From: Qipengyuania vulgaris
GTDB taxonomy: Bacteria > Pseudomonadota > Alphaproteobacteria > Sphingomonadales > Sphingomonadaceae
DNA: 64,000 nt
Assembly (NCBI RefSeq): GCF_009827325.1
Contig: NZ_WTYC01000008.1
Coordinates: 74,501-138,500, forward strand
Reading direction: 5' to 3'
The translations under genes and the position numbers were made by a program. The stretch's first letter is position 1; each line of letters begins with the position of its first letter. The notes beneath the pieces were generated by a model. The model was not told the origin of the DNA. It saw only the letters and a list, made by a program, of their open reading frames with translations, and made no database searches. Positions 1-64,000 of the stretch are shown one piece after another.

Positions 1-2
1 TG

Positions 3-455
3 CTGGCAACCTGCGGGAAGGCCCTCGGATGCGAGGGCGCGCTGATTTTCGCTCCTACGACTATTCGCGACTTCCTCGTCAATCGCGGGCGCAGCTTCAT
101 TTTTTCGACTGCGCCGTCACCGCTAATGACTGCAATCGTTCGGGGCGCGCTGGTCTTGGCGGGAGCAGCAAATGATCGGCGCGAAAGGCTGAGCAAACTT
201 GTCAGAAGGACTACCGAGATTCTCGAACCGCTTGGGATTGTATCCACCGGCACGCATATCCAACGGCTCATCGTTGGGGACGATGCGCGTGCCATGACGC
301 TCGCTTCCGCCCTTCAGTCACGCGGCTTCGACGTGCGCGGCATCCGACAGCCTTCAGTACCCCAGGGGACCGCACGGCTGCGCATCTCGATCACGCTCAA
401 CACAGACGAGGCGGCGATTGCCGCGCTCGGCAATGAATTAGAGAACCTGCTTTGA
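3..455 (+). CDS. bioF: 8-amino-7-oxononanoate synthase, C-terminal part (5' end outside window)
   Basis: This is the PLP enzyme that condenses pimeloyl thioester with alanine in biotin synthesis; only the last 150 or so codons are present. The open frame runs in from the window edge without a start. The PLP-lysine motif TCGKALG lies at the very beginning (Lys codon at 18-20), followed by DFLVNRGRSFIFSTAPSP, the usual BioF/KBL-family pattern. The family is about 380 residues, so roughly 60 percent is missing upstream. The gene ends in a TTGA overlap with bioD, so the three bio genes form one operon. The identification rests on family motifs plus the bioD and bioA neighbours. Confidence 0.9.
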   Translation: MATCGKALGCEGALIFAPTTIRDFLVNRGRSFIFSTAPSPLMTAIVRGALVLAGAANDRRERLSKLVRRTTEILEPLGIVSTGTHIQRLIVGDDARAMTLASALQSRGFDVRGIRQPSVPQGTARLRISITLNTDEAAIAALGNELENLL

Positions 456-1075
456 CCCGCGCACTCATCGTCACCGGCACCGACACCGATATCGGGAAGA
501 CCGTATTCGCCGCCGGGCTCGCTGCAGCGCTCGGAGCGCATTACTGGAAGCCGGTGCAGGCGGGGCTTGAAGACGGGAGCGATTCCGGCCGCGTCGCAGC
601 GCTGGGCGTGCCAGACACCAGGATCCTGCCCGAGGCTTATCGGCTTTCCACACCCTGCTCACCCCACCGCGCCGCCGAGATCGACGGCCTGACTATCGAT
701 CCGGCGCGCCTCGCACTGCCGCAGGTAGAGGGTGCTCTGGTCGTGGAGGGGGCGGGCGGCGCTCTCGTCCCGGTAACGCGCGAATTGCTTTTTGCCGATC
801 TCTTCGCCCGATGGGGAGCGCCAGCAATCATCGTCGCGCGAACCGGGCTCGGTACAATCAACCACAGCCTGCTGACGATCGAGGCCTTGCGGGCCCGCGG
901 CGTTCCTATCCTCGGCCTGGCTTTCGTCGGCGATCCGCAGGAAGATAGCGAGATTACCGTGTGCACTATTGGCAAGGTGGCGCGCCTCGGCAGGCTGCCC
1001 ATGCTCGATCCACTCATAGGCGACTGCCTGGCCTCCGCCTTTCTAACCCATTTTGACCTTCAGAAATTCGCATGA
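452..1075 (+). CDS. bioD: Dethiobiotin synthetase
   Basis: This ATP-dependent enzyme closes the ureido ring of dethiobiotin from diaminopelargonic acid and CO2 in the cytoplasm. The 207-residue product has the P-loop GTDTDIGKT at residues 8-16, KPVQAG near residue 35 and EGAGGALVP near residue 100, all BioD signatures, and its length is typical. The start is TTG at 452, overlapping the bioF stop as TTGA. No ATG nearby would keep the P-loop. The stop overlaps bioA as ATGA, so translation of bioF, bioD and bioA is probably coupled. The TTG start may lower its expression relative to its neighbours; that is inference. Confidence 0.95.
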   Translation: MTRALIVTGTDTDIGKTVFAAGLAAALGAHYWKPVQAGLEDGSDSGRVAALGVPDTRILPEAYRLSTPCSPHRAAEIDGLTIDPARLALPQVEGALVVEGAGGALVPVTRELLFADLFARWGAPAIIVARTGLGTINHSLLTIEALRARGVPILGLAFVGDPQEDSEITVCTIGKVARLGRLPMLDPLIGDCLASAFLTHFDLQKFA

Positions 1076-2325
1076 CCCACTCGTCCATCTGGCACCCCTT
1101 TACCCAGCATGGGCTGGGCGAGCCGATCCCCAAGGTCACTCATGCCGAGGGCGCCGTGCTGCACACCGAGGATGGTGCGCGGGTGATCGACGCAATCTCC
1201 TCCTGGTGGGTGACCACTCACGGCCATGCGCATCCCAAGATTGCTGCCGCGATCGCACGGCAAGCGGCGCGGCTCGACCAGATCATCTTTGCCGGCTGGA
1301 CCCACGAACCGGCGGAAGAGCTTGCCGCAGGTCTGCGCGCGATGATGCCCTCCAGCCTGACGCGCGTGTTCTTCTCGGACTCCGGATCTACCAGCGTGGA
1401 AGTAGCCCTGAAAATGGCGCTCGGCCATTGGCTCCACCGCGGTGAAGAGCGCCACCGGATCGTGGTGCTGGACAATGGCTATCACGGCGACACGATCGGC
1501 ACCATGTCGGTCGGGGCACGGGGTGCTTTCAACCGCGCATACGAGCCACTCCTGTTCGACGTCACTTCGATCCCGTTTCCGTATGCAGGCGTAGGGCAGG
1601 CCGCGATCGATGCGCTAGAGGCTGCCTGCCGCGACGGCGCCGCAGCCTTCATCGTCGAACCGCTCGTACTCGGTGCTGGCGGGATGTTGATGTACGCTGC
1701 GGAGACGCTGGCGGAAATGCGCCGCATCTGCGCGGTCCACGGCACCCTTTTCATCGCTGACGAAGTGATGACCGGATGGGGCCGGACCGGCACGCTGCTG
1801 GCATGTGAGCAGGCCGGTATCGAACCCGATATACTCTGCCTCTCCAAGGGGCTTACCGGGGGCGCGTTACCGCTGGCGGTGACGATGGCCAGCGAGCCGC
1901 TATACGCCGCCCATTACGGAACCGACCGCGGGCAGATGTTCTTCCATTCCTCCAGCTACACCGCCAACCCGGTCGCATGTGCAGCAGCCAATGCGAACCT
2001 TACGATCTGGCGCGAGGAACCAGTGGAGCAACGGATCGCTAACTTGGCCCAATGGCAGGCAAAAAGGCTGGGAAAGCTCGCATCCCACCACTCGGTACGC
2101 GATCCGCGCCAGCTGGGCACGATTGCCGCTTTCGATGTAGGCGCTGCCGAGGGCTATCTCTCGGATCTCGCGCCCCGGATGCTGGCGATGTTCAGGGAAC
2201 GTGGCGTACTGCTCCGGCCGCTTGGCAACACAGTCTACGTTATGCCGCCATATTGCATCGGCGAAGAAGAGCTGGACATGATCTACGATGCGGTCAGCGA
2301 AGTTATGGACCTCGTTGGGTCATAA
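1072..2325 (+). CDS. bioA: Adenosylmethionine-8-amino-7-oxononanoate aminotransferase
   Basis: This PLP-dependent class III aminotransferase converts 8-amino-7-oxononanoate to 7,8-diaminononanoate using S-adenosylmethionine as amino donor. The 417-residue product begins with the BioA hallmark WHPFTQHG, has SSWWVTTHGHAHP in the substrate region, the cofactor segment FIADEVMTGWGRTG, and the PLP-lysine motif CLSKGLTGG. Its length is normal for the family. The start ATG overlaps the bioD stop. It is the last gene of the biotin operon here and converges with the serine-protease gene; a hairpin lies between them at 2454-2479. Confidence 0.95.
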   Translation: MTHSSIWHPFTQHGLGEPIPKVTHAEGAVLHTEDGARVIDAISSWWVTTHGHAHPKIAAAIARQAARLDQIIFAGWTHEPAEELAAGLRAMMPSSLTRVFFSDSGSTSVEVALKMALGHWLHRGEERHRIVVLDNGYHGDTIGTMSVGARGAFNRAYEPLLFDVTSIPFPYAGVGQAAIDALEAACRDGAAAFIVEPLVLGAGGMLMYAAETLAEMRRICAVHGTLFIADEVMTGWGRTGTLLACEQAGIEPDILCLSKGLTGGALPLAVTMASEPLYAAHYGTDRGQMFFHSSSYTANPVACAAANANLTIWREEPVEQRIANLAQWQAKRLGKLASHHSVRDPRQLGTIAAFDVGAAEGYLSDLAPRMLAMFRERGVLLRPLGNTVYVMPPYCIGEEELDMIYDAVSEVMDLVGS

Positions 2326-2453
2326 CAAAAGCATGGCTGGAGTGCCTCTGGCGTGAGCCAGAATCTCGCGTCTGCGTCAGGGCTTGAAACCTCCTGTCCG
2401 TTTCCGAGTTTTGTGGTCGATAACAAGGCGGCCTGATACCGCGCCAACACAGC

Positions 2454-2479
2454 TGGGTCGGTCTTTATAGCCCGACCCA
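2454..2479 (+). terminator. Terminator-like hairpin between bioA and the protease gene
   Basis: An 8-bp perfect inverted repeat, TGGGTCGG and CCGACCCA with a 10-nt loop, lies between two convergent genes. No strong T tract follows on either strand, so it may be a weak bidirectional terminator or only an mRNA end-stabilising hairpin. Confidence 0.4.
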
Positions 2480-2489
2480 TTCTACGCCC

Positions 2490-3623
2490 CTAACCGCCCG
2501 GCTCAAGTTCCAGTCGGGCCTTACGTTCGTCTCCGCCGCGCAGCAGTGTCACCTCCACGCTCTGCCCGACGCGAAAATCGTCGAGCCGCGCCAGTAGATC
2601 CCCGACCCGCGTGACGGGTTCGCCATTCAGGGCAGTGATGATGTCGCCCGGCACGACGCCGCGGCGAGTACGCTGCGCCGCACTAAGGCCCGCCCGAGCT
2701 GCGACCGATCCAGGTTCCACCCGTAGGACGAAAACCCCTTGGACCCCACTGGCGCGCTTGAGGCGATCGTTGATATTCTCGTCGCTTTCGATCCCCAACG
2801 TGGGGCGAGTATACCTGCCATCGGCGATCAGCTGCGGCACCACGCGCATGACGGTGTCGATGGGAACCGCAAATCCGATCCCTGCCGACGCGCCCGAAGG
2901 ACTGTAGATCGCCGTGTTAATACCGATCAGCCGTCCGGCAGAATCGAGCAGGGGACCGCCCGAATTTCCCGGGTTGATCGCTGCATCGGTCTGGATGAGG
3001 TTGCGGATATCGGGCCCACCCTCATTGGGGAGAGACCGGTCGAGCGCCGATACGATTCCTTTGGTGAGCGTCCAGTCGAGGCCGAAAGGATTGCCGATAG
3101 CGAAGACGTTTTGCCCGACCAGAAGGTCCTCGCTTGTACCGATCGGAACACGTCCCGGGGCGCGGAATCCGGCCCCACCGATTCTAAGGACCGCAAGATC
3201 GTGCTCGGGGCTCGCACCGACGAGCGAAGCTGAAAATTCGCGTCCGTCGGCGAGCTGAATCTGAGCTTCCGAAGCACCTTCGATGACGTGGTAATTGGTG
3301 AGGATATGCCCTGCATCGTCCCAAACCAGACCCGATCCGGAACCCCGCGGCACGCTATAAACATTGCGGGACCAGAAATCGGCCACACGCTGCCGCGTCG
3401 AAATGAAGACTACGGATTCGCGGGCGTTCCGGAACAGCTCTATTGTTGCACGCTCATCGGCAGCAAGATCCCCGCGCGGTGTCACGGTGGGGTTTTCCGC
3501 CGTAGCCACCGATTGGCTGAAAAGCAGCGTGGCTACGGCGGTCAGGAGGAATGCGTTCATGGCGACAAGCACGATTATCCAAGGGCGAAAGGTTCTACCA
3601 TTTCCGACAAGCGAATTTCGCAT
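2490..3623 (-). CDS. HtrA/DegS-like trypsin-type serine protease with one PDZ domain
   Basis: This is a periplasmic quality-control or signalling protease of the S1C family. A single hydrophobic segment (WIIVLVAMNAFLLTAVATLL) near the N-terminus reads as a membrane anchor. The trypsin domain has the catalytic His in TNYHVIEG, Asp in HDLAVLRI and Ser in NPGNSGGPLLD. One PDZ domain follows (GVVPGDIITALNGEPV). One PDZ plus an N-terminal anchor is the DegS-like layout rather than the two-PDZ DegP layout. The start is placed at ATG 3623 (MRNSLVGNG). An in-frame ATG at 3665 would add 14 unconvincing residues, and neither has a strong ribosome site. It stands alone and converges with bioA. Confidence 0.88.
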   Translation of the reverse strand: MRNSLVGNGRTFRPWIIVLVAMNAFLLTAVATLLFSQSVATAENPTVTPRGDLAADERATIELFRNARESVVFISTRQRVADFWSRNVYSVPRGSGSGLVWDDAGHILTNYHVIEGASEAQIQLADGREFSASLVGASPEHDLAVLRIGGAGFRAPGRVPIGTSEDLLVGQNVFAIGNPFGLDWTLTKGIVSALDRSLPNEGGPDIRNLIQTDAAINPGNSGGPLLDSAGRLIGINTAIYSPSGASAGIGFAVPIDTVMRVVPQLIADGRYTRPTLGIESDENINDRLKRASGVQGVFVLRVEPGSVAARAGLSAAQRTRRGVVPGDIITALNGEPVTRVGDLLARLDDFRVGQSVEVTLLRGGDERKARLELEPGG

Positions 3624-3743
3624 GGAAGGGCATCTAGGTTTTATACTTCTGCAATCAATGGTCACAGCCCAAGTCTGCGCACGTGACCTCGGCCAGAGGG
3701 CAGCAGCCAGAAAGCCAGCAAAGGGCCATGGGAAACAGGAAGG

Positions 3744-3766
3744 TGGCGGAGCAGGAGGGATTCGAA
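3744..3766 (-). other. tRNA 3'-end fragment, attachment-site-like
   Basis: Read on the minus strand the sequence is TTCGAATCCCTCCTGCTCCG followed by CCA, that is the T-loop, T-stem and acceptor 3' strand with an encoded CCA. No matching 5' half is present on either side. The long, G-discriminator 3' end would suit a serine-type tRNA, but the isotype is not certain. Such isolated 3' ends mark the distal att site of islands integrated by tyrosine integrases. Confidence 0.6.
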
Positions 3767-3820
3767 TAAAGGAATTAAATTACGAAACTTCAAGATACAA
3801 ATGCCCCGTATTATACAGAT

Positions 3821-3840
3821 TACCCCCAAATATACCCCCA
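3821..3840. repeat. Paired TACCCCCA direct repeats beside the tRNA fragment
   Basis: Two copies of TACCCCCA (3821-3828, 3833-3840), 12 bases apart start to start, lie 55 bases from the tRNA end. Short tandem GGGGGTA repeats of this kind are common next to tRNA-integrated islands, where they may serve as integrase arm sites. That role is inferred here. Confidence 0.4.
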
Positions 3841-4118
3841 CCTAAAGGGCCTTCTTTTGTCAAACCTTTCCCAACGAACTTTAGGAATAAGTTGATGGCA
3901 GCTTTGCGCCCCAATAGCGGCCATAAAGTCAGGCGAGGACACGCTTGAAAGCTGCCGTTCCAAAGTTTCGTCTGATTGAGGAAAATAAGCCTTCAATCGC
4001 AATAGGTCGAAAAATTTTCTTCGCGATGCGTCTTGGTCGCTGAAGTGAGGCGCATGAAATCCTCGTTAAGTTCGGCTTTGCCGTATCGTGACCGTGCACG
4101 AATTAAGTTGCTCCTTCA

Positions 4119-5705
4119 TTATGACTTTCGGATGAGCACCACCCCAGCAATCACAAGCGCGCCGCCAGCCAGAAGCCAGGATTGATCGACAAGCAACGCG
4201 CTAGCTATGATCAATGCGGCAGCTAGAGGGCCTTTCAAGGACTGACGCTCATTGCGAAGTCCAGCGAGCTGCTCGATACTGAGCGGATCGAGCTGAACCG
4301 GCACATATCCTGACTTTGCGATCGAGTTCGCAGTGGCAAGTATGTCGGGCAAGGATGCCGACAAACCCAGCAGCTGACCGCGAAGTCTCTTCAAACCCGA
4401 CCGAGCGCTGCCGAGCGAGAACCGCTCGGCGAGAAGCTCCGTGATGATCGGCCGGGTCTCTTCGGCGATGTTGTAGTCCGGTGCCAGCGATCGGACGAAG
4501 CCCTCTGCAGTCAACAAGGTACGCAGAAGAATGGCCAGATCAGGTGGCAGAACCAGTCGATAATCCCGCAACAGGTCGAAAGCGCGGGAAAAAATCTGCG
4601 AGAACTCGATGCCAGATAGCACGGTCCCCCTGAACTCTCCGATCAACTGATCCAGATCCACCGCGAGCGCATCGCGATCCACCTTCGGCTCCCCCGCCCA
4701 TGCGAGCAGGACATTCGTGACATCGCTGGTTTCCTCACCAGCGATCGCAAGGACGAGGCGGACGATCTCGTCGCGCCTGGCCTTGGTGAGCGTCCCGACC
4801 GATCCAAAGTCGATGAAGCCGACATCCTGCTCGCCGATCATGAAGACGTTACCGGGATGGGGGTCGCCGTGAAATTCGCCGTTCAGGATGATCATCCGCA
4901 GGACAGCGTTGGCATAGCTTTTAGCGAAAGCCGCCACCCGCGGGTCGCCCGATGGGCTGCCCAGCGAAGACGCGGGCCTGCCGTACAGGCGTTCCTGAAC
5001 GTTCACCCGCAGCCCGGTCAGTTCCCAATGGATGGCCGGGGACCTGACGCCGATGGTATCGAGATATGCGCCGATCCGCTCGCAGGCTCGGGATTCCGCA
5101 GCGAGGTCCATCTCCCAGGCAAGATTGCGGCCGAAGGTCCGCAGAAACTCGACTGGCCGGTAACGCGCGATGTCCGGCGACCGTGCTTCCACGATCCCGG
5201 CAAGGCGTATAAGGAGGCGCACATCAGCCTCCATCCGAGCGGCAGTGCCTGGCCGCCGAACCTTCACGATGACCTCGCTTCCGTCCCGCAGTCTGGCGGA
5301 ATAGGTTTGCGCTATGGAGGCAGAGGCCAAAGGCTTTTCGTCGAACTGCGCAAAGTCGCTCCGCCAGTCCTCACCCCAGCTTGAAGCAAGTACGGGCTCG
5401 ATATCTGCGAAGGGCACTGACGACACCTGATCGTGCAGGGTTGAGAATGCCGTGATCCAGTGTTCGGTAAACAGATCGCTTCGGGTGGCGAGGAGTTGCC
5501 CCAGCTTTATGCCGACTGGCCCGATGTCACGGAGGAACGCCACAACTGCAGCCGGATGAAATTCGCGAGGATCGATGACATTGCTCGAAGAGGGAATAAA
5601 TCCGAGGGCTCCGGCGAGATTCTTCGCGCCGTGCCTCATTAGGATTTGGCCGATCTCCGCGGCGCGAGCGATGCTGCTGATAGGCTTTTCCGGGGGCGAT
5701 GCCAT
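4119..5705 (-). CDS. ABC1/AarF/UbiB-family atypical kinase
   Basis: This is a member of the UbiB/ADCK protein-kinase-like family, membrane-associated proteins linked to ubiquinone synthesis and lipid handling. It shows the family KxGQ motif (KLGQLLATRSDLF), the alanine-rich loop ASASIAQTY, the ATP-lysine in VIVKVRRPG, the catalytic loop HGDPHPGNVF and the metal motif IDFGSVG. Two hydrophobic stretches close the C-terminus (AAALIIASALL, LLAGGALVIAGVVLI). ATG 5705 is chosen as start because it lies 4 bases after the MarR stop; a start at 5816 would overlap marR by about 100 bases. That gives 528 residues. It sits in an operon with a MarR regulator rather than with ubiE or ubiJ, so it is probably a paralogue, not the housekeeping ubiB. 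Confidence 0.85.
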   Translation of the reverse strand: MASPPEKPISSIARAAEIGQILMRHGAKNLAGALGFIPSSSNVIDPREFHPAAVVAFLRDIGPVGIKLGQLLATRSDLFTEHWITAFSTLHDQVSSVPFADIEPVLASSWGEDWRSDFAQFDEKPLASASIAQTYSARLRDGSEVIVKVRRPGTAARMEADVRLLIRLAGIVEARSPDIARYRPVEFLRTFGRNLAWEMDLAAESRACERIGAYLDTIGVRSPAIHWELTGLRVNVQERLYGRPASSLGSPSGDPRVAAFAKSYANAVLRMIILNGEFHGDPHPGNVFMIGEQDVGFIDFGSVGTLTKARRDEIVRLVLAIAGEETSDVTNVLLAWAGEPKVDRDALAVDLDQLIGEFRGTVLSGIEFSQIFSRAFDLLRDYRLVLPPDLAILLRTLLTAEGFVRSLAPDYNIAEETRPIITELLAERFSLGSARSGLKRLRGQLLGLSASLPDILATANSIAKSGYVPVQLDPLSIEQLAGLRNERQSLKGPLAAALIIASALLVDQSWLLAGGALVIAGVVLIRKS

Positions 5706-5709
5706 GATT

Positions 5710-6201
5710 TTACTCAGCCTCGGCCCGGAGTTGGTCCAGATTTTCCGATACCCTTTCAAGAGTCTGCTGCAACGTTTGCTTCTCGTCGGCGGCAATGTCG
5801 CGCCAAAGCAGACCATGAAGCCTATCCGCGGAGCCTCTCAGTTCGGGCAGCAGATCGTCAAGCTGCTCCGTGAGGATGAGCTGCCACGCTCGCCGATCCG
5901 TCTCAGCTCGAAGCCTTTTCATCAGCCCGCGTGCGCAAAGACCTGCAACCGCCTGGCCGATGGTCGCCGATTCCAGTTCCAGTTTCTTGGCGATTTCAGC
6001 CTGCGTAAGGGCAGGATCGCGAAGAAGTTGTCCGATGATCCTCCACTGTGTCTGATTGAGACCGATCCTGGCGACCCTCGCATCGTACACTCTGCGCGCG
6101 CCGCGACTGATCTCGTCCATAAGATAGAGAATGCGGTCATCATCGGTGATGACCTTCTGCCGACGCTGAGACCGTGACATGGTATCTGGTTTTTCATCCA
6201 T
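5710..6201 (-). CDS. MarR-family transcriptional regulator
   Basis: This is a 163-residue winged-helix repressor. The recognition region is LTQAEIAKKLELESATIGQAVAGLCARG and the wing contains ETDRRAWQLILT, the typical MarR DxR wing. It is transcribed divergently from the HlyD/MFS/outer-membrane-factor operon and immediately upstream of the UbiB-like kinase gene (4-base gap). The common arrangement is a MarR protein repressing the divergent EmrAB-type pump and itself until a toxic ligand binds. An inverted repeat in the intergenic region (6212-6221 and 6259-6268) is a candidate binding site. The ligand cannot be read from sequence. Confidence 0.88.
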   Translation of the reverse strand: MDEKPDTMSRSQRRQKVITDDDRILYLMDEISRGARRVYDARVARIGLNQTQWRIIGQLLRDPALTQAEIAKKLELESATIGQAVAGLCARGLMKRLRAETDRRAWQLILTEQLDDLLPELRGSADRLHGLLWRDIAADEKQTLQQTLERVSENLDQLRAEAE

Positions 6202-6211
6202 AGCGCTGTGT

Positions 6212-6268
6212 AGTCGGATAGCCTCGGATGCCCAAATGCAAACTGCTAAATGCCTTTACTATCTGACT
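6212..6268. promoter_or_regulatory. Candidate MarR operator between the divergent promoters
   Basis: AGTCGGATAG at 6212-6221 and CTATCTGACT at 6259-6268 form a 9-of-10 inverted repeat in the divergent promoter region. The two half-sites may be bound separately or by looping. No experimentally known consensus was matched. Confidence 0.4.
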
Positions 6269-6326
6269 CACGGCTCATAGGGCGCGAGACGCGTTCACCT
6301 TTTACTGAGGCTGCCGAAAGAGTCAG

Positions 6327-7454
6327 ATGACCGATAACTCCAACCAACCGGAGCAGGAGGGCACAACCCCAACGAAACCGCAATCGCGGCGTGGCTTGCG
6401 CATCGTGCTAATCATCGTTGGTCTTGCCGTGCTGCTTGGCGGGATCTGGTGGTACTACCGGCACGTAACCTACGGACAGTACATGCAGACGACCGATAAC
6501 GCCTATGTCGCTGCCGACAGCGTCGTTATCTCTTCCAAGGTAGCGGGATACGTCGAAGAGGTCTTCGTGGGGGAGAACGAGCAGGTTGCTCGCGGCGGAG
6601 CCCTCGTACAACTGGATCTGCGGGATTATCAGGCGCAAGCGCAACAGGCGCGCGCACAGATCGCTGCGACCCTGGCCGGTGCCGACACAATCCGTTCTCA
6701 GGTAGCCGAACAGGATGCAGCCATTCGCCAGGCGCGGGGCCAACTCGCCGCCGCGCGCGCAGCACTGGACCTCGCGAACGACCAGGTGGCGCGATATCGG
6801 CCCCTTGCCGCGACAGGAGCCGAACCGCGGGAAAAGCTAGACCAGTATGAGGCGCAGGCGCGGCAAGCGCGGGCCGAACTCGTCGCCGCGCAGGCGGCGG
6901 TGGCTGCCGCGACCGCGCGCCGAGGGACCCTGTTCGAGCAGATCAACCAGACCCAGGCGCAGGCGGACGCTGCTCGCGCTCAGCTGGAAACAGCCGACCT
7001 TACGGTTGAATCGACCTTGCTGCGCGCCAGCAAGGCCGGCCGCGTCGGCGATCTCTCGGTGAGGGTGGGCCAGTTCGTGCAACCGGGTCAACGTTTGATG
7101 ACGGTGGTTCCGGTGAGGGCGATCTACGTGACGGCAAACTTCAAGGAAACGCAGGTCGGCCTGATCCGGGCCGGCCAAAGCGTCAGGCTCGAAGTTGACG
7201 CCCTACCCGACCTTGAGATCGCGGGACGAGTGGTCAGCATATCGCCGGGAACGGGCGCGGAATTTTCCATCCTCCCCCCCGAAAATGCCACCGGCAACTT
7301 TACCAAGATCGTTCAACGGATACCCGTCCGCATCGGTATCGATGCTCCCCCTGAAGTGCGGCGTCTGCTCGTTCCCGGCATGTCGGTAGTGGCTACGGTC
7401 GACACCCGGAATGCTGCCGGCGAATTGGAAGAGATCTCGAGTCGGACTCAATGA
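6327..7454 (+). CDS. EmrA/HlyD-family membrane-fusion (adaptor) protein
   Basis: This is the periplasmic adaptor of a tripartite drug-efflux system, linking an inner-membrane MFS pump to an outer-membrane channel. The 375-residue product has a short cytoplasmic tail, one transmembrane segment (residues about 27-44, LRIVLIIVGLAVLLGGIWW), the biotinyl-lipoyl half QTTDNAYVAADSVVISSKVAGYV, a long alpha-hairpin rich in Ala and Gln (residues about 95-215), and the closing beta-barrel region. TTDNAYV is a common EmrA motif. Its start follows AAAGAG. The stop overlaps the MFS start as ATGA. It is likely controlled by the divergent MarR protein. Confidence 0.92.
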   Translation: MTDNSNQPEQEGTTPTKPQSRRGLRIVLIIVGLAVLLGGIWWYYRHVTYGQYMQTTDNAYVAADSVVISSKVAGYVEEVFVGENEQVARGGALVQLDLRDYQAQAQQARAQIAATLAGADTIRSQVAEQDAAIRQARGQLAAARAALDLANDQVARYRPLAATGAEPREKLDQYEAQARQARAELVAAQAAVAAATARRGTLFEQINQTQAQADAARAQLETADLTVESTLLRASKAGRVGDLSVRVGQFVQPGQRLMTVVPVRAIYVTANFKETQVGLIRAGQSVRLEVDALPDLEIAGRVVSISPGTGAEFSILPPENATGNFTKIVQRIPVRIGIDAPPEVRRLLVPGMSVVATVDTRNAAGELEEISSRTQ

Positions 7455-9022
7455 CCGAGATACTGGCAGCGCAGGACACTTCGATCGGGCCGGCCGGGGG
7501 CCGAAAGAACGCAGACGTGACTGCCTGGGTCGCTGTGGCCGCGGGCGCGCTTGGCGCCATGCTCGCGACGCTGGACATATCAATCGTCAATTCCGCACTC
7601 CCCGTCATTCAGGGCGAGATCGGTGCCACAGGCGCCGAAGGCACCTGGATTGCTACGTCATTTCTCGTTGCTGAAATCGTCGTCATTCCGCTGAGCGCTT
7701 GGCTCGAACGGCTGTTCGGTCTGCGAACCCTCCTCATCATCGCGGTTAGCGCGTTCACCGCATTTTCGGTGCTATGCGGGATTGCAACCGACCTTACGAC
7801 CATGATCATCGGCCGAACGGGTCAGGGATTCACGGGCGGAGTCCTCATTCCGACCGCAATGACTATTGTGGCTAAACGATTACCGCCGCACCAACAGCCA
7901 ATCGGAATGGCCCTGTTCGGCATGACTGTGGTTCTTGGCCCCGTGATGGGGCCATTGATCGGCGGCTGGCTGACCGAGAACCTGAGCTGGCACTATGCCT
8001 TTTTCGTCAATGTGCCAGTCTGCGCAATCCTGCTGCTCTTGCTGTTTATCGGGCTGCCTCACGAGAAGCCCAAGTGGGAATATCTCACGGACGCCGATTG
8101 GGCTGGCATTCTCGGGCTGATCCTCGGACTGGGCGGTCTGACTGTTGTACTCGAGGAAGGGCACCGTGAGGAATGGTTCGAGTCCTCACTCATTCGCTGG
8201 CTAACGGTGGTGACCATTATCGGCTTTGCCTGTTTGATTTACGGACAGGTGAAGGCACGCAAGCCAGTCTTGAAGTTGCAGCTCCTGTTCAATCGACAGT
8301 TCGCCAGCGTCGCGATCATGGCGCTCGCCCTGGGCATGGTGATGTATGGTTCGACCTATGTCATTCCGCAGTTTCTGGCGATCATCTCTGACTATAATGC
8401 TTTTCAGACGGGACTGGTCATCTTCTGGATGGGTGTCCCGGCCTTTCTCCTGATGCCGGTTCTGCCCCTGATGATCCGCAAGGTGGACATCCGCATTGCC
8501 GTCGGCACCGGAATGCTGCTGATGGCGATCAGCTGCTTTGTCAGCACGAGTCTGACCGCCGAATCCGGCGGCGCTGTCTTCACTGAAAGTCAGCTTATCC
8601 GCGGGGCCGGAATGATACTTGCGATGATGTTCCTGAATCAGGCAACGGTTGCGTCGGTGGCCAAGGAAGACGCGGGCGATGCCTCGGGCATTTTCAACGC
8701 GGCCCGCAATCTTGGCGGATCATTCGCCCTCTCGGCCCTCGCTTCGTTCCAGGACCAGCGAATTTGGCACCATACGAGGCGCATGGAAGAAACGCTGAAT
8801 GCGAACAGCGTTTCGCTGCAGACCTATCTCGACGGACTGGCGCGAAGCTTGGGCGATATGGAACGAGCGATGGCGGCACTCGGCGGCACTCTCCAGCGCG
8901 AAGCGTTCATCATGACCTACAATGATGTCTTTCTGGTGATGGGACTTCTCACACTCGCGACAGTCCCGCTTGTTCTGTTCCTCAAGCCGCTTCCGGAAAA
9001 TGTCTCCCTTTCGATGCACTGA
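7451..9022 (+). CDS. EmrB/QacA-type MFS drug transporter (DHA2, 14 TM)
   Basis: This is a proton-driven multidrug exporter of the DHA2 group in the inner membrane. The 523-residue product fits 14 transmembrane segments. Motif C-like GPVMGPLIGGWLTENLSWHYAFFVNVP is present, as is LDISIVNSALPVI in TM1, diagnostic of the EmrB family. It is translationally coupled to the adaptor gene (ATGA at 7451). The outer-membrane factor follows 10 bases after the stop. Together the three would export hydrophobic toxins directly across both membranes. The substrate is unknown. Confidence 0.93.
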   Translation: MTEILAAQDTSIGPAGGRKNADVTAWVAVAAGALGAMLATLDISIVNSALPVIQGEIGATGAEGTWIATSFLVAEIVVIPLSAWLERLFGLRTLLIIAVSAFTAFSVLCGIATDLTTMIIGRTGQGFTGGVLIPTAMTIVAKRLPPHQQPIGMALFGMTVVLGPVMGPLIGGWLTENLSWHYAFFVNVPVCAILLLLLFIGLPHEKPKWEYLTDADWAGILGLILGLGGLTVVLEEGHREEWFESSLIRWLTVVTIIGFACLIYGQVKARKPVLKLQLLFNRQFASVAIMALALGMVMYGSTYVIPQFLAIISDYNAFQTGLVIFWMGVPAFLLMPVLPLMIRKVDIRIAVGTGMLLMAISCFVSTSLTAESGGAVFTESQLIRGAGMILAMMFLNQATVASVAKEDAGDASGIFNAARNLGGSFALSALASFQDQRIWHHTRRMEETLNANSVSLQTYLDGLARSLGDMERAMAALGGTLQREAFIMTYNDVFLVMGLLTLATVPLVLFLKPLPENVSLSMH

Positions 9023-9032
9023 GCCCGAGATT

Positions 9033-10493
9033 ATGCGCCACTTGCTACCTCCGATTATCACTATCGCCTTGCTAGCTGGATGCACGGCTGGGCCCGATTA
9101 TGCAGGCCCCCCGGAAGTTGTGTCAGCAGACACGGGCACTCGCTTTGTGCGCGCTGGCAGTGATGTGAGCGCATCTGATCCGGTTGTCGCTCAATGGTGG
9201 CTGCTGCTCGGCGATCCCGAGTTGACGCGGCTGGTGGAGGCTGCGCTGTCCGGCAACCCTTCGCTCGCCGCAGCGCAGGCGCGCATTGCCCAGGCACGGG
9301 CATCCATCAGGCAAGACCGTGCGGGTCGAATGCCATCGCTTGGGGCACAGGCCACCACCGTGCAGGGCCGGCTTCGTGGTCTCGACATTCAAGGCGGGGC
9401 GCCCCCCCCGTCAGAGCAAACCAATTCCGACGCAGAAACCGATGACTCGCTCAGCTTTTTCAATGTGGGCCTTAACGCCAACTGGGAGCTGGAGTTCGCC
9501 GGTGGCTCGCGCAGGCGCATTGAAGCCAGCAATGCCCAAGCTGCTGCAACGGTGGCCAATGCAGAGGACGCAAAGGTCCAGTTGACTGCCCAAGTGGCCA
9601 GCACCTACGTCAATTTGCGGGAGGCCCAATTCCGCGCAGAGCAATTTGAGGCGCAGATTTCGTTGCAGGAAGAGATCCTGGCGCTGACATACCAACGCTA
9701 TCAGCGCGGTGCATTGCCGCTTTTCCCGGTAGGCACCGCGAATGCCGAACTGGAGATGCTCAAGTCACAACTTGCCGAAGCTGAAGCGGATATCGCAGTC
9801 CTGTCTGATGCACTCGCTATACTGACCGGACAGGTGCCGGGATCAGTTGATGCAGCGCTCACGACTGCGCATTCCATTCCCATGCCGCCAGAGCAGGTCG
9901 CGATCGGCGATCCGGCAAGCCTGGTGGCGCGTCGGCCTGACATAAGGGCGGCCGAACGGTCTCTTGCCGCGTCGACGGCGCGGATCGGGGTGGCCGAGGC
10001 GGCGCGGTTCCCGAAATTGTCCTTCACGGGGATCCTGGGCCTCGGCGGATCCTCGTTGGACGACGTTGTCGATGTCGGCGATTTCTCCGCACTCGCGATC
10101 CCACGCCTCCAGTGGAATTTTCTGGATTTCGGCAGGGTAGACGCTGCGATCGACCAAGCCGGGGCGGCGCGCAACGAAGCAGTCGCCAATTACCAGCAGA
10201 CGGTGCTTCTGGCACTGCAAGACGCCGAACGTGCCTTGGCTCGCTTCGGCCAGCAGCGTGTGGCGCTCGCTGCCAGTATGCAAATCAAGAAGCAGGCTGA
10301 CGGCGCGGCGGACCTGAACCGCCAACGTTTTGCCGCAGGAGCGATCTCGAAGGCTGACCTCAACCGGGCCCTGCGAGAACAGCAGCAGGCCTCAGCAGAC
10401 CTCGTCCGGGCAAAAGGTGCCCTTACGCTGGCGTGGATCGCGCTGCAGAAGTCGCTGGGCCTTGGGTGGCAAGAGCCTGTTCGAGATCAATAG
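9033..10493 (+). CDS. NodT/OprM-type outer-membrane efflux lipoprotein
   Basis: This is the TolC-like channel of the tripartite pump. The start is placed at ATG 9033 (MRHLLPP), giving a lipoprotein signal with lipobox LLAGC. An upstream in-frame start at 8970 would overlap the MFS gene by 52 bases and bury the signal peptide. The body shows duplicated outer-membrane-efflux repeats, for example WWLLLGDPELTRLVEAALSG near the start and VARRPDIRAAERSLAA in the middle. It is about 486 residues long, normal for the family. Its last 71 bases overlap, tail to tail, the coding region of the thioesterase gene on the other strand. Confidence 0.92.
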   Translation: MRHLLPPIITIALLAGCTAGPDYAGPPEVVSADTGTRFVRAGSDVSASDPVVAQWWLLLGDPELTRLVEAALSGNPSLAAAQARIAQARASIRQDRAGRMPSLGAQATTVQGRLRGLDIQGGAPPPSEQTNSDAETDDSLSFFNVGLNANWELEFAGGSRRRIEASNAQAAATVANAEDAKVQLTAQVASTYVNLREAQFRAEQFEAQISLQEEILALTYQRYQRGALPLFPVGTANAELEMLKSQLAEAEADIAVLSDALAILTGQVPGSVDAALTTAHSIPMPPEQVAIGDPASLVARRPDIRAAERSLAASTARIGVAEAARFPKLSFTGILGLGGSSLDDVVDVGDFSALAIPRLQWNFLDFGRVDAAIDQAGAARNEAVANYQQTVLLALQDAERALARFGQQRVALAASMQIKKQADGAADLNRQRFAAGAISKADLNRALREQQQASADLVRAKGALTLAWIALQKSLGLGWQEPVRDQ

Positions 10494-10917
10494 TCCCGCC
10501 GCGCTGATCAAGTGATCCGGTTGACGAGAAGTAGGCGCCCCTGCCGCTGGCGACCAACTTGTCGTCGGGCTCGAGAACCCGGGTTTCCGCCACCGAAATC
10601 TGTCGCCCGATCTTCACGATCTGTCCGTGAGCAGTGAGAGGTCCTGAGGTTGCAGGACGGTGGTAATCGACATGCAGATCGGCCGTCGCTCTCGCCGCGA
10701 CGCCCCCGGCAAGCAGAGTATAAAGCCCGGTGAGGTCGACCAGTGAAGCCAGGATCCCTCCATGCGCCGACCCAATCATAGGGTTCGACACGATCTCTTC
10801 GCGCCATGGCATGGTGATCGCGATTCCCTGGTCGGAGCATGTTGCAATCTCCAGCCCAAGCCATCGATGAAACGGCGCGATATTCAGCATTTCCTGCAAG
10901 CGCTCTCGATCGATCAT
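10423..10917 (-). CDS. PaaI-type hotdog-fold thioesterase
   Basis: This is a probable acyl-CoA thioesterase of the PaaI/hotdog family, cytoplasmic. The motif GSAHGGILASLVDL is the family active-site region, with HG and the catalytic acid on the long helix, and DLHVDYHRPA is the following strand. The start is ATG 10917, overlapping the stop of the upstream hydrolase gene as ATGA and preceded by GAGGGAG; the longer start at 10953 would run into that gene. The last 30 or so residues (after FSSTGSLD) look like low-information tail and overlap the convergent efflux gene by 71 bases, suggesting read-through past an older stop. Confidence 0.82.
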   Translation of the reverse strand: MIDRERLQEMLNIAPFHRWLGLEIATCSDQGIAITMPWREEIVSNPMIGSAHGGILASLVDLTGLYTLLAGGVAARATADLHVDYHRPATSGPLTAHGQIVKIGRQISVAETRVLEPDDKLVASGRGAYFSSTGSLDQRGGTIDLEQALATQGPATSAARSTPA

Positions 10918-11819
10918 AGCTCCCTCGTCCCCTGTGGTTGAGCCGTATCGCAAGAGTGATGGGTTCGTAGGAAATCGACGATAGCGGCGGAGAAGGCATC
11001 GTTCGCATCGCCCACGACCATGTGCGTGGCATCGGCAATATCGGTGTATTCTGCATGGGGGGCGAGTTGTCGCAGATGCAAAACGGCCTCTTCGGAAACA
11101 AGATCGCTAGAGCCGCCTCGGATGAGGTGAAGCGGAAGCGTGAGATTCGCCGCAGCTTGGCTCAGCATTGCCGATTGACGTTCTTGGCTGTCTGGGTCGC
11201 CTTGTCTGGCTGACATTATATTACGGATGAACACCGGGTCCCAGTGCCAATAGAAGCGCCCATCCGACTTCTGCCGCAGATAGTTTTTCAGACCATCGCT
11301 CGCGCCCCGCTTGGGACGATGCGGCATGTAGCGAGCGATCACGTCGGCCGCCTCCTCTGGTGAGGCGAAGCCGCTATCGACATGCTCTTCCATGAAACCA
11401 ACCACGCGCATCACACCGCTGGGCTCCATGCGCGGGGCAATGTCGACCAATGTGAGTGAAGCAAAGCTACCTGGAGCAAGCTCCCCTGCGGCAATCAGTC
11501 CAGCGAGCCCGCCCAGTGAAGCGCCAACCAGCGCTGGCTTCTGGTCCAGGCGCGACGCTGCAGCGACCAGATCCGCCGCGAAGTCGCGCATTTCATAAGC
11601 TCCGCATGGCGACCAATCGCTGTCTCCGTGACCGCGCATGTCGAAGGCGATTGCGCGAAAGCCGGCTTGAGCCAGCTCGCTGACCACCCTTCTCCACGCG
11701 CGCCGTGTCTGCCCGCCGCCGTGCGCAAGAAGGACGGGTTTAGCGTAGGCATCCCCCTCAGCCTCGGCTGTAAGAGAAATCGCGCCTGCGCCCTCAATCG
11801 TAAAGGTTTCTCTCGCCAT
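10914..11819 (-). CDS. Alpha/beta-hydrolase
   Basis: This is an alpha/beta-fold hydrolase of the esterase/epoxide-hydrolase-like superfamily; the substrate is unknown. The oxyanion region LAHGGGQTRRAW, the nucleophile elbow GASLGG (Ser) and a C-terminal ATHMVVGD (His) are visible, with DMRGHGDSDW between them. The start is placed at ATG 11819 (MARETFTIEG). The longest frame begins with TTG at 11858 and adds 13 residues without a visible ribosome site. It is translationally coupled to the downstream PaaI-type thioesterase, so the pair may act on the same acyl ester. Confidence 0.82.
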   Translation of the reverse strand: MARETFTIEGAGAISLTAEAEGDAYAKPVLLAHGGGQTRRAWRRVVSELAQAGFRAIAFDMRGHGDSDWSPCGAYEMRDFAADLVAAASRLDQKPALVGASLGGLAGLIAAGELAPGSFASLTLVDIAPRMEPSGVMRVVGFMEEHVDSGFASPEEAADVIARYMPHRPKRGASDGLKNYLRQKSDGRFYWHWDPVFIRNIMSARQGDPDSQERQSAMLSQAAANLTLPLHLIRGGSSDLVSEEAVLHLRQLAPHAEYTDIADATHMVVGDANDAFSAAIVDFLRTHHSCDTAQPQGTREL

Positions 11820-12149
11820 CTCCGGATGGTAGGAAAGGCGCGCTAAATAGTAAACCAATTTAGTTTGTGGCTCTCGGCTCCGTGTTGGCTGTCCTGCAGG
11901 GGCGTTTCAACGACGGCAAAAGTCTATGCCAAGAGGGGTTTCTCCAGACCATTCTCTAATGCACCGGCTTGCGATTCGGTCAGCAGTCGCTGTCCGCTTA
12001 ATCCGCTCAAAGATATAAAAGCTGCCTTTCCGCTTCCGGCCCCATAGCAGTCAGTCTGCATTGCGCCCTACTTTCGGTCATTAGAATGCGCGCGTCTTTC
12101 GCCCGTAAGCCGCCTTCGATTCGCGGTAACTCTAGCGAGTTTCGATGAA
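11820..12149. other. Intergenic region between divergent genes with repeat copy
   Basis: About 330 bases without a convincing gene. It includes an imperfect palindrome AAACTAAATTGGTTT near 11842-11858 at the hydrolase promoter, and one copy of the dispersed repeat family (12021-12060, with the associated CGGTCATT element at 12075). Confidence 0.5.
12021..12088 (+). repeat. Dispersed intergenic repeat, copy 1
   Basis: GCTGCCTTTCCGCTTCCGGC followed by CCCA at 12021-12044, then TCGGTCATTAGAATG at 12074-12088. The same two modules recur elsewhere in the window: CCGCTTNCGGCCCC at 17927, 39208 and 53488, and TCGGTCATTCGAAG at 40078. Confidence 0.6.
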
Positions 12150-13115
12150 TTGCGATATCCGGAGACGATGGGAGAGCGACACGAAGCGATTGTCGAAGAG
12201 GTTTTGCAATCCTCGTCCAGCGCCGCGCATTCGCTTGTCGCGGCGAGTTGGTGTCGTTCCAGCCTCAAGCACGGCCTCGACGCCGGGGCCAATCGCACGC
12301 CGGAGCTCGTCTCCGGTAGCGACCTCACGCAACGGCGGCAGCGTCATGACCTGATGCTGGATGTCGCGCGGCCTCTTCTCGACCAGCTGTTCCAGACCGT
12401 TTCCGCGACCGGCTGTGCCGTCATGCTGTCCGATAATGACGGTGTCGTTCTAGAAGCGCGCAGCCTAGCAGGGGATCGCGAACTCTTCGACCGGGTCGGT
12501 CTGACCCCTGGCGGGGTTTGGAGCGAAAGCCGCGAAGGCACCAACGGTATCGGCACTTGCCTGATTGAGGGGCGGCCCGTCACGATCCACCGCGACGAGC
12601 ATTTCGCCAGCCGCAATATCGGCATAAGCTGCATGGACGCACCGGTTCGCGATGCGACCGGCCGACTTGTCGGTGCGCTCGACATCTCGAACTGTCGCGA
12701 CGATCACAGCGCTGCAATGGGCATATTGGTACAGAAGATCGTGCAGGATGCGGCGCGCCGGATCGAGAGCGGCGTGTTCCGCAAGCATTTCGCCGCACAC
12801 CGGATCATCGACGCCAATTTGCCCGGCGGCGATGCGGCCCTTCTGGCAGTCGATCGCGACGATCTCGTAGTTGGCGCGACCTTTGCGGCGCGACATCGCT
12901 TCGGGCTTACGGATGCCTGTCTCGAAGCACGCCGGACGGCTTCGGACATTCTCGGGCGCGACGAAAGCATTTCCTTCCACGACTCGGAAAGAGCCGTGCT
13001 GCGGCAGGCGCTGGCGCAGGCTAGCGGGAATGCGACGAAGGCGGCGAAATTGCTCGGTATTGGTCGGGCCACGCTTTATCGCCGAATGGATAAGGCGGGC
13101 CTGTTGCGCGATTGA
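12150..13115 (+). CDS. GAF-Fis transcriptional regulator lacking an AAA+ domain
   Basis: This looks like an AcoR-type regulator with an N-terminal GAF sensor (residues about 75-215, including GVWSESREGTNGIGTCL and the DAPVRDATGRLVGALDIS strand) and a C-terminal Fis-type helix-turn-helix (RQALAQASGNATKAAKLLGI, then GRATLYRRM). The sigma-54-interacting AAA+ domain of true AcoR/enhancer-binding proteins is absent: there is no Walker A and no GAFTGA, and at 321 residues there is no room for it. It therefore cannot act as a standard sigma-54 activator. It sits just upstream of aldB with a perfect inverted repeat in between, so it probably regulates aldehyde/acetate metabolism. ATG 12168 is an alternative start. 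Confidence 0.8.
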   Translation: MRYPETMGERHEAIVEEVLQSSSSAAHSLVAASWCRSSLKHGLDAGANRTPELVSGSDLTQRRQRHDLMLDVARPLLDQLFQTVSATGCAVMLSDNDGVVLEARSLAGDRELFDRVGLTPGGVWSESREGTNGIGTCLIEGRPVTIHRDEHFASRNIGISCMDAPVRDATGRLVGALDISNCRDDHSAAMGILVQKIVQDAARRIESGVFRKHFAAHRIIDANLPGGDAALLAVDRDDLVVGATFAARHRFGLTDACLEARRTASDILGRDESISFHDSERAVLRQALAQASGNATKAAKLLGIGRATLYRRMDKAGLLRD

Positions 13116-13132
13116 TTTGAAAAGCACGGCCC

Positions 13133-13156
13133 GACTGTCTCAATAGTGAGACAGTC
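13133..13156. promoter_or_regulatory. Perfect inverted repeat upstream of aldB, likely operator
   Basis: GACTGTCTCA (13133-13142), 4-nt spacer ATAG, TGAGACAGTC (13147-13156). The arms match over 10 of 10 bases. It lies 100 bases before aldB and 18 after the regulator stop. No T tract follows, which argues against a terminator and for a binding site of a dimeric protein, most simply the adjacent Fis-type regulator. Confidence 0.6.
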
Positions 13157-13256
13157 TCACCTCCTCACCAATGGCGCCCTCTGTTAATCCATTAGGTTTG
13201 ACGGAACCATCATCCTCGCGACCGGGAGGGCCCGGCGATTTCGAGAGGATGATATC

Positions 13257-14777
13257 ATGGACATGCAGACCAATCCCGCCACATCAATGGCGGCACCGTT
13301 CGCGGAGCGTTACGACAATTTCATCGGCGGGAAGTGGGTGGCCCCGAAAGACGGGCGCTATTTCGACAACATTTCATCGGTGACCGGCAAACCGGTCGGC
13401 AAGATCGCGCGTAGTCAGGCGGCCGACGTCGAGGCGGCGCTCGATGCCGCGCACGCCGCAAAGCAATCCTGGGGCCGCACCAGCGCGGGCGAGCGCGCCC
13501 AGATCCTCAATCGCATCGCTGACCGAATGGAGGAGAACCTCGAAAAGCTGGCGATCGCGGAGACATGGGATAACGGGAAGCCGCTGCGCGAGGCGATGGC
13601 GGCCGATATTCCGCTGGCCATCGATCACTTCCGCTATTTCGCGGGTTGCATCCGTTCGCAGGAGGGCAGCATTTCCGAGATCGATCACGATACGGTTGCC
13701 TACCATTTCCACGAACCGCTTGGCGTGGTCGGTCAGATCATCCCTTGGAACTTCCCGATCCTCATGGCGGCATGGAAACTGGCGCCAGCGCTCGCGGCCG
13801 GAAACTGCGTGGTGCTGAAACCGGCCGAACAGACCCCGGCTTCGATCCTCGTATGGATGGAGCTGGTCGCAGACTTGCTTCCCGCCGGCGTCCTCAACAT
13901 TGTCAGTGGGTTCGGCCTTGAGGCAGGCAAGCCGCTTGCCAGCAGCAACCGGATCGCCAAGATCGCCTTTACCGGAGAGACGACGACCGGTCGCCTGATC
14001 ATGCAGTATGCGAGCGAGAACCTCATTCCCGTGACGTTGGAGCTCGGCGGCAAAAGCCCGAATATCTTCTTCTCCGACGTGTGCCGCGAGGATGACGATT
14101 ATTTCGACAAGGCCATCGAAGGCTTCGTCATGTTCGCGCTTAATCAGGGCGAGGTCTGCACCTGTCCCAGCCGCGCGCTGATCCACGAGAGCATCTACGA
14201 CCGGTTCATGGAAAAGGCGATCGCGCGCACCGAAGCGATCGTCGCAGGCAATCCGCTTGATATGGCGACGATGATCGGGGCGCAGGCATCGTCCGAGCAG
14301 CAGGAAAAGATCCTCTCCTATATCGACATCGGCAAACAGGAAGGCGCCGAATTGCTGACCGGCGGTAAGGCCGCTCGGTTCGAAGGTGAGATTGCCGACG
14401 GCTATTACGTCGAGCCGACGATCTTCAAGGGCAATAACCGGATGCGCATCTTCCAGGAGGAAATCTTCGGCCCGGTCGTCTCCGTCACCACCTTCAAGGA
14501 CGACGAGGAAGCGCTCCAGATCGCCAACGATACCCTGTATGGCCTTGGTGCCGGCGTGTGGAGCCGCGATGCGAACACCTGCTACCGGTTCGGCCGCGCG
14601 ATCGAAGCCGGTCGCGTGTGGACGAATTGCTATCACGCCTACCCTGCCCACGCGGCCTTCGGGGGATACAAGCAGTCCGGCATCGGGCGCGAGAACCATC
14701 TGAAGATGCTCGATCACTATCAGCAGACCAAGAACATGCTGGTCAGCTACAGCCCGAAGAAGCTCGGCTTCTTCTAG
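13257..14777 (+). CDS. aldB: NAD(P)+-dependent aldehyde dehydrogenase, AldB/ExaC/AcoD type
   Basis: This enzyme oxidises acetaldehyde and similar aldehydes to acids. The 506-residue product is close to E. coli AldB throughout: [13 protein letters not shown] at the start, [20 protein letters not shown], the cofactor segment [19 protein letters not shown], the general base Glu in LELGGKSPN and the catalytic Cys in [11 protein letters not shown], ending [13 protein letters not shown] good ribosome site (GAGAGGATG) precedes ATG 13257. The product, acetate, is the substrate of the acetyl-CoA synthetase two genes downstream, and the DUF779 domain usually encoded next to such dehydrogenases is fused to that synthetase. 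Confidence 0.93.
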
Positions 14778-14788
14778 GCCGCGCCTTC

Positions 14789-14818
14789 GCCCGGCAGGGG
14801 CGCCGATCGCTGCCGGGC
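14789..14818 (+). terminator. GC-rich hairpin after aldB
   Basis: GCCCGGCAG (14789-14797) and CTGCCGGGC (14810-14818) form a 9-bp stem with a 12-nt loop, 12 bases past the aldB stop. No T run follows, so partial termination or 3'-end stabilisation within a longer transcript is possible. Confidence 0.45.
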
Positions 14819-14896
14819 CATTCCAGCACCATCAACGGGAAAACCCGCACAAGACGGGCCGCCATGGCGCGCGCCCGAACGAGGGAGGATTGTATC

Positions 14897-15628
14897 ATGA
14901 AAAAGTTCGCAGTTCTTGCATCCGCAGCCGCCGTGGCAGCGATCTCGCAACCAGCCTTTGCGCAGGACGGGATGAACGAAAGCAGCGGGCCACCCGCCGC
15001 CGATCCGGTCGAGGACGCATCGGGAATGGATGTCAGCCTGACTCTTTCCGCCGCGACCGATTATGTGTTCCGCGGCATCAGCCAGAGCGCCGAGGACCCG
15101 GCCGTCTTCGCCGCCGTGTCGGTCAATTATCAGGGCTTCTACGCCGGGGCCGGAACCGAGAATGTCGATTTTCCCGGCATCGACCAAGAATACGATCTCT
15201 GGGCCGGCTATGTCTTCGACCTTGCCCCGGCCACCTCGCTCGATGTCGGGGTGGTCCGCTACGGCTATATCGACAGCCCGGTGGATATCGACACGGTCGA
15301 GGTCAAGGCTGCCCTGTCCACCTCGCTGGGCCGGACGGGGCTCGGCGTGACGGGATACTGGACCCCGGACTATTTCGGGACCGATGACGATGGCTTCTAT
15401 GCCGAGGTCAGCGCCGCCCAGCCGATCGGAGAAAAGCTGCGCGTGTCGGGGGCGCTGGGCCATCAGTGGATCGGCGCGGGCGGAGACTATCTCACCTGGA
15501 ATGTGGGCGCGTTCTATGCCGTGCTCCCGAGCGCCAGCGTCGATATCCGCTATCACGATACCGACACCAACGCCTTCGGCACTCTCGCCGACTCGCGCCT
15601 GGTCGGCAGCTTCAGCGTGAGTTTCTGA
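14897..15628 (+). CDS. Outer-membrane beta-barrel protein (TIGR02001-like)
   Basis: This is a predicted exported beta-barrel protein of 243 residues. The start is ATG 14897 after GGGAGG, giving a clear Sec signal ([20 protein letters not shown] then FAQ). The mature part has the family feature [19 protein letters not shown], then alternating strands with aromatic ends and a C-terminal strand ending in Phe (GSFSVSF), as expected for outer-membrane proteins. The TIGR02001 family has no firmly known substrate; placement between aldB and the synthetase gene suggests a role in entry of the substrate alcohol, aldehyde or acid. The longer frame starting at 14558 is antisense-free read-through within aldB and not used. 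Confidence 0.78.
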
Positions 15629-15630
15629 CA

Positions 15631-17871
15631 ATGGCCGCCCCGCTCCGCGTGACCGTAACGGACAGCGCCCACGCTCTGCTCGACGAGATCGCGGAGCGGC
15701 ACGGCCCCCTCCTCATCCATCAATCCGGCGGCTGCTGCGACGGATCGAGCCCGATGATCTATCCGCGCGCCGAATTCCGCATCGGCGAGCGCGACGTGCT
15801 GATCGGCAAGGTCGGCGATATCCCGGTCTATATCGGCAGCGCGCAATTCGCGGCATGGAAACACACCCAATTGATCCTCGATGCGGTCGATGGACGGGGC
15901 GGGATGTTCAGCCTCGATAACGGGACCGAGCGCCGTCTCCTCGTTCGCAGCAGGGCCTTCGACGACAAGGAACTCGGCATGATCGACAAAGCCGATACTC
16001 TACGCCAGATGCATCATGACATCGCCCGCGACCCGGACGCATTCTGGCTAAATCAGGCACGCCGCCTCGACTGGGAGAGCTTCCCGACCCGCGCGAACGA
16101 AAGCAGCTTCGATGCGGACGATTTCGCAATCCGCTGGTTCGCGGACGGCGAGTTGAATCTCAGCGTCAATTGCATCGACCGGCATCTGGAAGAGCGTGGC
16201 GATCAGACCGCCGTCGTTTTCGAGGGCGACGAGCCGGGCGAAGGCCGCACGCTCACCTTTCGCGACCTCTATGGCGAGGTCTGTCGCTTCGCCAATGGGC
16301 TGAAAAGTTGCGGCGTGGCGAAAGGCGACCGTGTCATCCTCTACATGCCGATGGTCCCCGAAGCAGCCATCGCCATGCTCGCCTGCGCGCGCATCGGCGC
16401 GGTGCATTCAGTAGTGTTCGGTGGCTTTTCACCCGACAGCCTCGCCGACCGCATCGCCGATTGCGGCGCAAAGGTCGTGGTCACGGCGAACGAGGGAATG
16501 CGCGGCGGCAAATCCATACCGCTCAAGCAAAACGTCGACACGGCCTGTTGCAAGGCCGGTGGGGTGGAGACCATCGTGATCGTCAGACGGACCGATGCGC
16601 GCGTTGATCTCGAAGCCGGGCGCGACGTCTGGTGGGACGAACTTCGCGAAACGGTCGATGCCGACTGTCCACCCGAACCGATGAATGCGGAAGATCCGCT
16701 CTTCATTCTCTACACCAGCGGTTCGACCGGCAAGCCCAAAGGCGTGCTGCACACCACTGGCGGTTATCTGTTGTGGGTCACGCTCACCACCGATCTGCTG
16801 TTCGGCCTGAAGCAGGACGACCTGTTCTGGTGCACCGCCGATGTCGGCTGGATCACTGGTCACTCCTATGTCGTCTACGGCCCGCTTTCCAACGGTGTGG
16901 CGACGGTGATGTTCGACGGCGTCCCGACCTATCCCGATGCCGGGCGGTTCTGGGAAACCAGCGAGCGGCTGGGCGTCACCGTGTTCTACACCGCGCCCAC
17001 GGCCATCCGCGCACTGATGCGCGAAGGTGATGCGCCGGTGACGCGGCATGACCTTTCGAAGCTGCGCCTGCTTGGAACGGTGGGCGAGCCGATCAATCCC
17101 GAGGCGTGGCAATGGTATCATCGCGTGGTCGGTGGCGGGCGGTGCGAGATCGTCGATACGTGGTGGCAGACCGAGACCGGTGGCGCGCTGATCGCGCCGG
17201 TTCCGGGTGCGATGGAAACGAAGCCCGGCTCAGCCACCAGGTCGCTGCCGGGCGTATTCCCCGAACTGGTCGACGCAGAAGGCAAGGTGCTGGACGGCAC
17301 GACCGAGGGCAATCTCGTCATCACACAGAGCTGGCCGGGCCAGATGCGCACCGTGTTCGGCGATCACGAGCGCTTCTTCCAGACCTATTTCAGCACCTAT
17401 CCCGGCACCTATTTCACCGGCGACGGCGCGCAGCGCGACGAGGATGGGTATTTCTGGATCACCGGCCGGGTGGACGACGTGATCAACGTCTCCGGCCACC
17501 GCATGGGCACCGCCGAGGTGGAAAGCGCGCTGGTGGCGCACCCCAGGGTGGCCGAGGCGGCGGTCGTCGGGATGCCGCACGATATCAAGGGCCAGGGCAT
17601 TTACGCGTTCGTCACGCTCAATGCCGGCGAGGAAGGCGACGCGGCGCTGCGCGACGAGCTGAGGGCATGGGTGCGCAAGGAGATCGGACCGATCGCCACG
17701 CCCGATGCGATCCAGTTCGCCCCCGGCCTGCCCAAGACCCGCTCGGGCAAGATCATGCGCCGCATCCTGCGCAAGATCGCCGAGGGGAAACCCGGCGAAG
17801 TGGGCGACACCTCGACGCTGGCCGAACCGGCGGTGGTCGAGAATCTGGTGGCCAAGCGCATTGAACCGTAA
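15631..17871 (+). CDS. acsA: DUF779-acetyl-CoA synthetase fusion
   Basis: This looks like a single 746-residue protein made of two units normally encoded separately. Residues about 1-117 are a complete DUF779 domain ([19 protein letters not shown] with the double Cys, [24 protein letters not shown]). From about residue 120 it is an AMP-forming acetyl-CoA synthetase: [15 protein letters not shown], the P-loop [29 protein letters not shown], the adenylate motif [21 protein letters not shown], and the acetylatable lysine in [14 protein letters not shown]. The synthetase part is about 630 residues, near full length. No stop or good internal start separates the parts. The start is ATG 15631, 2 bases after the porin stop. 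It would turn the acetate made by AldB into acetyl-CoA. Confidence 0.88.
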
Positions 17872-17917
17872 GTTTCTTGAATTGCTACGGCCGCTAAGCA
17901 CGCATTTTGGCTGAAAC

Positions 17918-17945
17918 CGGACTGACCGCTTCCGGCCCCAAAGAT
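17918..17945 (+). repeat. Dispersed intergenic repeat, copy 2
   Basis: GGACTGACCGCTTCCGGCCC then CAAAG, in the gap between the convergent synthetase and TonB-receptor genes. It shares the CCGCTTCCGGCCCCA core with the copy at 12021. Confidence 0.6.
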
Positions 17946-18032
17946 GCCATTCTAGAGTTTGGATGAATCCCAAACGGGGCCGAGAAGCACCAATGTTGAT
18001 GTCCCGGCCCCAATTAAACATTTGACCATAGC

Positions 18033-20663
18033 TCAGAAGGTTATTCGCCCTCGCAAGCCATACGTCCGTGCATCGTTGAGGAAACGGATGTTCAGAGACG
18101 AGCCGACCAGAGCTTTCTGGGATACCTCTTCGTTCAGGAAATTGCTCGCCCAGGCTTCGAGCCGGAAATTCCCGATGGTATACCCGGCGCCCAGATTCAG
18201 CGTAACGAAGCCATTCTGGCGATCGGGGAAGCCTGCTTCCAAGGCGCTTTGGCTCGTTCCATCCAGGAAGACGATATCATCTTCGTTGAACTGTGTTAGG
18301 AAAAAGGACGAGCGATAATTTAGCAACGCCTGCCAGTCGAAACGGCCTGCGCCGATATCGAGCCACTGTGACAGCCGTGCACTGAGATTCATCTTGGAAG
18401 CCAACGGTAAGCGGTTGCCGACAAGGCTGACGAGAGGAGATTCGCCCCCGGCATCAAAATCCTGCGCGCGCGCATCGGCTACTACACCCTCCGTGATCTT
18501 CGTATCGAGGTAAGCAGCGTTAAGGTCGAGCGCGTAGTTTGCCGGAAGCTTCAATCGAAGCTCGGATTCTGCCCCGTATATCCTGGAAGCACCGATATTG
18601 CGGTTGACCAGGGAGTATCCATTGCACACCGGCGGCGTCTGGGCTTCGTCGAGATTGATGCAGGTCAGATCCTGAAAAACCTGATCCGAATAATCGTAAT
18701 AGAAGCCTGTCAGATTGAAAATCGCGTTTCGACCGAATGCATCGAAACTGTTTCGGCTCCCTACCTCGTAGACTACCAGTTCTTCAGGGCTGAAAGTTTC
18801 GGGAATGGTAGAACCGTTGAAACTGTCATTGAAGCCGCCGGATTTGTGGCCAGTCGACACCTTCGCATAGAGCATATTGTCCGGGCTGAGATCGAACTCC
18901 AATCCGGCGCGCCAGTCGATAAAATCGAACTTGGACTGGCCGATCTGCTGATCGGGAATAGTCAGTTCGACGAAACTGAAGCCCCCCTCGAAGCCCTCCG
19001 GACAATCGACAAAACCGTTGTCGATATCGGGACGATCGACGCACGTGCCGTTGGGATTGCTTCCATTGGCGATCGCGCCGATCTGGTCGATCAACGTGTC
19101 TCGCAGGCCCGGATTTCTAATACCTTCGAGCAAGAATTGCGCACGGCCCTGAAGCGTGTCGATCGCGCTTACATCGAAGTTCGGGCGGTCAAGCAAGTTG
19201 GGCCTGAAGCCCTCGGTTCCCAAACGGGTGCCGAAGCAGCAGGCGAAGTCTTCTCCTCCTAGGGTCAGCGCCCAATTGCCGCCAATACCATACCGCGATT
19301 TCTTCTCTTCAGTATATCGCAGGCCGGCGAAAAACCGCAGGCGATCGGTGAAGTCGTAAATCCCATCCCCGAAGAATGCGAAACTCTCACCATTGACATC
19401 GGGCATGGTGAACTCGGTACCCGAGTAACAGCAATATCCCCGATCGGCTAACGCGAGGTAGCCGACCGCCTGATCTTCCTTGAAATAGAAACCTCCAAGG
19501 TTCCAGCGGAAGCGCTGATCATCATTTGCAGACAACCGGGCCTCGTAAACCTGACTTCTGGACTCAGTCTGCCAGAAATTGTTGGAGAAGTTATCATACT
19601 GGAATCCATCCAGGTCCCGGCCTGGATAATCGATGCCTTCGCTACTCGCGTTGGCCTGGTAAAAATCGACCGAACGGTAGCTTCCGGAAAGCTCGGCGGT
19701 AAAGGTCCCGAAGTCGTAAGCGAGATTGCCCTGAATACCCCACAGTTCGTTCTCCATGTCACCTTGCATGCCGCGATAGACAACATCCTTGAGGTCCAGC
19801 TGATCAGGGCGCAGACCCGTCGCTGTCACCGCGCCAAAGATATTCGCTCCGGGATAGCCGGTTCCCGTTTCCATTCCGTAGTCGCCCACGATCGAAAGGC
19901 TCAGGCGGTCGTCAGGCTCCCACAGTAGTGAGAGACGTCCGGCGTAATTCTCTTCCAACCCAGCCGGCTTGAGGCGGCTCGCCTGCTCACCAGTCGAAAC
20001 GTTGCGGAACCCGTAATCGCGGTTGATGTAATAGCCGGCCGCGCGCACGGCGAGCGTATCTCCCAGCGGGATATTTAGAGCGCCTTCAGCCCCGTAGGAT
20101 GAACGGTTGGCGACTTCTGCCTGAGCGTACCCACCAAACTCACCCAGCCTTGGCTTCGCGGTGATGATATTGAGCGTGCCGGCCAAGGCGTTACGGCCGT
20201 AGAGAGTGCCCTGCGGCCCTTTGTTTACCTCGACCCGCTCCAGGTCGTAAAACATCAGGCCCAAGCCGCGCGGTCGCGGAATGTAAGTGCCGTTGAGATG
20301 CGGCGCCGCGCCGGGATCACCTAATTCGGTATTGTTCGAAGAGCCCACGCCGCGAATAAAGATTTCGACGTTGCCCTCCTGGTTCGCAATGCTGAGGCCG
20401 GGCACCGCGACCTGAAGTTGCCGGAGTTCGACGATCCCATCTTGTCGCAGCTGTTCGGAATCGAGAGCCTGTACGACTCCCGATACCTCCTGGAGGCTCT
20501 CTTCGCGGCGGTTGGCAGTGACGATGATGACATCGCCGCTTCCTTCTTCAGCCGCCTCATCTGCGGGTTCCACTTCGTCCGCGGACTGGGCGGAAGCCGG
20601 CATCGCGGCAACCGAACAAAGCAGCATGGCGCCGAATGTCCCGGCGGATTTAATTCTAGTCAT
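18033..20663 (-). CDS. TonB-dependent outer-membrane receptor
   Basis: This is a 22-stranded ligand-gated outer-membrane transporter. The 876-residue product has a Sec signal (ending PASAQ), a TonB-box-like stretch VIIVTANRREESLQ, the plug domain (VEIFIRGVGSSNN, VEVNKGPQGTLYGRNALAG, LNIITAKP) and a barrel ending in Phe (YGLRGRITF). It lies 36 bases after the GH3 beta-glucosidase gene on the same strand with the ribosome site GGGGAGGA, so the two form an operon, probably under the divergent LacI protein. That points to an oligosaccharide substrate, most simply a beta-glucoside. The receptor family itself does not define the ligand. Confidence 0.9.
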   Translation of the reverse strand: MTRIKSAGTFGAMLLCSVAAMPASAQSADEVEPADEAAEEGSGDVIIVTANRREESLQEVSGVVQALDSEQLRQDGIVELRQLQVAVPGLSIANQEGNVEIFIRGVGSSNNTELGDPGAAPHLNGTYIPRPRGLGLMFYDLERVEVNKGPQGTLYGRNALAGTLNIITAKPRLGEFGGYAQAEVANRSSYGAEGALNIPLGDTLAVRAAGYYINRDYGFRNVSTGEQASRLKPAGLEENYAGRLSLLWEPDDRLSLSIVGDYGMETGTGYPGANIFGAVTATGLRPDQLDLKDVVYRGMQGDMENELWGIQGNLAYDFGTFTAELSGSYRSVDFYQANASSEGIDYPGRDLDGFQYDNFSNNFWQTESRSQVYEARLSANDDQRFRWNLGGFYFKEDQAVGYLALADRGYCCYSGTEFTMPDVNGESFAFFGDGIYDFTDRLRFFAGLRYTEEKKSRYGIGGNWALTLGGEDFACCFGTRLGTEGFRPNLLDRPNFDVSAIDTLQGRAQFLLEGIRNPGLRDTLIDQIGAIANGSNPNGTCVDRPDIDNGFVDCPEGFEGGFSFVELTIPDQQIGQSKFDFIDWRAGLEFDLSPDNMLYAKVSTGHKSGGFNDSFNGSTIPETFSPEELVVYEVGSRNSFDAFGRNAIFNLTGFYYDYSDQVFQDLTCINLDEAQTPPVCNGYSLVNRNIGASRIYGAESELRLKLPANYALDLNAAYLDTKITEGVVADARAQDFDAGGESPLVSLVGNRLPLASKMNLSARLSQWLDIGAGRFDWQALLNYRSSFFLTQFNEDDIVFLDGTSQSALEAGFPDRQNGFVTLNLGAGYTIGNFRLEAWASNFLNEEVSQKALVGSSLNIRFLNDARTYGLRGRITF

Positions 20664-20699
20664 TTTGTCCTCCCCTTCAGCCGCTCCTGTGCGGCCTAT

Positions 20700-23192
20700 C
20701 TACTGGCATGAAAGCTGACCGCCCGTTGGCGATATGATGCGCGCCGACGCGAGCGTGATGTCGAGACGGCCATCGGTGACGAGCATCAGCGGTGTATCTA
20801 CCCGGCTCATATCGACACCCGCCTCTGCAAAGCAGCTCAGCGGGAGCGATACGCGCGTCCAGCGCCCTGTTTCTGCGACTTTGGTAAGGAGCGCCTGAAG
20901 CGGAAATCCGCCGACGCAGGCGTTACCGCAGGTCATTAGAAGATCTACGTTTTTTGAGGGTCCTTCATCGACCTTGAACTCTAGTTCGAGAGCGAGGCCG
21001 CCATTGGATTGGCGCGTCAGATCGCTTGGAGCGTCTTGCACGATGGCGGCGGCTGCCCGTCCTGAGCCTGTCCAGCGCAAACGAACCGAATCTTCTTGCG
21101 CATTGCGATCCGCACCTTGCGCGGTGATCAGGTCCGGAGCAGGATTGGCAGCAAGTTGTCCGGGTACGCCTATTCGTAATTGTCGGCCCGCGCCTGGTCG
21201 CCCGCTCGCGAACAATTCGTTTTCATCCGCCGGGGCAGCGCGAGCCCGATCCTCAGGAAGTCGTTCTAATTCGCCATTTTCGCCTGTAGTTAAACCAAAG
21301 CCGTACGGAAACAGCGGATCGTAGTTCGCATCACCGACATTAACATTTGTCTGATCGCTCGATCGTGGCCAGCTATAGGACAGCTTTCCTGTGAATTCCT
21401 TCCTGCCGAAAAGCAAGTCTGCCACACCTCCGCCCTCGGTGCCTGGAAGCCATGCTGCGACAAAGGCGTCGGACGCATTGAGGAATGGATTAACCCACAT
21501 CGCCCGCCCGGAAAGAAACACCGAAACCGTCGGGATTCCTTTGTCCTGAAGCGAGTGTAGCAGGGCGAGGCTGTTTGCATCGTCGTACCCCACATCGGGA
21601 CGGTCACCCTGGAATTCGGCGTAGGGGTCTTCGCCGAAAACGACGATCGCAACATCCGGCTTGTCTGAATAAGTACCATCAGGAGAAAGCGTGGCGGTAC
21701 CGCCGGCCGCAGCGGCCGCGACTTCAATGCCTTCCCATATCGACTGTGCGTTGGGAAAATCGGACCGCTTCGTGCCGGTGCCCTGCCAGCTCAGCGTCCA
21801 CCCGCCGGTCTGTTTGGTCAAATTGTCAGCGCCGTCGCCAGCAACGAGCACAGTTGCTCCGGGATCGAGCGGCAGTACGCTGGCTTCGTTCTTGAGCAGC
21901 ACTAGGGATTTTTGCACGGCCTCGCGAGCAACGGCGCGATGGTCGGCGCTACCCAAGCGTTCGAATTCTCCAGCATAGGGACGAGAAGAGGGCTTACCCG
22001 ATTCGAAGAGACCGGCTCGCAGCTTCACTCGCAGTATGCGGCGCACTGCGTCATCCAGTCGCTCCATCGGCAATATACCGCTGCGCGCGTCCGCCAATGT
22101 GGATTCGTAAAGGCCCTTCCAGCTATCGGGCGCCATATACATATCGAGCCCGGCGATAATTGATTTAGGACAATCGGTTGCCGAACATCCAGTTACCTGG
22201 CCATGGCCATTCCAGTCGCCAACCAGAAAGCCGGAGAAGTTCCAGCGGTCTTTCACGATGCCGGTCATTAACGACTGGTTGCCGTGCATCTTGGCACCGT
22301 TCCAACTCGAGAAACTGACCATTATCGATTGGACGCCCGCATCAATCGCAGGCAGATAAGGCGGACTGAAAAGATCACGCAGTTGCGCCTCGTCAATTCG
22401 GGCATCACCCTGATCCTTGCCGCCAGCGGTCCCGCCATCGCCGAGAAAATGCTTCGCAGTGGCCACAATATGCGGACCGCGCAGCCAGTCTTCGTCCCCA
22501 ATCTTGCCCTGCAGCCCTTCGATCAGTGGCGCAGCGTAAGAAGTCGCGATTTCCGGCGTTTCACCAAATCCTTCATAGGTTCGCCCCCATCGATCATCGC
22601 GCACGACCGCAAGCGTGGGAGCAAAAGTCCAATCGAGCCCCGTCACACGCATTTCGATCGCGGTCACTTCGCCGATCCGACCTATCAGCTCAGGATCGTT
22701 GGCCGCACCAAGCCCGATATTGTGAGGAAAGAGTGTGGCACCAACTATGTTGTTGTGCCCATGGACGGCGTCACTTCCCCAGATCACCGGGATCCGGGGT
22801 AAGCTGCCATTCCGCTTCATTGAGGCAGCATAATAGGCATCCGCCGCTTCCAACCATTCTGTGGCAGGAGCGTTATAAGAGCCGGTTGGCGTTGAATTGC
22901 CTCCGTTGAGAATCGAGCCGAGATGATACCGATAGACGTCATCTGGTGTTGCGCTTGCGATGTCTGCCTGGATGATCTGTCCGACCTTCTGGTCCAGCGA
23001 CATTTCAGCGATGAGCGCATCAATCCGGCTCTCTATCGTTGGATCCAGAGCCGGCCCCGAATCAAGCGCGGACCAGAGTTGCGGGTCTGCCACAGCACTC
23101 GGATTTGCCTGCGCTGCTGCCGGCCCTGCAATTGCAGTCGTCCCCATTGCAATTCCTACGACCGAACACAGAAATGTCGTCCTGCGACGCAT
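20700..23192 (-). CDS. GH3-family exported beta-glucosidase/glucan glucohydrolase
   Basis: This is a glycoside hydrolase family 3 enzyme of about 830 residues, probably periplasmic, cleaving beta-glucosides or cello-/laminari-oligosaccharides. The start is ATG 23192 (MRRRTTFLCSVVG), preceded by GGGAGGGGGAG and giving a signal peptide ending AAAQ. The (beta/alpha)8 domain shows MSLDQKVGQIIQ, KHFLGDGGTAGGKDQG, and the nucleophile Asp in FLVGDWNGHG. The second domain (VLLKNEASVLPLDPGA, VVFGEDPYAEFQGDRPD) follows, with an ExoP-like C-terminal beta domain (TGRWTRVSLPLSCFA). It is the first gene of the operon with the TonB receptor, divergent from lacI. Confidence 0.9.
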   Translation of the reverse strand: MRRRTTFLCSVVGIAMGTTAIAGPAAAQANPSAVADPQLWSALDSGPALDPTIESRIDALIAEMSLDQKVGQIIQADIASATPDDVYRYHLGSILNGGNSTPTGSYNAPATEWLEAADAYYAASMKRNGSLPRIPVIWGSDAVHGHNNIVGATLFPHNIGLGAANDPELIGRIGEVTAIEMRVTGLDWTFAPTLAVVRDDRWGRTYEGFGETPEIATSYAAPLIEGLQGKIGDEDWLRGPHIVATAKHFLGDGGTAGGKDQGDARIDEAQLRDLFSPPYLPAIDAGVQSIMVSFSSWNGAKMHGNQSLMTGIVKDRWNFSGFLVGDWNGHGQVTGCSATDCPKSIIAGLDMYMAPDSWKGLYESTLADARSGILPMERLDDAVRRILRVKLRAGLFESGKPSSRPYAGEFERLGSADHRAVAREAVQKSLVLLKNEASVLPLDPGATVLVAGDGADNLTKQTGGWTLSWQGTGTKRSDFPNAQSIWEGIEVAAAAAGGTATLSPDGTYSDKPDVAIVVFGEDPYAEFQGDRPDVGYDDANSLALLHSLQDKGIPTVSVFLSGRAMWVNPFLNASDAFVAAWLPGTEGGGVADLLFGRKEFTGKLSYSWPRSSDQTNVNVGDANYDPLFPYGFGLTTGENGELERLPEDRARAAPADENELFASGRPGAGRQLRIGVPGQLAANPAPDLITAQGADRNAQEDSVRLRWTGSGRAAAAIVQDAPSDLTRQSNGGLALELEFKVDEGPSKNVDLLMTCGNACVGGFPLQALLTKVAETGRWTRVSLPLSCFAEAGVDMSRVDTPLMLVTDGRLDITLASARIISPTGGQLSCQ

Positions 23193-23214
23193 CACAAACT
23201 CCCCCTCCCACATA

Positions 23215-23248
23215 TGACAACGTTTACCGTCGTCCTGACAACGTTTAC
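23215..23248. promoter_or_regulatory. Two LacI-type operator half-palindromes
   Basis: TGACAACGTTTAC occurs twice, at 23215-23227 and 23236-23248, 21 bases apart (two helical turns), between the GH3 start and the lacI start. The AACGTT centre with flanking TGAC is the usual shape of LacI-family operators in TonB-receptor sugar loci. The likely binder is the divergent LacI protein. Confidence 0.65.
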
Positions 23249-23308
23249 TGCGCTGCATCGACACAAGTCAAGTGACGCGCTAATCAGGAGCTTTATGGGT
23301 CCCGGCAG

Positions 23309-24385
23309 GTGACGTGGTGTAGGTATTCTTTCGGAGGTTCTGTTATTTCCAAACGCTCCACAATCGTCGATGTCGCAAACCTCGCCGGAGTTTCAATCAA
23401 GACAGTTTCACGCGCACTCAACGATGCGCCGCACGTCAGTGCTGACGCACGCGAGCGAGTGAAAGCTGCGGCTGCGGAGCTCGATTACCATCCGAATATC
23501 GCCGCTCAGAGCCTCATTGCCCGGCGCAGTTTTCTTATCGGACTGACTTACGAGCGGCCCAGTCCCAGCTATGTCGTGGAGTTGCAAAACGGTGCGCTCT
23601 TGCGGCTGGAAGATTCTCGGTACCGTTTGGTCGTTCTACCATTCCGGGACATCGCGAAACGACCGGTCGAGTTTGGTCGCCTGCTTATGCGAGCTGGCCT
23701 CGATGGCATCGTCCTTGCTCCTCCTGCCTGCGATCAGGATGATCTTCTGGACATGCTCGATAGGCAGAAATTGCCCTACGCCCGGATCACCCCCCACCTA
23801 AACATGGATCGAGGGATTGTGATGGCAATGGATGAGGTCGCGGCCGGTCAGGCCGTCGCTTCCCACCTCCTTGCGCTTGGCCATCGACGTATCGGCATAA
23901 TAATGGGCGACCCGTTGCACGCGGCGAGCGCCGCCCGCATGGAAGGCTATCGTCGTGCCTTCGCCGAAGCGGGAGCGACAATCGACGGCAATTTGATAGT
24001 GACTGGCGACTTCACCTTCGATGTAGGTCATGCCGTCGCAAGAGAGCTTCTCCGCCGCACTCCGCAGCCGACAGCCATTCTAGCGCAGAACGACGACATG
24101 GCCGTGGCCGCAATAGCAGCGGTACGTGACTGCGGTTTATCCGTTCCTGAAGACGTTTCAGTTGCCGGCTTCGACGATTCCGAGGTCGCGCGCACCGCGT
24201 GGCCCCAGCTTACCACCATTCGACAACCGGTTTTGCAAATGTCATGGGACGCGACCGATCGGCTTATCACTTCGCTCGAGACAGATCCTGAAAGTCTCGA
24301 CGAAAACGCATTGTCATATTTTGGCCGCGGCGATCATCCTCACGAACTGGTCGTGCGCGGGTCTACTGCCCCGCCGTCTGCCTGA
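23309..24385 (+). CDS. LacI-family transcriptional regulator (beta-glucoside locus)
   Basis: This is a sugar-responsive repressor. The N-terminal helix-turn-helix is STIVDVANLAGVSIKTVSRA, with the hinge helix HPNIAAQSLIARRS, followed by a periplasmic-binding-protein-like domain (RIGIIMGD, ILAQNDDMAVAAIAA, VSVAGFDDSEVART). About 345-358 residues depending on the start. The longest frame begins at GTG 23309 without a good ribosome site; a strong GGAGG at 23333-23337 points to a start around ATT 23345, giving the family-typical N-terminus just before KRSTIVDVA. It is divergent from the GH3-TonB receptor operon and faces two TGACAACGTTTAC repeats. Confidence 0.9.
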   Translation: MTWCRYSFGGSVISKRSTIVDVANLAGVSIKTVSRALNDAPHVSADARERVKAAAAELDYHPNIAAQSLIARRSFLIGLTYERPSPSYVVELQNGALLRLEDSRYRLVVLPFRDIAKRPVEFGRLLMRAGLDGIVLAPPACDQDDLLDMLDRQKLPYARITPHLNMDRGIVMAMDEVAAGQAVASHLLALGHRRIGIIMGDPLHAASAARMEGYRRAFAEAGATIDGNLIVTGDFTFDVGHAVARELLRRTPQPTAILAQNDDMAVAAIAAVRDCGLSVPEDVSVAGFDDSEVARTAWPQLTTIRQPVLQMSWDATDRLITSLETDPESLDENALSYFGRGDHPHELVVRGSTAPPSA

Positions 24386-24676
24386 GTGGATGAATCGCAA
24401 CTATCGCAATCGATCAAGACACGCTGTCTCGGGGCCATTCTGAATTTGCGGTTGGGATGATTGAGTGGCAGCTAAATGGGGTCAGGCACCCGAAACCGGA
24501 CGTTCAGCAAACGGCCCCAAAACAGTCAGACCGCTCCTGGCGAAAGCAGTCGGTCAGCTAGGCGCCCCCAATTCCGACATTCGAGGTCGGAATTTAGCAT
24601 CCCCAAAGCGGAACGTCCGCTACGGGAGGATCGGCCACGCCGCCCAGCACAACGACGCACGGATGCTTGCGCTCGT
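24386..24676. other. Intergenic region between convergent genes, repeat-like
   Basis: About 290 bases with no gene. It contains a degenerate repeat-family copy (ACCGGACGTTCAGC and ACGGCCCCA at about 24496-24520), a 9-bp hairpin at 24570-24594, and a short AGCGGA-ACG-TCCGCT inverted repeat near 24608-24622. Confidence 0.5.
24570..24594. terminator. Hairpin between convergent lacI and GH97 genes
   Basis: AATTCCGAC (24570-24578), 7-nt loop, GTCGGAATT (24586-24594), a perfect 9-bp stem with A/T ends on both sides. Its position between two convergent genes suits a bidirectional terminator. Confidence 0.45.
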
Positions 24677-26704
24677 TCACCTCGCTGTCGGTATCAGCCT
24701 GACTGCGAAGCCGCCACCCGGCTCCATGCGCAGGTCGAGCGTGTCTTCGGCAGTCAACTCACGCGTTTCGATCACAATATCGAAACGCGTTGGTCCTTCG
24801 AAGTGTGAGGTGTCGGCGTCGCGGTAGATTTCAGCGCGATAGGTCGTGACCACGTCAAGGAAATCCAACGATAGCGAAACCTCGCGCGCAACGGCATCGG
24901 TGCCGCCGCCGAGGTACCATTCCTCGCTGTTCCGATCTTTGCGTGCGGTGACAACATATTCGCTGATTTCGGCCTCGAGAACACGGCTTTGCGCCCAGTC
25001 TGTCGGCACATCCTTGATGAATTGGAACGGTGCGGGACGCCCTTCATAGTGCTCAGGGAGATCGGCGACCATCTGGATCGGCGAATAGACTAGAACATAT
25101 TCGGCTAGCGCGCGCGCCATGGTCATCTGCAGCGGTTGCCCGCGCCCTTCGAGGCTGAGGATGCCCGGCGTGTAATCCATCGGGCCCGACAGCATACGCG
25201 TAAAAACCAGCGTCGGAACATGGTCCGGACCGTTGGGTGGCACTCCCCAGGCGTTAAATTCCATGCCGCGCGCACCTTCGCGGCTAACCCAATTGGGATA
25301 GGTCCGCCTGAGGCCGGTGTCCTTGACCGGCTCGTGCGGGTTCATCGCGATTTCGCGCTTCGCCGCTTCGGTTATCACTCGCAAGTGATGGCGTTGCATC
25401 ACCTGGCTTTCCGTACACTCACGAGTCTCGCGCCCGTCGGGATGGATATAGCGCAGATTGCAGGCATCGGCGACGTAGCCGGACTTGATCGTTTCGACGC
25501 CGCGTGCTGCCATAAGGTCCAGCCCGGCTTCTAGCTGGCTTTCGTAATTGCCGACATCGCCGCTCGTCTCGTGATGACCGACGATCGGAACGCCCTTTTC
25601 GGCGGCGTAGCTGGCCAGTTCCGCGAAATCGTAGTCGGAATAGCTTTCGGTGAAGCTGAATTCGGCGCCATTGAAGAACCAGTCGCCGTCCCAGCCAATG
25701 TTCCAGCCTTCGACCAGCACCCCGCCGAACCCGTGTTCAGCGGCAAAATCGATATAGCGCTTCACATTCTCGGTCGTCGCGCCATGCTTCGGCCCTGAGC
25801 CCCAACTCTCTTCGTTGAGGTGAAGGGACCACCACACTCCGACATATTTGTGCGGTTTGAACCAGCTTACATCGCCGAGCTTGTTCGGCTCATTGAGATT
25901 GAGTTCGACCAGGCTTTCGGCGAGGCCCGACGCATCTTCTGCCACGCGGATCGTTCGCCAAGGCGTCATGAAGGGCAGATCGCGTACCGCACGCGCCGCG
26001 CCGGAGCCAGTCGGCGCGAGCGTGGCGCGAAAATTGGTCCCGGTGGTGCGCTTGACCCACATGCCCGCAAAATCGAGCAACGCAGCTTCATGGATCGCGA
26101 CATGTGTGCCGCTGTCCAAGCGGAAGGTCAGTGGGGTATGCGCCAGCGATACCGCATCGATCTGGGTTTCTTCGTAGAGATATTCGTAGCGGTTCCATTC
26201 GCCGCCCGGGATCCACCACGCGGTGCCGTTCTGCGCTAGGTTGAACTCGGTCAACTCTTCGGCGACGCGCAGGGTTTTACCCATGCTCCCGTCGTCGAAG
26301 ACGTAGCGGAAGGCGACCGCGTCGTCGAAAACGCGGAAGGTTACGCCGAAACGACGCCTTTCTTCGCTCCCTTCTTCAAACCGGACGGTAAGCTCGTTGT
26401 GATGATCCCGCACGAAACGCTGCTCGCCCCACGGCTGCTCCCAAGTCTCATCGCGGCTTGCGCGGGCCGCGCCGGTGATTGCAAGGCGGCGCTCGAGTTT
26501 GTCTTGGTCGGTCAGCAGGAAGCCAAGGCGGCTATCGGTGACCACCACCTCGCTGCCCTTGGCGATCCGATAGAAGGGTCGCCCCTCGCCATTAACGTCA
26601 ACCGTGACGCTGATAGCGCCATCAGGCGAAGTGACAACTTCTTCGGCGAACGCTGCAGAACCGCCGCACATCGCGAGGGCTACGAGGACAAGAGAAAATC
26701 TCAT
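24677..26704 (-). CDS. GH97 alpha-glucosidase, SusB-like
   Basis: This is an exported glycoside hydrolase family 97 enzyme acting on maltose and maltodextrins. The start is ATG 26704, overlapping the stop of the upstream GH13 gene as ATGA and giving a signal peptide (MRFSLVLVALAMCGGSAAFA). The product is about 675 residues, with the N-terminal beta-sandwich and a (beta/alpha)8 barrel including GGVLVEGWNIGW, the calcium/acid region NPHEPVKDTGLRRTYPN and GPMDYTPGI. IKSGYV at the position where retaining members carry an Asp nucleophile matches the inverting, SusB-type branch. It is the last gene of the minus-strand maltodextrin operon. Confidence 0.9.
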   Translation of the reverse strand: MRFSLVLVALAMCGGSAAFAEEVVTSPDGAISVTVDVNGEGRPFYRIAKGSEVVVTDSRLGFLLTDQDKLERRLAITGAARASRDETWEQPWGEQRFVRDHHNELTVRFEEGSEERRRFGVTFRVFDDAVAFRYVFDDGSMGKTLRVAEELTEFNLAQNGTAWWIPGGEWNRYEYLYEETQIDAVSLAHTPLTFRLDSGTHVAIHEAALLDFAGMWVKRTTGTNFRATLAPTGSGAARAVRDLPFMTPWRTIRVAEDASGLAESLVELNLNEPNKLGDVSWFKPHKYVGVWWSLHLNEESWGSGPKHGATTENVKRYIDFAAEHGFGGVLVEGWNIGWDGDWFFNGAEFSFTESYSDYDFAELASYAAEKGVPIVGHHETSGDVGNYESQLEAGLDLMAARGVETIKSGYVADACNLRYIHPDGRETRECTESQVMQRHHLRVITEAAKREIAMNPHEPVKDTGLRRTYPNWVSREGARGMEFNAWGVPPNGPDHVPTLVFTRMLSGPMDYTPGILSLEGRGQPLQMTMARALAEYVLVYSPIQMVADLPEHYEGRPAPFQFIKDVPTDWAQSRVLEAEISEYVVTARKDRNSEEWYLGGGTDAVAREVSLSLDFLDVVTTYRAEIYRDADTSHFEGPTRFDIVIETRELTAEDTLDLRMEPGGGFAVRLIPTAR

Positions 26705-28326
26705 AGTTCGATCACCAAGGCGCTGAACGGAGGAAAGCCGGCACCGCTCGCCCCATTCGCAGAGGCCAGCACCGTACCGATCGAGAGCTCGCTCGGCGGC
26801 GCCACGGCGAACGAACCCAGGTTGAACAAGCAACGGACAGATTGGCCGTCCGCGCTTCGTTCGATGACTAACAGATCACCCACTGTCCCACAGCGATCGA
26901 TCGCCCCGTGGTGCAACGCCGGATTATCGCGCCGAAGGGCGAGCATGGCACGCGTATGGTGGAGGAGCGATCCTTCGTCGGCCTCTTGGGACGCGACGGA
27001 AAGCTGCGCATTTTCCTCGCCGACCGGCAGCCAAGATTCACCTTCGGTAAATCCGGAGTGCGCAGGCGAAGCCTCCCATGGCATGGGCGTGCGGGCTCCG
27101 TCTCGGCTCAGCGTGAGGGGCCAGTTGGCGATGGCTTCGGGATCTTGTAGTTGCTCGAAGGGAATATCGAGCTGCGTGAGGCCTAGTTCCTCGCCGTAAT
27201 AGAGGATGATATTGCCGCGGAGGCACGCGAGCAGCGTCATTTTCATCCGCGCAGCTTCCCTGCGGTCGGCGGCGCTCCACCAGCGGCTGATCGCGCGCGG
27301 TGCATCGTGGTTTTCAAAAGCCCAACTCGGCCAGCCTACACCCTGTTCATCCGGCCATTCCGAAAGCGCCGCGCAAATCGCGCCCGGCGTCAGGTTTTCG
27401 GCATAGAGGAAGTTGAAGCCATAGGCCGAATTGAGATGCCGTTCTCCCTCGGTGAAGGCTTTCATCTCCGCGTCGGCCTCGTCGCCCCCGACTTCGGCGA
27501 CGGTGAAAATGTCTTCGTACTCGTCAGTCAGCGTGCGGATCCGCTCAATGAAGGCCGGAATGGCGGGGTGCGACATATTGTGCTTCTTGAGCTGGAAGTC
27601 GAACGGCCGCGTGCGCGGTTTGTCGGTGGCTGGTGCGGGCGGATTGTCACGCAATTCGGGATCGTGCATCGCGAAATTGAGCGCATCGATCCGAAAGCCG
27701 TCGACACCGCGGTCAAGCCAGAAACGCATCACGCCGAGTACCGCATCCTGCACATCGCGATTGTGCAGGTTGAGCTGCGGCTGCGAACTTAGAAAATTGT
27801 GCAGGTAATATTGCGCGCGTCGTGCATCCCAGGTCCACGCCGGCCCGCCGAAGACCGATTGCCAATTGGACGGCGGCGACCCGTCAAGCTTGGCGTCAGC
27901 CCAGACATACCAATCGTTCTTCGGGTTGGCGCGGCCCAAGCGGCTTTCTGCAAACCAAGGATGCTCGTCGGATGTGTGCGAATAGACTTGGTCGATCAGG
28001 ACCTTGAGGTCAAGTTCGTGCGCACGGGCAACCAGTGCGTCGAAATCGGCGAGCGTGCCGAAGATCGGATCGACATCGCAATAGTCGGACACATCGTAGC
28101 CGAAGTCTTTCATCGGCGACTTGAAGAACGGCGAAATCCAGATCGCATCGACGCCAAGCGACGCGACATGCGGAAGGCGCTGAGTGATGCCCTGCAAGTC
28201 TCCGATGCCGTCGCCGTTCGAATCCTGGAAACTTCGCGGATAGATCTGGTAGATCGCCGCCCCTTTCCACCAAGGACGATCGACCACTGCTGCGTTCTCC
28301 GCGCCAAGTGCTTCGGCAGGATTCAT
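26701..28326 (-). CDS. GH13 alpha-glucosidase (oligo-1,6-glucosidase/GH13_23-like), cytoplasmic
   Basis: This is an alpha-glucosidase of 541 residues that would hydrolyse imported maltose and short maltodextrins. It has no signal peptide. GH13 conserved regions are all present: DQVYSHTSDEHPWF (region I), GFRIDALNFAMHD with the nucleophile Asp (II), FTVAEVGG with the general acid Glu (III) and FENHDAPRA (IV); WWKGAAIYQIYPRSFQDSNGDGIG is the typical start. Overlaps of ATGA type join it to the upstream GH13 lipoprotein gene and the downstream GH97 gene. With the MFS permease it completes the intracellular arm of the pathway. Confidence 0.92.
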   Translation of the reverse strand: MNPAEALGAENAAVVDRPWWKGAAIYQIYPRSFQDSNGDGIGDLQGITQRLPHVASLGVDAIWISPFFKSPMKDFGYDVSDYCDVDPIFGTLADFDALVARAHELDLKVLIDQVYSHTSDEHPWFAESRLGRANPKNDWYVWADAKLDGSPPSNWQSVFGGPAWTWDARRAQYYLHNFLSSQPQLNLHNRDVQDAVLGVMRFWLDRGVDGFRIDALNFAMHDPELRDNPPAPATDKPRTRPFDFQLKKHNMSHPAIPAFIERIRTLTDEYEDIFTVAEVGGDEADAEMKAFTEGERHLNSAYGFNFLYAENLTPGAICAALSEWPDEQGVGWPSWAFENHDAPRAISRWWSAADRREAARMKMTLLACLRGNIILYYGEELGLTQLDIPFEQLQDPEAIANWPLTLSRDGARTPMPWEASPAHSGFTEGESWLPVGEENAQLSVASQEADEGSLLHHTRAMLALRRDNPALHHGAIDRCGTVGDLLVIERSADGQSVRCLFNLGSFAVAPPSELSIGTVLASANGASGAGFPPFSALVIEL

Positions 28327-30170
28327 TCTGCGACCTCCGAAACTCGGCAGATAGCCCAGCCGAACGCAGGAAGGGAGACCGGTGCGCTACCCGGGGCACT
28401 GATAGCAGCCGGACATGTACCCGCCAGTGTGTCGAAGCTGCGTGCATCATAACCGAGCGCGATATTGGCGCTGCGCTCGGCACCAGCGGTGTTGAACGCT
28501 GCAAGATATTCGTCGCCGGTTTCCGGATCGAAGCGGCTAACAGCGAAAACGCCGGGCTCCTGCCCATAGTGGCGCACCACCTGCTTGCCTTGCGACAGCG
28601 CGGGGTGCGCGCGACGGACGGCCGAAATTGCGGCGATAAGTTGGAACAGCGGATGGCCCTCGTCGAAATTGCTTTGCGCTGTCGTCGCATCGGTTCCGAT
28701 TAGGTCGTTGTCGTTGTAGCTGGCGGTTAACGAAGGAAACATATCCTCGCGCGCTGCCTGATCATTGCCGTCGCCGACGAAACCCTGTTCATCACCATAA
28801 TAGATTACAGGCGATCCCCGCAGCGTCAGCAGCATGGCATGGGCGAGCTTCGTGCGGGCGAGCATCTCGTCCGCTTGGATATCTTCATTGTCCAAGCGCA
28901 GCATGGTGGTGAAACGACCCATGTCGTGATTGCCCAAGAAGGTGGGCATGGCGAGCGCAGCTTCTTCTCCGCCTTCGTAAAGTACATCGCCATCGAAAAG
29001 TTCGTTAAGAATGTAGGTGCCCTTGCCCTGGCTCACCACCTCGCGCATCGCTTGCTGAAAGGCGAAATCCAGCACGGCGGGAAAGCCGTCGCGGCGGGTG
29101 TACTGAGCGATGTACCCGTTGTTATGATCGTCGCGGTAGACTTCGCCGAAGATGTGGAAATTCGGGATGCCGCTTTCACGCGCGGTCTCCAGCATGGCAG
29201 GCACGAAGGCCTGCCAGAATTCTGGATTTACGTGCCGCGCCGTATCCACCCGGAAGCCATCGATGCCGGTGTCGCGAATCCAGTCGGCATAGATGTCGAT
29301 CATGCCTGCAACTACGCGAGGATGCTCGGTAAAGAGATCGTCAAGGCCGGCAAAGTCGCCGTGACGGCTGCTCTCGCCGGTGAAGGTCGTGTCGCCACGA
29401 TTGTGATAGTAGATTGGATCGTTGAGCCAGCCTGGGACCTTGACCTCGCGTTCGGCCTCGGGAACGACAGGCGTATAGGCATAGGCCGGATCGGTCAGAC
29501 GGGCGAAATTGGCTTCGCTACGGTCCTCGTCCCCCATGAAGCCTTCGTTGGTCGGCTGACCGCCAACGCCTCCGCGCCGTGAATAGGGAAAATCGCCCTT
29601 GCTGCGATAGACATATTCAGTCGCCTCGCCCTCGGCAAACCTGATGACGTCGGCGGTGTGATTGGTGATGATGTCCATATAGACCTTCATCCCGCGAGCG
29701 TGGGCGGCATCGACGAAGGCCGAGAATTCATCGCGTGTACCGAAATGCCCGTCGGGACGGGTGAAATCGGTGACCCAATATCCGTGATAACCCGCGCTTT
29801 CGTTCCCCGCGGGGCCCTGAACGGGCTTGTTCTGGAAGATCGGGGCAAACCAGATCGCGGTTACGCCGAGCCCTTCGAGATAATCGAGCCGCTGTGTCAG
29901 GCCGGCAAGGTCGCCTCCGTGGAAGAAGCCTTTGTGGGTCGGGTCGTATCCCGTGGTCAGGCGCCCGCCCGTGAAATCGCCCGTGTCGTTGGTCGTATCA
30001 CCGTTCTCGAAACGGTCGGGTAGCACGAAATAGACGATTTCCTCGCTCGGCAGACGATCGCGAAAAGAGCCTGCCGAAGCTTCCGGCGCCAGAGGGATTT
30101 CCTGAGCAGTGGCGCACGCGGCAAGGCCGATTGCGAGGAGTGGGAGCGCAGTACGGAAAGTACGGATCAT
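28323..30170 (-). CDS. GH13 alpha-amylase-like lipoprotein
   Basis: This is an envelope-anchored alpha-amylase/cyclomaltodextrinase-like enzyme that would shorten maltodextrins at the membrane. The start is ATG 30170 (MIRTFRTALP), overlapping the halogenase stop as TGATG; it gives a lipoprotein signal with lipobox GLAAC, the Cys at residue 19. The 615-residue product has GH13 regions DIITNHTADV, GFRVDTARHVN (nucleophile), IFGEVYRDD (acid) and FLGNHDMGRF, plus EEIVYFVLPDRFENGD near the start. A longer frame from 30203 lacks a signal. The fourth regions are intact, so it should be active. Confidence 0.9.
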   Translation of the reverse strand: MIRTFRTALPLLAIGLAACATAQEIPLAPEASAGSFRDRLPSEEIVYFVLPDRFENGDTTNDTGDFTGGRLTTGYDPTHKGFFHGGDLAGLTQRLDYLEGLGVTAIWFAPIFQNKPVQGPAGNESAGYHGYWVTDFTRPDGHFGTRDEFSAFVDAAHARGMKVYMDIITNHTADVIRFAEGEATEYVYRSKGDFPYSRRGGVGGQPTNEGFMGDEDRSEANFARLTDPAYAYTPVVPEAEREVKVPGWLNDPIYYHNRGDTTFTGESSRHGDFAGLDDLFTEHPRVVAGMIDIYADWIRDTGIDGFRVDTARHVNPEFWQAFVPAMLETARESGIPNFHIFGEVYRDDHNNGYIAQYTRRDGFPAVLDFAFQQAMREVVSQGKGTYILNELFDGDVLYEGGEEAALAMPTFLGNHDMGRFTTMLRLDNEDIQADEMLARTKLAHAMLLTLRGSPVIYYGDEQGFVGDGNDQAAREDMFPSLTASYNDNDLIGTDATTAQSNFDEGHPLFQLIAAISAVRRAHPALSQGKQVVRHYGQEPGVFAVSRFDPETGDEYLAAFNTAGAERSANIALGYDARSFDTLAGTCPAAISAPGSAPVSLPAFGWAICRVSEVAE

Positions 30171-31687
30171 CAGGCGGTCTCCATCTGTTCGGGCGCGGCG
30201 CAATGGCGCGCGAGATATTTGTCGTGTGTCGGCATGCTGCCCACCACCTGGTCGGCGGCGCGCTCTGCGAGTTGGATGAGCTCATCCAGTTTGTCCGGCG
30301 CAAGGCCACCGGCGACAGGATGATAGGCACGCGGTGTCACGCCTTGGCCCAACAGGACTTGCATCCACCCGGTCTCGGTGAACAATTCCTCGTGTTCGCG
30401 GAAGATGCGTCCGCTCTCCTCGAACAGAGCAATCCGGTGGTCCAGCCCAGCGGGAATCTCCATCGCAGCGCAAGCCTGCCAGAAGGGCTCCTGTCGTCCG
30501 TTTCGATGGTAATGGAGTATCAGGAAATCGCGGATTGATTCCCATTCGAACCGCGTCTGACGATTGAATTCGGCCACATCGGCTTCGGCGATCCGGTCAC
30601 CGGGAAGCAGTTTGAGGAACCTGTCTACAGCCGCCTGGACCAGGTGGATGCTGGTCGATTCCAGCGGCTCCATGAAACCCGCGGCCAGCCCGATCGCGAC
30701 GCAGTTCTTGTGCCAAACCTGACGCCGCATGCCGGTGGTGAACCGTAATTGCCGCGGCTCGCCGGTCGGCTTGCCGTCCATATTGGCGAGCAGCATTGCC
30801 TGCGCTTCGTCGTCGGATAGGTGGGCGCTTGAATATACATGCCCGTTGCCGGTGCGGTGCTGCAGGGGAATGCGCCATTGCCAGCCGGCCTTGCGAGCGC
30901 TTGCCCGGGTATAAGGAAGCGTAGGCGAAGTTGCTTTGCAATGCACGGCGATGGCTCGGTCGCACGGTAGCCAATTGCTCCAATCGTCGAACGGCACATT
31001 CAAGGCCTCGCCGAGCAACAGGCTTCGGAACCCGGAGCAGTCGATGAATATGTCGCCATCAATGGCGATACCATTGTCGAGATCGACACCTGAAATATGC
31101 CCGCTCTCCGGATCGAGGCGAACGTGCTCGATCTTGCCTTCCACCCGGTTCACTCCGCGCGCCTCGGCATATTTGCGCAGCAATTGCGCGTAGAGCCCCG
31201 CATCGAAATGATATGCCCAAGCGAGATTGTTCGACGGACCATTCGGCGCAGCGTTCAGCGGCGCGAACTTGTGCGCATAAGCCGCCTTGGCGCCGGGGCT
31301 GAAGTCCCAGATCGATTTCTCGCCGCCTTCCGCCGCATAGCGGAGCCAGAACTGGTAGAACGGCAGGAATGCGAGGCCGCGCCCCATGCCGCCAAATGCG
31401 TGCATGTACCGATGGCCTTCTTCGCGCCATCCATCGAATTCGATGCCCAGCTTGAAGGAACCCTGCGTGGCCTTGACGAACTCCTCCTCTTCGAAGCCCA
31501 GCGCCCGGTTGACGAGGCGCAGCATGGGAATGGTCGCTTCGCCTACGCCAACGGTACCGATGGCATCTGATTCCACGAGCGTGATAGAATAGCGGCTATC
31601 CAGAAAGCGGGCGAACAGCGCACCCGTCATCCAGCCCGCCGTGCCGCCACCGACGATAACAAAACGTGTCAGCGGATTATTCGCCAT
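30170..31687 (-). CDS. Flavin-dependent tryptophan-halogenase-family protein
   Basis: This is an FADH2-dependent halogenase-family protein of 505 residues. The dinucleotide-binding motif GGGTAGWM sits at residues 13-20, the catalytic lysine is exactly at Lys79 (GSFKLGIEFDGW), the halogenase-specific WQWRIP motif is at 269-274, and the Glu-containing loop EPLESTSIH follows. All catalytic features of active tryptophan/indole halogenases are therefore present. It lies between a MalA-like TonB receptor and starch enzymes in one operon, an arrangement common in Sphingomonadales, Caulobacterales and Xanthomonadales whose physiological purpose is unknown to me. A flavin reductase is not seen nearby. 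Confidence 0.88.
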   Translation of the reverse strand: MANNPLTRFVIVGGGTAGWMTGALFARFLDSRYSITLVESDAIGTVGVGEATIPMLRLVNRALGFEEEEFVKATQGSFKLGIEFDGWREEGHRYMHAFGGMGRGLAFLPFYQFWLRYAAEGGEKSIWDFSPGAKAAYAHKFAPLNAAPNGPSNNLAWAYHFDAGLYAQLLRKYAEARGVNRVEGKIEHVRLDPESGHISGVDLDNGIAIDGDIFIDCSGFRSLLLGEALNVPFDDWSNWLPCDRAIAVHCKATSPTLPYTRASARKAGWQWRIPLQHRTGNGHVYSSAHLSDDEAQAMLLANMDGKPTGEPRQLRFTTGMRRQVWHKNCVAIGLAAGFMEPLESTSIHLVQAAVDRFLKLLPGDRIAEADVAEFNRQTRFEWESIRDFLILHYHRNGRQEPFWQACAAMEIPAGLDHRIALFEESGRIFREHEELFTETGWMQVLLGQGVTPRAYHPVAGGLAPDKLDELIQLAERAADQVVGSMPTHDKYLARHCAAPEQMETA

Positions 31688-31716
31688 AGCGCCCTCGCAA
31701 GTCTCGCAGCGGGTCG

Positions 31717-31748
31717 ATGCACCCCGGGAAGAGTATTCCGGGGTGCAT
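31717..31748 (-). terminator. Hairpin between TonB-receptor and halogenase genes
   Basis: ATGCACCCCGG (31717-31727) and CCGGGGTGCAT (31738-31748) form a perfect 11-bp stem with a 10-nt loop, starting 10 bases after the receptor stop on the minus strand. No T run follows. It probably attenuates or protects the transcript so that the receptor is made in excess over the enzymes. Confidence 0.55.
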
Positions 31749-31758
31749 CTAATGCAGA

Positions 31759-34572
31759 TCAGAACTTGTAGGTGAAGCCCGCGAGGAACCGGCGACCATA
31801 TTCCTGGTAGTCGATCACAGCTTCGGGAACCGGCACGTTGAATTGCGACACGAAGGGCTGGTTGGTCAGGTTCTGTCCCTGTAGGTAAACCGAGAGGCCT
31901 TCGAGTGTGCTTCCCGGCTGAAATTCATAGCCGATCTGCGCATCGACAATGGTCTCACCGCGAGCAAGACGGCGGGTGGGCGATCCGCCGAAACCGGTGA
32001 AGTCGGCGAGGAACTCCGAGCGGTACCTTACACTGCCCCGGGCACTGAAACCGTTGAGGTCGTAGTAGAGAGTCCCGTTCGCTACCCACTCCGAGTATCC
32101 CGGAATTTCGTCGATATCGCCGTTGGCATTCTCGATCTTGGTCTTGGTATACCCGACCCCGCCGGTTACGCCGAAGCCGTTGAGCGTTTGGCTGAAGACA
32201 TCGAACGGAACGGTTGCGGACAGCTCAGCGCCGTAGAAATCGCCGCCGCCCGTGTTCACTTCCGTGTCTAGGTAGCCGATCGTGGTCGCTGGAGCTTGGC
32301 CAGCTGGAAGCGGGAAGGCCGCGTAATCGAATATGGTTCGCGAACCGTCGATATAACTGACGAGATCCTTGTAGAAGACTTGCGCAGCAATCACGCCCGC
32401 GCCGCCGGCAAAATATTTCTCTATGTTGAAATCGACGGCATTCGCACGATAGGGGCGAAGCCGTGGATTGCCGCCGCCGCCGCTGATGAACGGGGTCAGG
32501 CCGGTCGGGCTATCGGCTTCGTTGTTATTGATGCCATAGCTGATCGCGACACGCAGGTCGTCGAGTTGCGGGCGCTGTATCTGGCGGCTGGCCGCGAGAC
32601 GGAAAACCCAGCCGCTATCGAGCCGAAGCGATAGGTTGGCACTTGGCAAAACGTCCCAGTAATTGTCGCCCAGCGAAAGGTCGACACGGTCCTGCACCCC
32701 GTCGCCATCGACATCGGTAAAGGCCACGCCGGTCGAATTCTGCTCGGTATTTATCGCCTGCACACCGAAATTCCCGGTGAGAACGCTGGCGCCGAATTCC
32801 TGCTCGATGTCCATCTGCAGATAGGCGGTCATCAGCTTTTCGGTGATGCCGTAAGCCTTTGCGGGAACGTCGTTCGAAGGGTTTGCTTCGAGGAATAGTG
32901 TGCCATCAGCAATCAGGTCGCGCACGTCGTAGCTCACGATGGGTCCAAGCCCGAGGTAGTCGAGGTTGGTGTTGCGCAGCAGCGCACCTTGCGGAATAGC
33001 CACTTCGGTCGCGCCATTGGGAAGCGACACGAAAAACTCGTCCGGTGTCAAATCTTTGGAACGGTCGGTATAATTCAGGCCGAACCGGACCGCCGAGATG
33101 AAGCTATCGATCTCCTTGGCGACACCGAGGCGATACTGGAACAGTTCGTCTTCGATGATGCGGTTGTTGTAATACCCTGCCTGCACGCGGTCTCCGCCCC
33201 AGCCGAGCGGGTCGGTCAAGACTATGAGGTTCGGGTCGCTGTAATCCAGGGTCGGATTGAAAGTCGTGCCATTGGTATCCGACACGAAGTCGATCGTGTC
33301 GGACGGACTGGTTCCGTCACCTTGCGGATCGAAGCCGTCACCGTTGTAGCCAGTGCCCGAATAGCTTTCGATGCTCAGTTCGTTGCGATCGGTGCGCGAA
33401 TAACCGAAGTCGAAGAACGCGCTCCAGCCGTCGTCGCCCTCGTAATCGAGGTTGATCCCGCCGGAATAGAGATCGGCCTGACGCTGGAAGACGTCATTGC
33501 GAACGACCCCGCGGACATCGGTAAAGGTGCCGCTGGTCGCGAACTCGCCGAACTCGGTTGTCGTCGTCGATCCGGTCGAAGGATCAAATGGGTCGACATC
33601 GAAGCCGGCGCCGAAAGCTAGTGGCAGTTCGATGCCGCGCTTGGTCTGGTCGTCATCGAAATTCGAGTAGAAGCCATCTACCGTGACCATGAAGTTGGGC
33701 GAGGCTTCCCATTGCAGCGTGCCGTTCACGCCGAAACGCTTGAGCTGGGTGGAGGTTACAAAGCTCTTGCTGCCGCCGATGACGAAGGGGTTGGCGGCAG
33801 TGCCTTCCCCGGCATAGCCCCAAGCGTTGAATTCCTGAAGCTGGTAGGGTTCGTCGGTGTAGGCCGCCGAAAGGGCAACCCCAAGGGTATCATCGGCAAA
33901 CTGGTCGATATATGTCGCGTTTACGCGGTAGCCGAATTCCTTCGACCCAGCATTCAGGGCGCCCAGATCTGCGTAGGAACCCTTCGCGCCAATCGCGAAG
34001 ACCTGCTCGGTCGCTTCGAGAGGGCGGATGGTGCGAACGTCAATCGTGCCGACAAGACCTTGGCCAACGAGGCTGGCGGAAGGGGTCTTGTATACCACAA
34101 CCTGGTTGACAATTTCCGATGGATACTGGTCGAACTCGACCGCCCGGTTGTCCCCGGTCGAGGTCTGTTCGCGGCCATTGAGAAGGGTCTGCGAGAAGTC
34201 GGGTCCGAGGCCGCGGATCGCGATGACGTTCGCGCGGCCGTTGAGACGTTGCGAAGTCACACCAGGAAGGCGGGCGATCGATTCACCGATCGAATCGTCG
34301 GGTAGCTTGCCGATGTCTTCTGCCGTGACTGACTCTAGAATGAGGTCGCTATTGCGCTTTTCGGCCACTGCCGTTGCCAGCGATTCCCGGAAGCCCGAAA
34401 CGATGATGACTGTACCATCGTCCTCTTCATCGGCGACGGGCTGTCCTTCTTCGTTGACATCCGGGGTTTCCGGTTGGGTCGTCTGGGCTGCCGCGAAAGC
34501 CGGGAAGCCCCCGACGAGTGCCAGGGCAACGGCCGACGCGCTGACGCCGGTAAGGTGCTTGCGAAATGCCAT
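31759..34572 (-). CDS. TonB-dependent receptor, maltodextrin type (MalA-like)
   Basis: This is an outer-membrane transporter of 937 residues with a Sec signal (ending FAAAQ), a TonB-box-like VIIVSGFRESLATAVAEKR, a plug with DIGKLPDDSIGESIARLPGV and IRGLGPDFSQTLLNGREQ, and a barrel ending in Phe (FLAGFTYKF). The plug wording and the context (GH13, GH97, MFS, LacI) closely resemble the maltodextrin receptor MalA of Caulobacter. The ribosome site GGGAGAGGA precedes ATG 34572. It is the first gene of the minus-strand operon and is divergent from lacI; CGTATACG-type sites lie between them. Confidence 0.9.
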   Translation of the reverse strand: MAFRKHLTGVSASAVALALVGGFPAFAAAQTTQPETPDVNEEGQPVADEEDDGTVIIVSGFRESLATAVAEKRNSDLILESVTAEDIGKLPDDSIGESIARLPGVTSQRLNGRANVIAIRGLGPDFSQTLLNGREQTSTGDNRAVEFDQYPSEIVNQVVVYKTPSASLVGQGLVGTIDVRTIRPLEATEQVFAIGAKGSYADLGALNAGSKEFGYRVNATYIDQFADDTLGVALSAAYTDEPYQLQEFNAWGYAGEGTAANPFVIGGSKSFVTSTQLKRFGVNGTLQWEASPNFMVTVDGFYSNFDDDQTKRGIELPLAFGAGFDVDPFDPSTGSTTTTEFGEFATSGTFTDVRGVVRNDVFQRQADLYSGGINLDYEGDDGWSAFFDFGYSRTDRNELSIESYSGTGYNGDGFDPQGDGTSPSDTIDFVSDTNGTTFNPTLDYSDPNLIVLTDPLGWGGDRVQAGYYNNRIIEDELFQYRLGVAKEIDSFISAVRFGLNYTDRSKDLTPDEFFVSLPNGATEVAIPQGALLRNTNLDYLGLGPIVSYDVRDLIADGTLFLEANPSNDVPAKAYGITEKLMTAYLQMDIEQEFGASVLTGNFGVQAINTEQNSTGVAFTDVDGDGVQDRVDLSLGDNYWDVLPSANLSLRLDSGWVFRLAASRQIQRPQLDDLRVAISYGINNNEADSPTGLTPFISGGGGNPRLRPYRANAVDFNIEKYFAGGAGVIAAQVFYKDLVSYIDGSRTIFDYAAFPLPAGQAPATTIGYLDTEVNTGGGDFYGAELSATVPFDVFSQTLNGFGVTGGVGYTKTKIENANGDIDEIPGYSEWVANGTLYYDLNGFSARGSVRYRSEFLADFTGFGGSPTRRLARGETIVDAQIGYEFQPGSTLEGLSVYLQGQNLTNQPFVSQFNVPVPEAVIDYQEYGRRFLAGFTYKF

Positions 34573-34883
34573 CCTACAGTCCTCTCCCTAGGCCCCTCCC
34601 GAAGGAATGTCCGGCGGGGCCATTTGAAAATCCTCATGCGAGTCAGGAGATACGTGCCCCCTGCTTTGCTCCCTAAGTATGTCTCGCGATTGTCATACGC
34701 ATAGACGGCATACGTATACGCAGGTCGTGTGGAGCGCCGGCTTGATGCCGATCGGCAACAGGGAACGTTCACAGCCCAAAACCGGCACGAATCTGCGCAG
34801 AACCGCAACGGAAATTTGCTTTGGCTGAGGGCGCTGCCTAAGATCATCGGCAAGGGCCGCATTCGGTCCTTCCGGGGAGAGAC
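34573..34883. promoter_or_regulatory. Divergent control region with LacI-type site
   Basis: A 311-base gap between the TonB-receptor and lacI starts. It contains overlapping palindromes ATACGTAT (34710-34717) and CGTATACG (34713-34720), with a related GTCATACGCA at about 34692. CGTATACG recurs at 35928-35935 ahead of the MFS gene, which supports a shared operator for the LacI protein encoded between the two sites. Confidence 0.55.
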
Positions 34884-35921
34884 ATGGGACGCAAGCCTAC
34901 GGGACGGCCCACCAGCTTCGATATCGCTTACGCGGCCGGCGTCTCGCAGCCTACGGTCAGTCGCGCCTTGCGCGGAGACCGCGCAGTGAGTGAAAAGACG
35001 AGATCGAAGATCGAACAGATTGCGCGCGATCTCAATTATACCGTCGACAAGAACGCCTCTTCGCTTCGATCGCAACGGTCCAACACCATCGCCCTGCTGT
35101 TCTTTGAAGATCCGACGCCGGACGAAAGCATGATCAACCCTTTCTTCCTCGCGATGCTGGGATCAATCACGCGTGCCACGGCAGACCGGGGGCTCGACCT
35201 GCTGATTTCCTTCCAGCGGATGGAGGACGACTGGCACGTGCAGTACCAGGACAGCCACCGCGCCGATGGTCTCATCCTGCTAGGATATGGCGACTACACA
35301 AAATATCGGGAACGGATGGATCAACTGGCGCGTCAGGGTACGCATTTTGCGCGGTGGGGTTCGGTCTCTAGCGACAGCAGCGGGGTCACAGTCGGGACTG
35401 ACAATGTCGAGGCGGGGCGCCTGGCCGGCGAACACTTCTTGGCAGAAGGGCGCCGCAGGATTGCCTTTCTGGGCAATGCGGACGAGCACTATCCCGAATT
35501 CAATGGCCGATATTCGGGCTTGTGTTCGGCACTCATCGGCGCGGGTATCGAGCCTGATGACCGCCTCCAGTTCGATGCGCTCACCACCGAAGAAGAAGGG
35601 TGGGCCGCCGCGCGTGCGCTGCTTGAAAGCGGGCAGGAATTCGATGCAATTTTTGCTGCAAGCGATCTCATCGCGATCGGAGCGATGCGTGCGCTGTCCG
35701 AAGCGGGGCGCAGGGTCCCTGAAGATGTGGCGGTGGTCGGCTTCGACGATATTCCCTCGGCCAGCCTTACGACTCCGCCGCTTTCGACCGTCATGCAGGA
35801 TATCAGGGGAGCGGGCGAAGCGCTGGTCGAAACACTCCTCGCGCAGGTGGAAGGTCGGGACCTGCCGCCGCGCAGGTTACCGGGTCGGCTGATCGTTCGC
35901 GGCAGCAGCGTGCAGCGATAG
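34884..35921 (+). CDS. LacI-family transcriptional regulator (maltodextrin locus)
   Basis: This is a 345-residue sugar-responsive regulator. The helix-turn-helix is TSFDIAYAAGVSQPTVSRAL, the hinge region VDKNASSLRSQRS, and the ligand domain contains RIAFLGNADEHYPEFNGR, AIFAASDLIAIGAMRAL and VAVVGFDDIPSASL. A GGGGAGAG ribosome site precedes ATG 34884. It lies between the TonB-receptor operon (divergent) and the MFS/GH13 pair (same strand), both of which have CGTATACG near their promoters. It is therefore the likely local regulator of maltodextrin uptake. Confidence 0.92.
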   Translation: MGRKPTGRPTSFDIAYAAGVSQPTVSRALRGDRAVSEKTRSKIEQIARDLNYTVDKNASSLRSQRSNTIALLFFEDPTPDESMINPFFLAMLGSITRATADRGLDLLISFQRMEDDWHVQYQDSHRADGLILLGYGDYTKYRERMDQLARQGTHFARWGSVSSDSSGVTVGTDNVEAGRLAGEHFLAEGRRRIAFLGNADEHYPEFNGRYSGLCSALIGAGIEPDDRLQFDALTTEEEGWAAARALLESGQEFDAIFAASDLIAIGAMRALSEAGRRVPEDVAVVGFDDIPSASLTTPPLSTVMQDIRGAGEALVETLLAQVEGRDLPPRRLPGRLIVRGSSVQR

Positions 35922-35927
35922 CGTATT

Positions 35928-35935
35928 CGTATACG
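35928..35935. promoter_or_regulatory. CGTATACG palindrome upstream of MFS permease
   Basis: A perfect 8-base palindrome just after the lacI stop, matching the one at 34713-34720. Likely operator of the adjacent LacI protein for the permease/GH13 transcript. Confidence 0.5.
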
Positions 35936-36016
35936 TAGTGGCCTCGCGCTACTCTTCGTGCCAGCAACTGGCGGATGGGACCGGGCAGCAGATCCGGCCG
36001 GGACGAGGATATCTGT

Positions 36017-37549
36017 ATGGACGCTACCGCTAGCCAGAAGCCCCGGCAGGGCTTTGCCGGCCTCTGGAACATCAGCTTCGGCTTCTTCGGGATCCAGATC
36101 GGCTTCGCATTACAGAATGCAAACATGAGCCGCGTATTCCAGACCCTGGGCTCGAGTATCGATGACCTTCCTGCCCTGTGGGTAGCCGCGCCGCTGACCG
36201 GCCTGATCGTCCAACCTATAATCGGTCACATGTCGGACCGGACCTGGAACCGTCTGGGCCGCCGCCGTCCTTATTTCCTTACCGGTGCGATCTTCGCTGC
36301 CTTGTCGCTGTTCCTGATGCCGCTCAGCCCTGCGTTTGGCGCCCCGCTATTGTTCGCTGCGGCGATGCTCTGGATGCTCGATGCGTCGCTGAATGTTTCC
36401 ATGGAGCCGTTTCGCGCCTTTGTCGGCGATATGCTTCGCACCGACCAGCACAGCGCAGGTTATGCCGTCCAGACCGCTTTCATCGGAGCTGGCGCTGTTG
36501 TTGGCTCGATTTTCCCTTGGTTTCTCCAACAGCTTGGAGTGAGCAATGTTGCGGCGGATGGCGGACTGCCCGACACTGTGAAGTGGAGCTTCTGGGGCGG
36601 GGCAATTGCCCTCTTCGCTGCTGTGCTGTGGACCATCGTGACGACCCGCGAATATTCGCCAGAGCAAATGGCGTCCTTCGGCGGTCACACGCTCGAGGAG
36701 ACCGGACAGCCCGTACGTGCGCTGGCAGCAAAGACCTATCTTTCCAGCTCACTTTGGATTGCCGCGGGCCTCGGGGTGATTGTGCTGGTCCAGTCGCTGG
36801 AATTGCAGAAGGAAATGCTCCTGCTCGGTGCCTTGCTGGGGGTTTACGGCCTGCTCAGCGCAATTGCGATTTCGATGGCCAAGCAGGGAAAATCCACCAA
36901 CATGCTATCCAGCATCGTAGGTGACTTCGCAGGTATGCCGGAAGTGATGAAGCGGCTCGCACTGGTCCAGTTCTTCAGCTGGTCGGCGCTGTTCATCATG
37001 TGGATCAACACCACGCCGGTGGTCACGCAATACGTCTTCGGGAGCACCGATACGGCGAGCGCCGCTTACAATGAAGGTGCGAATTGGGTGAATGTGCTCT
37101 TTACGGTCTACAATGGTGTGGCCGCGGTTTCCGCACTGGCATTGCTTCCGATTCTAAGCCGCAAGGTGGGGCAGGTCATGACCCATTCGATCTGCCTGAC
37201 GCTCGGCGCGCTCGGCTTTCTGATGTTCTTCTTCGTTCGCGACGCACAGTCGCTGTTGCTCGCAGAAATCGGCATCGGCATCGCCTGGGCCAGCATTCTT
37301 GCCATGCCCTATGCCATTCTCGCTTCGAACCTGCCGCAGGCGAAGCTTGGCATCTACATGGGGCTATTCAACATCTTCATCGTCGTGCCGCAATTGCTGG
37401 TGGCAACGGTCATGGGTCAGATCATGCTCTGGCTGTTTCCCGGCGAGCCGATCTGGACGATGCTCTTCGCAGCTGGATCGTGGATCGTCGCCGCTCTCGC
37501 AATGCAGCGGGTCAAGGCCGCCATTCCGCAGGAGAATGCACATGCGTAA
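36017..37549 (+). CDS. MFS sugar (maltose/sucrose-type) permease
   Basis: This is a 12-TM inner-membrane symporter of the SLC45/GPH-like sugar branch of the MFS. WNISFGFFGIQIGFALQNANMSRVFQTLG and MSDRTWNRLGRRRPYFLTGA are typical of maltose/sucrose permeases in this lineage. The start at ATG 36017 (MDATASQKP) gives 510 residues; a longer frame from 35975 adds 14 polar residues and is less likely. It would carry maltose or short maltodextrins, made in the periplasm, to the cytoplasmic GH13 alpha-glucosidase. Its stop lies 8 bases inside the following GH13 gene. Confidence 0.85.
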   Translation: MDATASQKPRQGFAGLWNISFGFFGIQIGFALQNANMSRVFQTLGSSIDDLPALWVAAPLTGLIVQPIIGHMSDRTWNRLGRRRPYFLTGAIFAALSLFLMPLSPAFGAPLLFAAAMLWMLDASLNVSMEPFRAFVGDMLRTDQHSAGYAVQTAFIGAGAVVGSIFPWFLQQLGVSNVAADGGLPDTVKWSFWGGAIALFAAVLWTIVTTREYSPEQMASFGGHTLEETGQPVRALAAKTYLSSSLWIAAGLGVIVLVQSLELQKEMLLLGALLGVYGLLSAIAISMAKQGKSTNMLSSIVGDFAGMPEVMKRLALVQFFSWSALFIMWINTTPVVTQYVFGSTDTASAAYNEGANWVNVLFTVYNGVAAVSALALLPILSRKVGQVMTHSICLTLGALGFLMFFFVRDAQSLLLAEIGIGIAWASILAMPYAILASNLPQAKLGIYMGLFNIFIVVPQLLVATVMGQIMLWLFPGEPIWTMLFAAGSWIVAALAMQRVKAAIPQENAHA

Positions 37550-38942
37550 GCTCCTCACTACTACCGCCGCTCTCGCATTCCTTGCTGGCTGCGCACAGAC
37601 CGGTGAGGCCCCGGTTGCATCGGCTTCTTCATCGCCATGGAAACCGCAGAGCAAGGTGAGCATCCAGCATCCGGAGTGGTCACGCGATGCCGTGCTCTAC
37701 CAGATTAACACTCGCCAGTTTACCGAGGAAGGCACGTTCAGGGCTGCGCAGCAAGAACTACCCCGGCTGAAGGATTTGGGAGTCGATATCCTCTGGCTCA
37801 TGCCGATCCATCCGATCGGGTTGGAAAATCGCAAGGGTACGCTCGGCAGTCCCTATTCGGTTCAGGATTATTACGCTGTGAACCCCGAGTTCGGGACAGA
37901 GGAGGACTTTCGCGCCTTCCTTGATGCTGCGCACGAACAGGGCTTCAAGGTCATACTGGACCTCGTCGCCAATCATACCGCATGGGATAACGATCTCGCG
38001 AAACAGCATCCTGAATGGTACGAGAAAGATTGGAAGGGTGCGTTCCGCCCCACGCCATGGTGGGACTGGTCCGACATCATAGATCTCGACTGGTCGCAGC
38101 CCGGCGTGCGTGAGCATGTCGGCGGCGCGATGGAATATTGGGTGCGCGAATTCGGGGTGGATGGCTATCGCGCCGATGTAGCCGGCTATGTTCCGCTAGA
38201 TTTCTGGGAGACGATGCGGGCTCGTCTCGAAGCGATCCGTCCCGTGTTCATGCTTGGCGAGGTACAGCAGACTGCCTTCCACTTCGGCGCTTTCGATGCC
38301 ACCTATGCTTGGGACTGGCACAACACCTCTAAGAATGTCGCGCAGGGCAAGGGCAATGCCACCAGCTTCTATGGCTATTACGCCGAGAACGAAAGCCTAT
38401 GGCCACGCGACGCGATGCGTATGACCTACATCGAAAACCACGACAGCAATGCGTGGGAAGGTACGATGGATGAGAATTACGGTCCGGCGTTGGAAGCGAT
38501 GACCGCGTTGTCGTTCGCTGGCGAAGGCTTGCCGCTGATCCACAATGGCATGGAGGCCTGCAACGCCAAGCGGCTCGCGTTCTTCGAGCGCGACCCGATC
38601 GATTGGAATCAGAGTGCAAACTGCGCCTATGGAGACCTGCTGAAGGCTTTAATTGTTTTCCGCGAGACCAACTCCGCGCTCGCCAACGGCCATTGGGGTG
38701 GCCGAATGCAAAAGGTGGAAACCGACCGCCCCGAAAGAGTGTTTGCATGGGTGCGCAGGAACCACGAAAACAAGGTTGTGGCGTTCTTCAACTTCAGTGA
38801 AGAACCGGTCACGATCAGGCTCAAGAGCAAGCTAGCCAATGGCACTTACATTCGATTCAAGACCAATGAATCGGTAACCTTGCGGGCGGGCGAGAATCTC
38901 GACCTGCCAGCTTGGGGGTACCTTCTGTTGGCCGACGATTAA
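37542..38942 (+). CDS. GH13 alpha-amylase-family lipoprotein
   Basis: This is a second membrane-anchored GH13 enzyme, 466 residues. The start ATG 37542 follows AGGAG and overlaps the permease end by 8 bases; it gives a lipoprotein signal (MRKLLTTTAALAFLAGC, Cys17). GH13 regions are intact: LDLVANHTAWD (I), VDGYRADVAGYVP with the nucleophile Asp (II), MLGEVQQ with the acid Glu (III) and IENHDSNAWEG (IV). INTRQFTEEGTF and MPIHPIGLENRKG are seen in GH13 enzymes that act on short dextrins. The exact specificity cannot be read off. Confidence 0.9.
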   Translation: MRKLLTTTAALAFLAGCAQTGEAPVASASSSPWKPQSKVSIQHPEWSRDAVLYQINTRQFTEEGTFRAAQQELPRLKDLGVDILWLMPIHPIGLENRKGTLGSPYSVQDYYAVNPEFGTEEDFRAFLDAAHEQGFKVILDLVANHTAWDNDLAKQHPEWYEKDWKGAFRPTPWWDWSDIIDLDWSQPGVREHVGGAMEYWVREFGVDGYRADVAGYVPLDFWETMRARLEAIRPVFMLGEVQQTAFHFGAFDATYAWDWHNTSKNVAQGKGNATSFYGYYAENESLWPRDAMRMTYIENHDSNAWEGTMDENYGPALEAMTALSFAGEGLPLIHNGMEACNAKRLAFFERDPIDWNQSANCAYGDLLKALIVFRETNSALANGHWGGRMQKVETDRPERVFAWVRRNHENKVVAFFNFSEEPVTIRLKSKLANGTYIRFKTNESVTLRAGENLDLPAWGYLLLADD

Positions 38943-39193
38943 CGGCCCATCAGAGGCAAAAGCCTGCAAAGCCGGAAACTTGCTCCCGGATCCACTCAGG
39001 CCCAGTACTCTTAAGGGAGTGCATCAACAGTCCGGACCTAGCACTGCACCCGGGCCACTGCTTGCTGCGGGTCTCTGGGGAGCCGCTTGCCCTAGAACCA
39101 AGCTTAGATGACATCCACAGCTAGCCGCGCGGGATAGGTGGGTAATTGGCGACGCAACTTGGCTTAACATCCGCACTCTGCATTTCTTATATT

Positions 39194-39225
39194 GAAAGCT
39201 GACCTACCGCTTACGGCCCCAGCAG
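39194..39225 (+). repeat. Dispersed intergenic repeat, copy 3
   Basis: GAAAGCTGACCTACCGCTTA then CGGCCCC. It shares AGCTGAC and CCGCTTACGGCCCC with the copies at 12021, 17918 and 53478. Confidence 0.6.
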
Positions 39226-39244
39226 CGACATCCCAGTCGTTCCG

Positions 39245-39268
39245 TCCTCGGCCAATTCTGGCCGAGGA
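39245..39268 (+). promoter_or_regulatory. Perfect hairpin overlapping the recombinase ribosome site
   Basis: TCCTCGGCCA (39245-39254), loop ATTC, TGGCCGAGGA (39259-39268). The 3' arm contains most of the GAGGAG Shine-Dalgarno sequence (39265-39270) of the recombinase start at 39277. In mRNA it would hide the ribosome site. Confidence 0.55.
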
Positions 39269-39276
39269 GAAAGGCA

Positions 39277-39909
39277 ATGGGATACTCACGATTTGATACA
39301 ATCACGCGACATCGTCCTGCATGGAATGCTGGTAAAAATGTGGGAACGAAGCGTCCGCTGACGCAGAAGCAGATCTGGGCCATTCGCTTTCATCTCGATC
39401 GCGAAGGACGATTGAGGGACAAGGCCCTCTTCGATCTCGCCATCGACAGTAAGCTGCGCGGATGCGATTTGGTGAAGATCAAGATCGGTGACGTTGTTGC
39501 AGGCGCCGATATCCGCAATCGGGCTACTGTCATTCAGCAGAAGACAAACCGACCGGTGCAATTCGAGCTGACTGTCGATGTTCGAGCCACACTGCTAGCG
39601 TGGCTGGAAAGGCGAGGCGGCTCAACAAGCGACTATCTGTTCCCGAGCCGTGTGGACCACGCCGGCCATATGAGTACGCGGCAATATGCACGCCTGGTCG
39701 ATGAATGGGTGACAGCGATCGGGCTGCGCAAGGCAGAATATGGGACGCACTCACTTCGGCGGACGAAGGCGGCGATGATCTATCGCGCGACGGGCAATAT
39801 TCGAGCTATCCAGATCCTGCTCGGCCATACAAAGATCGAGAACACGGTGCGGTATCTCGGCGTCGATGTCGAAGACGCCTTACTTCTGGCAGAGCGCACG
39901 GAAATCTGA
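39277..39909 (+). CDS. Small tyrosine recombinase/integrase (catalytic domain only)
   Basis: This is a 210-residue site-specific recombinase lacking the usual N-terminal DNA-binding (SAM-like) domain, the same compact build as FimB/FimE invertases. Catalytic features are present: the first Arg in DSKLRGCDL, an upstream Lys in the beta-hairpin (QQKTNRPV), THSLRRTKAAMI with His and Arg, LLGHTKIENT and the nucleophile Tyr in VRYLGVD. No phage or transposon genes surround it. It is flanked by members of the dispersed repeat family on both sides, and a hairpin overlaps its ribosome site. It could be a housekeeping-like lone integrase or a remnant of an element. Confidence 0.85.
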   Translation: MGYSRFDTITRHRPAWNAGKNVGTKRPLTQKQIWAIRFHLDREGRLRDKALFDLAIDSKLRGCDLVKIKIGDVVAGADIRNRATVIQQKTNRPVQFELTVDVRATLLAWLERRGGSTSDYLFPSRVDHAGHMSTRQYARLVDEWVTAIGLRKAEYGTHSLRRTKAAMIYRATGNIRAIQILLGHTKIENTVRYLGVDVEDALLLAERTEI

Positions 39910-40207
39910 CCAGACCTGCGGTCGGTTGGCTAAGCCGACCGGCCGCTTCTGGCCAGCGAGAAGAGCGACGTTACGGCGAATGTGGGGTGGGAAGCTTCCG
40001 TTCCGCTTTTAGGAGGCTAAGCCGCGATAGCTGCCGTCGAGGCGAGTACCAGACTCCGGCAGCAACGCGCCTCCTTCTCGGTCATTCGAAGCCTTTTCGC
40101 TATCGCTCAAAAGCGGACATCAAATCAGGTTCATGCAGACCGATGGGAATGGTGGCAGGCGCGAGACGTAGTGCCATCCTCTTTGATGCCAAGCCGCCCA
40201 TACTGCC
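39910..40207. other. Intergenic region rich in repeat-family modules
   Basis: A gap of 298 bases between the recombinase and the lipoprotein operon end. It holds a hairpin (39919-39941), AAGCTTCCGTTCCGCTTTT (39992-40010), TCGGTCATTCGAAG (40078-40091) and AAAAGCGGACAT (40109-40120). The last three look like modules and reverse complements of the dispersed repeat family. Confidence 0.5.
39919..39941 (+). terminator. Hairpin after the recombinase gene
   Basis: CGGTCGG (39919-39925) and CCGACCG (39935-39941), 7-bp stem with a 9-nt loop, 10 bases past the recombinase stop. No long T run follows. Confidence 0.4.
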
Positions 40208-41041
40208 TCAGAATCCCCAGAACCGGTTGCAGTCGATTGGGTCGAGGCCTGGATCGCGCAGGCGCCTATCGGCATCCCGCTGCGCCCGCTCCATGGCGCA
40301 GGCATTGGCGCGCCGCAGGATTTGCGGATCGGTCGCGCCGCTGCGTTCGCCATAGCGACGCAGGGCAGGATTGAAGCGTTCGGGCGAGGCGAATGGATTG
40401 CTGACGGTCGTTACGCTCACGACCTTGTGGTCCCCGCAGGCTTCAGCCAATGCCGGATCGGGATCGGAAGGTTCGCCATACCAACCTGTTTCTGCGGTCA
40501 GCCCCACACGCACGTTGCCCATCGTATTAGGTTCGTAACGCGATCCGAACGCAAGGTATCCTTCCTCATCTACGACAAGCGCGGTGGAGTATGGAAACTG
40601 CACCAGGGGATCGTCATCCCCTTTGCGGTCCAGGAAGAAGCACCCATCACGCAAAACGATTGTATGTTGGCTGCCTAGGTCGAGCACGGCGCCCGCCGGC
40701 TCTCGATCCTGCGGGAACGCCCTGATATAGTAGGATAGCTCTGCCGGCATCGCAGGGCGAGCGATTTGCGGCTCTGCTTCAATCGGATCGGGCGGCCATT
40801 TTTTGTCGAGATTAGTAAATGGCGGTGGCAAAGGCGCTTCGAGGATCGTGAGGCGGCCGCTCCGCTCTTGTAGGGCACCTGTCGGGATAGGCGCAGGCTC
40901 GATACACGCAGCTTCGGCATTGCCGGATTGCATGACGATACGCCCATTCTCGTCAAAGGCGCAAAGCGGCTGTTCCGGCTCGGATTTCGAGCAGGCTACA
41001 GCGAGCACGAGGAGAGGTAGCAAAAGGTAAACCCGCTTCAT
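40208..41041 (-). CDS. Lipoprotein with RDGC domain (last gene of serpin operon)
   Basis: Not a recognised family. The 277-residue product has a lipoprotein signal (LVLAVAC, Cys17) and one copy of the cysteine domain shared in this operon: IVLRDGCFFLDRKGDDDPLVQFP at residues 128-150, GYLAFGS at 161-167, ACGDHKVVSV at 201-210. A tail motif, RRANAC (243-248), also occurs in the first protein of the operon (residues 346-351). It lacks the N-terminal RYTSDP domain of its larger relatives. The start overlaps the previous gene as ATGA. An envelope location is inferred from the lipobox; the function is unknown. Confidence 0.8.
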   Translation of the reverse strand: MKRVYLLLPLLVLAVACSKSEPEQPLCAFDENGRIVMQSGNAEAACIEPAPIPTGALQERSGRLTILEAPLPPPFTNLDKKWPPDPIEAEPQIARPAMPAELSYYIRAFPQDREPAGAVLDLGSQHTIVLRDGCFFLDRKGDDDPLVQFPYSTALVVDEEGYLAFGSRYEPNTMGNVRVGLTAETGWYGEPSDPDPALAEACGDHKVVSVTTVSNPFASPERFNPALRRYGERSGATDPQILRRANACAMERAQRDADRRLRDPGLDPIDCNRFWGF

Positions 41042-41874
41042 CGCGCCCTGTCTCCCGCAAGAACGTGGTCCCCGCCTGCAATAATCAACTCGCCGTTCGG
41101 ACCGACGAGGTAACGCGGCCCTGACCGCATGAGGTCGGCGAATGCATCATCAAGGGCAACATAGTCACCCCGGCAATTCTGTTCGGTGCTGGCGATTTCA
41201 TCACCGACGATCAGGCGTCCATCGCCAGTTTCATATGTGCCAAACAGCGTGGCGCATGATGCAAGCCCCTGCCATGTGTCCGAGGCAAAACGCAGATGCC
41301 GTTCGTCAGGACTGGAACTGGCGGTTTCGCCGTCGATCGTGCGGATTACCCATTCCGTGTCGGCCAGCGCCTGGCCCGGCGGATTTGCGACGGGAATACG
41401 CATCGGGTCTGGCGAGCGGCTTTGGCCGGTTTCACTGTCCATGCGGGTGAGTTCGATGAAATGATCGTGGGAGCGCAGGCGCAGTGTATCCCCGGACAGG
41501 CGGACCTTAGGATAGGCGCGGAACAGCTCGGCAATCGATTCTTCCCAATCGCCCACGCGCCCCGGGCAGGCCATCGCATCACCGCCCCAGCTGTGCACTG
41601 CAATCCGCCCGTCGGCGTACAGGGCCGTGCCGCCGAAGGCGTTGCAGCCGACGGAGCCGCCCGCCGCATCGGCCGAGAAGGCCAGATATGGCGCCGGCTC
41701 CGACACCGGCAGAGCCTCGCCGCCGATCCGCACGATCCGCCAGCTTCCCTCGACCACTGCCAGGTCAGAGATGGTGGCCGCCGATCGATTATCCGCCGGA
41801 TCGGCCGCCTGACCGTCGGATGTCGGATGGCAGGCGCAAAGGGCTGCCGCCAGGAGCAGCGCGAAACGTCTCAT
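41038..41874 (-). CDS. Lipoprotein with two META/HslJ-like domains
   Basis: This is a 278-residue product with a lipoprotein signal (LLLAAALCAC, lipobox Cys about residue 15). Two tandem repeats resemble the META/HslJ fold: VEGSWRIVRIGGEALP followed by GGSVGCNAFGG, and LADTEWVIRTIDGETA followed by GLASCATLFGTYE. HslJ-type proteins are periplasmic or outer-membrane lipoproteins linked to stress tolerance, without a known enzymatic activity. The start ATG 41874 overlaps the stop of the previous gene; a longer frame to 42189 is a shadow. It is joined to its downstream neighbour by an ATGA overlap. The role in the operon is unknown. Confidence 0.8.
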   Translation of the reverse strand: MRRFALLLAAALCACHPTSDGQAADPADNRSAATISDLAVVEGSWRIVRIGGEALPVSEPAPYLAFSADAAGGSVGCNAFGGTALYADGRIAVHSWGGDAMACPGRVGDWEESIAELFRAYPKVRLSGDTLRLRSHDHFIELTRMDSETGQSRSPDPMRIPVANPPGQALADTEWVIRTIDGETASSSPDERHLRFASDTWQGLASCATLFGTYETGDGRLIVGDEIASTEQNCRGDYVALDDAFADLMRSGPRYLVGPNGELIIAGGDHVLAGDRAR

Positions 41875-43808
41875 CGCAGCATCGGCTTCAGGATGACGTC
41901 GCCGCCGGGCAGCGGGACGGTGTAATCGGGATTGATCGGGCAGGTGCTCACGCAGATAACGTCTGGGAAGCTGTGCTCGTCGATCCAGCGCACCACCTCG
42001 GCCACCGCCGGCTCGGTGATCGGTGTGCCGTCTGGGTTGTTCCCCGGACAGGCGACCGCATGCGCATAAACAATCCAGCCCGCTTCCGAGCGCGCCCTCC
42101 CGACTGGCGTGCAGCCATCGAAATAGGCTGTAACCCCGCCATAACCGTGGGGATTGCCAAAATTCGTGCTGCCGTCGTATTCGATCCAAAGACGGGTCGG
42201 ATCGGCCAGTTCGCGCTCCCCGATACGGGTAATGAAATAGCGGCGCACTGTCGGGTTGCCGAAATTGTCGCTTGGCCGCGGGGGGGCGAGCTCGGCCATT
42301 CTGTTGCCGACCGAAATCGCCAGCGCGCGCGCTTCTTCCACCGACGTTCCGGCAAAGGAGGCAGACCCCAGCACATCGACGCCCGCCACCGCCTCGGCCA
42401 GCCTGCCATCTTCTATCCGCATTAGCGGTAATGTCATCTGGACCACGCGGGTGTCGAACGACGGTGGATTACCTTCCATCAGGCTGCGCGCCAGATAGCC
42501 TGTGCGACTGGCCAGCAGCACCACTTCGGCCCCCGGCTCAGGCGTGATAACAGGCGAGCGGCTCTTGCCGTCCAGCGCGGGCATGCGCACGAGCAGCAAG
42601 TCGCCCGTCTGCCTTCCGCCGCGCCACCCTTGCCGCACGCGATAGAGATAATCGAGCGACAATCCGTCGCCGCGATCGACCGGACGAATTCCTTCGAGCA
42701 CCGCGCGCACGACGATGGGTGCGATGGCGAAGTTTTCGGCGAGGGTCCGCGAAGTGCCACCTGCCGCGGGAACCACCCCGGCGGATTGCGCCTGTGCATA
42801 TTGCCAGGAAGAAAGCCCTGCGAAAGCGAGGGCGCGGGCATCTGCGGATTGTTCGACACCCGGCTGCCCCTCTCCGCCGATCCCGATGGCCCGCAGGGCG
42901 ATGCCATCGCGCAGTTCCGGTGCCATGCGCGCTGCTGCTTCGGCCAGCTTCGCAGCCCATGGATGCGGTTCGATTGCCTCAGCCTCGGGAGCGAGTTCGG
43001 GAAAGCGTGCGGCAGGGACCAAGGTGGCGCGCTCTCTCCCAATCATAACCGTCATCCGGGTTTCGAACGGTTCGGCGCGGTAGCTGACTTCGCCGGCAAG
43101 TTTCGCCAACTCGTCGCCCAGCGTCCGAACTCGGCAGCGTTCACTCATCCGGTAGCGTGATCCACCAGTGCGCACTTCTCCATCGCGGTCGGTGTGCCAT
43201 CCATTAGAAGCAAAATCGCAGTTTTCCGCATCGACGCTGTATTCTGGTCCGAAGGTAACGCGGGTTAGTTCCTCGCCGCGATAGGGCCTTCCGCGTTGGT
43301 CGGCGAGCAGCCACTCACCGCGCACGAAATCTTCGCGCGGGACAGTCGCTGCCACATCGACCTTGGCGAACACCCATGTTTCGCCGCCGCGCTCGATCCG
43401 GATTGTATTGCCATCAACCGGAACGATGCGCACTTCACCGGTATCGAACGGGGCTAGCCGCTCCTGCGGATTGCAATGCGAGGCAAGGCGTGTGTAATCG
43501 TCTAGCGCGTATCGGCCATCGCCCAGATCGCGCAGCTGGCCCTGCGTCAGCTCACAACCACTGCCGAAGGAGAACATCGGGCTCCAGATGGTAAGCCTGT
43601 CTTCCCGCGATACACCCGGCCCGGACACCGGCCGCCATTCGCCGTACAGAGCCTTCACCGCATCGGTCATCGGCGCGAGTCTTCCTGGCTCTGACGACTG
43701 CGGCGCAGGCGGCAGCGGCATGGCTGGCGGCTCGCGCGAAGGGCCGGAAGTGGCACAGCCTGAGAGCGCGAGTGGACCAGCGATAGCAACAAAAAATTTA
43801 AGGGACAT
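41871..43808 (-). CDS. Large lipoprotein of unknown function with META-like N-terminal part
   Basis: This is a 645-residue exported protein with the lipobox LALSGC. The first third seems to hold two META-like units (LYGEWRPVSG with FGSGCELTQG; VRGEWLLADQRG with SVDAENCDFASNG), a pattern shared with the next gene. The middle contains LLLVRMPALDGKSRSPVI and VVLLASRTGYLARSL, reminiscent of an OB-like beta domain. The C-terminal part has several Cys residues (FDGCTP, AVACPG, ICVSTCP). It overlaps the previous gene by 11 bases and the next by 4. I do not recognise a full-length family, and no catalytic motif is visible. Confidence 0.75.
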   Translation of the reverse strand: MSLKFFVAIAGPLALSGCATSGPSREPPAMPLPPAPQSSEPGRLAPMTDAVKALYGEWRPVSGPGVSREDRLTIWSPMFSFGSGCELTQGQLRDLGDGRYALDDYTRLASHCNPQERLAPFDTGEVRIVPVDGNTIRIERGGETWVFAKVDVAATVPREDFVRGEWLLADQRGRPYRGEELTRVTFGPEYSVDAENCDFASNGWHTDRDGEVRTGGSRYRMSERCRVRTLGDELAKLAGEVSYRAEPFETRMTVMIGRERATLVPAARFPELAPEAEAIEPHPWAAKLAEAAARMAPELRDGIALRAIGIGGEGQPGVEQSADARALAFAGLSSWQYAQAQSAGVVPAAGGTSRTLAENFAIAPIVVRAVLEGIRPVDRGDGLSLDYLYRVRQGWRGGRQTGDLLLVRMPALDGKSRSPVITPEPGAEVVLLASRTGYLARSLMEGNPPSFDTRVVQMTLPLMRIEDGRLAEAVAGVDVLGSASFAGTSVEEARALAISVGNRMAELAPPRPSDNFGNPTVRRYFITRIGERELADPTRLWIEYDGSTNFGNPHGYGGVTAYFDGCTPVGRARSEAGWIVYAHAVACPGNNPDGTPITEPAVAEVVRWIDEHSFPDVICVSTCPINPDYTVPLPGGDVILKPMLR

Positions 43809-44514
43809 CGACGTAATCCTTGCAAAGATTTTTCGCGTCGCGCGGTCGCGGAGCGGGTGGTGGAGGCGGGGCGGATGGTTCCGGATCCCGCAACGGGGCG
43901 ACCGGTGGCGGGATAACGGGCGGGCCTTCGCGGTAGCCGGGCGGCGGCACGAATTCGGGCGGTGGCTGCGGGAACATCAGTCCGCATTCCTGCTCCGCGC
44001 TCCGCATGCCGACGCTGACCAGCGTTTCCAGCACCGCGTCGCAATCGGCATCGCTGTAGCAGGTCCCCCAGAAGATCGGCTCTTCCTGCTCTTGCCATAT
44101 TGCCACCGCTGCACTGGTCGCGCCGTCATAATGGTTGGTGATCAGATAGCGCGTGCCGCCATCGGCCAGATGTTTGCGAAAGGCGGGCCGGCCATTGATG
44201 GTAATGGGATCGCCCCAATGATCGTCTTCCATCGCTTTTCCGAACTGATCGAGGGCATAATCGAACCGCAGGTCGCCCGAACGCCAGACCAGGTGAACAC
44301 TGTCGTCCCCCAACGGACATTCGCTCGCACCTTTCGCGCAGGTTTCTGTCGCCCCATCGAAAGTCAGGCCGACTGGGAAAGAGAAGCCGAAACCGTCGAG
44401 CGAGATGCCTATGGAGGGTTGCACCTCCGGTTCGGGCACGACGATATCGGTCGGCTCGCTGCAAGCGCAGAGAAACAAGATGGCGGCGCAGGCCCAACTA
44501 CAACTCAATCTCAA
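43798..44514 (-). CDS. Proline-rich lipoprotein of unknown function
   Basis: This is a 238-residue product beginning at TTG 44514, which overlaps the stop of the previous gene as TTGA. The signal peptide MRLSCSWACAAILFLCAC ends in a lipobox-like CAC. A beta-rich central part (residues about 30-175) with paired Cys (ETCAKGASECP; GTCYSDADC) is followed by a strongly proline-rich tail (residues about 185-228) like those that span the periplasm or peptidoglycan. No known domain is recognised. Its position in the middle of the coupled operon indicates a joint role with the other envelope proteins. Confidence 0.72.
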   Translation of the reverse strand: MRLSCSWACAAILFLCACSEPTDIVVPEPEVQPSIGISLDGFGFSFPVGLTFDGATETCAKGASECPLGDDSVHLVWRSGDLRFDYALDQFGKAMEDDHWGDPITINGRPAFRKHLADGGTRYLITNHYDGATSAAVAIWQEQEEPIFWGTCYSDADCDAVLETLVSVGMRSAEQECGLMFPQPPPEFVPPPGYREGPPVIPPPVAPLRDPEPSAPPPPPAPRPRDAKNLCKDYVDVP

Positions 44515-45743
44515 GGTAGAGAGCCCTGCCGATTGCCCGCGCCGCCGTTGAGCAGCCAGATATTGCGCTCGATTCTCTGCATGGTGGCGAAGGTCGAGGC
44601 CTCGTCCACGCCCGATAATTGCAACATGTCACCGGTCTCCACATCCAGCGGTCCAACCCGTGCGACGAAGCTCTGGCCAGCGAAACCCTGCGCCTCGCCG
44701 TCGACTTCCAGAGCAACAAGGTGCGGCTCGCCCATCGCTTCCCCAGACTTGCGGATGGAAACCGTAAAAGCCTGCGCGACTTCGTAGGCCAGCCCGGTGC
44801 CATAGCGCTGCATCGGCGAGAGATGTTCGCGCAGATATTCCGCCCCGCCATGATAGGGCACGCCCACGCGGCCGAGCTGGCTACCGGCGAGATAGGGACC
44901 GACCCTCGACAACCACGGGCGGGCCTGTTCTTCGGGCGATGGACGCACTTCCTCGATGAAGCCGCCGCGATCGTAGAAAGCAGCGCGCACCTTGCCGCCG
45001 GCGGCGCGGATCGCGCGCTCCGCTGCAACTCCGTCGCTGCCGGGCTCGAGGTGAAGCAGCGTGGGCCCGGCGAGCCCGGGATCGCTACCCGCCGCCGCCA
45101 GACGCACCGACCACAGCCAGAAGGCTTCGTCGTCGAGCGACACCGGCACGAAGCCGAAGGCCGGATGATTGGGCTGGATGCTCCTGCCGTCGCTCAGCGC
45201 CAGCCTGTCCATCACGCGCCCCTCGCTGTCGCGCATCACGACGTAGAATCGCCCGGTCTGTGCGGAAATGGGGGACGGCGTACACGATGTGACCGGCAAC
45301 TTCGGCTCAGGCGGATCGGTGCGTTGCTGAGGGAGCAGGCGGCCGACCCATTCCCGATTATAGGCGAACGGAGTGACCTGGCCCGTGTCGCTCGTGAAAT
45401 GTTCGAGCGGGGCCGAGAAGACCCGCTCGGCCTCGCGATTGACCGTCATCCCCTGCCCGAACACAGTGAAGCGGTCGGCGCTGTTGCCCTTGAGCCGCGC
45501 AAGGGTGCGCAGGGTCAGCACGCCGCTCGGCTGCTCGCCCAGGGCGCGAACACCGTCATCCTCGACTAGGACGAGATCCACATAGGTGGCGGCATCGAGC
45601 ATGACCTTGGCGAAATACTGTCCGCTGGCGTAGCCCACCGGCTCGGGCCGCTGCGTGTACATGCAGGCTTGTGCGGGTGTGCCAAGAGCGACACTGCAGA
45701 TTGCGGCAGCCATGGCGATGGCCGGGAAGATCTTGCGGATCAT
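44511..45743 (-). CDS. Exported protein of unknown function, mature N-terminus probably Cys
   Basis: This is a 410-residue protein with a Sec signal (AAAICSVALGTPAQA, cut before Cys27). After cleavage it would start CMYTQRP. The next 90 residues are beta-rich, with LVLVEDDGVRAL, LRTLARLKGNSADRFTVFGQG, a layout loosely like bacterial NTR/TIMP-type OB folds; this resemblance is weak and structural only. The previous gene carries a similar segment near its C-terminus (VRWRVIENIKGDTSPG, FVYGQGM). The middle shows QTGRFYVVMRDSEGRVMDRLALSDG. It overlaps both neighbours as ATGA or TTGA. The function is unknown. Confidence 0.75.
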   Translation of the reverse strand: MIRKIFPAIAMAAAICSVALGTPAQACMYTQRPEPVGYASGQYFAKVMLDAATYVDLVLVEDDGVRALGEQPSGVLTLRTLARLKGNSADRFTVFGQGMTVNREAERVFSAPLEHFTSDTGQVTPFAYNREWVGRLLPQQRTDPPEPKLPVTSCTPSPISAQTGRFYVVMRDSEGRVMDRLALSDGRSIQPNHPAFGFVPVSLDDEAFWLWSVRLAAAGSDPGLAGPTLLHLEPGSDGVAAERAIRAAGGKVRAAFYDRGGFIEEVRPSPEEQARPWLSRVGPYLAGSQLGRVGVPYHGGAEYLREHLSPMQRYGTGLAYEVAQAFTVSIRKSGEAMGEPHLVALEVDGEAQGFAGQSFVARVGPLDVETGDMLQLSGVDEASTFATMQRIERNIWLLNGGAGNRQGSLP

Positions 45744-48103
45744 CTTACCTGTTGTCCCTTGACGCGATAGGCTTGCTGGATGGGTCTGATGCGGGTGCGC
45801 AGTTCTTCGACCGGGATGGGCCCGGGATAGAGGCTGACGGGCCGCGCGACCCCCTTTTCATCGATCCGGGCGGGCGAAATCCAGGGGATCGAGATGTACC
45901 AGTCGCCCTCGGTCCGCGCCGCGCCTTCGCCGCCGTGGACGTGGGCCATATGGCGATAGAGCGCGTCGTTGAGGTGCAACACCCAGCGCGATCCCGGTTC
46001 GAGCGACTGCGGCAGACCGGGGATCAGGAACGGCTCGTCCATCCCCTGACCATAGACGAACTCGCCCGCCTCGTTCGCCCGCTCGCCCGATGCCATGCGC
46101 TGGCGCAATTCGGTTCCCGGGGAGGTGTCGCCTTTGATATTCTCGATGACCCTCCAGCGGACGGACGAGAAGAACCCGTCGGGCCCCGGATCCCTGAGGT
46201 CGATCCCGACCGGTTCGGCGATGACGATATCGGTCGCGGTCATGGCCCGCTTTTCGAGCGTCTGCCGCCCGTTCATGTCCTCGAGCGCGGTGACGGGATC
46301 GAACCCGGCCCGGCGCAGCTCCTCGATATCTTCCACACCGATGCCATAGGCGACCAGCATGTGTGTGCGCTGCAGCGATCCGGCTTTCGAGGGCTTGCGC
46401 ATGACCTCGCGCCATTCCGTCTGGCCCGGTGGCGGCGGTTCGGAAGTGGCAAAGGCCGTATCCTCGACGATGGCCCGGATGGCTGCAAAATCGGGATGCG
46501 CCTCCAGTGGATACCAGATCGCTTCAGGGTCTTCGCGGCGACCGGGGATGTCGGGGTTGAAGAAGGGTTGCTGCCAGTCCGGTTCGACCCGCATGAGCGC
46601 CGGCCAGACGATCGCATCGCGCTGGCTTACCGCAGCAATGGCCATCAGGTCGGCAGGGCGGACGGAAACGAACCCTTGAAGGTCGTCGATCCTCACTTCA
46701 GCGGCGATATCGGCGGCACGTAATTGTTCCTTGATCGCATCTTTCGCTTCACGCAACGCACTGGCGCCGTGCGGGACTTCCTGTGCGGTTACGAAAGGAA
46801 GCAGAGCGGCAGGAGCCAAGGCCTCCTTCCTGGTGCCGGCGGTGTGGAAGATATGCGCCGTGCCCTGCCCCTCGTCGACGTAGATCTGTGCAACCACATC
46901 GCCGCGCTCCAGCATCACGCCGTCGCGCCACGCCTTGAGTTCGGCGACCCGCGCCATGTCGGCCTCGTAATCTGCGATGGCAGCGGCCCGGCTTCCCAGT
47001 TCGTTCTGGCGCATGGAAATGGCACTCTCGCGCGCGGCTGCTGCCCATTGTTCGTAAGGCTGAATGCCGCGCACGACGCGATAGGGACCGAGGCAGCCTT
47101 CATTGCCGACGACATTTTCCGGCGGCGTGACTTCGCCCGGCTGCAGGCCGGTAAGGACCACGCGGCTGTCCGCATAGACCTTCGCGCCGGAAAACAGGCT
47201 CGTCACGGCTACCCGCTGCGGATCGGTCAGGTCGAGCGCCATGTGCCGCTCCCACACGGCGATCTTCGGCTCCTCGCCTTCGGGATAGAGCCACAGGCAA
47301 TTGTCCCGCAGTTCGAGCCGCGCGGGCACATCGGGGACACCCACGAGCGTACGGATACCGCCATCGGTGCGATTGGGAAATTGCGGAAAGCCCGTCACGC
47401 GCGTGTCGCCCGCAGGTTTCGGCGGCGGGGCGAGAGGGAAGGCAGGCGGCTCTTTCAGGATGACGTAGTTGGGCAGGTCCAGTTCCCCGCGCTCCGCTGC
47501 CGCACGGATCGGCGCCGCTTCCTGCGCGAGATCGATCTCCACCGTGCCCGTCATCTCGCTCGCGCCCGCGCCGTGCCAGGCAAAGCCGAGACGGATGAGA
47601 TCGTTGACGATCCGGTCCTGCGTATCGCGCAATTCGATCAGCGACGGGCCGGGTCGCTCGACGGGGAGGTAGATCGGATCGCTGGTATATCTGGCCAGCG
47701 TCGCCGCCGCATCGCGGGTGAAGGCCACGGCGATGCCGTAGGTCGGCTCGTGCTGGATCCACAGCCCGGCGAAGGTGTCCGGCTCCTTCTCGCGCAGCAG
47801 CCCCTGAAGCGAGCCGGGATCGGCGTCTGGCGGACCTTGCGGGCGTGGCCCCGGTTCGTCGCGCGGTCCGATGGAGCCGCGCAGCTGGATCTGGAAGCGC
47901 CGATCGGCCTCCTCCACGCTGACGCAATAGGTGCGGGCGTAAATCGCGGTTTCCGAATAGGGCCCCTTGAAATTCTCGATCCCGTCGATTTCCTCCGCCG
48001 TGAGATTGGGGCAAGTCTCGGACAGTGGTTTTTCGTCCTGCGCATGGGCAGCAGGGGCGTGCGCCAGCACCATCAGGCTGGCGGCAGCAAGGAGGTGTTT
48101 CAT
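45740..48103 (-). CDS. Large exported protein with shared N-domain and RDNC domain
   Basis: This is the largest product of the operon, 787 residues, with an ordinary Sec signal (MKHLLAAASLMVLAHAPAAH, no lipobox). Residues about 101-220 match the N-domain of two other operon proteins (AVAFTRDAAATLARYTSDPI at 125-144). Residues about 262-345 are a diverged copy of the cysteine domain (LELRDNCLWLY, then NEGCLGPYRVVRG). The second half is unique, ending in a beta-rich segment with VRWRVIENIKGDTSPGTELR and SRWVLHLND. ATG 48103 overlaps the serpin stop as ATGA; the longer frame to 48367 runs antisense-free through the serpin gene and is rejected. The function is unknown. Confidence 0.78.
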   Translation of the reverse strand: MKHLLAAASLMVLAHAPAAHAQDEKPLSETCPNLTAEEIDGIENFKGPYSETAIYARTYCVSVEEADRRFQIQLRGSIGPRDEPGPRPQGPPDADPGSLQGLLREKEPDTFAGLWIQHEPTYGIAVAFTRDAAATLARYTSDPIYLPVERPGPSLIELRDTQDRIVNDLIRLGFAWHGAGASEMTGTVEIDLAQEAAPIRAAAERGELDLPNYVILKEPPAFPLAPPPKPAGDTRVTGFPQFPNRTDGGIRTLVGVPDVPARLELRDNCLWLYPEGEEPKIAVWERHMALDLTDPQRVAVTSLFSGAKVYADSRVVLTGLQPGEVTPPENVVGNEGCLGPYRVVRGIQPYEQWAAAARESAISMRQNELGSRAAAIADYEADMARVAELKAWRDGVMLERGDVVAQIYVDEGQGTAHIFHTAGTRKEALAPAALLPFVTAQEVPHGASALREAKDAIKEQLRAADIAAEVRIDDLQGFVSVRPADLMAIAAVSQRDAIVWPALMRVEPDWQQPFFNPDIPGRREDPEAIWYPLEAHPDFAAIRAIVEDTAFATSEPPPPGQTEWREVMRKPSKAGSLQRTHMLVAYGIGVEDIEELRRAGFDPVTALEDMNGRQTLEKRAMTATDIVIAEPVGIDLRDPGPDGFFSSVRWRVIENIKGDTSPGTELRQRMASGERANEAGEFVYGQGMDEPFLIPGLPQSLEPGSRWVLHLNDALYRHMAHVHGGEGAARTEGDWYISIPWISPARIDEKGVARPVSLYPGPIPVEELRTRIRPIQQAYRVKGQQVR

Positions 48104-49371
48104 TCGGCCTTCTCCACTGGATCGGGGTCGGCAATGCGCCCGAAAAAGATCAGCGCGCCGCTGGCCCGGTCGCGGATGCTCAGCAGGAACGGGCGATCGA
48201 CGATCATCGACGGCACGTCCGGCATGATGCGCGAACCGGTCACGACGATCTTCACTGACGTCACCGCCGCTGCCTCCGTCCCTCTCTCGTTCACACGGAG
48301 GAAGGTTGCGTGCGCGACATCGTCGATCGCGAGCGGCGCGGCAGCCATACCGGAGAAGTCTGCGCAATTGTCGCTGAAGGCACAGGGTATGCCCGCTGCG
48401 ATCAGCGCCGATTTCACGCTGTCATCGAAACGCGCCTCGAACCGCGGCAGGCGGAGCAGGATTTCGCGTTTCTCTGCCGCGCCGAGATCGAACTTGCCGT
48501 CGCTACCCTGCGTGGCGAGATTGAACGAAAGACCGTTCAGATCGCGTTCCCAGCGGCGCAGGGTCGCCATGTCGCGTGGCAGAAACACTTCCATGGTGAA
48601 GCGCCCGTCCTTGCCATAGGGCAATTGCACCGCTTGCCCCTCACGCGTTTCGCGGTAGGCCATCGGCGCGATGCGTTGCATCATGTAGATGGGCTTCCTT
48701 GTCCCGTCGCCGCGGGTGAACTCGCCGGTGGAGCCGTCCTCGAACGGCACTGACCAGTTTGCCTTGAACCATACCGCATTAGTGAGCACGGCGGCGGTAA
48801 GATCGTTGAACCCGGCGGGGTCCACGATGCTGCTAATCCGCTCGCGGGTCTGCTCGCTGACCCAGCCGTTGATCGTCGCGGCAGAACCCAGCGGGTCGCC
48901 GCCGAAATCGACCGCCCGCGCCGTCGCGCCAAATCCGTCCCTAACCGTCCGCAGATAGTCCGGCGAAAACGTCAGGCGATCCGACAGCCACAGCGCATTG
49001 GCGACCGACAAGGCCACCTTGTCGTCTCCCGTCCGCGTCAGAAATCGATTATAGTCCTTTACCAGCAGTTCGGGCCTTGTAGCAGCGTCCCAGCCCAGCA
49101 GGGCGCGCATTTCCGCTTCGGTCTGGCCGCTTGCACCGGGCAAAGCGAGGCCGATGCCTTCGCTCAGTGACAGCGGCGAGATAAACAGATCGTCGTTCAG
49201 CTCTGCCGCTTCGGCGAGCACGGGATAGAGCCTTGCCGCGAGCTGCGCCTGGCCGGAGGTGATGTCGTAAGAGGTGGCCTGCTGTGTACCTTCAGCGACG
49301 GAGCGTGCGGGCGTGGTCGTGCAGCCGGTTGCCAGCAGCACGCTGGCCGCGCCTGCCAAGAATGCTCTCAT
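48100..49371 (-). CDS. Serpin-family protease inhibitor lipoprotein
   Basis: This is a 423-residue serpin, normally a suicide inhibitor of serine or cysteine proteases. It has a lipoprotein signal (VLLATGC, Cys17). Serpin landmarks are present in order: LFISPLSLSEGIGLALPGAS (helix B region), NAVWFKANWSVPF (strand 3A), the inhibitory hinge RVNERGTEAAAVTS (359-372) and the end signature DRPFLLSIRDRASGALIFFG. With Gly364 as P15, P1 falls near Thr378 in IVVTGSR, suggesting an elastase-like target rather than trypsin. The Ala-rich hinge argues for a working inhibitor. It overlaps both neighbours as ATGA, placing it in the middle of the lipoprotein operon. Confidence 0.93.
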   Translation of the reverse strand: MRAFLAGAASVLLATGCTTTPARSVAEGTQQATSYDITSGQAQLAARLYPVLAEAAELNDDLFISPLSLSEGIGLALPGASGQTEAEMRALLGWDAATRPELLVKDYNRFLTRTGDDKVALSVANALWLSDRLTFSPDYLRTVRDGFGATARAVDFGGDPLGSAATINGWVSEQTRERISSIVDPAGFNDLTAAVLTNAVWFKANWSVPFEDGSTGEFTRGDGTRKPIYMMQRIAPMAYRETREGQAVQLPYGKDGRFTMEVFLPRDMATLRRWERDLNGLSFNLATQGSDGKFDLGAAEKREILLRLPRFEARFDDSVKSALIAAGIPCAFSDNCADFSGMAAAPLAIDDVAHATFLRVNERGTEAAAVTSVKIVVTGSRIMPDVPSMIVDRPFLLSIRDRASGALIFFGRIADPDPVEKAE

Positions 49372-50744
49372 TTATCCTGCTCCAGAAATTCGGCCAGCCA
49401 TTCGGGCAGTGGTCGCAAGTATCCTTCCGGCGTACGGCACAGCCCGGACACGAGGCTGGTGCCCGCCGGACATTCGGATGCGTCCATCACCGGGCGCGGT
49501 GGTATGTCGACGGTCATCGCGGCGGTGATCGGCGGCAGGGCGATGCCCTCTTGCATCACCTGTTGATTGGCCGCCTGCCGCCGGTCGAGCCATGCCATCG
49601 CGCGTCGCGCCTGAGCTTCACCAAGGCCATAGCTGCTTTGCAGGCGTCGCAGCGCATTGGCATTGTCGTCCACGGCACCCTGCCGCGCCAGCGCATTGGC
49701 GCTTTCCAGGCCTTCAACCTTGATGACCTTGCCCCGCCCGCAGGCGGCGTGGATCGGATCGATCAGTTCGGGGATATCCACCTCGTAAACGGAGCCCATG
49801 AAGGTCAATGTCTCGCCCACGCGGGCATAACGGGGCGTCTCTGCCGACCCGAATGCGAGATAATTTGCGCTGTCCACGAACAGGCGCGCGCCGAAGGGGA
49901 ATAGCACCAGCGCATCATCGCGGTCGGCAGCGCGGAAACAGCCATCGTTCAGCACCACTTTGACTTGGCTGTTGATGGCATTCAGCGCGCCTGCGGGCCG
50001 GTCATGGCGCGGGAAGATGCGGATATGCGGTGCAACGGCGACGGGAACGGCCTCGTCGCGCACAGCCGCACGCGGCGGACTGCTGATGGGAACAACAGGG
50101 GCGGCGCGAAAGACCAGTTCCACCTGCTCGGGTAAGGTCACGCCCTTGCGTTTGGCCAGCGACCGGAATTCATCCTCCGAGACAATGATCTCGACATTGA
50201 CCGTCTGCGAGCGGATGCCCGTCCCCTGAATCACGCGATCTTCCCGAAAGGTCTCCCACATGAAGTCGGCGGCGGCCATCAGCTCTTCCTGCGACCAGCG
50301 CACGGTCTCGCCGCGAAACGTGGGATTGCGGCTATATTTACTCAGCGTGGCAGGACCATCACGCAAAAATTCGAAGACGACACCGAGTTCGCCTTCATTG
50401 TCATAATGCAGGGTCTGGAAATTTCCTCGCTCTTCCCTGCGCAGTCGCTCTGCAAGCGCCTGAACCTCGTCCATCACGCTATTCTGATAATCGGCGACGC
50501 GCATGAATTCCGCATCGGCAGCATCCTGATCTGCCGTGCGCGGTGCGGGCGGTGCTGGCTCGACAGGATCGAACGCGGCAGGCGGTGCTGACAAGATCGT
50601 CGCAAAGCCGTCCGCGTTGAAGTCTGCCCGGAACGGCTGTGACGGTTCGGAAACGTCCCCTCCCGGTTTGCTTGCGGTGCAGGCCGCCAACGTCATGGAC
50701 GCGCTCAATACCGCCAGCCGGGCAGCGGCCCCTCGAAACTTCAT
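49368..50744 (-). CDS. Lipoprotein with shared N-domain and NDGC domain
   Basis: This is a 458-residue lipoprotein (SMTLAAC, Cys22). Residues about 100-215 are the N-domain (ERGNFQTLHYD, VVFEFLRDGPATLSKYSRNP). Residues about 262-345 are the cysteine domain (VVLNDGCF at 263-270, DDALVLFPFGARLFVDSANYLAFGS, AACGRGKVIKVEG). A C-terminal segment has DASECPAGTSLVSGLC, a pair of Cys that may be bridged. The same two-domain order is seen in the first and fifth proteins of the operon. ATG 50744 overlaps the previous stop and the stop overlaps the serpin start. The function is unknown. Confidence 0.8.
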   Translation of the reverse strand: MKFRGAAARLAVLSASMTLAACTASKPGGDVSEPSQPFRADFNADGFATILSAPPAAFDPVEPAPPAPRTADQDAADAEFMRVADYQNSVMDEVQALAERLRREERGNFQTLHYDNEGELGVVFEFLRDGPATLSKYSRNPTFRGETVRWSQEELMAAADFMWETFREDRVIQGTGIRSQTVNVEIIVSEDEFRSLAKRKGVTLPEQVELVFRAAPVVPISSPPRAAVRDEAVPVAVAPHIRIFPRHDRPAGALNAINSQVKVVLNDGCFRAADRDDALVLFPFGARLFVDSANYLAFGSAETPRYARVGETLTFMGSVYEVDIPELIDPIHAACGRGKVIKVEGLESANALARQGAVDDNANALRRLQSSYGLGEAQARRAMAWLDRRQAANQQVMQEGIALPPITAAMTVDIPPRPVMDASECPAGTSLVSGLCRTPEGYLRPLPEWLAEFLEQDK

Positions 50745-51166
50745 TCGGCAACCTCTTCCATTTTGTGCAGCCGCATAACATTGCCCTTCGGGCATGCGCG
50801 CGGGATGCTAACCCCATAGAAACGCTCGATATAGGAAATCGGCCATCCCTTGCCGTTCTCGCGCAAATTACCGCCGGCGCCCTGCATCTTGTGGCCAAAT
50901 TGAATGGTGTTGCCGGTGCGCGGTTCGTAGAGTCCGTCGCCGCTCTCGGTGAGGACGACGTCGGGATCGAACAGCACCGTAAAATTCCGCTGATAGCTCG
51001 GAGCCACGATGCACCCGTCGCGAATTTCGAGCGTGCCGCGATAGAGCGCTTCGCCCGCAAAAGCGTCGCGCGCGATAGTGATCGGCCGCGGCTGTTCGCG
51101 CGCGCTCTGACATGCAGCAAGCAACAGCGCGCCCGACACAGCTACCAGTCTGCCGGTTGTCGGCAT
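50741..51166 (-). CDS. Small lipoprotein with stand-alone RDGC domain
   Basis: This is a 141-residue lipoprotein (ALLLAAC, Cys19) that consists almost entirely of a minimal cysteine domain: TLEIRDGCIVAPSYQRNFTV from residue 45, a short strand-rich middle (NTIQFGHKMQGAGG) and IPRACPKGNVMRL at 121-132. It is the shortest version of the domain in the operon and so defines its limits. ATG 51166 starts 25 bases inside the previous gene; a longer frame to 51226 lacks a signal at its N-terminus. The stop overlaps the next gene as ATGA. No relative outside the operon is recognised. Confidence 0.78.
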   Translation of the reverse strand: MPTTGRLVAVSGALLLAACQSAREQPRPITIARDAFAGEALYRGTLEIRDGCIVAPSYQRNFTVLFDPDVVLTESGDGLYEPRTGNTIQFGHKMQGAGGNLRENGKGWPISYIERFYGVSIPRACPKGNVMRLHKMEEVAE

Positions 51167-52680
51167 TCGAAAATCTCCGGCCCCGAATAGAGATAGATCG
51201 GCCCGTCGCGGTTGGGGTAAATCCACAAATCGGGCAGCCCCTCACGCTCGGCGACGATGCGAAAGCCGGGCAGCACCATGCCTTCGTCGATAAAGCCGTT
51301 GGGATGATCCCACAGCGCCGCGCCTTTATCGGCCCAGAAAATCATATTGGATGAGTGATTGGTTGCGATGAGAACCTTGGGTCGCTCGGACGGATCACGC
51401 TCTTCGAATCGGCACACACCATTGCGCGTTGGCTGCAGCTTTTTGGGCGGAGAAGGCGGGCGGAGCGGTTCTGTTGCGTGCGTAATCCGGGCATCGGGCG
51501 GCAGTGGCGGAGGCGGAGGCGGCACGCCCGGATTGCCCCAAATGCCATACTGCTTCGCGCATTGCGTAGGGTGCGCGCGCGTGCCGCGCAGACGATTGTC
51601 CGCCATCGTCTGTTCCTGTTCCAGCAGGCAGGCATTGGCGCGGCGCATCGCTTCGGCGCTGCTGATCCCTTCGCGGTCACGGTATTCGCGAACGGCGAAC
51701 CAGTCGTTGCCATAGCCTGCCGCCTGGTCGGCTGAACTCACCGCTACCACGCGATGCGATCCGCACGCGGCGATCAGGCCTGCGGGCGGATCGGGCACTT
51801 CCCGCTGGTGGCCCAGCTGCAGCCGCGTGCCCACGCGCCCCAGCTGTCGCTGGTCCGACGAATTGCGCGGACGGAACGCAAGATAGCCTTCGTCATCACG
51901 ATACAGCCCAACGGTGAACGGAAACATCGCCAGCGGATCATCGTCACCCGGGCCATCGATAAACAGGCAACCATCGCGCAGCACCACCGCTTCGAATGTG
52001 GCGATGTCGGGCGTCGGGCCGACGAGCCGTTCTTGCTGCGCATAATAGCGAACGGCTTGTTTCGCATCGGAGGAAACCGCTGGCAGTTCCGGATCGGCGC
52101 GGGGATCGAAGCGAAGAAGCAGGTTGGCTGGAATGGCCCAGCCCTTCTCTTCCTGCAAAGCAACGAACTCTGCGCGAGACATGGTAATGGTCAACCACGG
52201 CACGCCCATATTGCCGAAGCCGGGTGAGGCTCGCTCGATACCTATCCGCTCTGCCCAGCCGCGCACGACCCGATCCTGATCCGCGCGCGAGAACCCGGCC
52301 ATTGCCGCGCTGAACAGCGGATCGGAGGTGTAGCGTGAAAGCGACGCCGCCGGATCGCGCAGGAAGAAGGCAATGGCGCGAACGGTGCCGATGCCGTCAT
52401 TTTCCGGCCCGTCGGTCCAGCGCCAATCGATCCCGCCGAAATTGCCCATCTCGCCGCGCTTCAGGCGGCGCAGCATCGGCAGGTGCTGGTTTTCCAGCGC
52501 ATCGGCAAAGCGCATGCGCCGGTCTTCGATAGTCGGCACATAGGTGTCGGGGCCAGGCTGTGTGATCGGCGTATAGGGCGGCGCTTCGACGATCGAGGCG
52601 TAGCCGTCACTATCTGCACCCGAATGCTGTGCGGAGCAAGCCGCCAGAGTGGCGCACAGGATAACAGAGAGCCGAATCAA
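51142..52680 (-). CDS. Lipoprotein with shared N-domain and RDGC domain (first gene of serpin operon)
   Basis: This is a 512-residue lipoprotein (CATLAAC, Cys15). Residues about 71-195 form the N-domain (RGEMGNFGGIDW, IAFFLRDPAASLSRYTSDPL). Residues 230-315 form the cysteine domain (VVLRDGCLFIDGPGDDDPLA, MFPF, EGYLAF, AACGSHRVVAV). RRANAC (346-351) follows, as in the last protein of the operon, then a proline-rich linker (385-412) and a C-terminal part ending IFECRQPADW. The start is TTG 52680 preceded by a full AGGAGGTGAT ribosome site. It begins a ten-gene run of overlapping genes. The function is unknown. Confidence 0.8.
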   Translation of the reverse strand: MIRLSVILCATLAACSAQHSGADSDGYASIVEAPPYTPITQPGPDTYVPTIEDRRMRFADALENQHLPMLRRLKRGEMGNFGGIDWRWTDGPENDGIGTVRAIAFFLRDPAASLSRYTSDPLFSAAMAGFSRADQDRVVRGWAERIGIERASPGFGNMGVPWLTITMSRAEFVALQEEKGWAIPANLLLRFDPRADPELPAVSSDAKQAVRYYAQQERLVGPTPDIATFEAVVLRDGCLFIDGPGDDDPLAMFPFTVGLYRDDEGYLAFRPRNSSDQRQLGRVGTRLQLGHQREVPDPPAGLIAACGSHRVVAVSSADQAAGYGNDWFAVREYRDREGISSAEAMRRANACLLEQEQTMADNRLRGTRAHPTQCAKQYGIWGNPGVPPPPPPLPPDARITHATEPLRPPSPPKKLQPTRNGVCRFEERDPSERPKVLIATNHSSNMIFWADKGAALWDHPNGFIDEGMVLPGFRIVAEREGLPDLWIYPNRDGPIYLYSGPEIFECRQPADW

Positions 52681-52708
52681 TACATCACCTCCTAATGTGA
52701 TGATGTAT
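52680..52708 (-). promoter_or_regulatory. Ten-base Shine-Dalgarno inside an inverted repeat
   Basis: On the minus strand AGGAGGTGAT (52684-52693) is a full ten-base complement to the 16S rRNA 3' end, 3 bases before TTG 52680 (7 from AGGAGG). ATACATCA (52680-52687) and TGATGTAT (52701-52708) form a perfect inverted repeat with a 13-base loop. CATCAC/GTGATG inside offers an alternative stem that would bury part of the ribosome site. Confidence 0.6.
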
Positions 52709-52745
52709 CATGGTGCATTCTCGCTGAACGGCACTGAAACGAAAT

Positions 52746-52759
52746 GTTTTCTTGAAAAC
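52746..52759. promoter_or_regulatory. Palindrome in the divergent promoter region
   Basis: GTTTTC-TT-GAAAAC, a perfect 6-bp inverted repeat with a 2-base centre, between the start of the lipoprotein operon and the DUF2939-like gene. A possible operator; no regulator is encoded next to it. Confidence 0.3.
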
Positions 52760-52829
52760 AAAAGCCTCCGCTTATGGTGGATACTCTGGATCCGGGATAC
52801 CCCGTTGAGCGTAGTCTCCTTGGACTTTT

Positions 52830-53375
52830 ATGTATTCGGGTGTGAAGATCTCTCGCTTCATCTGGCTGGTTTCAGCTATTGCCGCAGTCCTCCTTGCGGC
52901 CGGGGGAAGTTGGTATGCTTTTTCGCCGAGACTGGCGGTTGCGGCCCTCAGCGATTGGGAAGCTGCGCCCGAAGAGTTGCTAGCCCGGTACGACCGACCG
53001 CGCGTGCGAGCAGCATTCGAACGGCAAATGTTACCTCAGGTCGATACCTATCAGCCCCCATATACGAAGGGCGTCGTACTGGATGCGATGTCGGACCCGC
53101 GAGCAGTTAGGTTGTTCATCAACGAACCTTACGGCGAATGGCAATTCGCAGCAGCAGCCGGATTGCCTGAAGATTTTCCCGGGGGAGAGCCTGCGGGCCC
53201 CATGCCGCGGATAATGGAAACTACCGACAGTTGGTCACTCGAATGGTCTGGACTCAATGAAGTTGTTGCGACACCGTCAGGCCGCAACGAAGTACGTGGC
53301 AACAGTTATCGCTTCGAGCGGGATGGCCTCAGCTGGCGTCTGGTTGCCATCGATCTTACCGTGCCTATCCGATGA
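52830..53375 (+). CDS. DUF2939-like membrane-anchored protein
   Basis: This is a 181-residue protein with one N-terminal hydrophobic segment (FIWLVSAIAAVLLAAGGSWYAFSP) that anchors it or serves as a signal. The following WEAAPEELLARYDRPRVRAAFERQML matches the pattern of DUF2939 proteins, where a short helical repeat follows the anchor. The C-terminal half is beta-rich (GNSYRFERDGLSWRLVAIDL). The family has no known function. It is transcribed away from the lipoprotein operon and shares its upstream region with it. GTG 52842 is an alternative start. Confidence 0.65.
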   Translation: MYSGVKISRFIWLVSAIAAVLLAAGGSWYAFSPRLAVAALSDWEAAPEELLARYDRPRVRAAFERQMLPQVDTYQPPYTKGVVLDAMSDPRAVRLFINEPYGEWQFAAAAGLPEDFPGGEPAGPMPRIMETTDSWSLEWSGLNEVVATPSGRNEVRGNSYRFERDGLSWRLVAIDLTVPIR

Positions 53376-53477
53376 AAGGCCGTGAAGGGCGCCACCAAGG
53401 TCGTTGATGGATCCAAGTCTTTAAGTCGCCAAAAACCAAAAAGGCGAATGGCGGCTTCGTACCTTCTGACCACCGGG

Positions 53478-53510
53478 AGCTGACTGTCGCCTTACGGCCC
53501 CATTCCTACC
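53478..53510 (+). repeat. Dispersed intergenic repeat, copy 4
   Basis: GAGCTGACTGTCGCCTTACG then GCCCCATTCC. The core differs by one base (CGCCTTACGGCCCC) from the copy at 39208. It lies about 75 bases upstream of the restriction-modification gene. Confidence 0.55.
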
Positions 53511-53583
53511 GTCGTGAGTTTGATTGCGCCAACAGGGAGCAACTGCGATTGCGTTTCAAACCTTCTAGCGGCAATTAGATGCA

Positions 53584-55869
53584 ATGGGGGACACCACGGA
53601 CAAGGTTGAGAAATTCATCGCCGCTTGGCGTGACACCGGTGGGTCGGAGCTCGCTAACACGCAAAGCTTCGTCAATGGCTTGTGTGACCTCATCGGGGTG
53701 CCGACGCCGGATGGAAGCAAGGCCGACGATGCCGAGAACGATTACGTATTCGAGCGCCGGGTCTTTGCCGACAATGGTGACGGGACCACCAGCTTTGGAC
53801 GCATAGACTGCTATCGGCGTGGGGCTTTCATACTCGAAGCCAAGCAGGGTTCGGATGCTGACCGGCGAGCGGCGGAAGCAGGCGAGGAAGACCTCGATTT
53901 GTTCGGCCAGTCCGCTGCCCGCAGGATGAAGCGGGGCACTGCTCGGCGAGGAACCGGCGGTTGGACTGCCGCGATGATCGCGGCGAAAGGACAGGCGGAA
54001 CGCTATGCCCGTTCCCTTCCGGTGGATCATGACTGGCCTCCGTTCCTCATCGTCACCGATGTCGGCTATTGCCTGGACATCTGGGCGGACTTCTCGGGCA
54101 CGGGTAGGGCTTACACCCAGTTTCCGGACAGAGCCCGATATCGGATCATGCTCGAGGATCTGCGCGATCCTGATGTGCGCGAGCGACTACGTTGCCTCTG
54201 GACCGATCCTCTTGGTCTTGATCCGGCCGCGAAGGCTGCGCGAGTTACCCGGCAGATTGCGGACTTGCTGGCCAAGGTGGCCAAGCGACTGGAGGCACGC
54301 GACCATAACCCCGAGCGTGTCAGTGGCTTCCTCATGCGGTTGCTCTTCACCATGTTCGCCGAGGACAGCAAGCTGATCCCTGAGGAGAGTTTTACCGGTC
54401 TGCTGAAGGCGCAGCGGCAGCATCCAGAACATCTGGCCCCGCAGTTGTCGGCACTTTGGCAGGCAATGGATAAAGGCGAATTTGCCCCCGCTCTGGGGGT
54501 GCCGGTCAAGCGTTTCAACGGATATCTGTTCAAGGATCGCACTGCGCTCGACCTCGAAGCGGACGAGCTCGAGGTGCTGATCCAGGCAGCCGAACATAAA
54601 TGGACAGAGGTCGAACCGGCTATCTTCGGGACACTGCTGGAACGTGCGTTGAACCCGAAAGAGCGAGCGAAACTCGGCGCGCATTACACGCCGCGCGCTT
54701 ATGTCGAACGGTTGATTGCGCCCACCATCATGGAGCCGCTGCGCGCCGACTGGGATGGCGTTCGCACGGCCGCCGCCAGTCTGATCGATGATGGCAAAAC
54801 CGATGCCGCACGGCTGCTGGTTGAGCGATTCCACACACGTCTCGCTGGCACCAAAGTCCTCGATCCTGCGTGTGGCACGGGCAACTTCCTCTACGTTGCA
54901 ATGGCGCGGATGAAGGAGCTGGAAGGCGAGGTGCTGGAGCTTCTGGAGGAGTTGTCTTCCAGTGATGCCGAGAAGCAATACGTCGCTGATCTTACGGGCC
55001 ACACCATCACGCCGGAAAACTTCCTCGGGTTAGAGATCAACCCGCGTGCGGTCGAGATTGCGCAGCTGGTCCTGTGGATCGGTTATCTTCAATGGCACTT
55101 CCGCGTGAACGGGCAGGAGCGGATGCCGAACGAGCCGATCCTCACCGGCCTGCGCACCATCGAACACCGTGATGCACTCATCGAATATGACGAGAAAGTG
55201 CTGGAGCGGGACGAGGAAAACCGGCCGGTTTCACGCTGGGATGGCGAGACGATGAAAGCCCATCCGGTGACTGGCAAGCTGGTGCCAGACGAGACCGCGC
55301 GCGTGGAAAGCTGGCTCTATCCGAACCCAAGAGTGGCCAAATGGCGCAAGGCCGATTTCATCGTCGGCAACCCGCCTTTTATAGGCGGGAAGGACGTGCG
55401 CGAGAGGCTTGGCGATGGCTACTTCGACGCCTTGTTCAAGGTGTCCGACGTGCCCGAAAGCGCGGATTTCGTGATGCATTGGTGGGACCGCGCGGCCAGC
55501 GCAGTTCGCGCCGGCAGTGCCCGCCGTTTCGGCTTCGTCACCACCAATTCCATCACGCAGGTCTTCAGTCGCCGGGTCACGGCAAAGCACCTCGACGCGA
55601 AGAAAGGAGTGGCCATAACCTATGCCATTCCCAATCATCCGTGGGTGGATGAGAAGGACGGTGCGGCGGTGCGGATCGCGATGACCGTTGGCGTTCCGGC
55701 TACTTCGCAGAGTGAGGGCCTGCTGCGCAGGGTAAGCGACGAGAGCAGTGCGCCCGACAGCATTCTTTTCACCGAAGAAACGGGCCGCATCGGTCCGGAT
55801 CTGCGGGTCGGAGCCGATGTGACCAAGGCGGTTCCGCTGAAGGCGAATGATTTGCTCGCCTGGCGTTAA
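53584..55869 (+). CDS. MmeI-like type IIL restriction-modification protein, N-terminal part (frameshifted)
   Basis: This looks like the first two thirds of a single-chain restriction enzyme and methyltransferase. The nuclease region has the PD-(D/E)xK pattern GRIDCYRRGAFILEAKQGSD (residues about 70-90). Helical spacers follow, then the adenine methyltransferase with motif I LDPACGTGNFLYVAM and motif IV VGNPPFIGG. The frame ends in TAA at 55867-55869 within LLAWR, where relatives continue with GVKL-like sequence; that continuation is found in the next reading frame from 55847. The fragment would contain both catalytic centres but no target-recognition domain, so it is probably inactive for specific cutting. 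Confidence 0.85.
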   Translation: MGDTTDKVEKFIAAWRDTGGSELANTQSFVNGLCDLIGVPTPDGSKADDAENDYVFERRVFADNGDGTTSFGRIDCYRRGAFILEAKQGSDADRRAAEAGEEDLDLFGQSAARRMKRGTARRGTGGWTAAMIAAKGQAERYARSLPVDHDWPPFLIVTDVGYCLDIWADFSGTGRAYTQFPDRARYRIMLEDLRDPDVRERLRCLWTDPLGLDPAAKAARVTRQIADLLAKVAKRLEARDHNPERVSGFLMRLLFTMFAEDSKLIPEESFTGLLKAQRQHPEHLAPQLSALWQAMDKGEFAPALGVPVKRFNGYLFKDRTALDLEADELEVLIQAAEHKWTEVEPAIFGTLLERALNPKERAKLGAHYTPRAYVERLIAPTIMEPLRADWDGVRTAAASLIDDGKTDAARLLVERFHTRLAGTKVLDPACGTGNFLYVAMARMKELEGEVLELLEELSSSDAEKQYVADLTGHTITPENFLGLEINPRAVEIAQLVLWIGYLQWHFRVNGQERMPNEPILTGLRTIEHRDALIEYDEKVLERDEENRPVSRWDGETMKAHPVTGKLVPDETARVESWLYPNPRVAKWRKADFIVGNPPFIGGKDVRERLGDGYFDALFKVSDVPESADFVMHWWDRAASAVRAGSARRFGFVTTNSITQVFSRRVTAKHLDAKKGVAITYAIPNHPWVDEKDGAAVRIAMTVGVPATSQSEGLLRRVSDESSAPDSILFTEETGRIGPDLRVGADVTKAVPLKANDLLAWR

Positions 55870-56929
55870 GCTACACGGCTCCGGCTTCATCGTCACACCA
55901 GAACAAGCAGAGCGGCTCGACCCATCATCAATCGATATCGCGCGCGGAGACAACGAGGTTAAACCCAGTATCCGTTCGGGGATCGGTAACGAGCCGCAAG
56001 TAATCTTCGAATACCGCAACGGCAAGGACCTGATGGCCCGCCCGCGCGGGGTCATGGTTATCGACACTTATGGCCTAAGCGAAGCCGAACTCCGTGAGCG
56101 GCACCCCTCGGTTTGGCAACATATTCATGACGAAGTAAAGCCGCACCGCGATACGAACAATCGCGCATCATACCGGGAAAATTGGTGGTTGTTCGGCGAG
56201 CAGCGCCCCGAAATCCGTAAGGCTCTGCGCGGGTGCGAACGCTACATAGTCACGCCAATTACGGCTAAGCACCGCACCTTCCAATTTCAGGCAATTGCGA
56301 CGCTTCCGGACGATGCGCTAATCGTCATAGCAAGCGCCGATGCTTACCACCTAGGTGTGGTTGCAAGCGCGATCCATACCACTTGGGCTTCTCGGTTAGG
56401 CGGGACACTGGAAGACCGGTCACGCTACAACAACAGCCGCTGTTTCGACCCATTCCCGTTCCCGGCCGACGTGCCCGAACCGCTTGCAAACACGGTCCGA
56501 ACAGAGGCGGAAGCGCTCGACGCGCTACGCAAGCGCGTGCTCGCCGAACACGATGATCTCACCCTTACCAAGCTTTACAATGTGCTCGAAGCCTTGCGCT
56601 CCGACCGCGCGCTGACCGACGCCGAACGCGACATTCACGATCGCGGTCTCGTCACTCTGATACGCCGCCATCACGACGCGATCGATGCCGCCGTGGCCGA
56701 AGCCTATGGCTGGCCAATAGACCTGCCGGAGGAAGAAATCCTTACCCGCCTAGTCGCGCTTAACCGCGAACGCGCAGCCGAGGAGTCGCGTGGCCTGATC
56801 CGCTACCTGCGCCCTGAATTTCAGGATCCGGGCTACCAGCCTCCCGTCAACGAAAGACTGGATCTGGGTGAGCCAGCGGCCCCGCTGCCCGACAATATCA
56901 TCGCCTGGCCCAAGGACTTGCAACCATGA
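55847..56929 (+). pseudogene. MmeI-like protein, C-terminal part with target-recognition domain (frameshifted)
   Basis: This is the continuation of the preceding frame after a shift from frame 1 to frame 2 in the TGGCGTTAAG stretch at 55861-55870. Protein homology should resume at GVKLHGSGFIVTPEQAERLD. The segment includes the start of the recognition region (RNGKDLMARPRGVMVIDTYG, NNRASYRENWWLFGEQRPEIR), FQFQAIATLPDDALIVIASADAYHLGVV and the C-terminal helical part. The apparent ATG 55847 lies inside the first fragment, so any independent translation would be accidental. The stop lies at the point where the opposite-strand STAS gene loses its family similarity. Confidence 0.75.
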
Positions 56930-56934
56930 CTGGT

Positions 56935-57184
56935 CTGCAATGACGGCGATCCGGTCCAGCCGGGTTAACATCCGCATCATGGCAGGCAAATGGCTCAATT
57001 CTTCGCCGAGTACCGACCAGTCGAACCCTTCGACGTTCTCGATATCAAACACGAGGTTGTCCTTTTTCGGTCCCTTGCCCATCGTCTCGGCCAGGTCAAT
57101 TACCTGTGGCATGTCGGCAGATTGGACTTTCCCGCTGATTTTTACCTGCTGAACGTTCGGGGTGAGCTCGCTGATCGTGATCAT
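56935..57184 (-). pseudogene. SpoIIAA-like STAS-domain protein, C-terminally truncated
   Basis: The N-terminal 80 or so residues (MITISELTPNVQQVKISGKV, LVFDIENVEGFDWSVLGEEL, LTRLDRIAVIADQSWLQ) match the SpoIIAA-like STAS family, whose members are about 120 residues long and end with a few further helices. Here the frame continues to 56750, but everything beyond about 56935 is the antisense of the restriction-modification gene and does not look like the family. The gene therefore seems cut by insertion of that gene. A ribosome site AAAGGACT lies before ATG 57184. Confidence 0.65.
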
Positions 57185-57265
57185 TAGTAGTCCTTTCAGA
57201 ACTTTCAGTTGCTATTGAATTGACTTAAGCATAAGCGCTCGGGCCGTTCCCCAAAGGAGTCTACC

Positions 57266-58774
57266 CTGCCTTTTTATCGGTCATCATTTCTGGATCGCAA
57301 ATACCTGCTGGTACTGACGAGCGTGAGCCTTCTGGCCGCTTGTGCCTCTCCGCAGCTCGATCCCCCGGAACTGGCACAGAACCTTCCGGTAAACTTTGCT
57401 GCCGGTGGCGTTCCGGCCCAGCCGGACGATCAATGGTGGACCCGCTTTGGGGACGAACGACTCACCAGCTTGATCGAAGAAGCGGTTACAGAAAGTCCGC
57501 AGGTCGGGCAGGCGCTCGCCAGAGTGGAGCAGGCCCGGGCACAGGCGCGCATCCAACGCGCGGACCAGCTCCCGCAGATCTCCGCTTCGGGTAGCGCTTC
57601 GCGTTCGCGTCAGACGCTTGGTGGTCTTGGTCCGGTCGGAGCCATTCCGGGAGTCCCGGAGGGTGAAGAAGGACCGTCGGGCTTCGTGGTCGAGAATTAC
57701 GCTCTCTCCCTCGACGTCAGCTGGCAAACCGACCTGTTCGGTGCGCTTCGCGCCCGAAACGCGGCGGCGCGGGCCGATTTTCTTGCCAGCGAAGCCAATC
57801 TTCGGGCTGCGCGGCAAGCTATCGCCGCGGAAACCGCGCGCGCCTATTTCAGCCTTGTCGAAGCGCGAGCGCAGGTCGCCCTGTCGGAAGAGGTCGTGGA
57901 GACCTTCGGCGAAATTGCCCGGCAGGTCGGCAATCGCGCAGATGTCGGTATCGCCCCGCCGAACGACAAGCTGCTTGCCATCTCGAACCTGCAATCGGCG
58001 ATTGCAGGTTTGCAGCAGCGCGAGGAAACGGTCGAGCGTCTCACCCGTCAGCTCGAAACCCTGCTGCGCGATTATCCCGCCGGGTCCCTGCCCACTGCGA
58101 CTGTTCTTCCGGCAATCCCTGCGCCGCCGCCAGTCGGACTGCCGGTGGATCTGCTCACGCGCAGGCCGGACGTGGCGGCTGCCGAATACAACTTGCGCGC
58201 GGCTGGCTTTCGCACCGCCGCTGCACAAAGGTCGCTCTTGCCTTCGCTCAACCTGACCGGGTCGGCCGGCACCGCGAGCGACGAACTGGCCAATCTGCTG
58301 GATGGTGATTTCTTCGTATGGTCGATTGCCGGTGCCTTGCTCCAGCCGATCTTCCAGGGTGGGCGGCTTCGCGCGCAGGTTCGACTTGCCGAAGGACAGC
58401 GGGACGAAGCTGTCGAACTCTACGTCGATACGCTCCTGACCGCACTGTCCGAGGTGGAAACCGCACTGGCGGTAGACGATGAACTTGCCGCCCGAGAAGC
58501 AGCACTGGTCAGCGCCGCCGACGCATCCCAGCAGTCGGTCGATATATCCTTCAATCGCTATCGCGCAGGCATAGACCCGTTTCTGACCGTGCTGCAGAGC
58601 CAGCAAAGCGCGCTCGATGCCCGCAGCGCGGTCATTGCAACCCGGCGGGCCCGACTCGAAAACCGGATCGCCCTCCATCTTGCTCTTGGGGGCGGCTTCG
58701 GTTCGCCCTCCACCACTCCAGTCTTCATTGGCGACGGCCCTGCTGCGCCCACCCCTCAGGATACCAACCGATGA
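57266..58774 (+). CDS. Outer-membrane efflux lipoprotein (RND system), probable CTG start
   Basis: This is the TolC/OprM-type channel of the RND pump encoded downstream. The body has the family motifs (QWWTRFGDERLTSLIEEAVT; LTRRPDVAAAEYNLRAAGF; FNRYRAGIDPFLTVLQSQQ). The first canonical start in frame is GTG 57323, but this leaves only MSLLAAC before the lipobox Cys, too short for a signal peptide. A CTG at 57266, 7 bases after AAAGGAG, gives PFYRSSFLDRKYLLVLTS and then VSLLAAC, a proper lipoprotein signal. I place the start there, giving 502 residues. It overlaps the adaptor gene as ATGA. Confidence 0.85.
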   Translation: MPFYRSSFLDRKYLLVLTSVSLLAACASPQLDPPELAQNLPVNFAAGGVPAQPDDQWWTRFGDERLTSLIEEAVTESPQVGQALARVEQARAQARIQRADQLPQISASGSASRSRQTLGGLGPVGAIPGVPEGEEGPSGFVVENYALSLDVSWQTDLFGALRARNAAARADFLASEANLRAARQAIAAETARAYFSLVEARAQVALSEEVVETFGEIARQVGNRADVGIAPPNDKLLAISNLQSAIAGLQQREETVERLTRQLETLLRDYPAGSLPTATVLPAIPAPPPVGLPVDLLTRRPDVAAAEYNLRAAGFRTAAAQRSLLPSLNLTGSAGTASDELANLLDGDFFVWSIAGALLQPIFQGGRLRAQVRLAEGQRDEAVELYVDTLLTALSEVETALAVDDELAAREAALVSAADASQQSVDISFNRYRAGIDPFLTVLQSQQSALDARSAVIATRRARLENRIALHLALGGGFGSPSTTPVFIGDGPAAPTPQDTNR

Positions 58775-60105
58775 AACCCATATACGCTATTCCGGCCAGC
58801 CTTTTGCTGGTGCTGTCAGCCTGCGGAGGCGGCAGCGAAGAACCGGATGCCGATGAAGTCGCAGCGGCCGAAGAGGCGCAGGCAGTCAGCGTGCGTGTGG
58901 CCCGCGTTTCGGAAGGTTCGATACAATCATGGGTTTATGCCCAAGGCACTGCTCGAGCAGCGCAGCGTGAGTTCCTCTCTTTCGAAAGCGCTGGCCGGAT
59001 CGCCTATCTTGATCCGCGTCTCGAAGAAGGTGACCGCGTTCGCCGCGGTCAGGTGATTGCCTATCAGCAGCAGGCCCGCGCGGAAGCCGAAGTTGCCAAC
59101 GCCAGGTCGAGCCTCGCCAACGCGCGCACCGAAGTGCAGGTGGCTCAGGCCAACCAGAGACAGGCAGCCGCCAGCCTCGAACTGGCCCGCGAGACCTTCG
59201 AGAGGTACCGCCAGCTACTGGCGTTGAATTCAGCGTCCGAACAGGAATACGACGAGGCCGAGGCGCGGCTTGCCGAAGCGCGCGCCGCCAAGGACAAGGC
59301 CGACGCCCAGCTTGCCGCCGTCCGGGCGAACGTGAACGCGGCACAGGCCGGTGTCGACGAGGCACAGGTGAGCGTCAGCGAAAGTCGCATCGTCTCGCCG
59401 ATCAACGGCGTCATTGCGCGTCTCAACATCGAGCAGGGCCAGTACTTCTCGCCGCAGGCCATTCAGACGAACAGTGAATCCGGCGCTTTATCCAGTGTTC
59501 CGGTTGTCATCATCAATCCATCGAGTTTCGAAGTTACCGTTCAATTGCCCGCCTTCGAACGGGACGCGGTCGAGATCGGCTCCGAAGTGCTGATCGATGC
59601 CGGTAACGGCACGGCGGGGACCGCAAGGCAGGCCGAAGCGCGGCCGGGTATCGGTGCAGGACGAGCGCCGGGCCTTAACGTGAGCGATTTCGCCGTGCGC
59701 GGGCGCGTGGTGGCAATTTCGCCTTCTCTCGATCCGGAACGCCGATCCTTTAAGGTGACAGTCCGCACCAATAGCGGTGCCGTCCGACTGCAGGATGGCG
59801 AATTTGTCACCACGTGGATCGCAGGCCGACAGGTCGAAGACGTTCCAATCGTGCCTTACGACGCAATTCGGTTCGAGGATAACCGAGCGTTTGTCTTCGT
59901 TTACGACCCCAAAACCAGAACTGCGCGAAGGACGTCGGTCGAATTGGGACTACAGGGGATCGAAGGTGTGGCGATCGCCTCGGGCCTCGACGCTGGCGCT
60001 CCGATCGTGACGAGCGGCATCGAGCGCCTGTCGGATGGCGACCGGGTTCGCCGAATCGGGGAGAATCGCGGACAATTCGGTAGCCGCGCAGGTGACTCCC
60101 AGTGA
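58771..60105 (+). CDS. RND efflux periplasmic adaptor lipoprotein
   Basis: This is the membrane-fusion protein of the RND system, 444 residues, tethered to the inner membrane through a lipobox (LLLVLSAC, Cys18). It has the first lipoyl half (SFESAGRIAYLDPRLEEGDRV), a coiled-coil hairpin rich in Ala, Glu and Gln (about residues 100-200), the second lipoyl half (VSPINGVIARLNIEQGQYF) and a beta-barrel with the membrane-proximal domain. Both ends overlap neighbours (ATGA upstream, GTGA downstream), so the three pump genes are translationally coupled. Confidence 0.92.
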   Translation: MKPIYAIPASLLLVLSACGGGSEEPDADEVAAAEEAQAVSVRVARVSEGSIQSWVYAQGTARAAQREFLSFESAGRIAYLDPRLEEGDRVRRGQVIAYQQQARAEAEVANARSSLANARTEVQVAQANQRQAAASLELARETFERYRQLLALNSASEQEYDEAEARLAEARAAKDKADAQLAAVRANVNAAQAGVDEAQVSVSESRIVSPINGVIARLNIEQGQYFSPQAIQTNSESGALSSVPVVIINPSSFEVTVQLPAFERDAVEIGSEVLIDAGNGTAGTARQAEARPGIGAGRAPGLNVSDFAVRGRVVAISPSLDPERRSFKVTVRTNSGAVRLQDGEFVTTWIAGRQVEDVPIVPYDAIRFEDNRAFVFVYDPKTRTARRTSVELGLQGIEGVAIASGLDAGAPIVTSGIERLSDGDRVRRIGENRGQFGSRAGDSQ

Positions 60106-63100
60106 GCGATCAGCAACCGGACGCCAATCTCCCGCAGGACGAAGACGGGGTTGAAGGGACTACCCTAAGCGAAACGGGCAGTGAAAGCGAAGCCGTGGCA
60201 AACGCCAGCGGGTTCAAGAAGTTCTTCTTCCTCAAGACGACCTTCGGCATCCTTCTGACAACACTGTTCGTGGTCGGTGGGGTCATGGCCTATTTCAGCC
60301 TGGTCAAGGAATCGCTCCCCGACCTCGACATTCCGCAGGCGACCATCACCACCACCTGGCCCGGCGCCGATCCGACCACGATGGAAGAACAGGTCACGCA
60401 GGAAATCGAGGACGAGCTGACCACGCTCGCCGACGTCAAGGCGATCAACAGCGCTTCCTTCGACAGCTTCTCGCTGATTTCCGTCGAGTTCGACGCCAGC
60501 GCGGATTCGGGCGAAGCCATCGCACGTTTGCGCGAAACCGTGGCCGACGCCGAGGCAAACCTGCCGTCGGAAGCCGAGAAACCGGCGATCGAACAGGTTT
60601 CCGTCGATGATCGGCCCGTGCTCACGGTTGCACTTTATGGTGATGCTGGCCCCGCGGCGTTCAGCGCGCTGGGCGAGGATTTGCAGGACCGGCTGGAGCG
60701 GATCGGCGGCGTCAACGAGGTCGACGTGGCCGGCGTGCGCGAGGAAATCGTCCAAGTGCTGCTCGAGCCCCAGCGACTGCTGGCGCTCGGTCTGTCGCCC
60801 GTACAGGTGCGCGATGCCATCACCCGCGCCAATCTTGAACAACCGTTTGGCGAAATCGAAAGCCAGGAAATCGGTGCAGTCGTCCGTCTGGAAGGACAGT
60901 TCCAGACGATTGACGACCTTCGCGCGCTACCGGTGGCTCGCTTTGGCGACGGCGCAAGCGGCCGCCCTGTATTGCTGGGCGAGATCGCAACTGTGCGCCG
61001 TCAGCTCGAAACCGAAGAATCGCGCACTTTCTACAGTGAGGACGGCGAACGCTTCCGACCTTCGGTAAGTCTTTCGGTCAAGAAGGTACCCGGAGCCGAT
61101 ACGATCCAGCTGATCGAGGACGTGCTGGCTGACATCGATGCCTATGCGCAGACCACGGCTTGGCCACAAGGCGTCGAACATACCGTGGTGCAGAACGAGG
61201 CCGAGACGATCTGGGATTCGCTCATCAACGTCTTCAACAACGGATGGCAGGCGATGCTGGCGGTGTTCATCATCCTGTTCCTCGTGCTGACTTGGCGCGA
61301 GGGGCTTATCGCAGGCCTGTCGATCCCGGTCACCTTCTGCGGGGTATTGGTCGTCATCCTGTTGATGGGGTATTCGCTCAACGAGCTGGTCATCATCGGC
61401 ATGGTGCTCGCCCTCGGCCTGCTCGTCGATGTGTTCATCCTGATGATGGAAGGGCTTCACGAGGACATCTACACCAACAACAAGAGCTTTGGGGAAGCGG
61501 CGCTCAGCACCATTGATCGCTATGCCATGCCGGCCTTCGCTGGCCAGTTGACGACAATCCTCGCGCTCGCGCCGCTGATGGCTATCGGTGGCGTTTCCGG
61601 TAAATTCATTCGCGTCCTGCCGATCACGGCCATCGCATGTCTCATGCTGGCTTACATCGTGGCGCTGTTCGCAGCCGTACCGCTCTCGCGCTACCTGCTC
61701 CAACGCGTTGCCGACGGGGACACAAAGGAAGAAACCAGCAAGGCCGACGCCGTGGCGGCAGATGCTTCCGGCTGGCTGGAACGCTTCACGCAAGCCAACA
61801 TCATCTCCAGCCGCAAGCGAGCCTGGACCTGGGTAGGCGGCGCGGTGGGGGTGTTCCTGTTGTCGTGCGTGGCCATCGCGCAGACATCGCTAGTGCTCTA
61901 CCCCAAGACCGATGGCGAAAACCTCGGCATCAACATCGAGCTTCCCGCCTCTACGCAGCTCGAAACGTCGCAGAGGATTGCCGACGAAGTTGGCGAGCTG
62001 CTTCTCGAAAAACCCTACTTCGCCGATCTTATCAAGTTGGTGGGCAGCAAGAGTCCGTTTGCCAGCGGTTCGGTTGCCGCATCGTTGCAACCGTCGACGG
62101 CGGAAAATTTCATCGGCTTCTCCGCTACTTTCGTAGAACGTGGAAACCGCGATGCAGCAGGTTACGAACTGGCCGACGATCTGCGTGAAGAACTTCAAGC
62201 CTATCTCGACGCCAATGTTGCCGGCGCCGACCTGCTCGTGGTGGCGGAAACCGGCCAGCCCACTTCCGGCGATTCCATCGAAATCATCTTGACCGGGCCG
62301 GAAATGGCCAAGTTGCAGGAGCTGTCGGAAGAGGTGCAAGCCCTACTTGGGGACGAATCCGGGGTCGTCGACATTCGCGATAATTTGGGCAGTGTTACCG
62401 GCGAGATAGCTCTACGTCCGAACCGCGAGGCACTCGACTTCTTCGGTCTCACCCAGGCCGATCTCGCAGCGCAGATACGCTTTGCGCTTTCGAACGACCA
62501 GGTCGGCGAGTTCGTGACCCCGGGACCGGAAGACGACCTGGAAATCCGCGTCGGGACCGATTGGCCCAGCCGCGGCGGGTTTGAAGCCGGTGGGCCCTCC
62601 CGGTACGAGGAATTGGCGCTGGTACGCGCCTTTACGCCCAGCGGGGAGAGCGTTGCTCTGCTGTCGCTGCTGGAGCCCGTGCAATCCGAAGCGGCTGTAG
62701 CGGTCAGCCACAAGGATGGGGAACGCGCTTTGACAGTGCTGGCAAAAGATCAGGGCCGCCCGGTGACAGAGATTATCGACGCAGTGACCCCCAAACTGGA
62801 AGCCGCGATGGAGGAATGGCCACAGGGCTACGCTTTTGCTGTTGGGGGGGAAGCCGAAGAAACGGCGGAAACCTTCGGCTCCGCCGGTATCGCGTTGGCC
62901 GTCGCGATCATCATGGTTTTCGGCGTGCTGGTAATCGTGTTCGACAGTTTCCCACAGGCCTTCATCCTGCTCACCACCATGCCTATGGCGCTGATCGGGA
63001 CGTTCCTCGGCTTTTTCGCATTCGGCCTCAGCTTGTCGTTCTTCGCTGTCGTCGGCGTGATCGCACTGATCGGCATCGTGGTGAACAACGGCATTGTCAT

Positions 63101-63377
63101 GGTGGACACGATGAATTCGCGACTGCTCGAAGGGTTCTCGATCGCCGATGCGGCTGCAAGAGGAGCAGCCGATCGCCTGCGTCCGATCCTGACGACATCG
63201 GTCACGACCATCGTCGGCCTCGTTCCGCTGGCGATCGGCAGTCCGATGTATCGTCCGCTTTGCTTCGCAATCATGTTCGGCCTTGTTTCGTCGACGATCC
63301 TGTCGCTGTTCATCATCCCCGCGCTCTACACCCTGCTAACCCGCAAGAGCCGCGCACAAGCGGAGGCGCTCGACTGA
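60102..63377 (+). CDS. RND efflux pump (HAE-like) with altered TM4 acidic pair
   Basis: This is a 1091-residue proton-driven pump of the inner membrane. It has an extended acidic N-terminus (about 35 residues) before TM1 and two duplicated porter halves (WPGADPTTMEEQVTQEIEDEL; GIVVNNGIVMVDTMNSRL in the second half). In TM4 the pair of aspartates typical of AcrB-type pumps (VDDAI) reads LLVDVFILMMEG here, so only Asp443 is retained and the second position is Val444. The start is GTG 60102, overlapping the adaptor stop. The substrate is not predictable from sequence. It overlaps the patatin gene by one base. Confidence 0.92.
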   Translation: MSDQQPDANLPQDEDGVEGTTLSETGSESEAVANASGFKKFFFLKTTFGILLTTLFVVGGVMAYFSLVKESLPDLDIPQATITTTWPGADPTTMEEQVTQEIEDELTTLADVKAINSASFDSFSLISVEFDASADSGEAIARLRETVADAEANLPSEAEKPAIEQVSVDDRPVLTVALYGDAGPAAFSALGEDLQDRLERIGGVNEVDVAGVREEIVQVLLEPQRLLALGLSPVQVRDAITRANLEQPFGEIESQEIGAVVRLEGQFQTIDDLRALPVARFGDGASGRPVLLGEIATVRRQLETEESRTFYSEDGERFRPSVSLSVKKVPGADTIQLIEDVLADIDAYAQTTAWPQGVEHTVVQNEAETIWDSLINVFNNGWQAMLAVFIILFLVLTWREGLIAGLSIPVTFCGVLVVILLMGYSLNELVIIGMVLALGLLVDVFILMMEGLHEDIYTNNKSFGEAALSTIDRYAMPAFAGQLTTILALAPLMAIGGVSGKFIRVLPITAIACLMLAYIVALFAAVPLSRYLLQRVADGDTKEETSKADAVAADASGWLERFTQANIISSRKRAWTWVGGAVGVFLLSCVAIAQTSLVLYPKTDGENLGINIELPASTQLETSQRIADEVGELLLEKPYFADLIKLVGSKSPFASGSVAASLQPSTAENFIGFSATFVERGNRDAAGYELADDLREELQAYLDANVAGADLLVVAETGQPTSGDSIEIILTGPEMAKLQELSEEVQALLGDESGVVDIRDNLGSVTGEIALRPNREALDFFGLTQADLAAQIRFALSNDQVGEFVTPGPEDDLEIRVGTDWPSRGGFEAGGPSRYEELALVRAFTPSGESVALLSLLEPVQSEAAVAVSHKDGERALTVLAKDQGRPVTEIIDAVTPKLEAAMEEWPQGYAFAVGGEAEETAETFGSAGIALAVAIIMVFGVLVIVFDSFPQAFILLTTMPMALIGTFLGFFAFGLSLSFFAVVGVIALIGIVVNNGIVMVDTMNSRLLEGFSIADAAARGAADRLRPILTTSVTTIVGLVPLAIGSPMYRPLCFAIMFGLVSSTILSLFIIPALYTLLTRKSRAQAEALD

Positions 63378-64000
63378 TGCTCCGCTTGTTCGCCCTACTG
63401 TTGTCACTTTCGCTTGCACTAGGTGGATGCGCTACGTGGCCTGATCGCATTCCTCGCCTGGAAGCGCAGGCCGAAGCGGCGCAATTGCCCGGCTTTGAAT
63501 CGGTCCGATATTGGGCCGATGCGCCTCCGGCAACATTCGCCTCCATGCGCGAAGAAATGGCGACCGGCGCACCGGAAAGACGGGCCGATACCCTGCTTGC
63601 GTTATCTGGCGGGGCGGACGACGGTGCCTATGCGGCGGGTTTTCTCAAGGGCTGGAGCGATAGCGGAGAGCGTCCGCAATTCTCGATCGTCTCGGGCATC
63701 AGCACCGGCGCTTTGATCGCGCCTTTTGCGTTTCTTGGTCCGGAATATGACGAGAGTCTGCGCGCGTTCTATACCGAGATCTCGCGAAAGGACATCTACC
63801 GGCAGAGAGGCATCGTTGGTCTACTGACGCAGCCAAGCTTGGCCGATGCTGCGCCACTTACAGAACTGATCGCCGCCAATATCGACGAAGCGATACTGGA
63901 TGCAATCGCTCTTGAGCATGAGAAGGGGCGCAGGCTGCTGGTCCAGACAACCAATCTGGATGCAGGTCGCGGCGTGATCTGGGATATGGGTGCGATTGCC
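63377..64000 (+). CDS. Patatin-like phospholipase lipoprotein (3' end outside window)
   Basis: This is the N-terminal 208 codons of a patatin-like acyl hydrolase. A lipoprotein signal (LALGGC) is followed by the glycine-rich oxyanion segment ALSGGADDGAYAAGFLKGW and the nucleophile elbow SGISTGALIAPF with Ser. The catalytic Asp would lie beyond the window edge. ATG 63377 shares its A with the stop of the RND pump gene (TGATG), so it is the fourth gene of the efflux operon. An envelope lipase coupled to a pump is an unusual pairing whose logic is not obvious. Confidence 0.88.
   Translation, partial: MLRLFALLLSLSLALGGCATWPDRIPRLEAQAEAAQLPGFESVRYWADAPPATFASMREEMATGAPERRADTLLALSGGADDGAYAAGFLKGWSDSGERPQFSIVSGISTGALIAPFAFLGPEYDESLRAFYTEISRKDIYRQRGIVGLLTQPSLADAAPLTELIAANIDEAILDAIALEHEKGRRLLVQTTNLDAGRGVIWDMGAIA

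Follow-up and report, generated by a model that had tools for sequence, protein, structure and literature searches.

Ten consecutive, coupled genes (g1–g10) occupy positions 40208–52680 on the minus strand of the window, the whole 64,000-nucleotide stretch of DNA analyzed in this study. On balance, this operon appears to encode an envelope-anchored array of inhibitors (an "orphan immunity" array) directed against S1 proteases, probably of foreign origin. This reading is built on sequence comparisons, which relate parts of the operon to the pro-regions or the gene partners of alpha-lytic-type proteases and thereby favor the inhibitory or protective envelope role proposed in the original prediction. 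The features of the region are as follows:

51142–52680, minus strand: g1, lipoprotein (512 aa) with a g5-N-type domain, a cysteine ("DGC") domain, a helical tail common to g10 and a C-terminal domain
52066–52503 (approximate), minus strand: domain of g1 in common with the g5 N-terminus (profile comparison)
51706–52038 (approximate), minus strand: DGC domain of g1 (profile search)
50741–51166, minus strand: g2, small lipoprotein (141 aa) resembling S1-protease partner lipoproteins
49368–50744, minus strand: g3, lipoprotein (458 aa) with a g5-N-type domain (~50061–50483) and a DGC domain (~49701–50027)
48100–49371, minus strand: g4, lipoprotein serpin (423 aa; PF00079, 5.7e-80)
48187–48291, minus strand: reactive-centre loop region of g4 with inhibitory-type hinge (alignment)
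45740–48103, minus strand: g5, exported protein (787 aa) with a pro-region-like domain, a DGC domain and a remainder without recognised relative
47414–47962 (approximate), minus strand: pro-region-like domain of g5
47069–47341 (approximate), minus strand: DGC domain of g5
44511–45743, minus strand: g6, exported protein (410 aa), no recognised relative
43798–44514, minus strand: g7, lipoprotein (238 aa), no recognised relative
41871–43808, minus strand: g8, lipoprotein (645 aa), no recognised relative
41038–41874, minus strand: g9, lipoprotein (278 aa) with two META domains (PF03724, 1.6e-32)
40208–41041, minus strand: g10, lipoprotein (277 aa) with a DGC domain (~40397–40720) and a helical tail
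52830–53375, plus strand: divergent exported gene adjoining g1 (181 aa), no Pfam family
39277–39909, plus strand: tyrosine recombinase beside the operon end (PF00589, 5.6e-22), a mobile-element context

The reading frames confirmed that the genes overlap at every one of the nine junctions (25, 4, 4, 4, 4, 4, 11, 4 and 4 bp from g1 to g10); the ten overlap values listed previously included one "4" too many. The start codon of g1 and g7 is TTG, and an RBS-like AGGAGG sequence precedes the g1 start. As had been stated, inspection of the N-termini identified an export signal in all ten proteins and a lipobox in eight (g1–g4 and g7–g10), while g5 and g6, which lack a lipobox, look like ordinary signal-peptidase-I substrates. 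Only g4 (serpin) and g9 (META) gave Pfam matches above the cut-off, the other eight proteins having none, and no operon protein exceeded the NCBIfam cut-off (a match of g9 to HslJ was sub-threshold). No enzyme or protease domain was recognised by Pfam in the operon proteins, in keeping with the apparent absence of enzymes remarked on earlier.

Profile comparison newly relates the N-terminal domain of g5 to the pro-regions of alpha-lytic-protease-like S1 proteases. In a single hhalign comparison with 25 S1 pro-regions, this domain was matched with a probability (Prob) of 98.3 (E 2.5e-14), compared to Prob ≤0.9 for 16 controls (seven other operon families, plus the reversed and eight column-shuffled pro-region profiles). 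Across the operon loci searched, the copies of g5 were matched by a HMMER model of the pro-region (E 1e-16 to 9e-9; 3.2e-11 for g5 of the window). When whole genomes were scanned with the full S1 profile, g5 of G056, G018, G001, G045 and G510 was matched only over profile positions 70–178, which correspond to the pro-region; g5 of the window and of G023, G053, G266, G436, G183 and G328 remained below threshold. With the pro-region profile, the alpha-lytic protease pro-region chains (2pro/3pro/4pro) ranked first of three (E 3e-4), and the full S1 profile retrieved streptogrisin and alpha-lytic protease chains. The Pfam family Pro_Al_protease (PF02983) matched 4 of 21 members (best 0.0015); it gave no direct match to g1, g3 or g5, and none anywhere in 249 Pseudomonadota genomes, in which the controls were equally silent, so that this search is no evidence of absence. 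Since Pfam recognised no S1 protease domain downstream of it, the g5 domain is to be regarded as pro-region-like and not as part of a protease.

A profile of g1, g3 and single relatives, constructed without g5 rows, matched the g5 N-terminal domain at Prob 98.7 (controls ≤0.4). Compared directly with the S1 pro-regions, the g5-free profile gave Prob 0.8, so the link of g1 and g3 to these pro-regions runs through g5 only; the two proteins contain a related domain that has diverged beyond direct pro-region detection. An apparent direct match (Prob 61.5) was rejected, as it depended on a profile that included two g5 rows. Values of 99.9 (g5 versus g1/g3) and 99.7 (DGC versus g5) were likewise derived from profiles holding g5 rows, and are replaced by the clean values of 98.7 and 92.1. 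AlphaFold gave models of low confidence (pLDDT 38 and 42), whether with the paralogues of the window alone or with just the g5 N-terminal domain. PDB searches with g5, g6, g8 and the g1/g3 family returned nothing credible: matches of g8 to designed repeat proteins (1e-10) included no accepted stretch. Netrin/TIMP-like domains, considered for g5, g6 and g8, found no support and were dropped (mutual profile Prob 0.1–16.7; no PDB or Pfam match).

Similar comparisons indicate a relationship of the DGC domain of g1, g3, g5 and g10, and also of g2, with the small lipoproteins whose genes adjoin those of S1 proteases, a partner type recognised and defined in this analysis. The sphingomonad S1 proteases consist of a signal peptide, a pro-region and the protease, and often have an adjacent small DGC-type lipoprotein. 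The domain was found by search to be common to g1, g3 and g10, and that of g5, missed in the first round, entered on iteration (E 5e-4), which bears out the suspicion that the remaining proteins are partly paralogous. The DGC profile without g5 rows matched g5 (Prob 92.1; controls ≤0.9) and the partner lipoproteins (91.8), but x435 at only 2.0. The partner profile matched g2, x400, x435 and the DGC profile at Prob 96.1, 96.0, 94.6 and 91.2, respectively (unrelated families ≤5.6; reversed and five shuffled profiles, against DGC, ≤0.3); x400 and x435 are extra genes with a partner-lipoprotein part in other operon copies, the former preceding g4. Its direct matches to the g5 DGC region (21.7) and to g10 (15.8) were weak. 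g2 was recognised by the partner HMM (HMMER 1.7e-6), but gave only 37.6–47.6 with the DGC profile. Among 6338 ORFs of 86 partly overlapping loci, this HMM produced 42 matches (E ≤1e-2): 13 adjoin S1 ORFs, covering 13 of the 31 S1 ORFs (8 of these 13 are training members), one lies beside a weak S1 relative (also a training member), 23 are the operon members g2, x400, x435 or g10, and five are others.

The predicted serpin was identified as g4, newly characterised here as a full-length member of this family (PF00079 profile positions 3–370 of 370; 270 bits) with a hinge of small residues of the inhibitory type (GTEAAAVT) before the reactive centre. The other operon copies read carry GTEAAAVT or GTEAAAAT, and L050 carries GTEASAST; across these copies the loop is conserved, not hypervariable, and no signature of an arms race was seen in it. 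Similarly, g9 corresponds to the protein foreseen to contain two META-like domains (PF03724; 112 bits over two stretches, cut-off 24), whose halves match each other at Prob 94.5. Further META-like units, suspected in g8, were not supported (Prob 0.6 and 0.2 against the g9 halves). A META-type lipoprotein adjoins an alpha-lytic-like S1 protease in both L200 and L240, and g9 is newly assigned, from its sequence, to this type of lipoprotein, here in double form.

Plasmid pYT40 and further genera have the operon with the same gene order, mostly at 60–80% identity; its carriers are some bacteria related to Erythrobacter. Because the same genes recur in the same order in genera whose synonymous sites are near saturation, the coupling is more than chance. 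Between g1 and g2, the overlap measures 25 bp in seven of the eight loci having both genes, and 4-bp overlaps are found between g4 and g5 (10 of 11 loci) and between g9 and g10 (9 of 9); the other junctions vary more (e.g. 25, 4, 4, 4, 1, 16, 11, 4 and 4 bp in L097, from another genus). In a four-locus comparison, the NG86 dN/dS values of the genes compared were 0.10–0.50 (g2 is missing in L098), and the operon genes are under purifying selection. With gene order and most overlaps kept across genera, and g5 and g6 fused in one genome, the products very probably act together, as originally proposed. The genes are in part scattered elsewhere: single g1/g3 relatives and solitary serpins occur outside the operon, g7 is absent from some copies and others are reduced or broken, but the set as such recurs in several genera. 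The divergent 181-aa gene is also present in L033, L034, L037, L054, L097, L103 and L142, and matches the PADLOC candidate PDC-S55 (1.4e-5). None of the nine operon proteins compared with the PADLOC anti-phage models (all except the serpin) matched at E ≤0.01, and an anti-phage reading of the operon was rejected; viral contigs contained no relatives of the four query proteins.

Three other explanations were considered. In the first, which is less probable than the inhibitor array, the lipoproteins and the serpin would serve as foldases, anchors or safety inhibitors for S1 proteases that the cell itself secretes and encodes at other sites of its genome. Next to the operon end, G023 encodes an S1 protease that has His and Ser motifs, together with a partner lipoprotein whose gene overlaps. 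Among 60 genomes of the genus, S1 matches other than g5 were detected in 4 of 7 operon carriers (G001, G018 with a stop codon, G023 and G056; a weak match in G053 was left uncounted) versus 6 of 53 non-carriers (Fisher one-sided p 0.011), an excess that counts against the favored reading in that it equally fits control of own enzymes. However, the operon is kept in G000, G045, G266, G436 and G468 (the last 90% complete), in which scans with the S1 profile gave no match besides g5, so that it persists with no such client detectable, and 13 of the 31 S1 genes already possess an adjacent partner lipoprotein of their own. The targets of the array are taken to be mainly foreign because the genome of the window and several other carriers have no detectable S1 protease of this type.

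It is unlikely that the operon serves envelope stress or surface structure in general, with the serpin, META and pro-region-like folds as protein-binding or chaperone modules and not as protease inhibitors. META proteins such as HslJ are linked to heat shock by name, g6, g7 and g8 are without assignment, and g1 and g3 reach the pro-regions only through g5; against this, the serpin has a conserved hinge of the inhibitory type, and pro-region-like g5, the partner lipoproteins and the lipoproteins of the META type each lead to S1 proteases. Least probable is a selfish function unrelated to proteases, such as surface exclusion or the stabilisation of a plasmid or island. The operon copies do recombine and move: pYT40 carries the whole operon minus g7 among recombinases and IS91, a recombinase gene lies beside the operon in the window, the same genome holds a partial copy next to a related recombinase-IS91 pair, and dS is near zero between the copies of different species, versus 0.29–0.48 for rpoB. 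Yet a position as cargo accounts for this mobility without giving a function, and other copies, read by eye, adjoin ordinary chromosomal genes.

In the favored inhibitor array, exported and mostly lipid-anchored proteins would act on the cell surface or in the periplasm, where they would bind and restrain chymotrypsin-fold, alpha-lytic-like S1 proteases. In g5, a pro-region-like domain is joined to DGC and no protease is present; g1 and g3 repeat this arrangement with their related domain, and g2 and g10 (x400 and x435 in other copies) have the partner-lipoprotein part. The g4 serpin would irreversibly trap proteases of this same fold, and g9 belongs to a META type that likewise occurs beside such enzymes. 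We infer that the g5, DGC, serpin and META domains may all be inhibitory and that the proteins may form one assembly. The pro-region of alpha-lytic protease inhibits the mature enzyme very tightly. PMC2829044 describes the junction of pro-region and protease lying across the active site and a 10^9-fold acceleration of folding by the pro-region. Against an inhibitor array, the DGC partners could instead be anchors or chaperones, the conserved serpin loop does not suggest an arms race, and no relative was recognised for g6, g7, g8 or the greater part of g5. More tentatively, the operon could be a mobile, translationally coupled and envelope-anchored inhibitor bank, carried on plasmids and islands and assembled from protease-less pro-regions and partner lipoproteins plus a serpin and META proteins, that shields sphingomonads from the bacteriolytic S1 enzymes of predators or competitors.

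Each part taken alone is of a known kind, and the assembly has no counterpart among the open-access literature matches listed. Propeptide-like inhibitors of other protease classes form MEROPS families I9 and I29; they resemble the operon in principle (a free-standing pro-region relative as inhibitor), but the protease class and fold differ. The g5 domain is homologous to alpha-lytic and streptogrisin pro-regions, but is orphaned from its protease and fused to DGC. Plasmid loci L164–L167 contain an S1 peptidase gene followed by one for a small protein (in L165, a stand-alone pro-region relative); the operon follows the same protease-partner logic, but retains the partner side only. g9 shares its domains with META/HslJ lipoproteins, and differs in being coupled to a serpin and pro-region-like proteins. 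g4 resembles the bacterial serpins miropin, siropins and chloropin in being full-length and having an inhibitory-type hinge; some prokaryotic serpins have already been classed as membrane anchored (PMC8233489), but g4 is locked in a ten-gene coupled operon, and the text of that article contains neither "operon" nor "lipoprotein".

A testable target class is now linked to two so far unnamed domains, namely the pro-region of g5, orphaned from its protease, and the partner lipoprotein of the DGC type. If the proposed role is correct, a bacterial serpin would be placed inside a dedicated multi-protein envelope system, the alpha-lytic protease class would have free-standing pro-region-like inhibitors, and the operon would point to a bacterial warfare in which proteases are the weapons and inhibitor banks a mobile armour.

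The ten minus-strand genes of the operon (g1–g10; 40208–52680) are linked by nine overlaps, according to the reading frames of the window. As had been proposed, all ten products carry export signals: by inspection, eight have a lipobox and two (g5 and g6) a plain signal sequence. The original prediction of a serpin and of a protein with two META-like domains was confirmed by Pfam, where g4 (serpin) and g9 (META, two copies) were the only operon proteins over the cut-off. NCBIfam added nothing further over cut-off, and no confidently predicted structure was obtained for the operon proteins. No such operon was described among the papers listed from open-access full text (in some cases only the best part of the matches, for example 15 of 2,004 or 12 of 225), as judged by title and start of abstract.

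A tyrosine recombinase gene lies to the left, past the operon end. On the right, the operon is flanked by a divergent gene encoding 181 aa, an MmeI-like restriction system made up of two ORFs, and a set of RND efflux genes, the first two of these being located as follows:

52830–53375, + strand: divergent gene for an exported 181-aa protein, which goes with the operon in other genera
53584–56929, + strand: MmeI-like restriction-methylation protein, two overlapping ORFs

The 181-aa gene gave a weak PADLOC match (candidate PDC-S55, 1.4e-5), and the MmeI-like protein, split over two ORFs, is possibly broken. No tRNA was detected in the window by ARAGORN. Genes for an MFS transporter and then an alpha-amylase-family protein occupy positions 35975–38942 (+).

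With g3 as query, 20 of 99 relatives gave a match, every one of them in the same genus, and of 60 genomes of this genus, seven have a near-full g5 match (G000, which carries the window, G001, G018, G023, G045, G053 and G056). Gene order is kept in G045 and G018 (g4 in two pieces), in G001 (g1 cut, g7 absent, g8 in two pieces) and, without g7, on plasmid pYT40 of Porphyrobacter sp. YT40. The same order is found in other genera of the family, with all ten genes in G266, all ten plus two extra members in G436, no g2 and a shorter g1 in G328, and a broken g1 and no g7 in G510. Identity of the loci L097 and L098 to the window is mostly 59–81% (33% for g6 of L097). The co-occurrence of the genes thus held insofar as the ordered operon recurs in several genera, but reduced and partial copies also exist. 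The reduced forms are g4-g5-g6 (G053), g4-g5-g6-g8 (G183) and, in G468, g3 plus a g5-g6 fusion (about 1330 residues), the serpin gene being placed divergently; the fusion is a single ORF (L133:2967–7004, minus strand; 1332–1345 aa), with the serpin on the opposite strand. Partial copies are found at L033, L038, L051, L100 and L103. Of 8 loci, 7 have a 25-bp overlap of g1 with g2, and 4-bp overlaps are kept between g4 and g5 (10 of 11 loci) and between g9 and g10 (9 of 9). The dN/dS values (NG86) of the window against L037, L034, L097 and L098 are 0.10–0.50 (serpin 0.10–0.22), ratios that are rough because many dS values exceed 1.

Around the pYT40 copy lie genes for two tyrosine recombinases and an IS91 transposase. 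G000 has a second, partial copy (L038; contig G000:C6, 1–13429, 13.4 kb), which starts with a related recombinase-IS91 pair; by eye, a further integrase-like gene lies near the end of this copy. The copy contains g3, a serpin gene, x435- and x400-like genes (x400 and x435 being extra members of other copies) and a gene whose product matches META below the threshold. As judged by eye, the genes flanking the operon are mostly different in each genome. Among five genus members compared, rpoB dS is 0.29–0.48, but operon segments show 0.00–0.01 (G018 versus the second G001 copy, g7–g10; G056 versus pYT40, g2–g6) and up to about 1 elsewhere along the same operons; therefore, pieces have been exchanged between species. 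At L037, L098, L103 and L051 the operon copies adjoin candidate arsenic- or heavy-metal-resistance genes (by eye).

In G023, a convergent gene for an exported S1 protease (chymotrypsin-fold, alpha-lytic-protease-like) adjoins the operon end. The protein has His and Ser motifs and an N-terminal pro-region, and its gene overlaps a small lipoprotein gene. Relatives were gathered from plasmids (20 records; five regions) and from genomes of the family (22 of 298). The full S1 profile matches streptogrisins and alpha-lytic protease, the pro-region profile gave three PDB matches, led by the solved structure of the alpha-lytic pro-region (E 3e-4), and Pfam Pro_Al_protease matches 4 of 21 family members (best 0.0015). 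Plasmid S1 peptidase genes of Pseudomonas, Xanthomonas and Methylobacterium (L164–L167) are each followed by a gene for a small protein, one of which (L165:3731–4264) is a stand-alone pro-region relative (S1 model, E 2.4e-33).

The g5 N-terminus (profile of residues 23–245, 8 orthologs) matched 25 S1 pro-regions with hhalign Prob 98.3 and E 2.5e-14, the E value being that for a single comparison; of the controls, none of seven further operon families, the reversed profile or eight column shuffles exceeded 0.9. In the operon loci searched, the g5 copies are matched by a HMMER pro-region model (E 1e-16 to 9e-9; 3.2e-11 for the window). When whole genomes were scanned with the full protease profile, g5 of G056, G018, G001, G045 and G510 aligned in the pro-region part only; g5 was below threshold in the window, G023, G053, G266, G436, G183 and G328. 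A domain related to that of g5 is present in g1, g3 and single relatives (Prob 98.7 without g5 rows; controls ≤0.4). Since its direct comparison with the pro-regions, without g5 rows, gives 0.8, the pro-region reading of g1 and g3 is via g5 only; a direct match at 61.5 was rejected, as the profile contained two g5 rows.

The partial paralogy suspected among the operon proteins was traced to a domain (DGC) that spans about 110 residues, has a conserved Asp-Gly-Cys and another conserved Cys, and is common to g1, g3 and g10. Iteration brings in g5 (E 5e-4, then 1.6e-12), which gives Prob 92.1 against the DGC profile without g5 rows (controls ≤0.9). The partner lipoproteins encoded beside S1 proteases match g2, x400, x435 and the DGC profile with Prob 96.1, 96.0, 94.6 and 91.2 (unrelated families ≤5.6; against DGC, reversed and five shuffled profiles ≤0.3). 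Their matches to narrower g5 and g10 profiles are weak (21.7 and 15.8), as are those of DGC without g5 rows to g2, x400 and x435 directly (37.6, 29.4 and 2.0). A model built from nine partners was run on 86 partly overlapping loci (6338 ORFs) and has 42 matches there at E up to 0.01. Thirteen adjoin 13 of the 31 S1 ORFs, eight being training members and the others lying at L198, L055, L213, L247 and L217; one more, a training member, adjoins a weak S1 relative (L248). Operon members account for 23 (g2, x400, x435 and one g10), and five are others (L098:16471, L104, L107, L141 and L056). A plasmid of Sphingobium sp. YBL2 carries, within 4 kb, genes for a g1/g3-type protein, a DGC lipoprotein and an S1 protease.

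META-type lipoproteins adjoin proteases at L200 (E 2.2e-5) and L240 (g9 model, E 2e-4). Serpins are present in 24 of 397 family genomes. The g4 serpin has a hinge of inhibitory type (GTEAAAVT) and a loop that is conserved across operon copies and, by count, exceeds the human antitrypsin loop by about five residues. Operon-free g4-type lipoprotein serpins with an identical loop occur on 24–31-kb contigs of three genera (L137, L138 and L141; by eye, one adjoins a relaxase-like ORF), and one operon-free g4-type serpin shares a contig with an S1 protease (L246).

On these sequence comparisons, several of the operon's parts are counterparts of those that restrain the protease in an S1 module; no relatives were recognised for g6, g7, g8 and the later parts of g5. 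The pro-region part would be g5, with g1 and g3 added through their link to g5, the partner-lipoprotein part g1, g2, g3, g5 and g10, and the META part g9; serpin g4 may be an added element for the same protease fold. The pro-region-like domains would be inhibitory by analogy with alpha-lytic pro-regions, which inhibit their mature enzyme.

The operon lacks the S1 protease itself, and so, within reach of the searches, does G000, where none of three Trypsin-family proteins matches the S1 model and the S1 profile scan gave no match; the HtrA/Deg-type trypsin-PDZ protease of the window (2490–3665, −) does not match this family. Control of the cell's own S1 proteases is a serious rival explanation, since within the genus these proteases are commoner in operon carriers (4 of 7, one of the four with a stop codon, versus 6 of 53 others; p 0.011). 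Against it, the profile scans found no S1 match in G266, G436 and G468, as in G000, and only its own g5 in G045. This lack of a detectable S1 protease in five carriers favours foreign proteases as the targets of the operon, which would then act as an orphan immunity system, an envelope-anchored array of inhibitors against S1 proteases made, probably, by other organisms.
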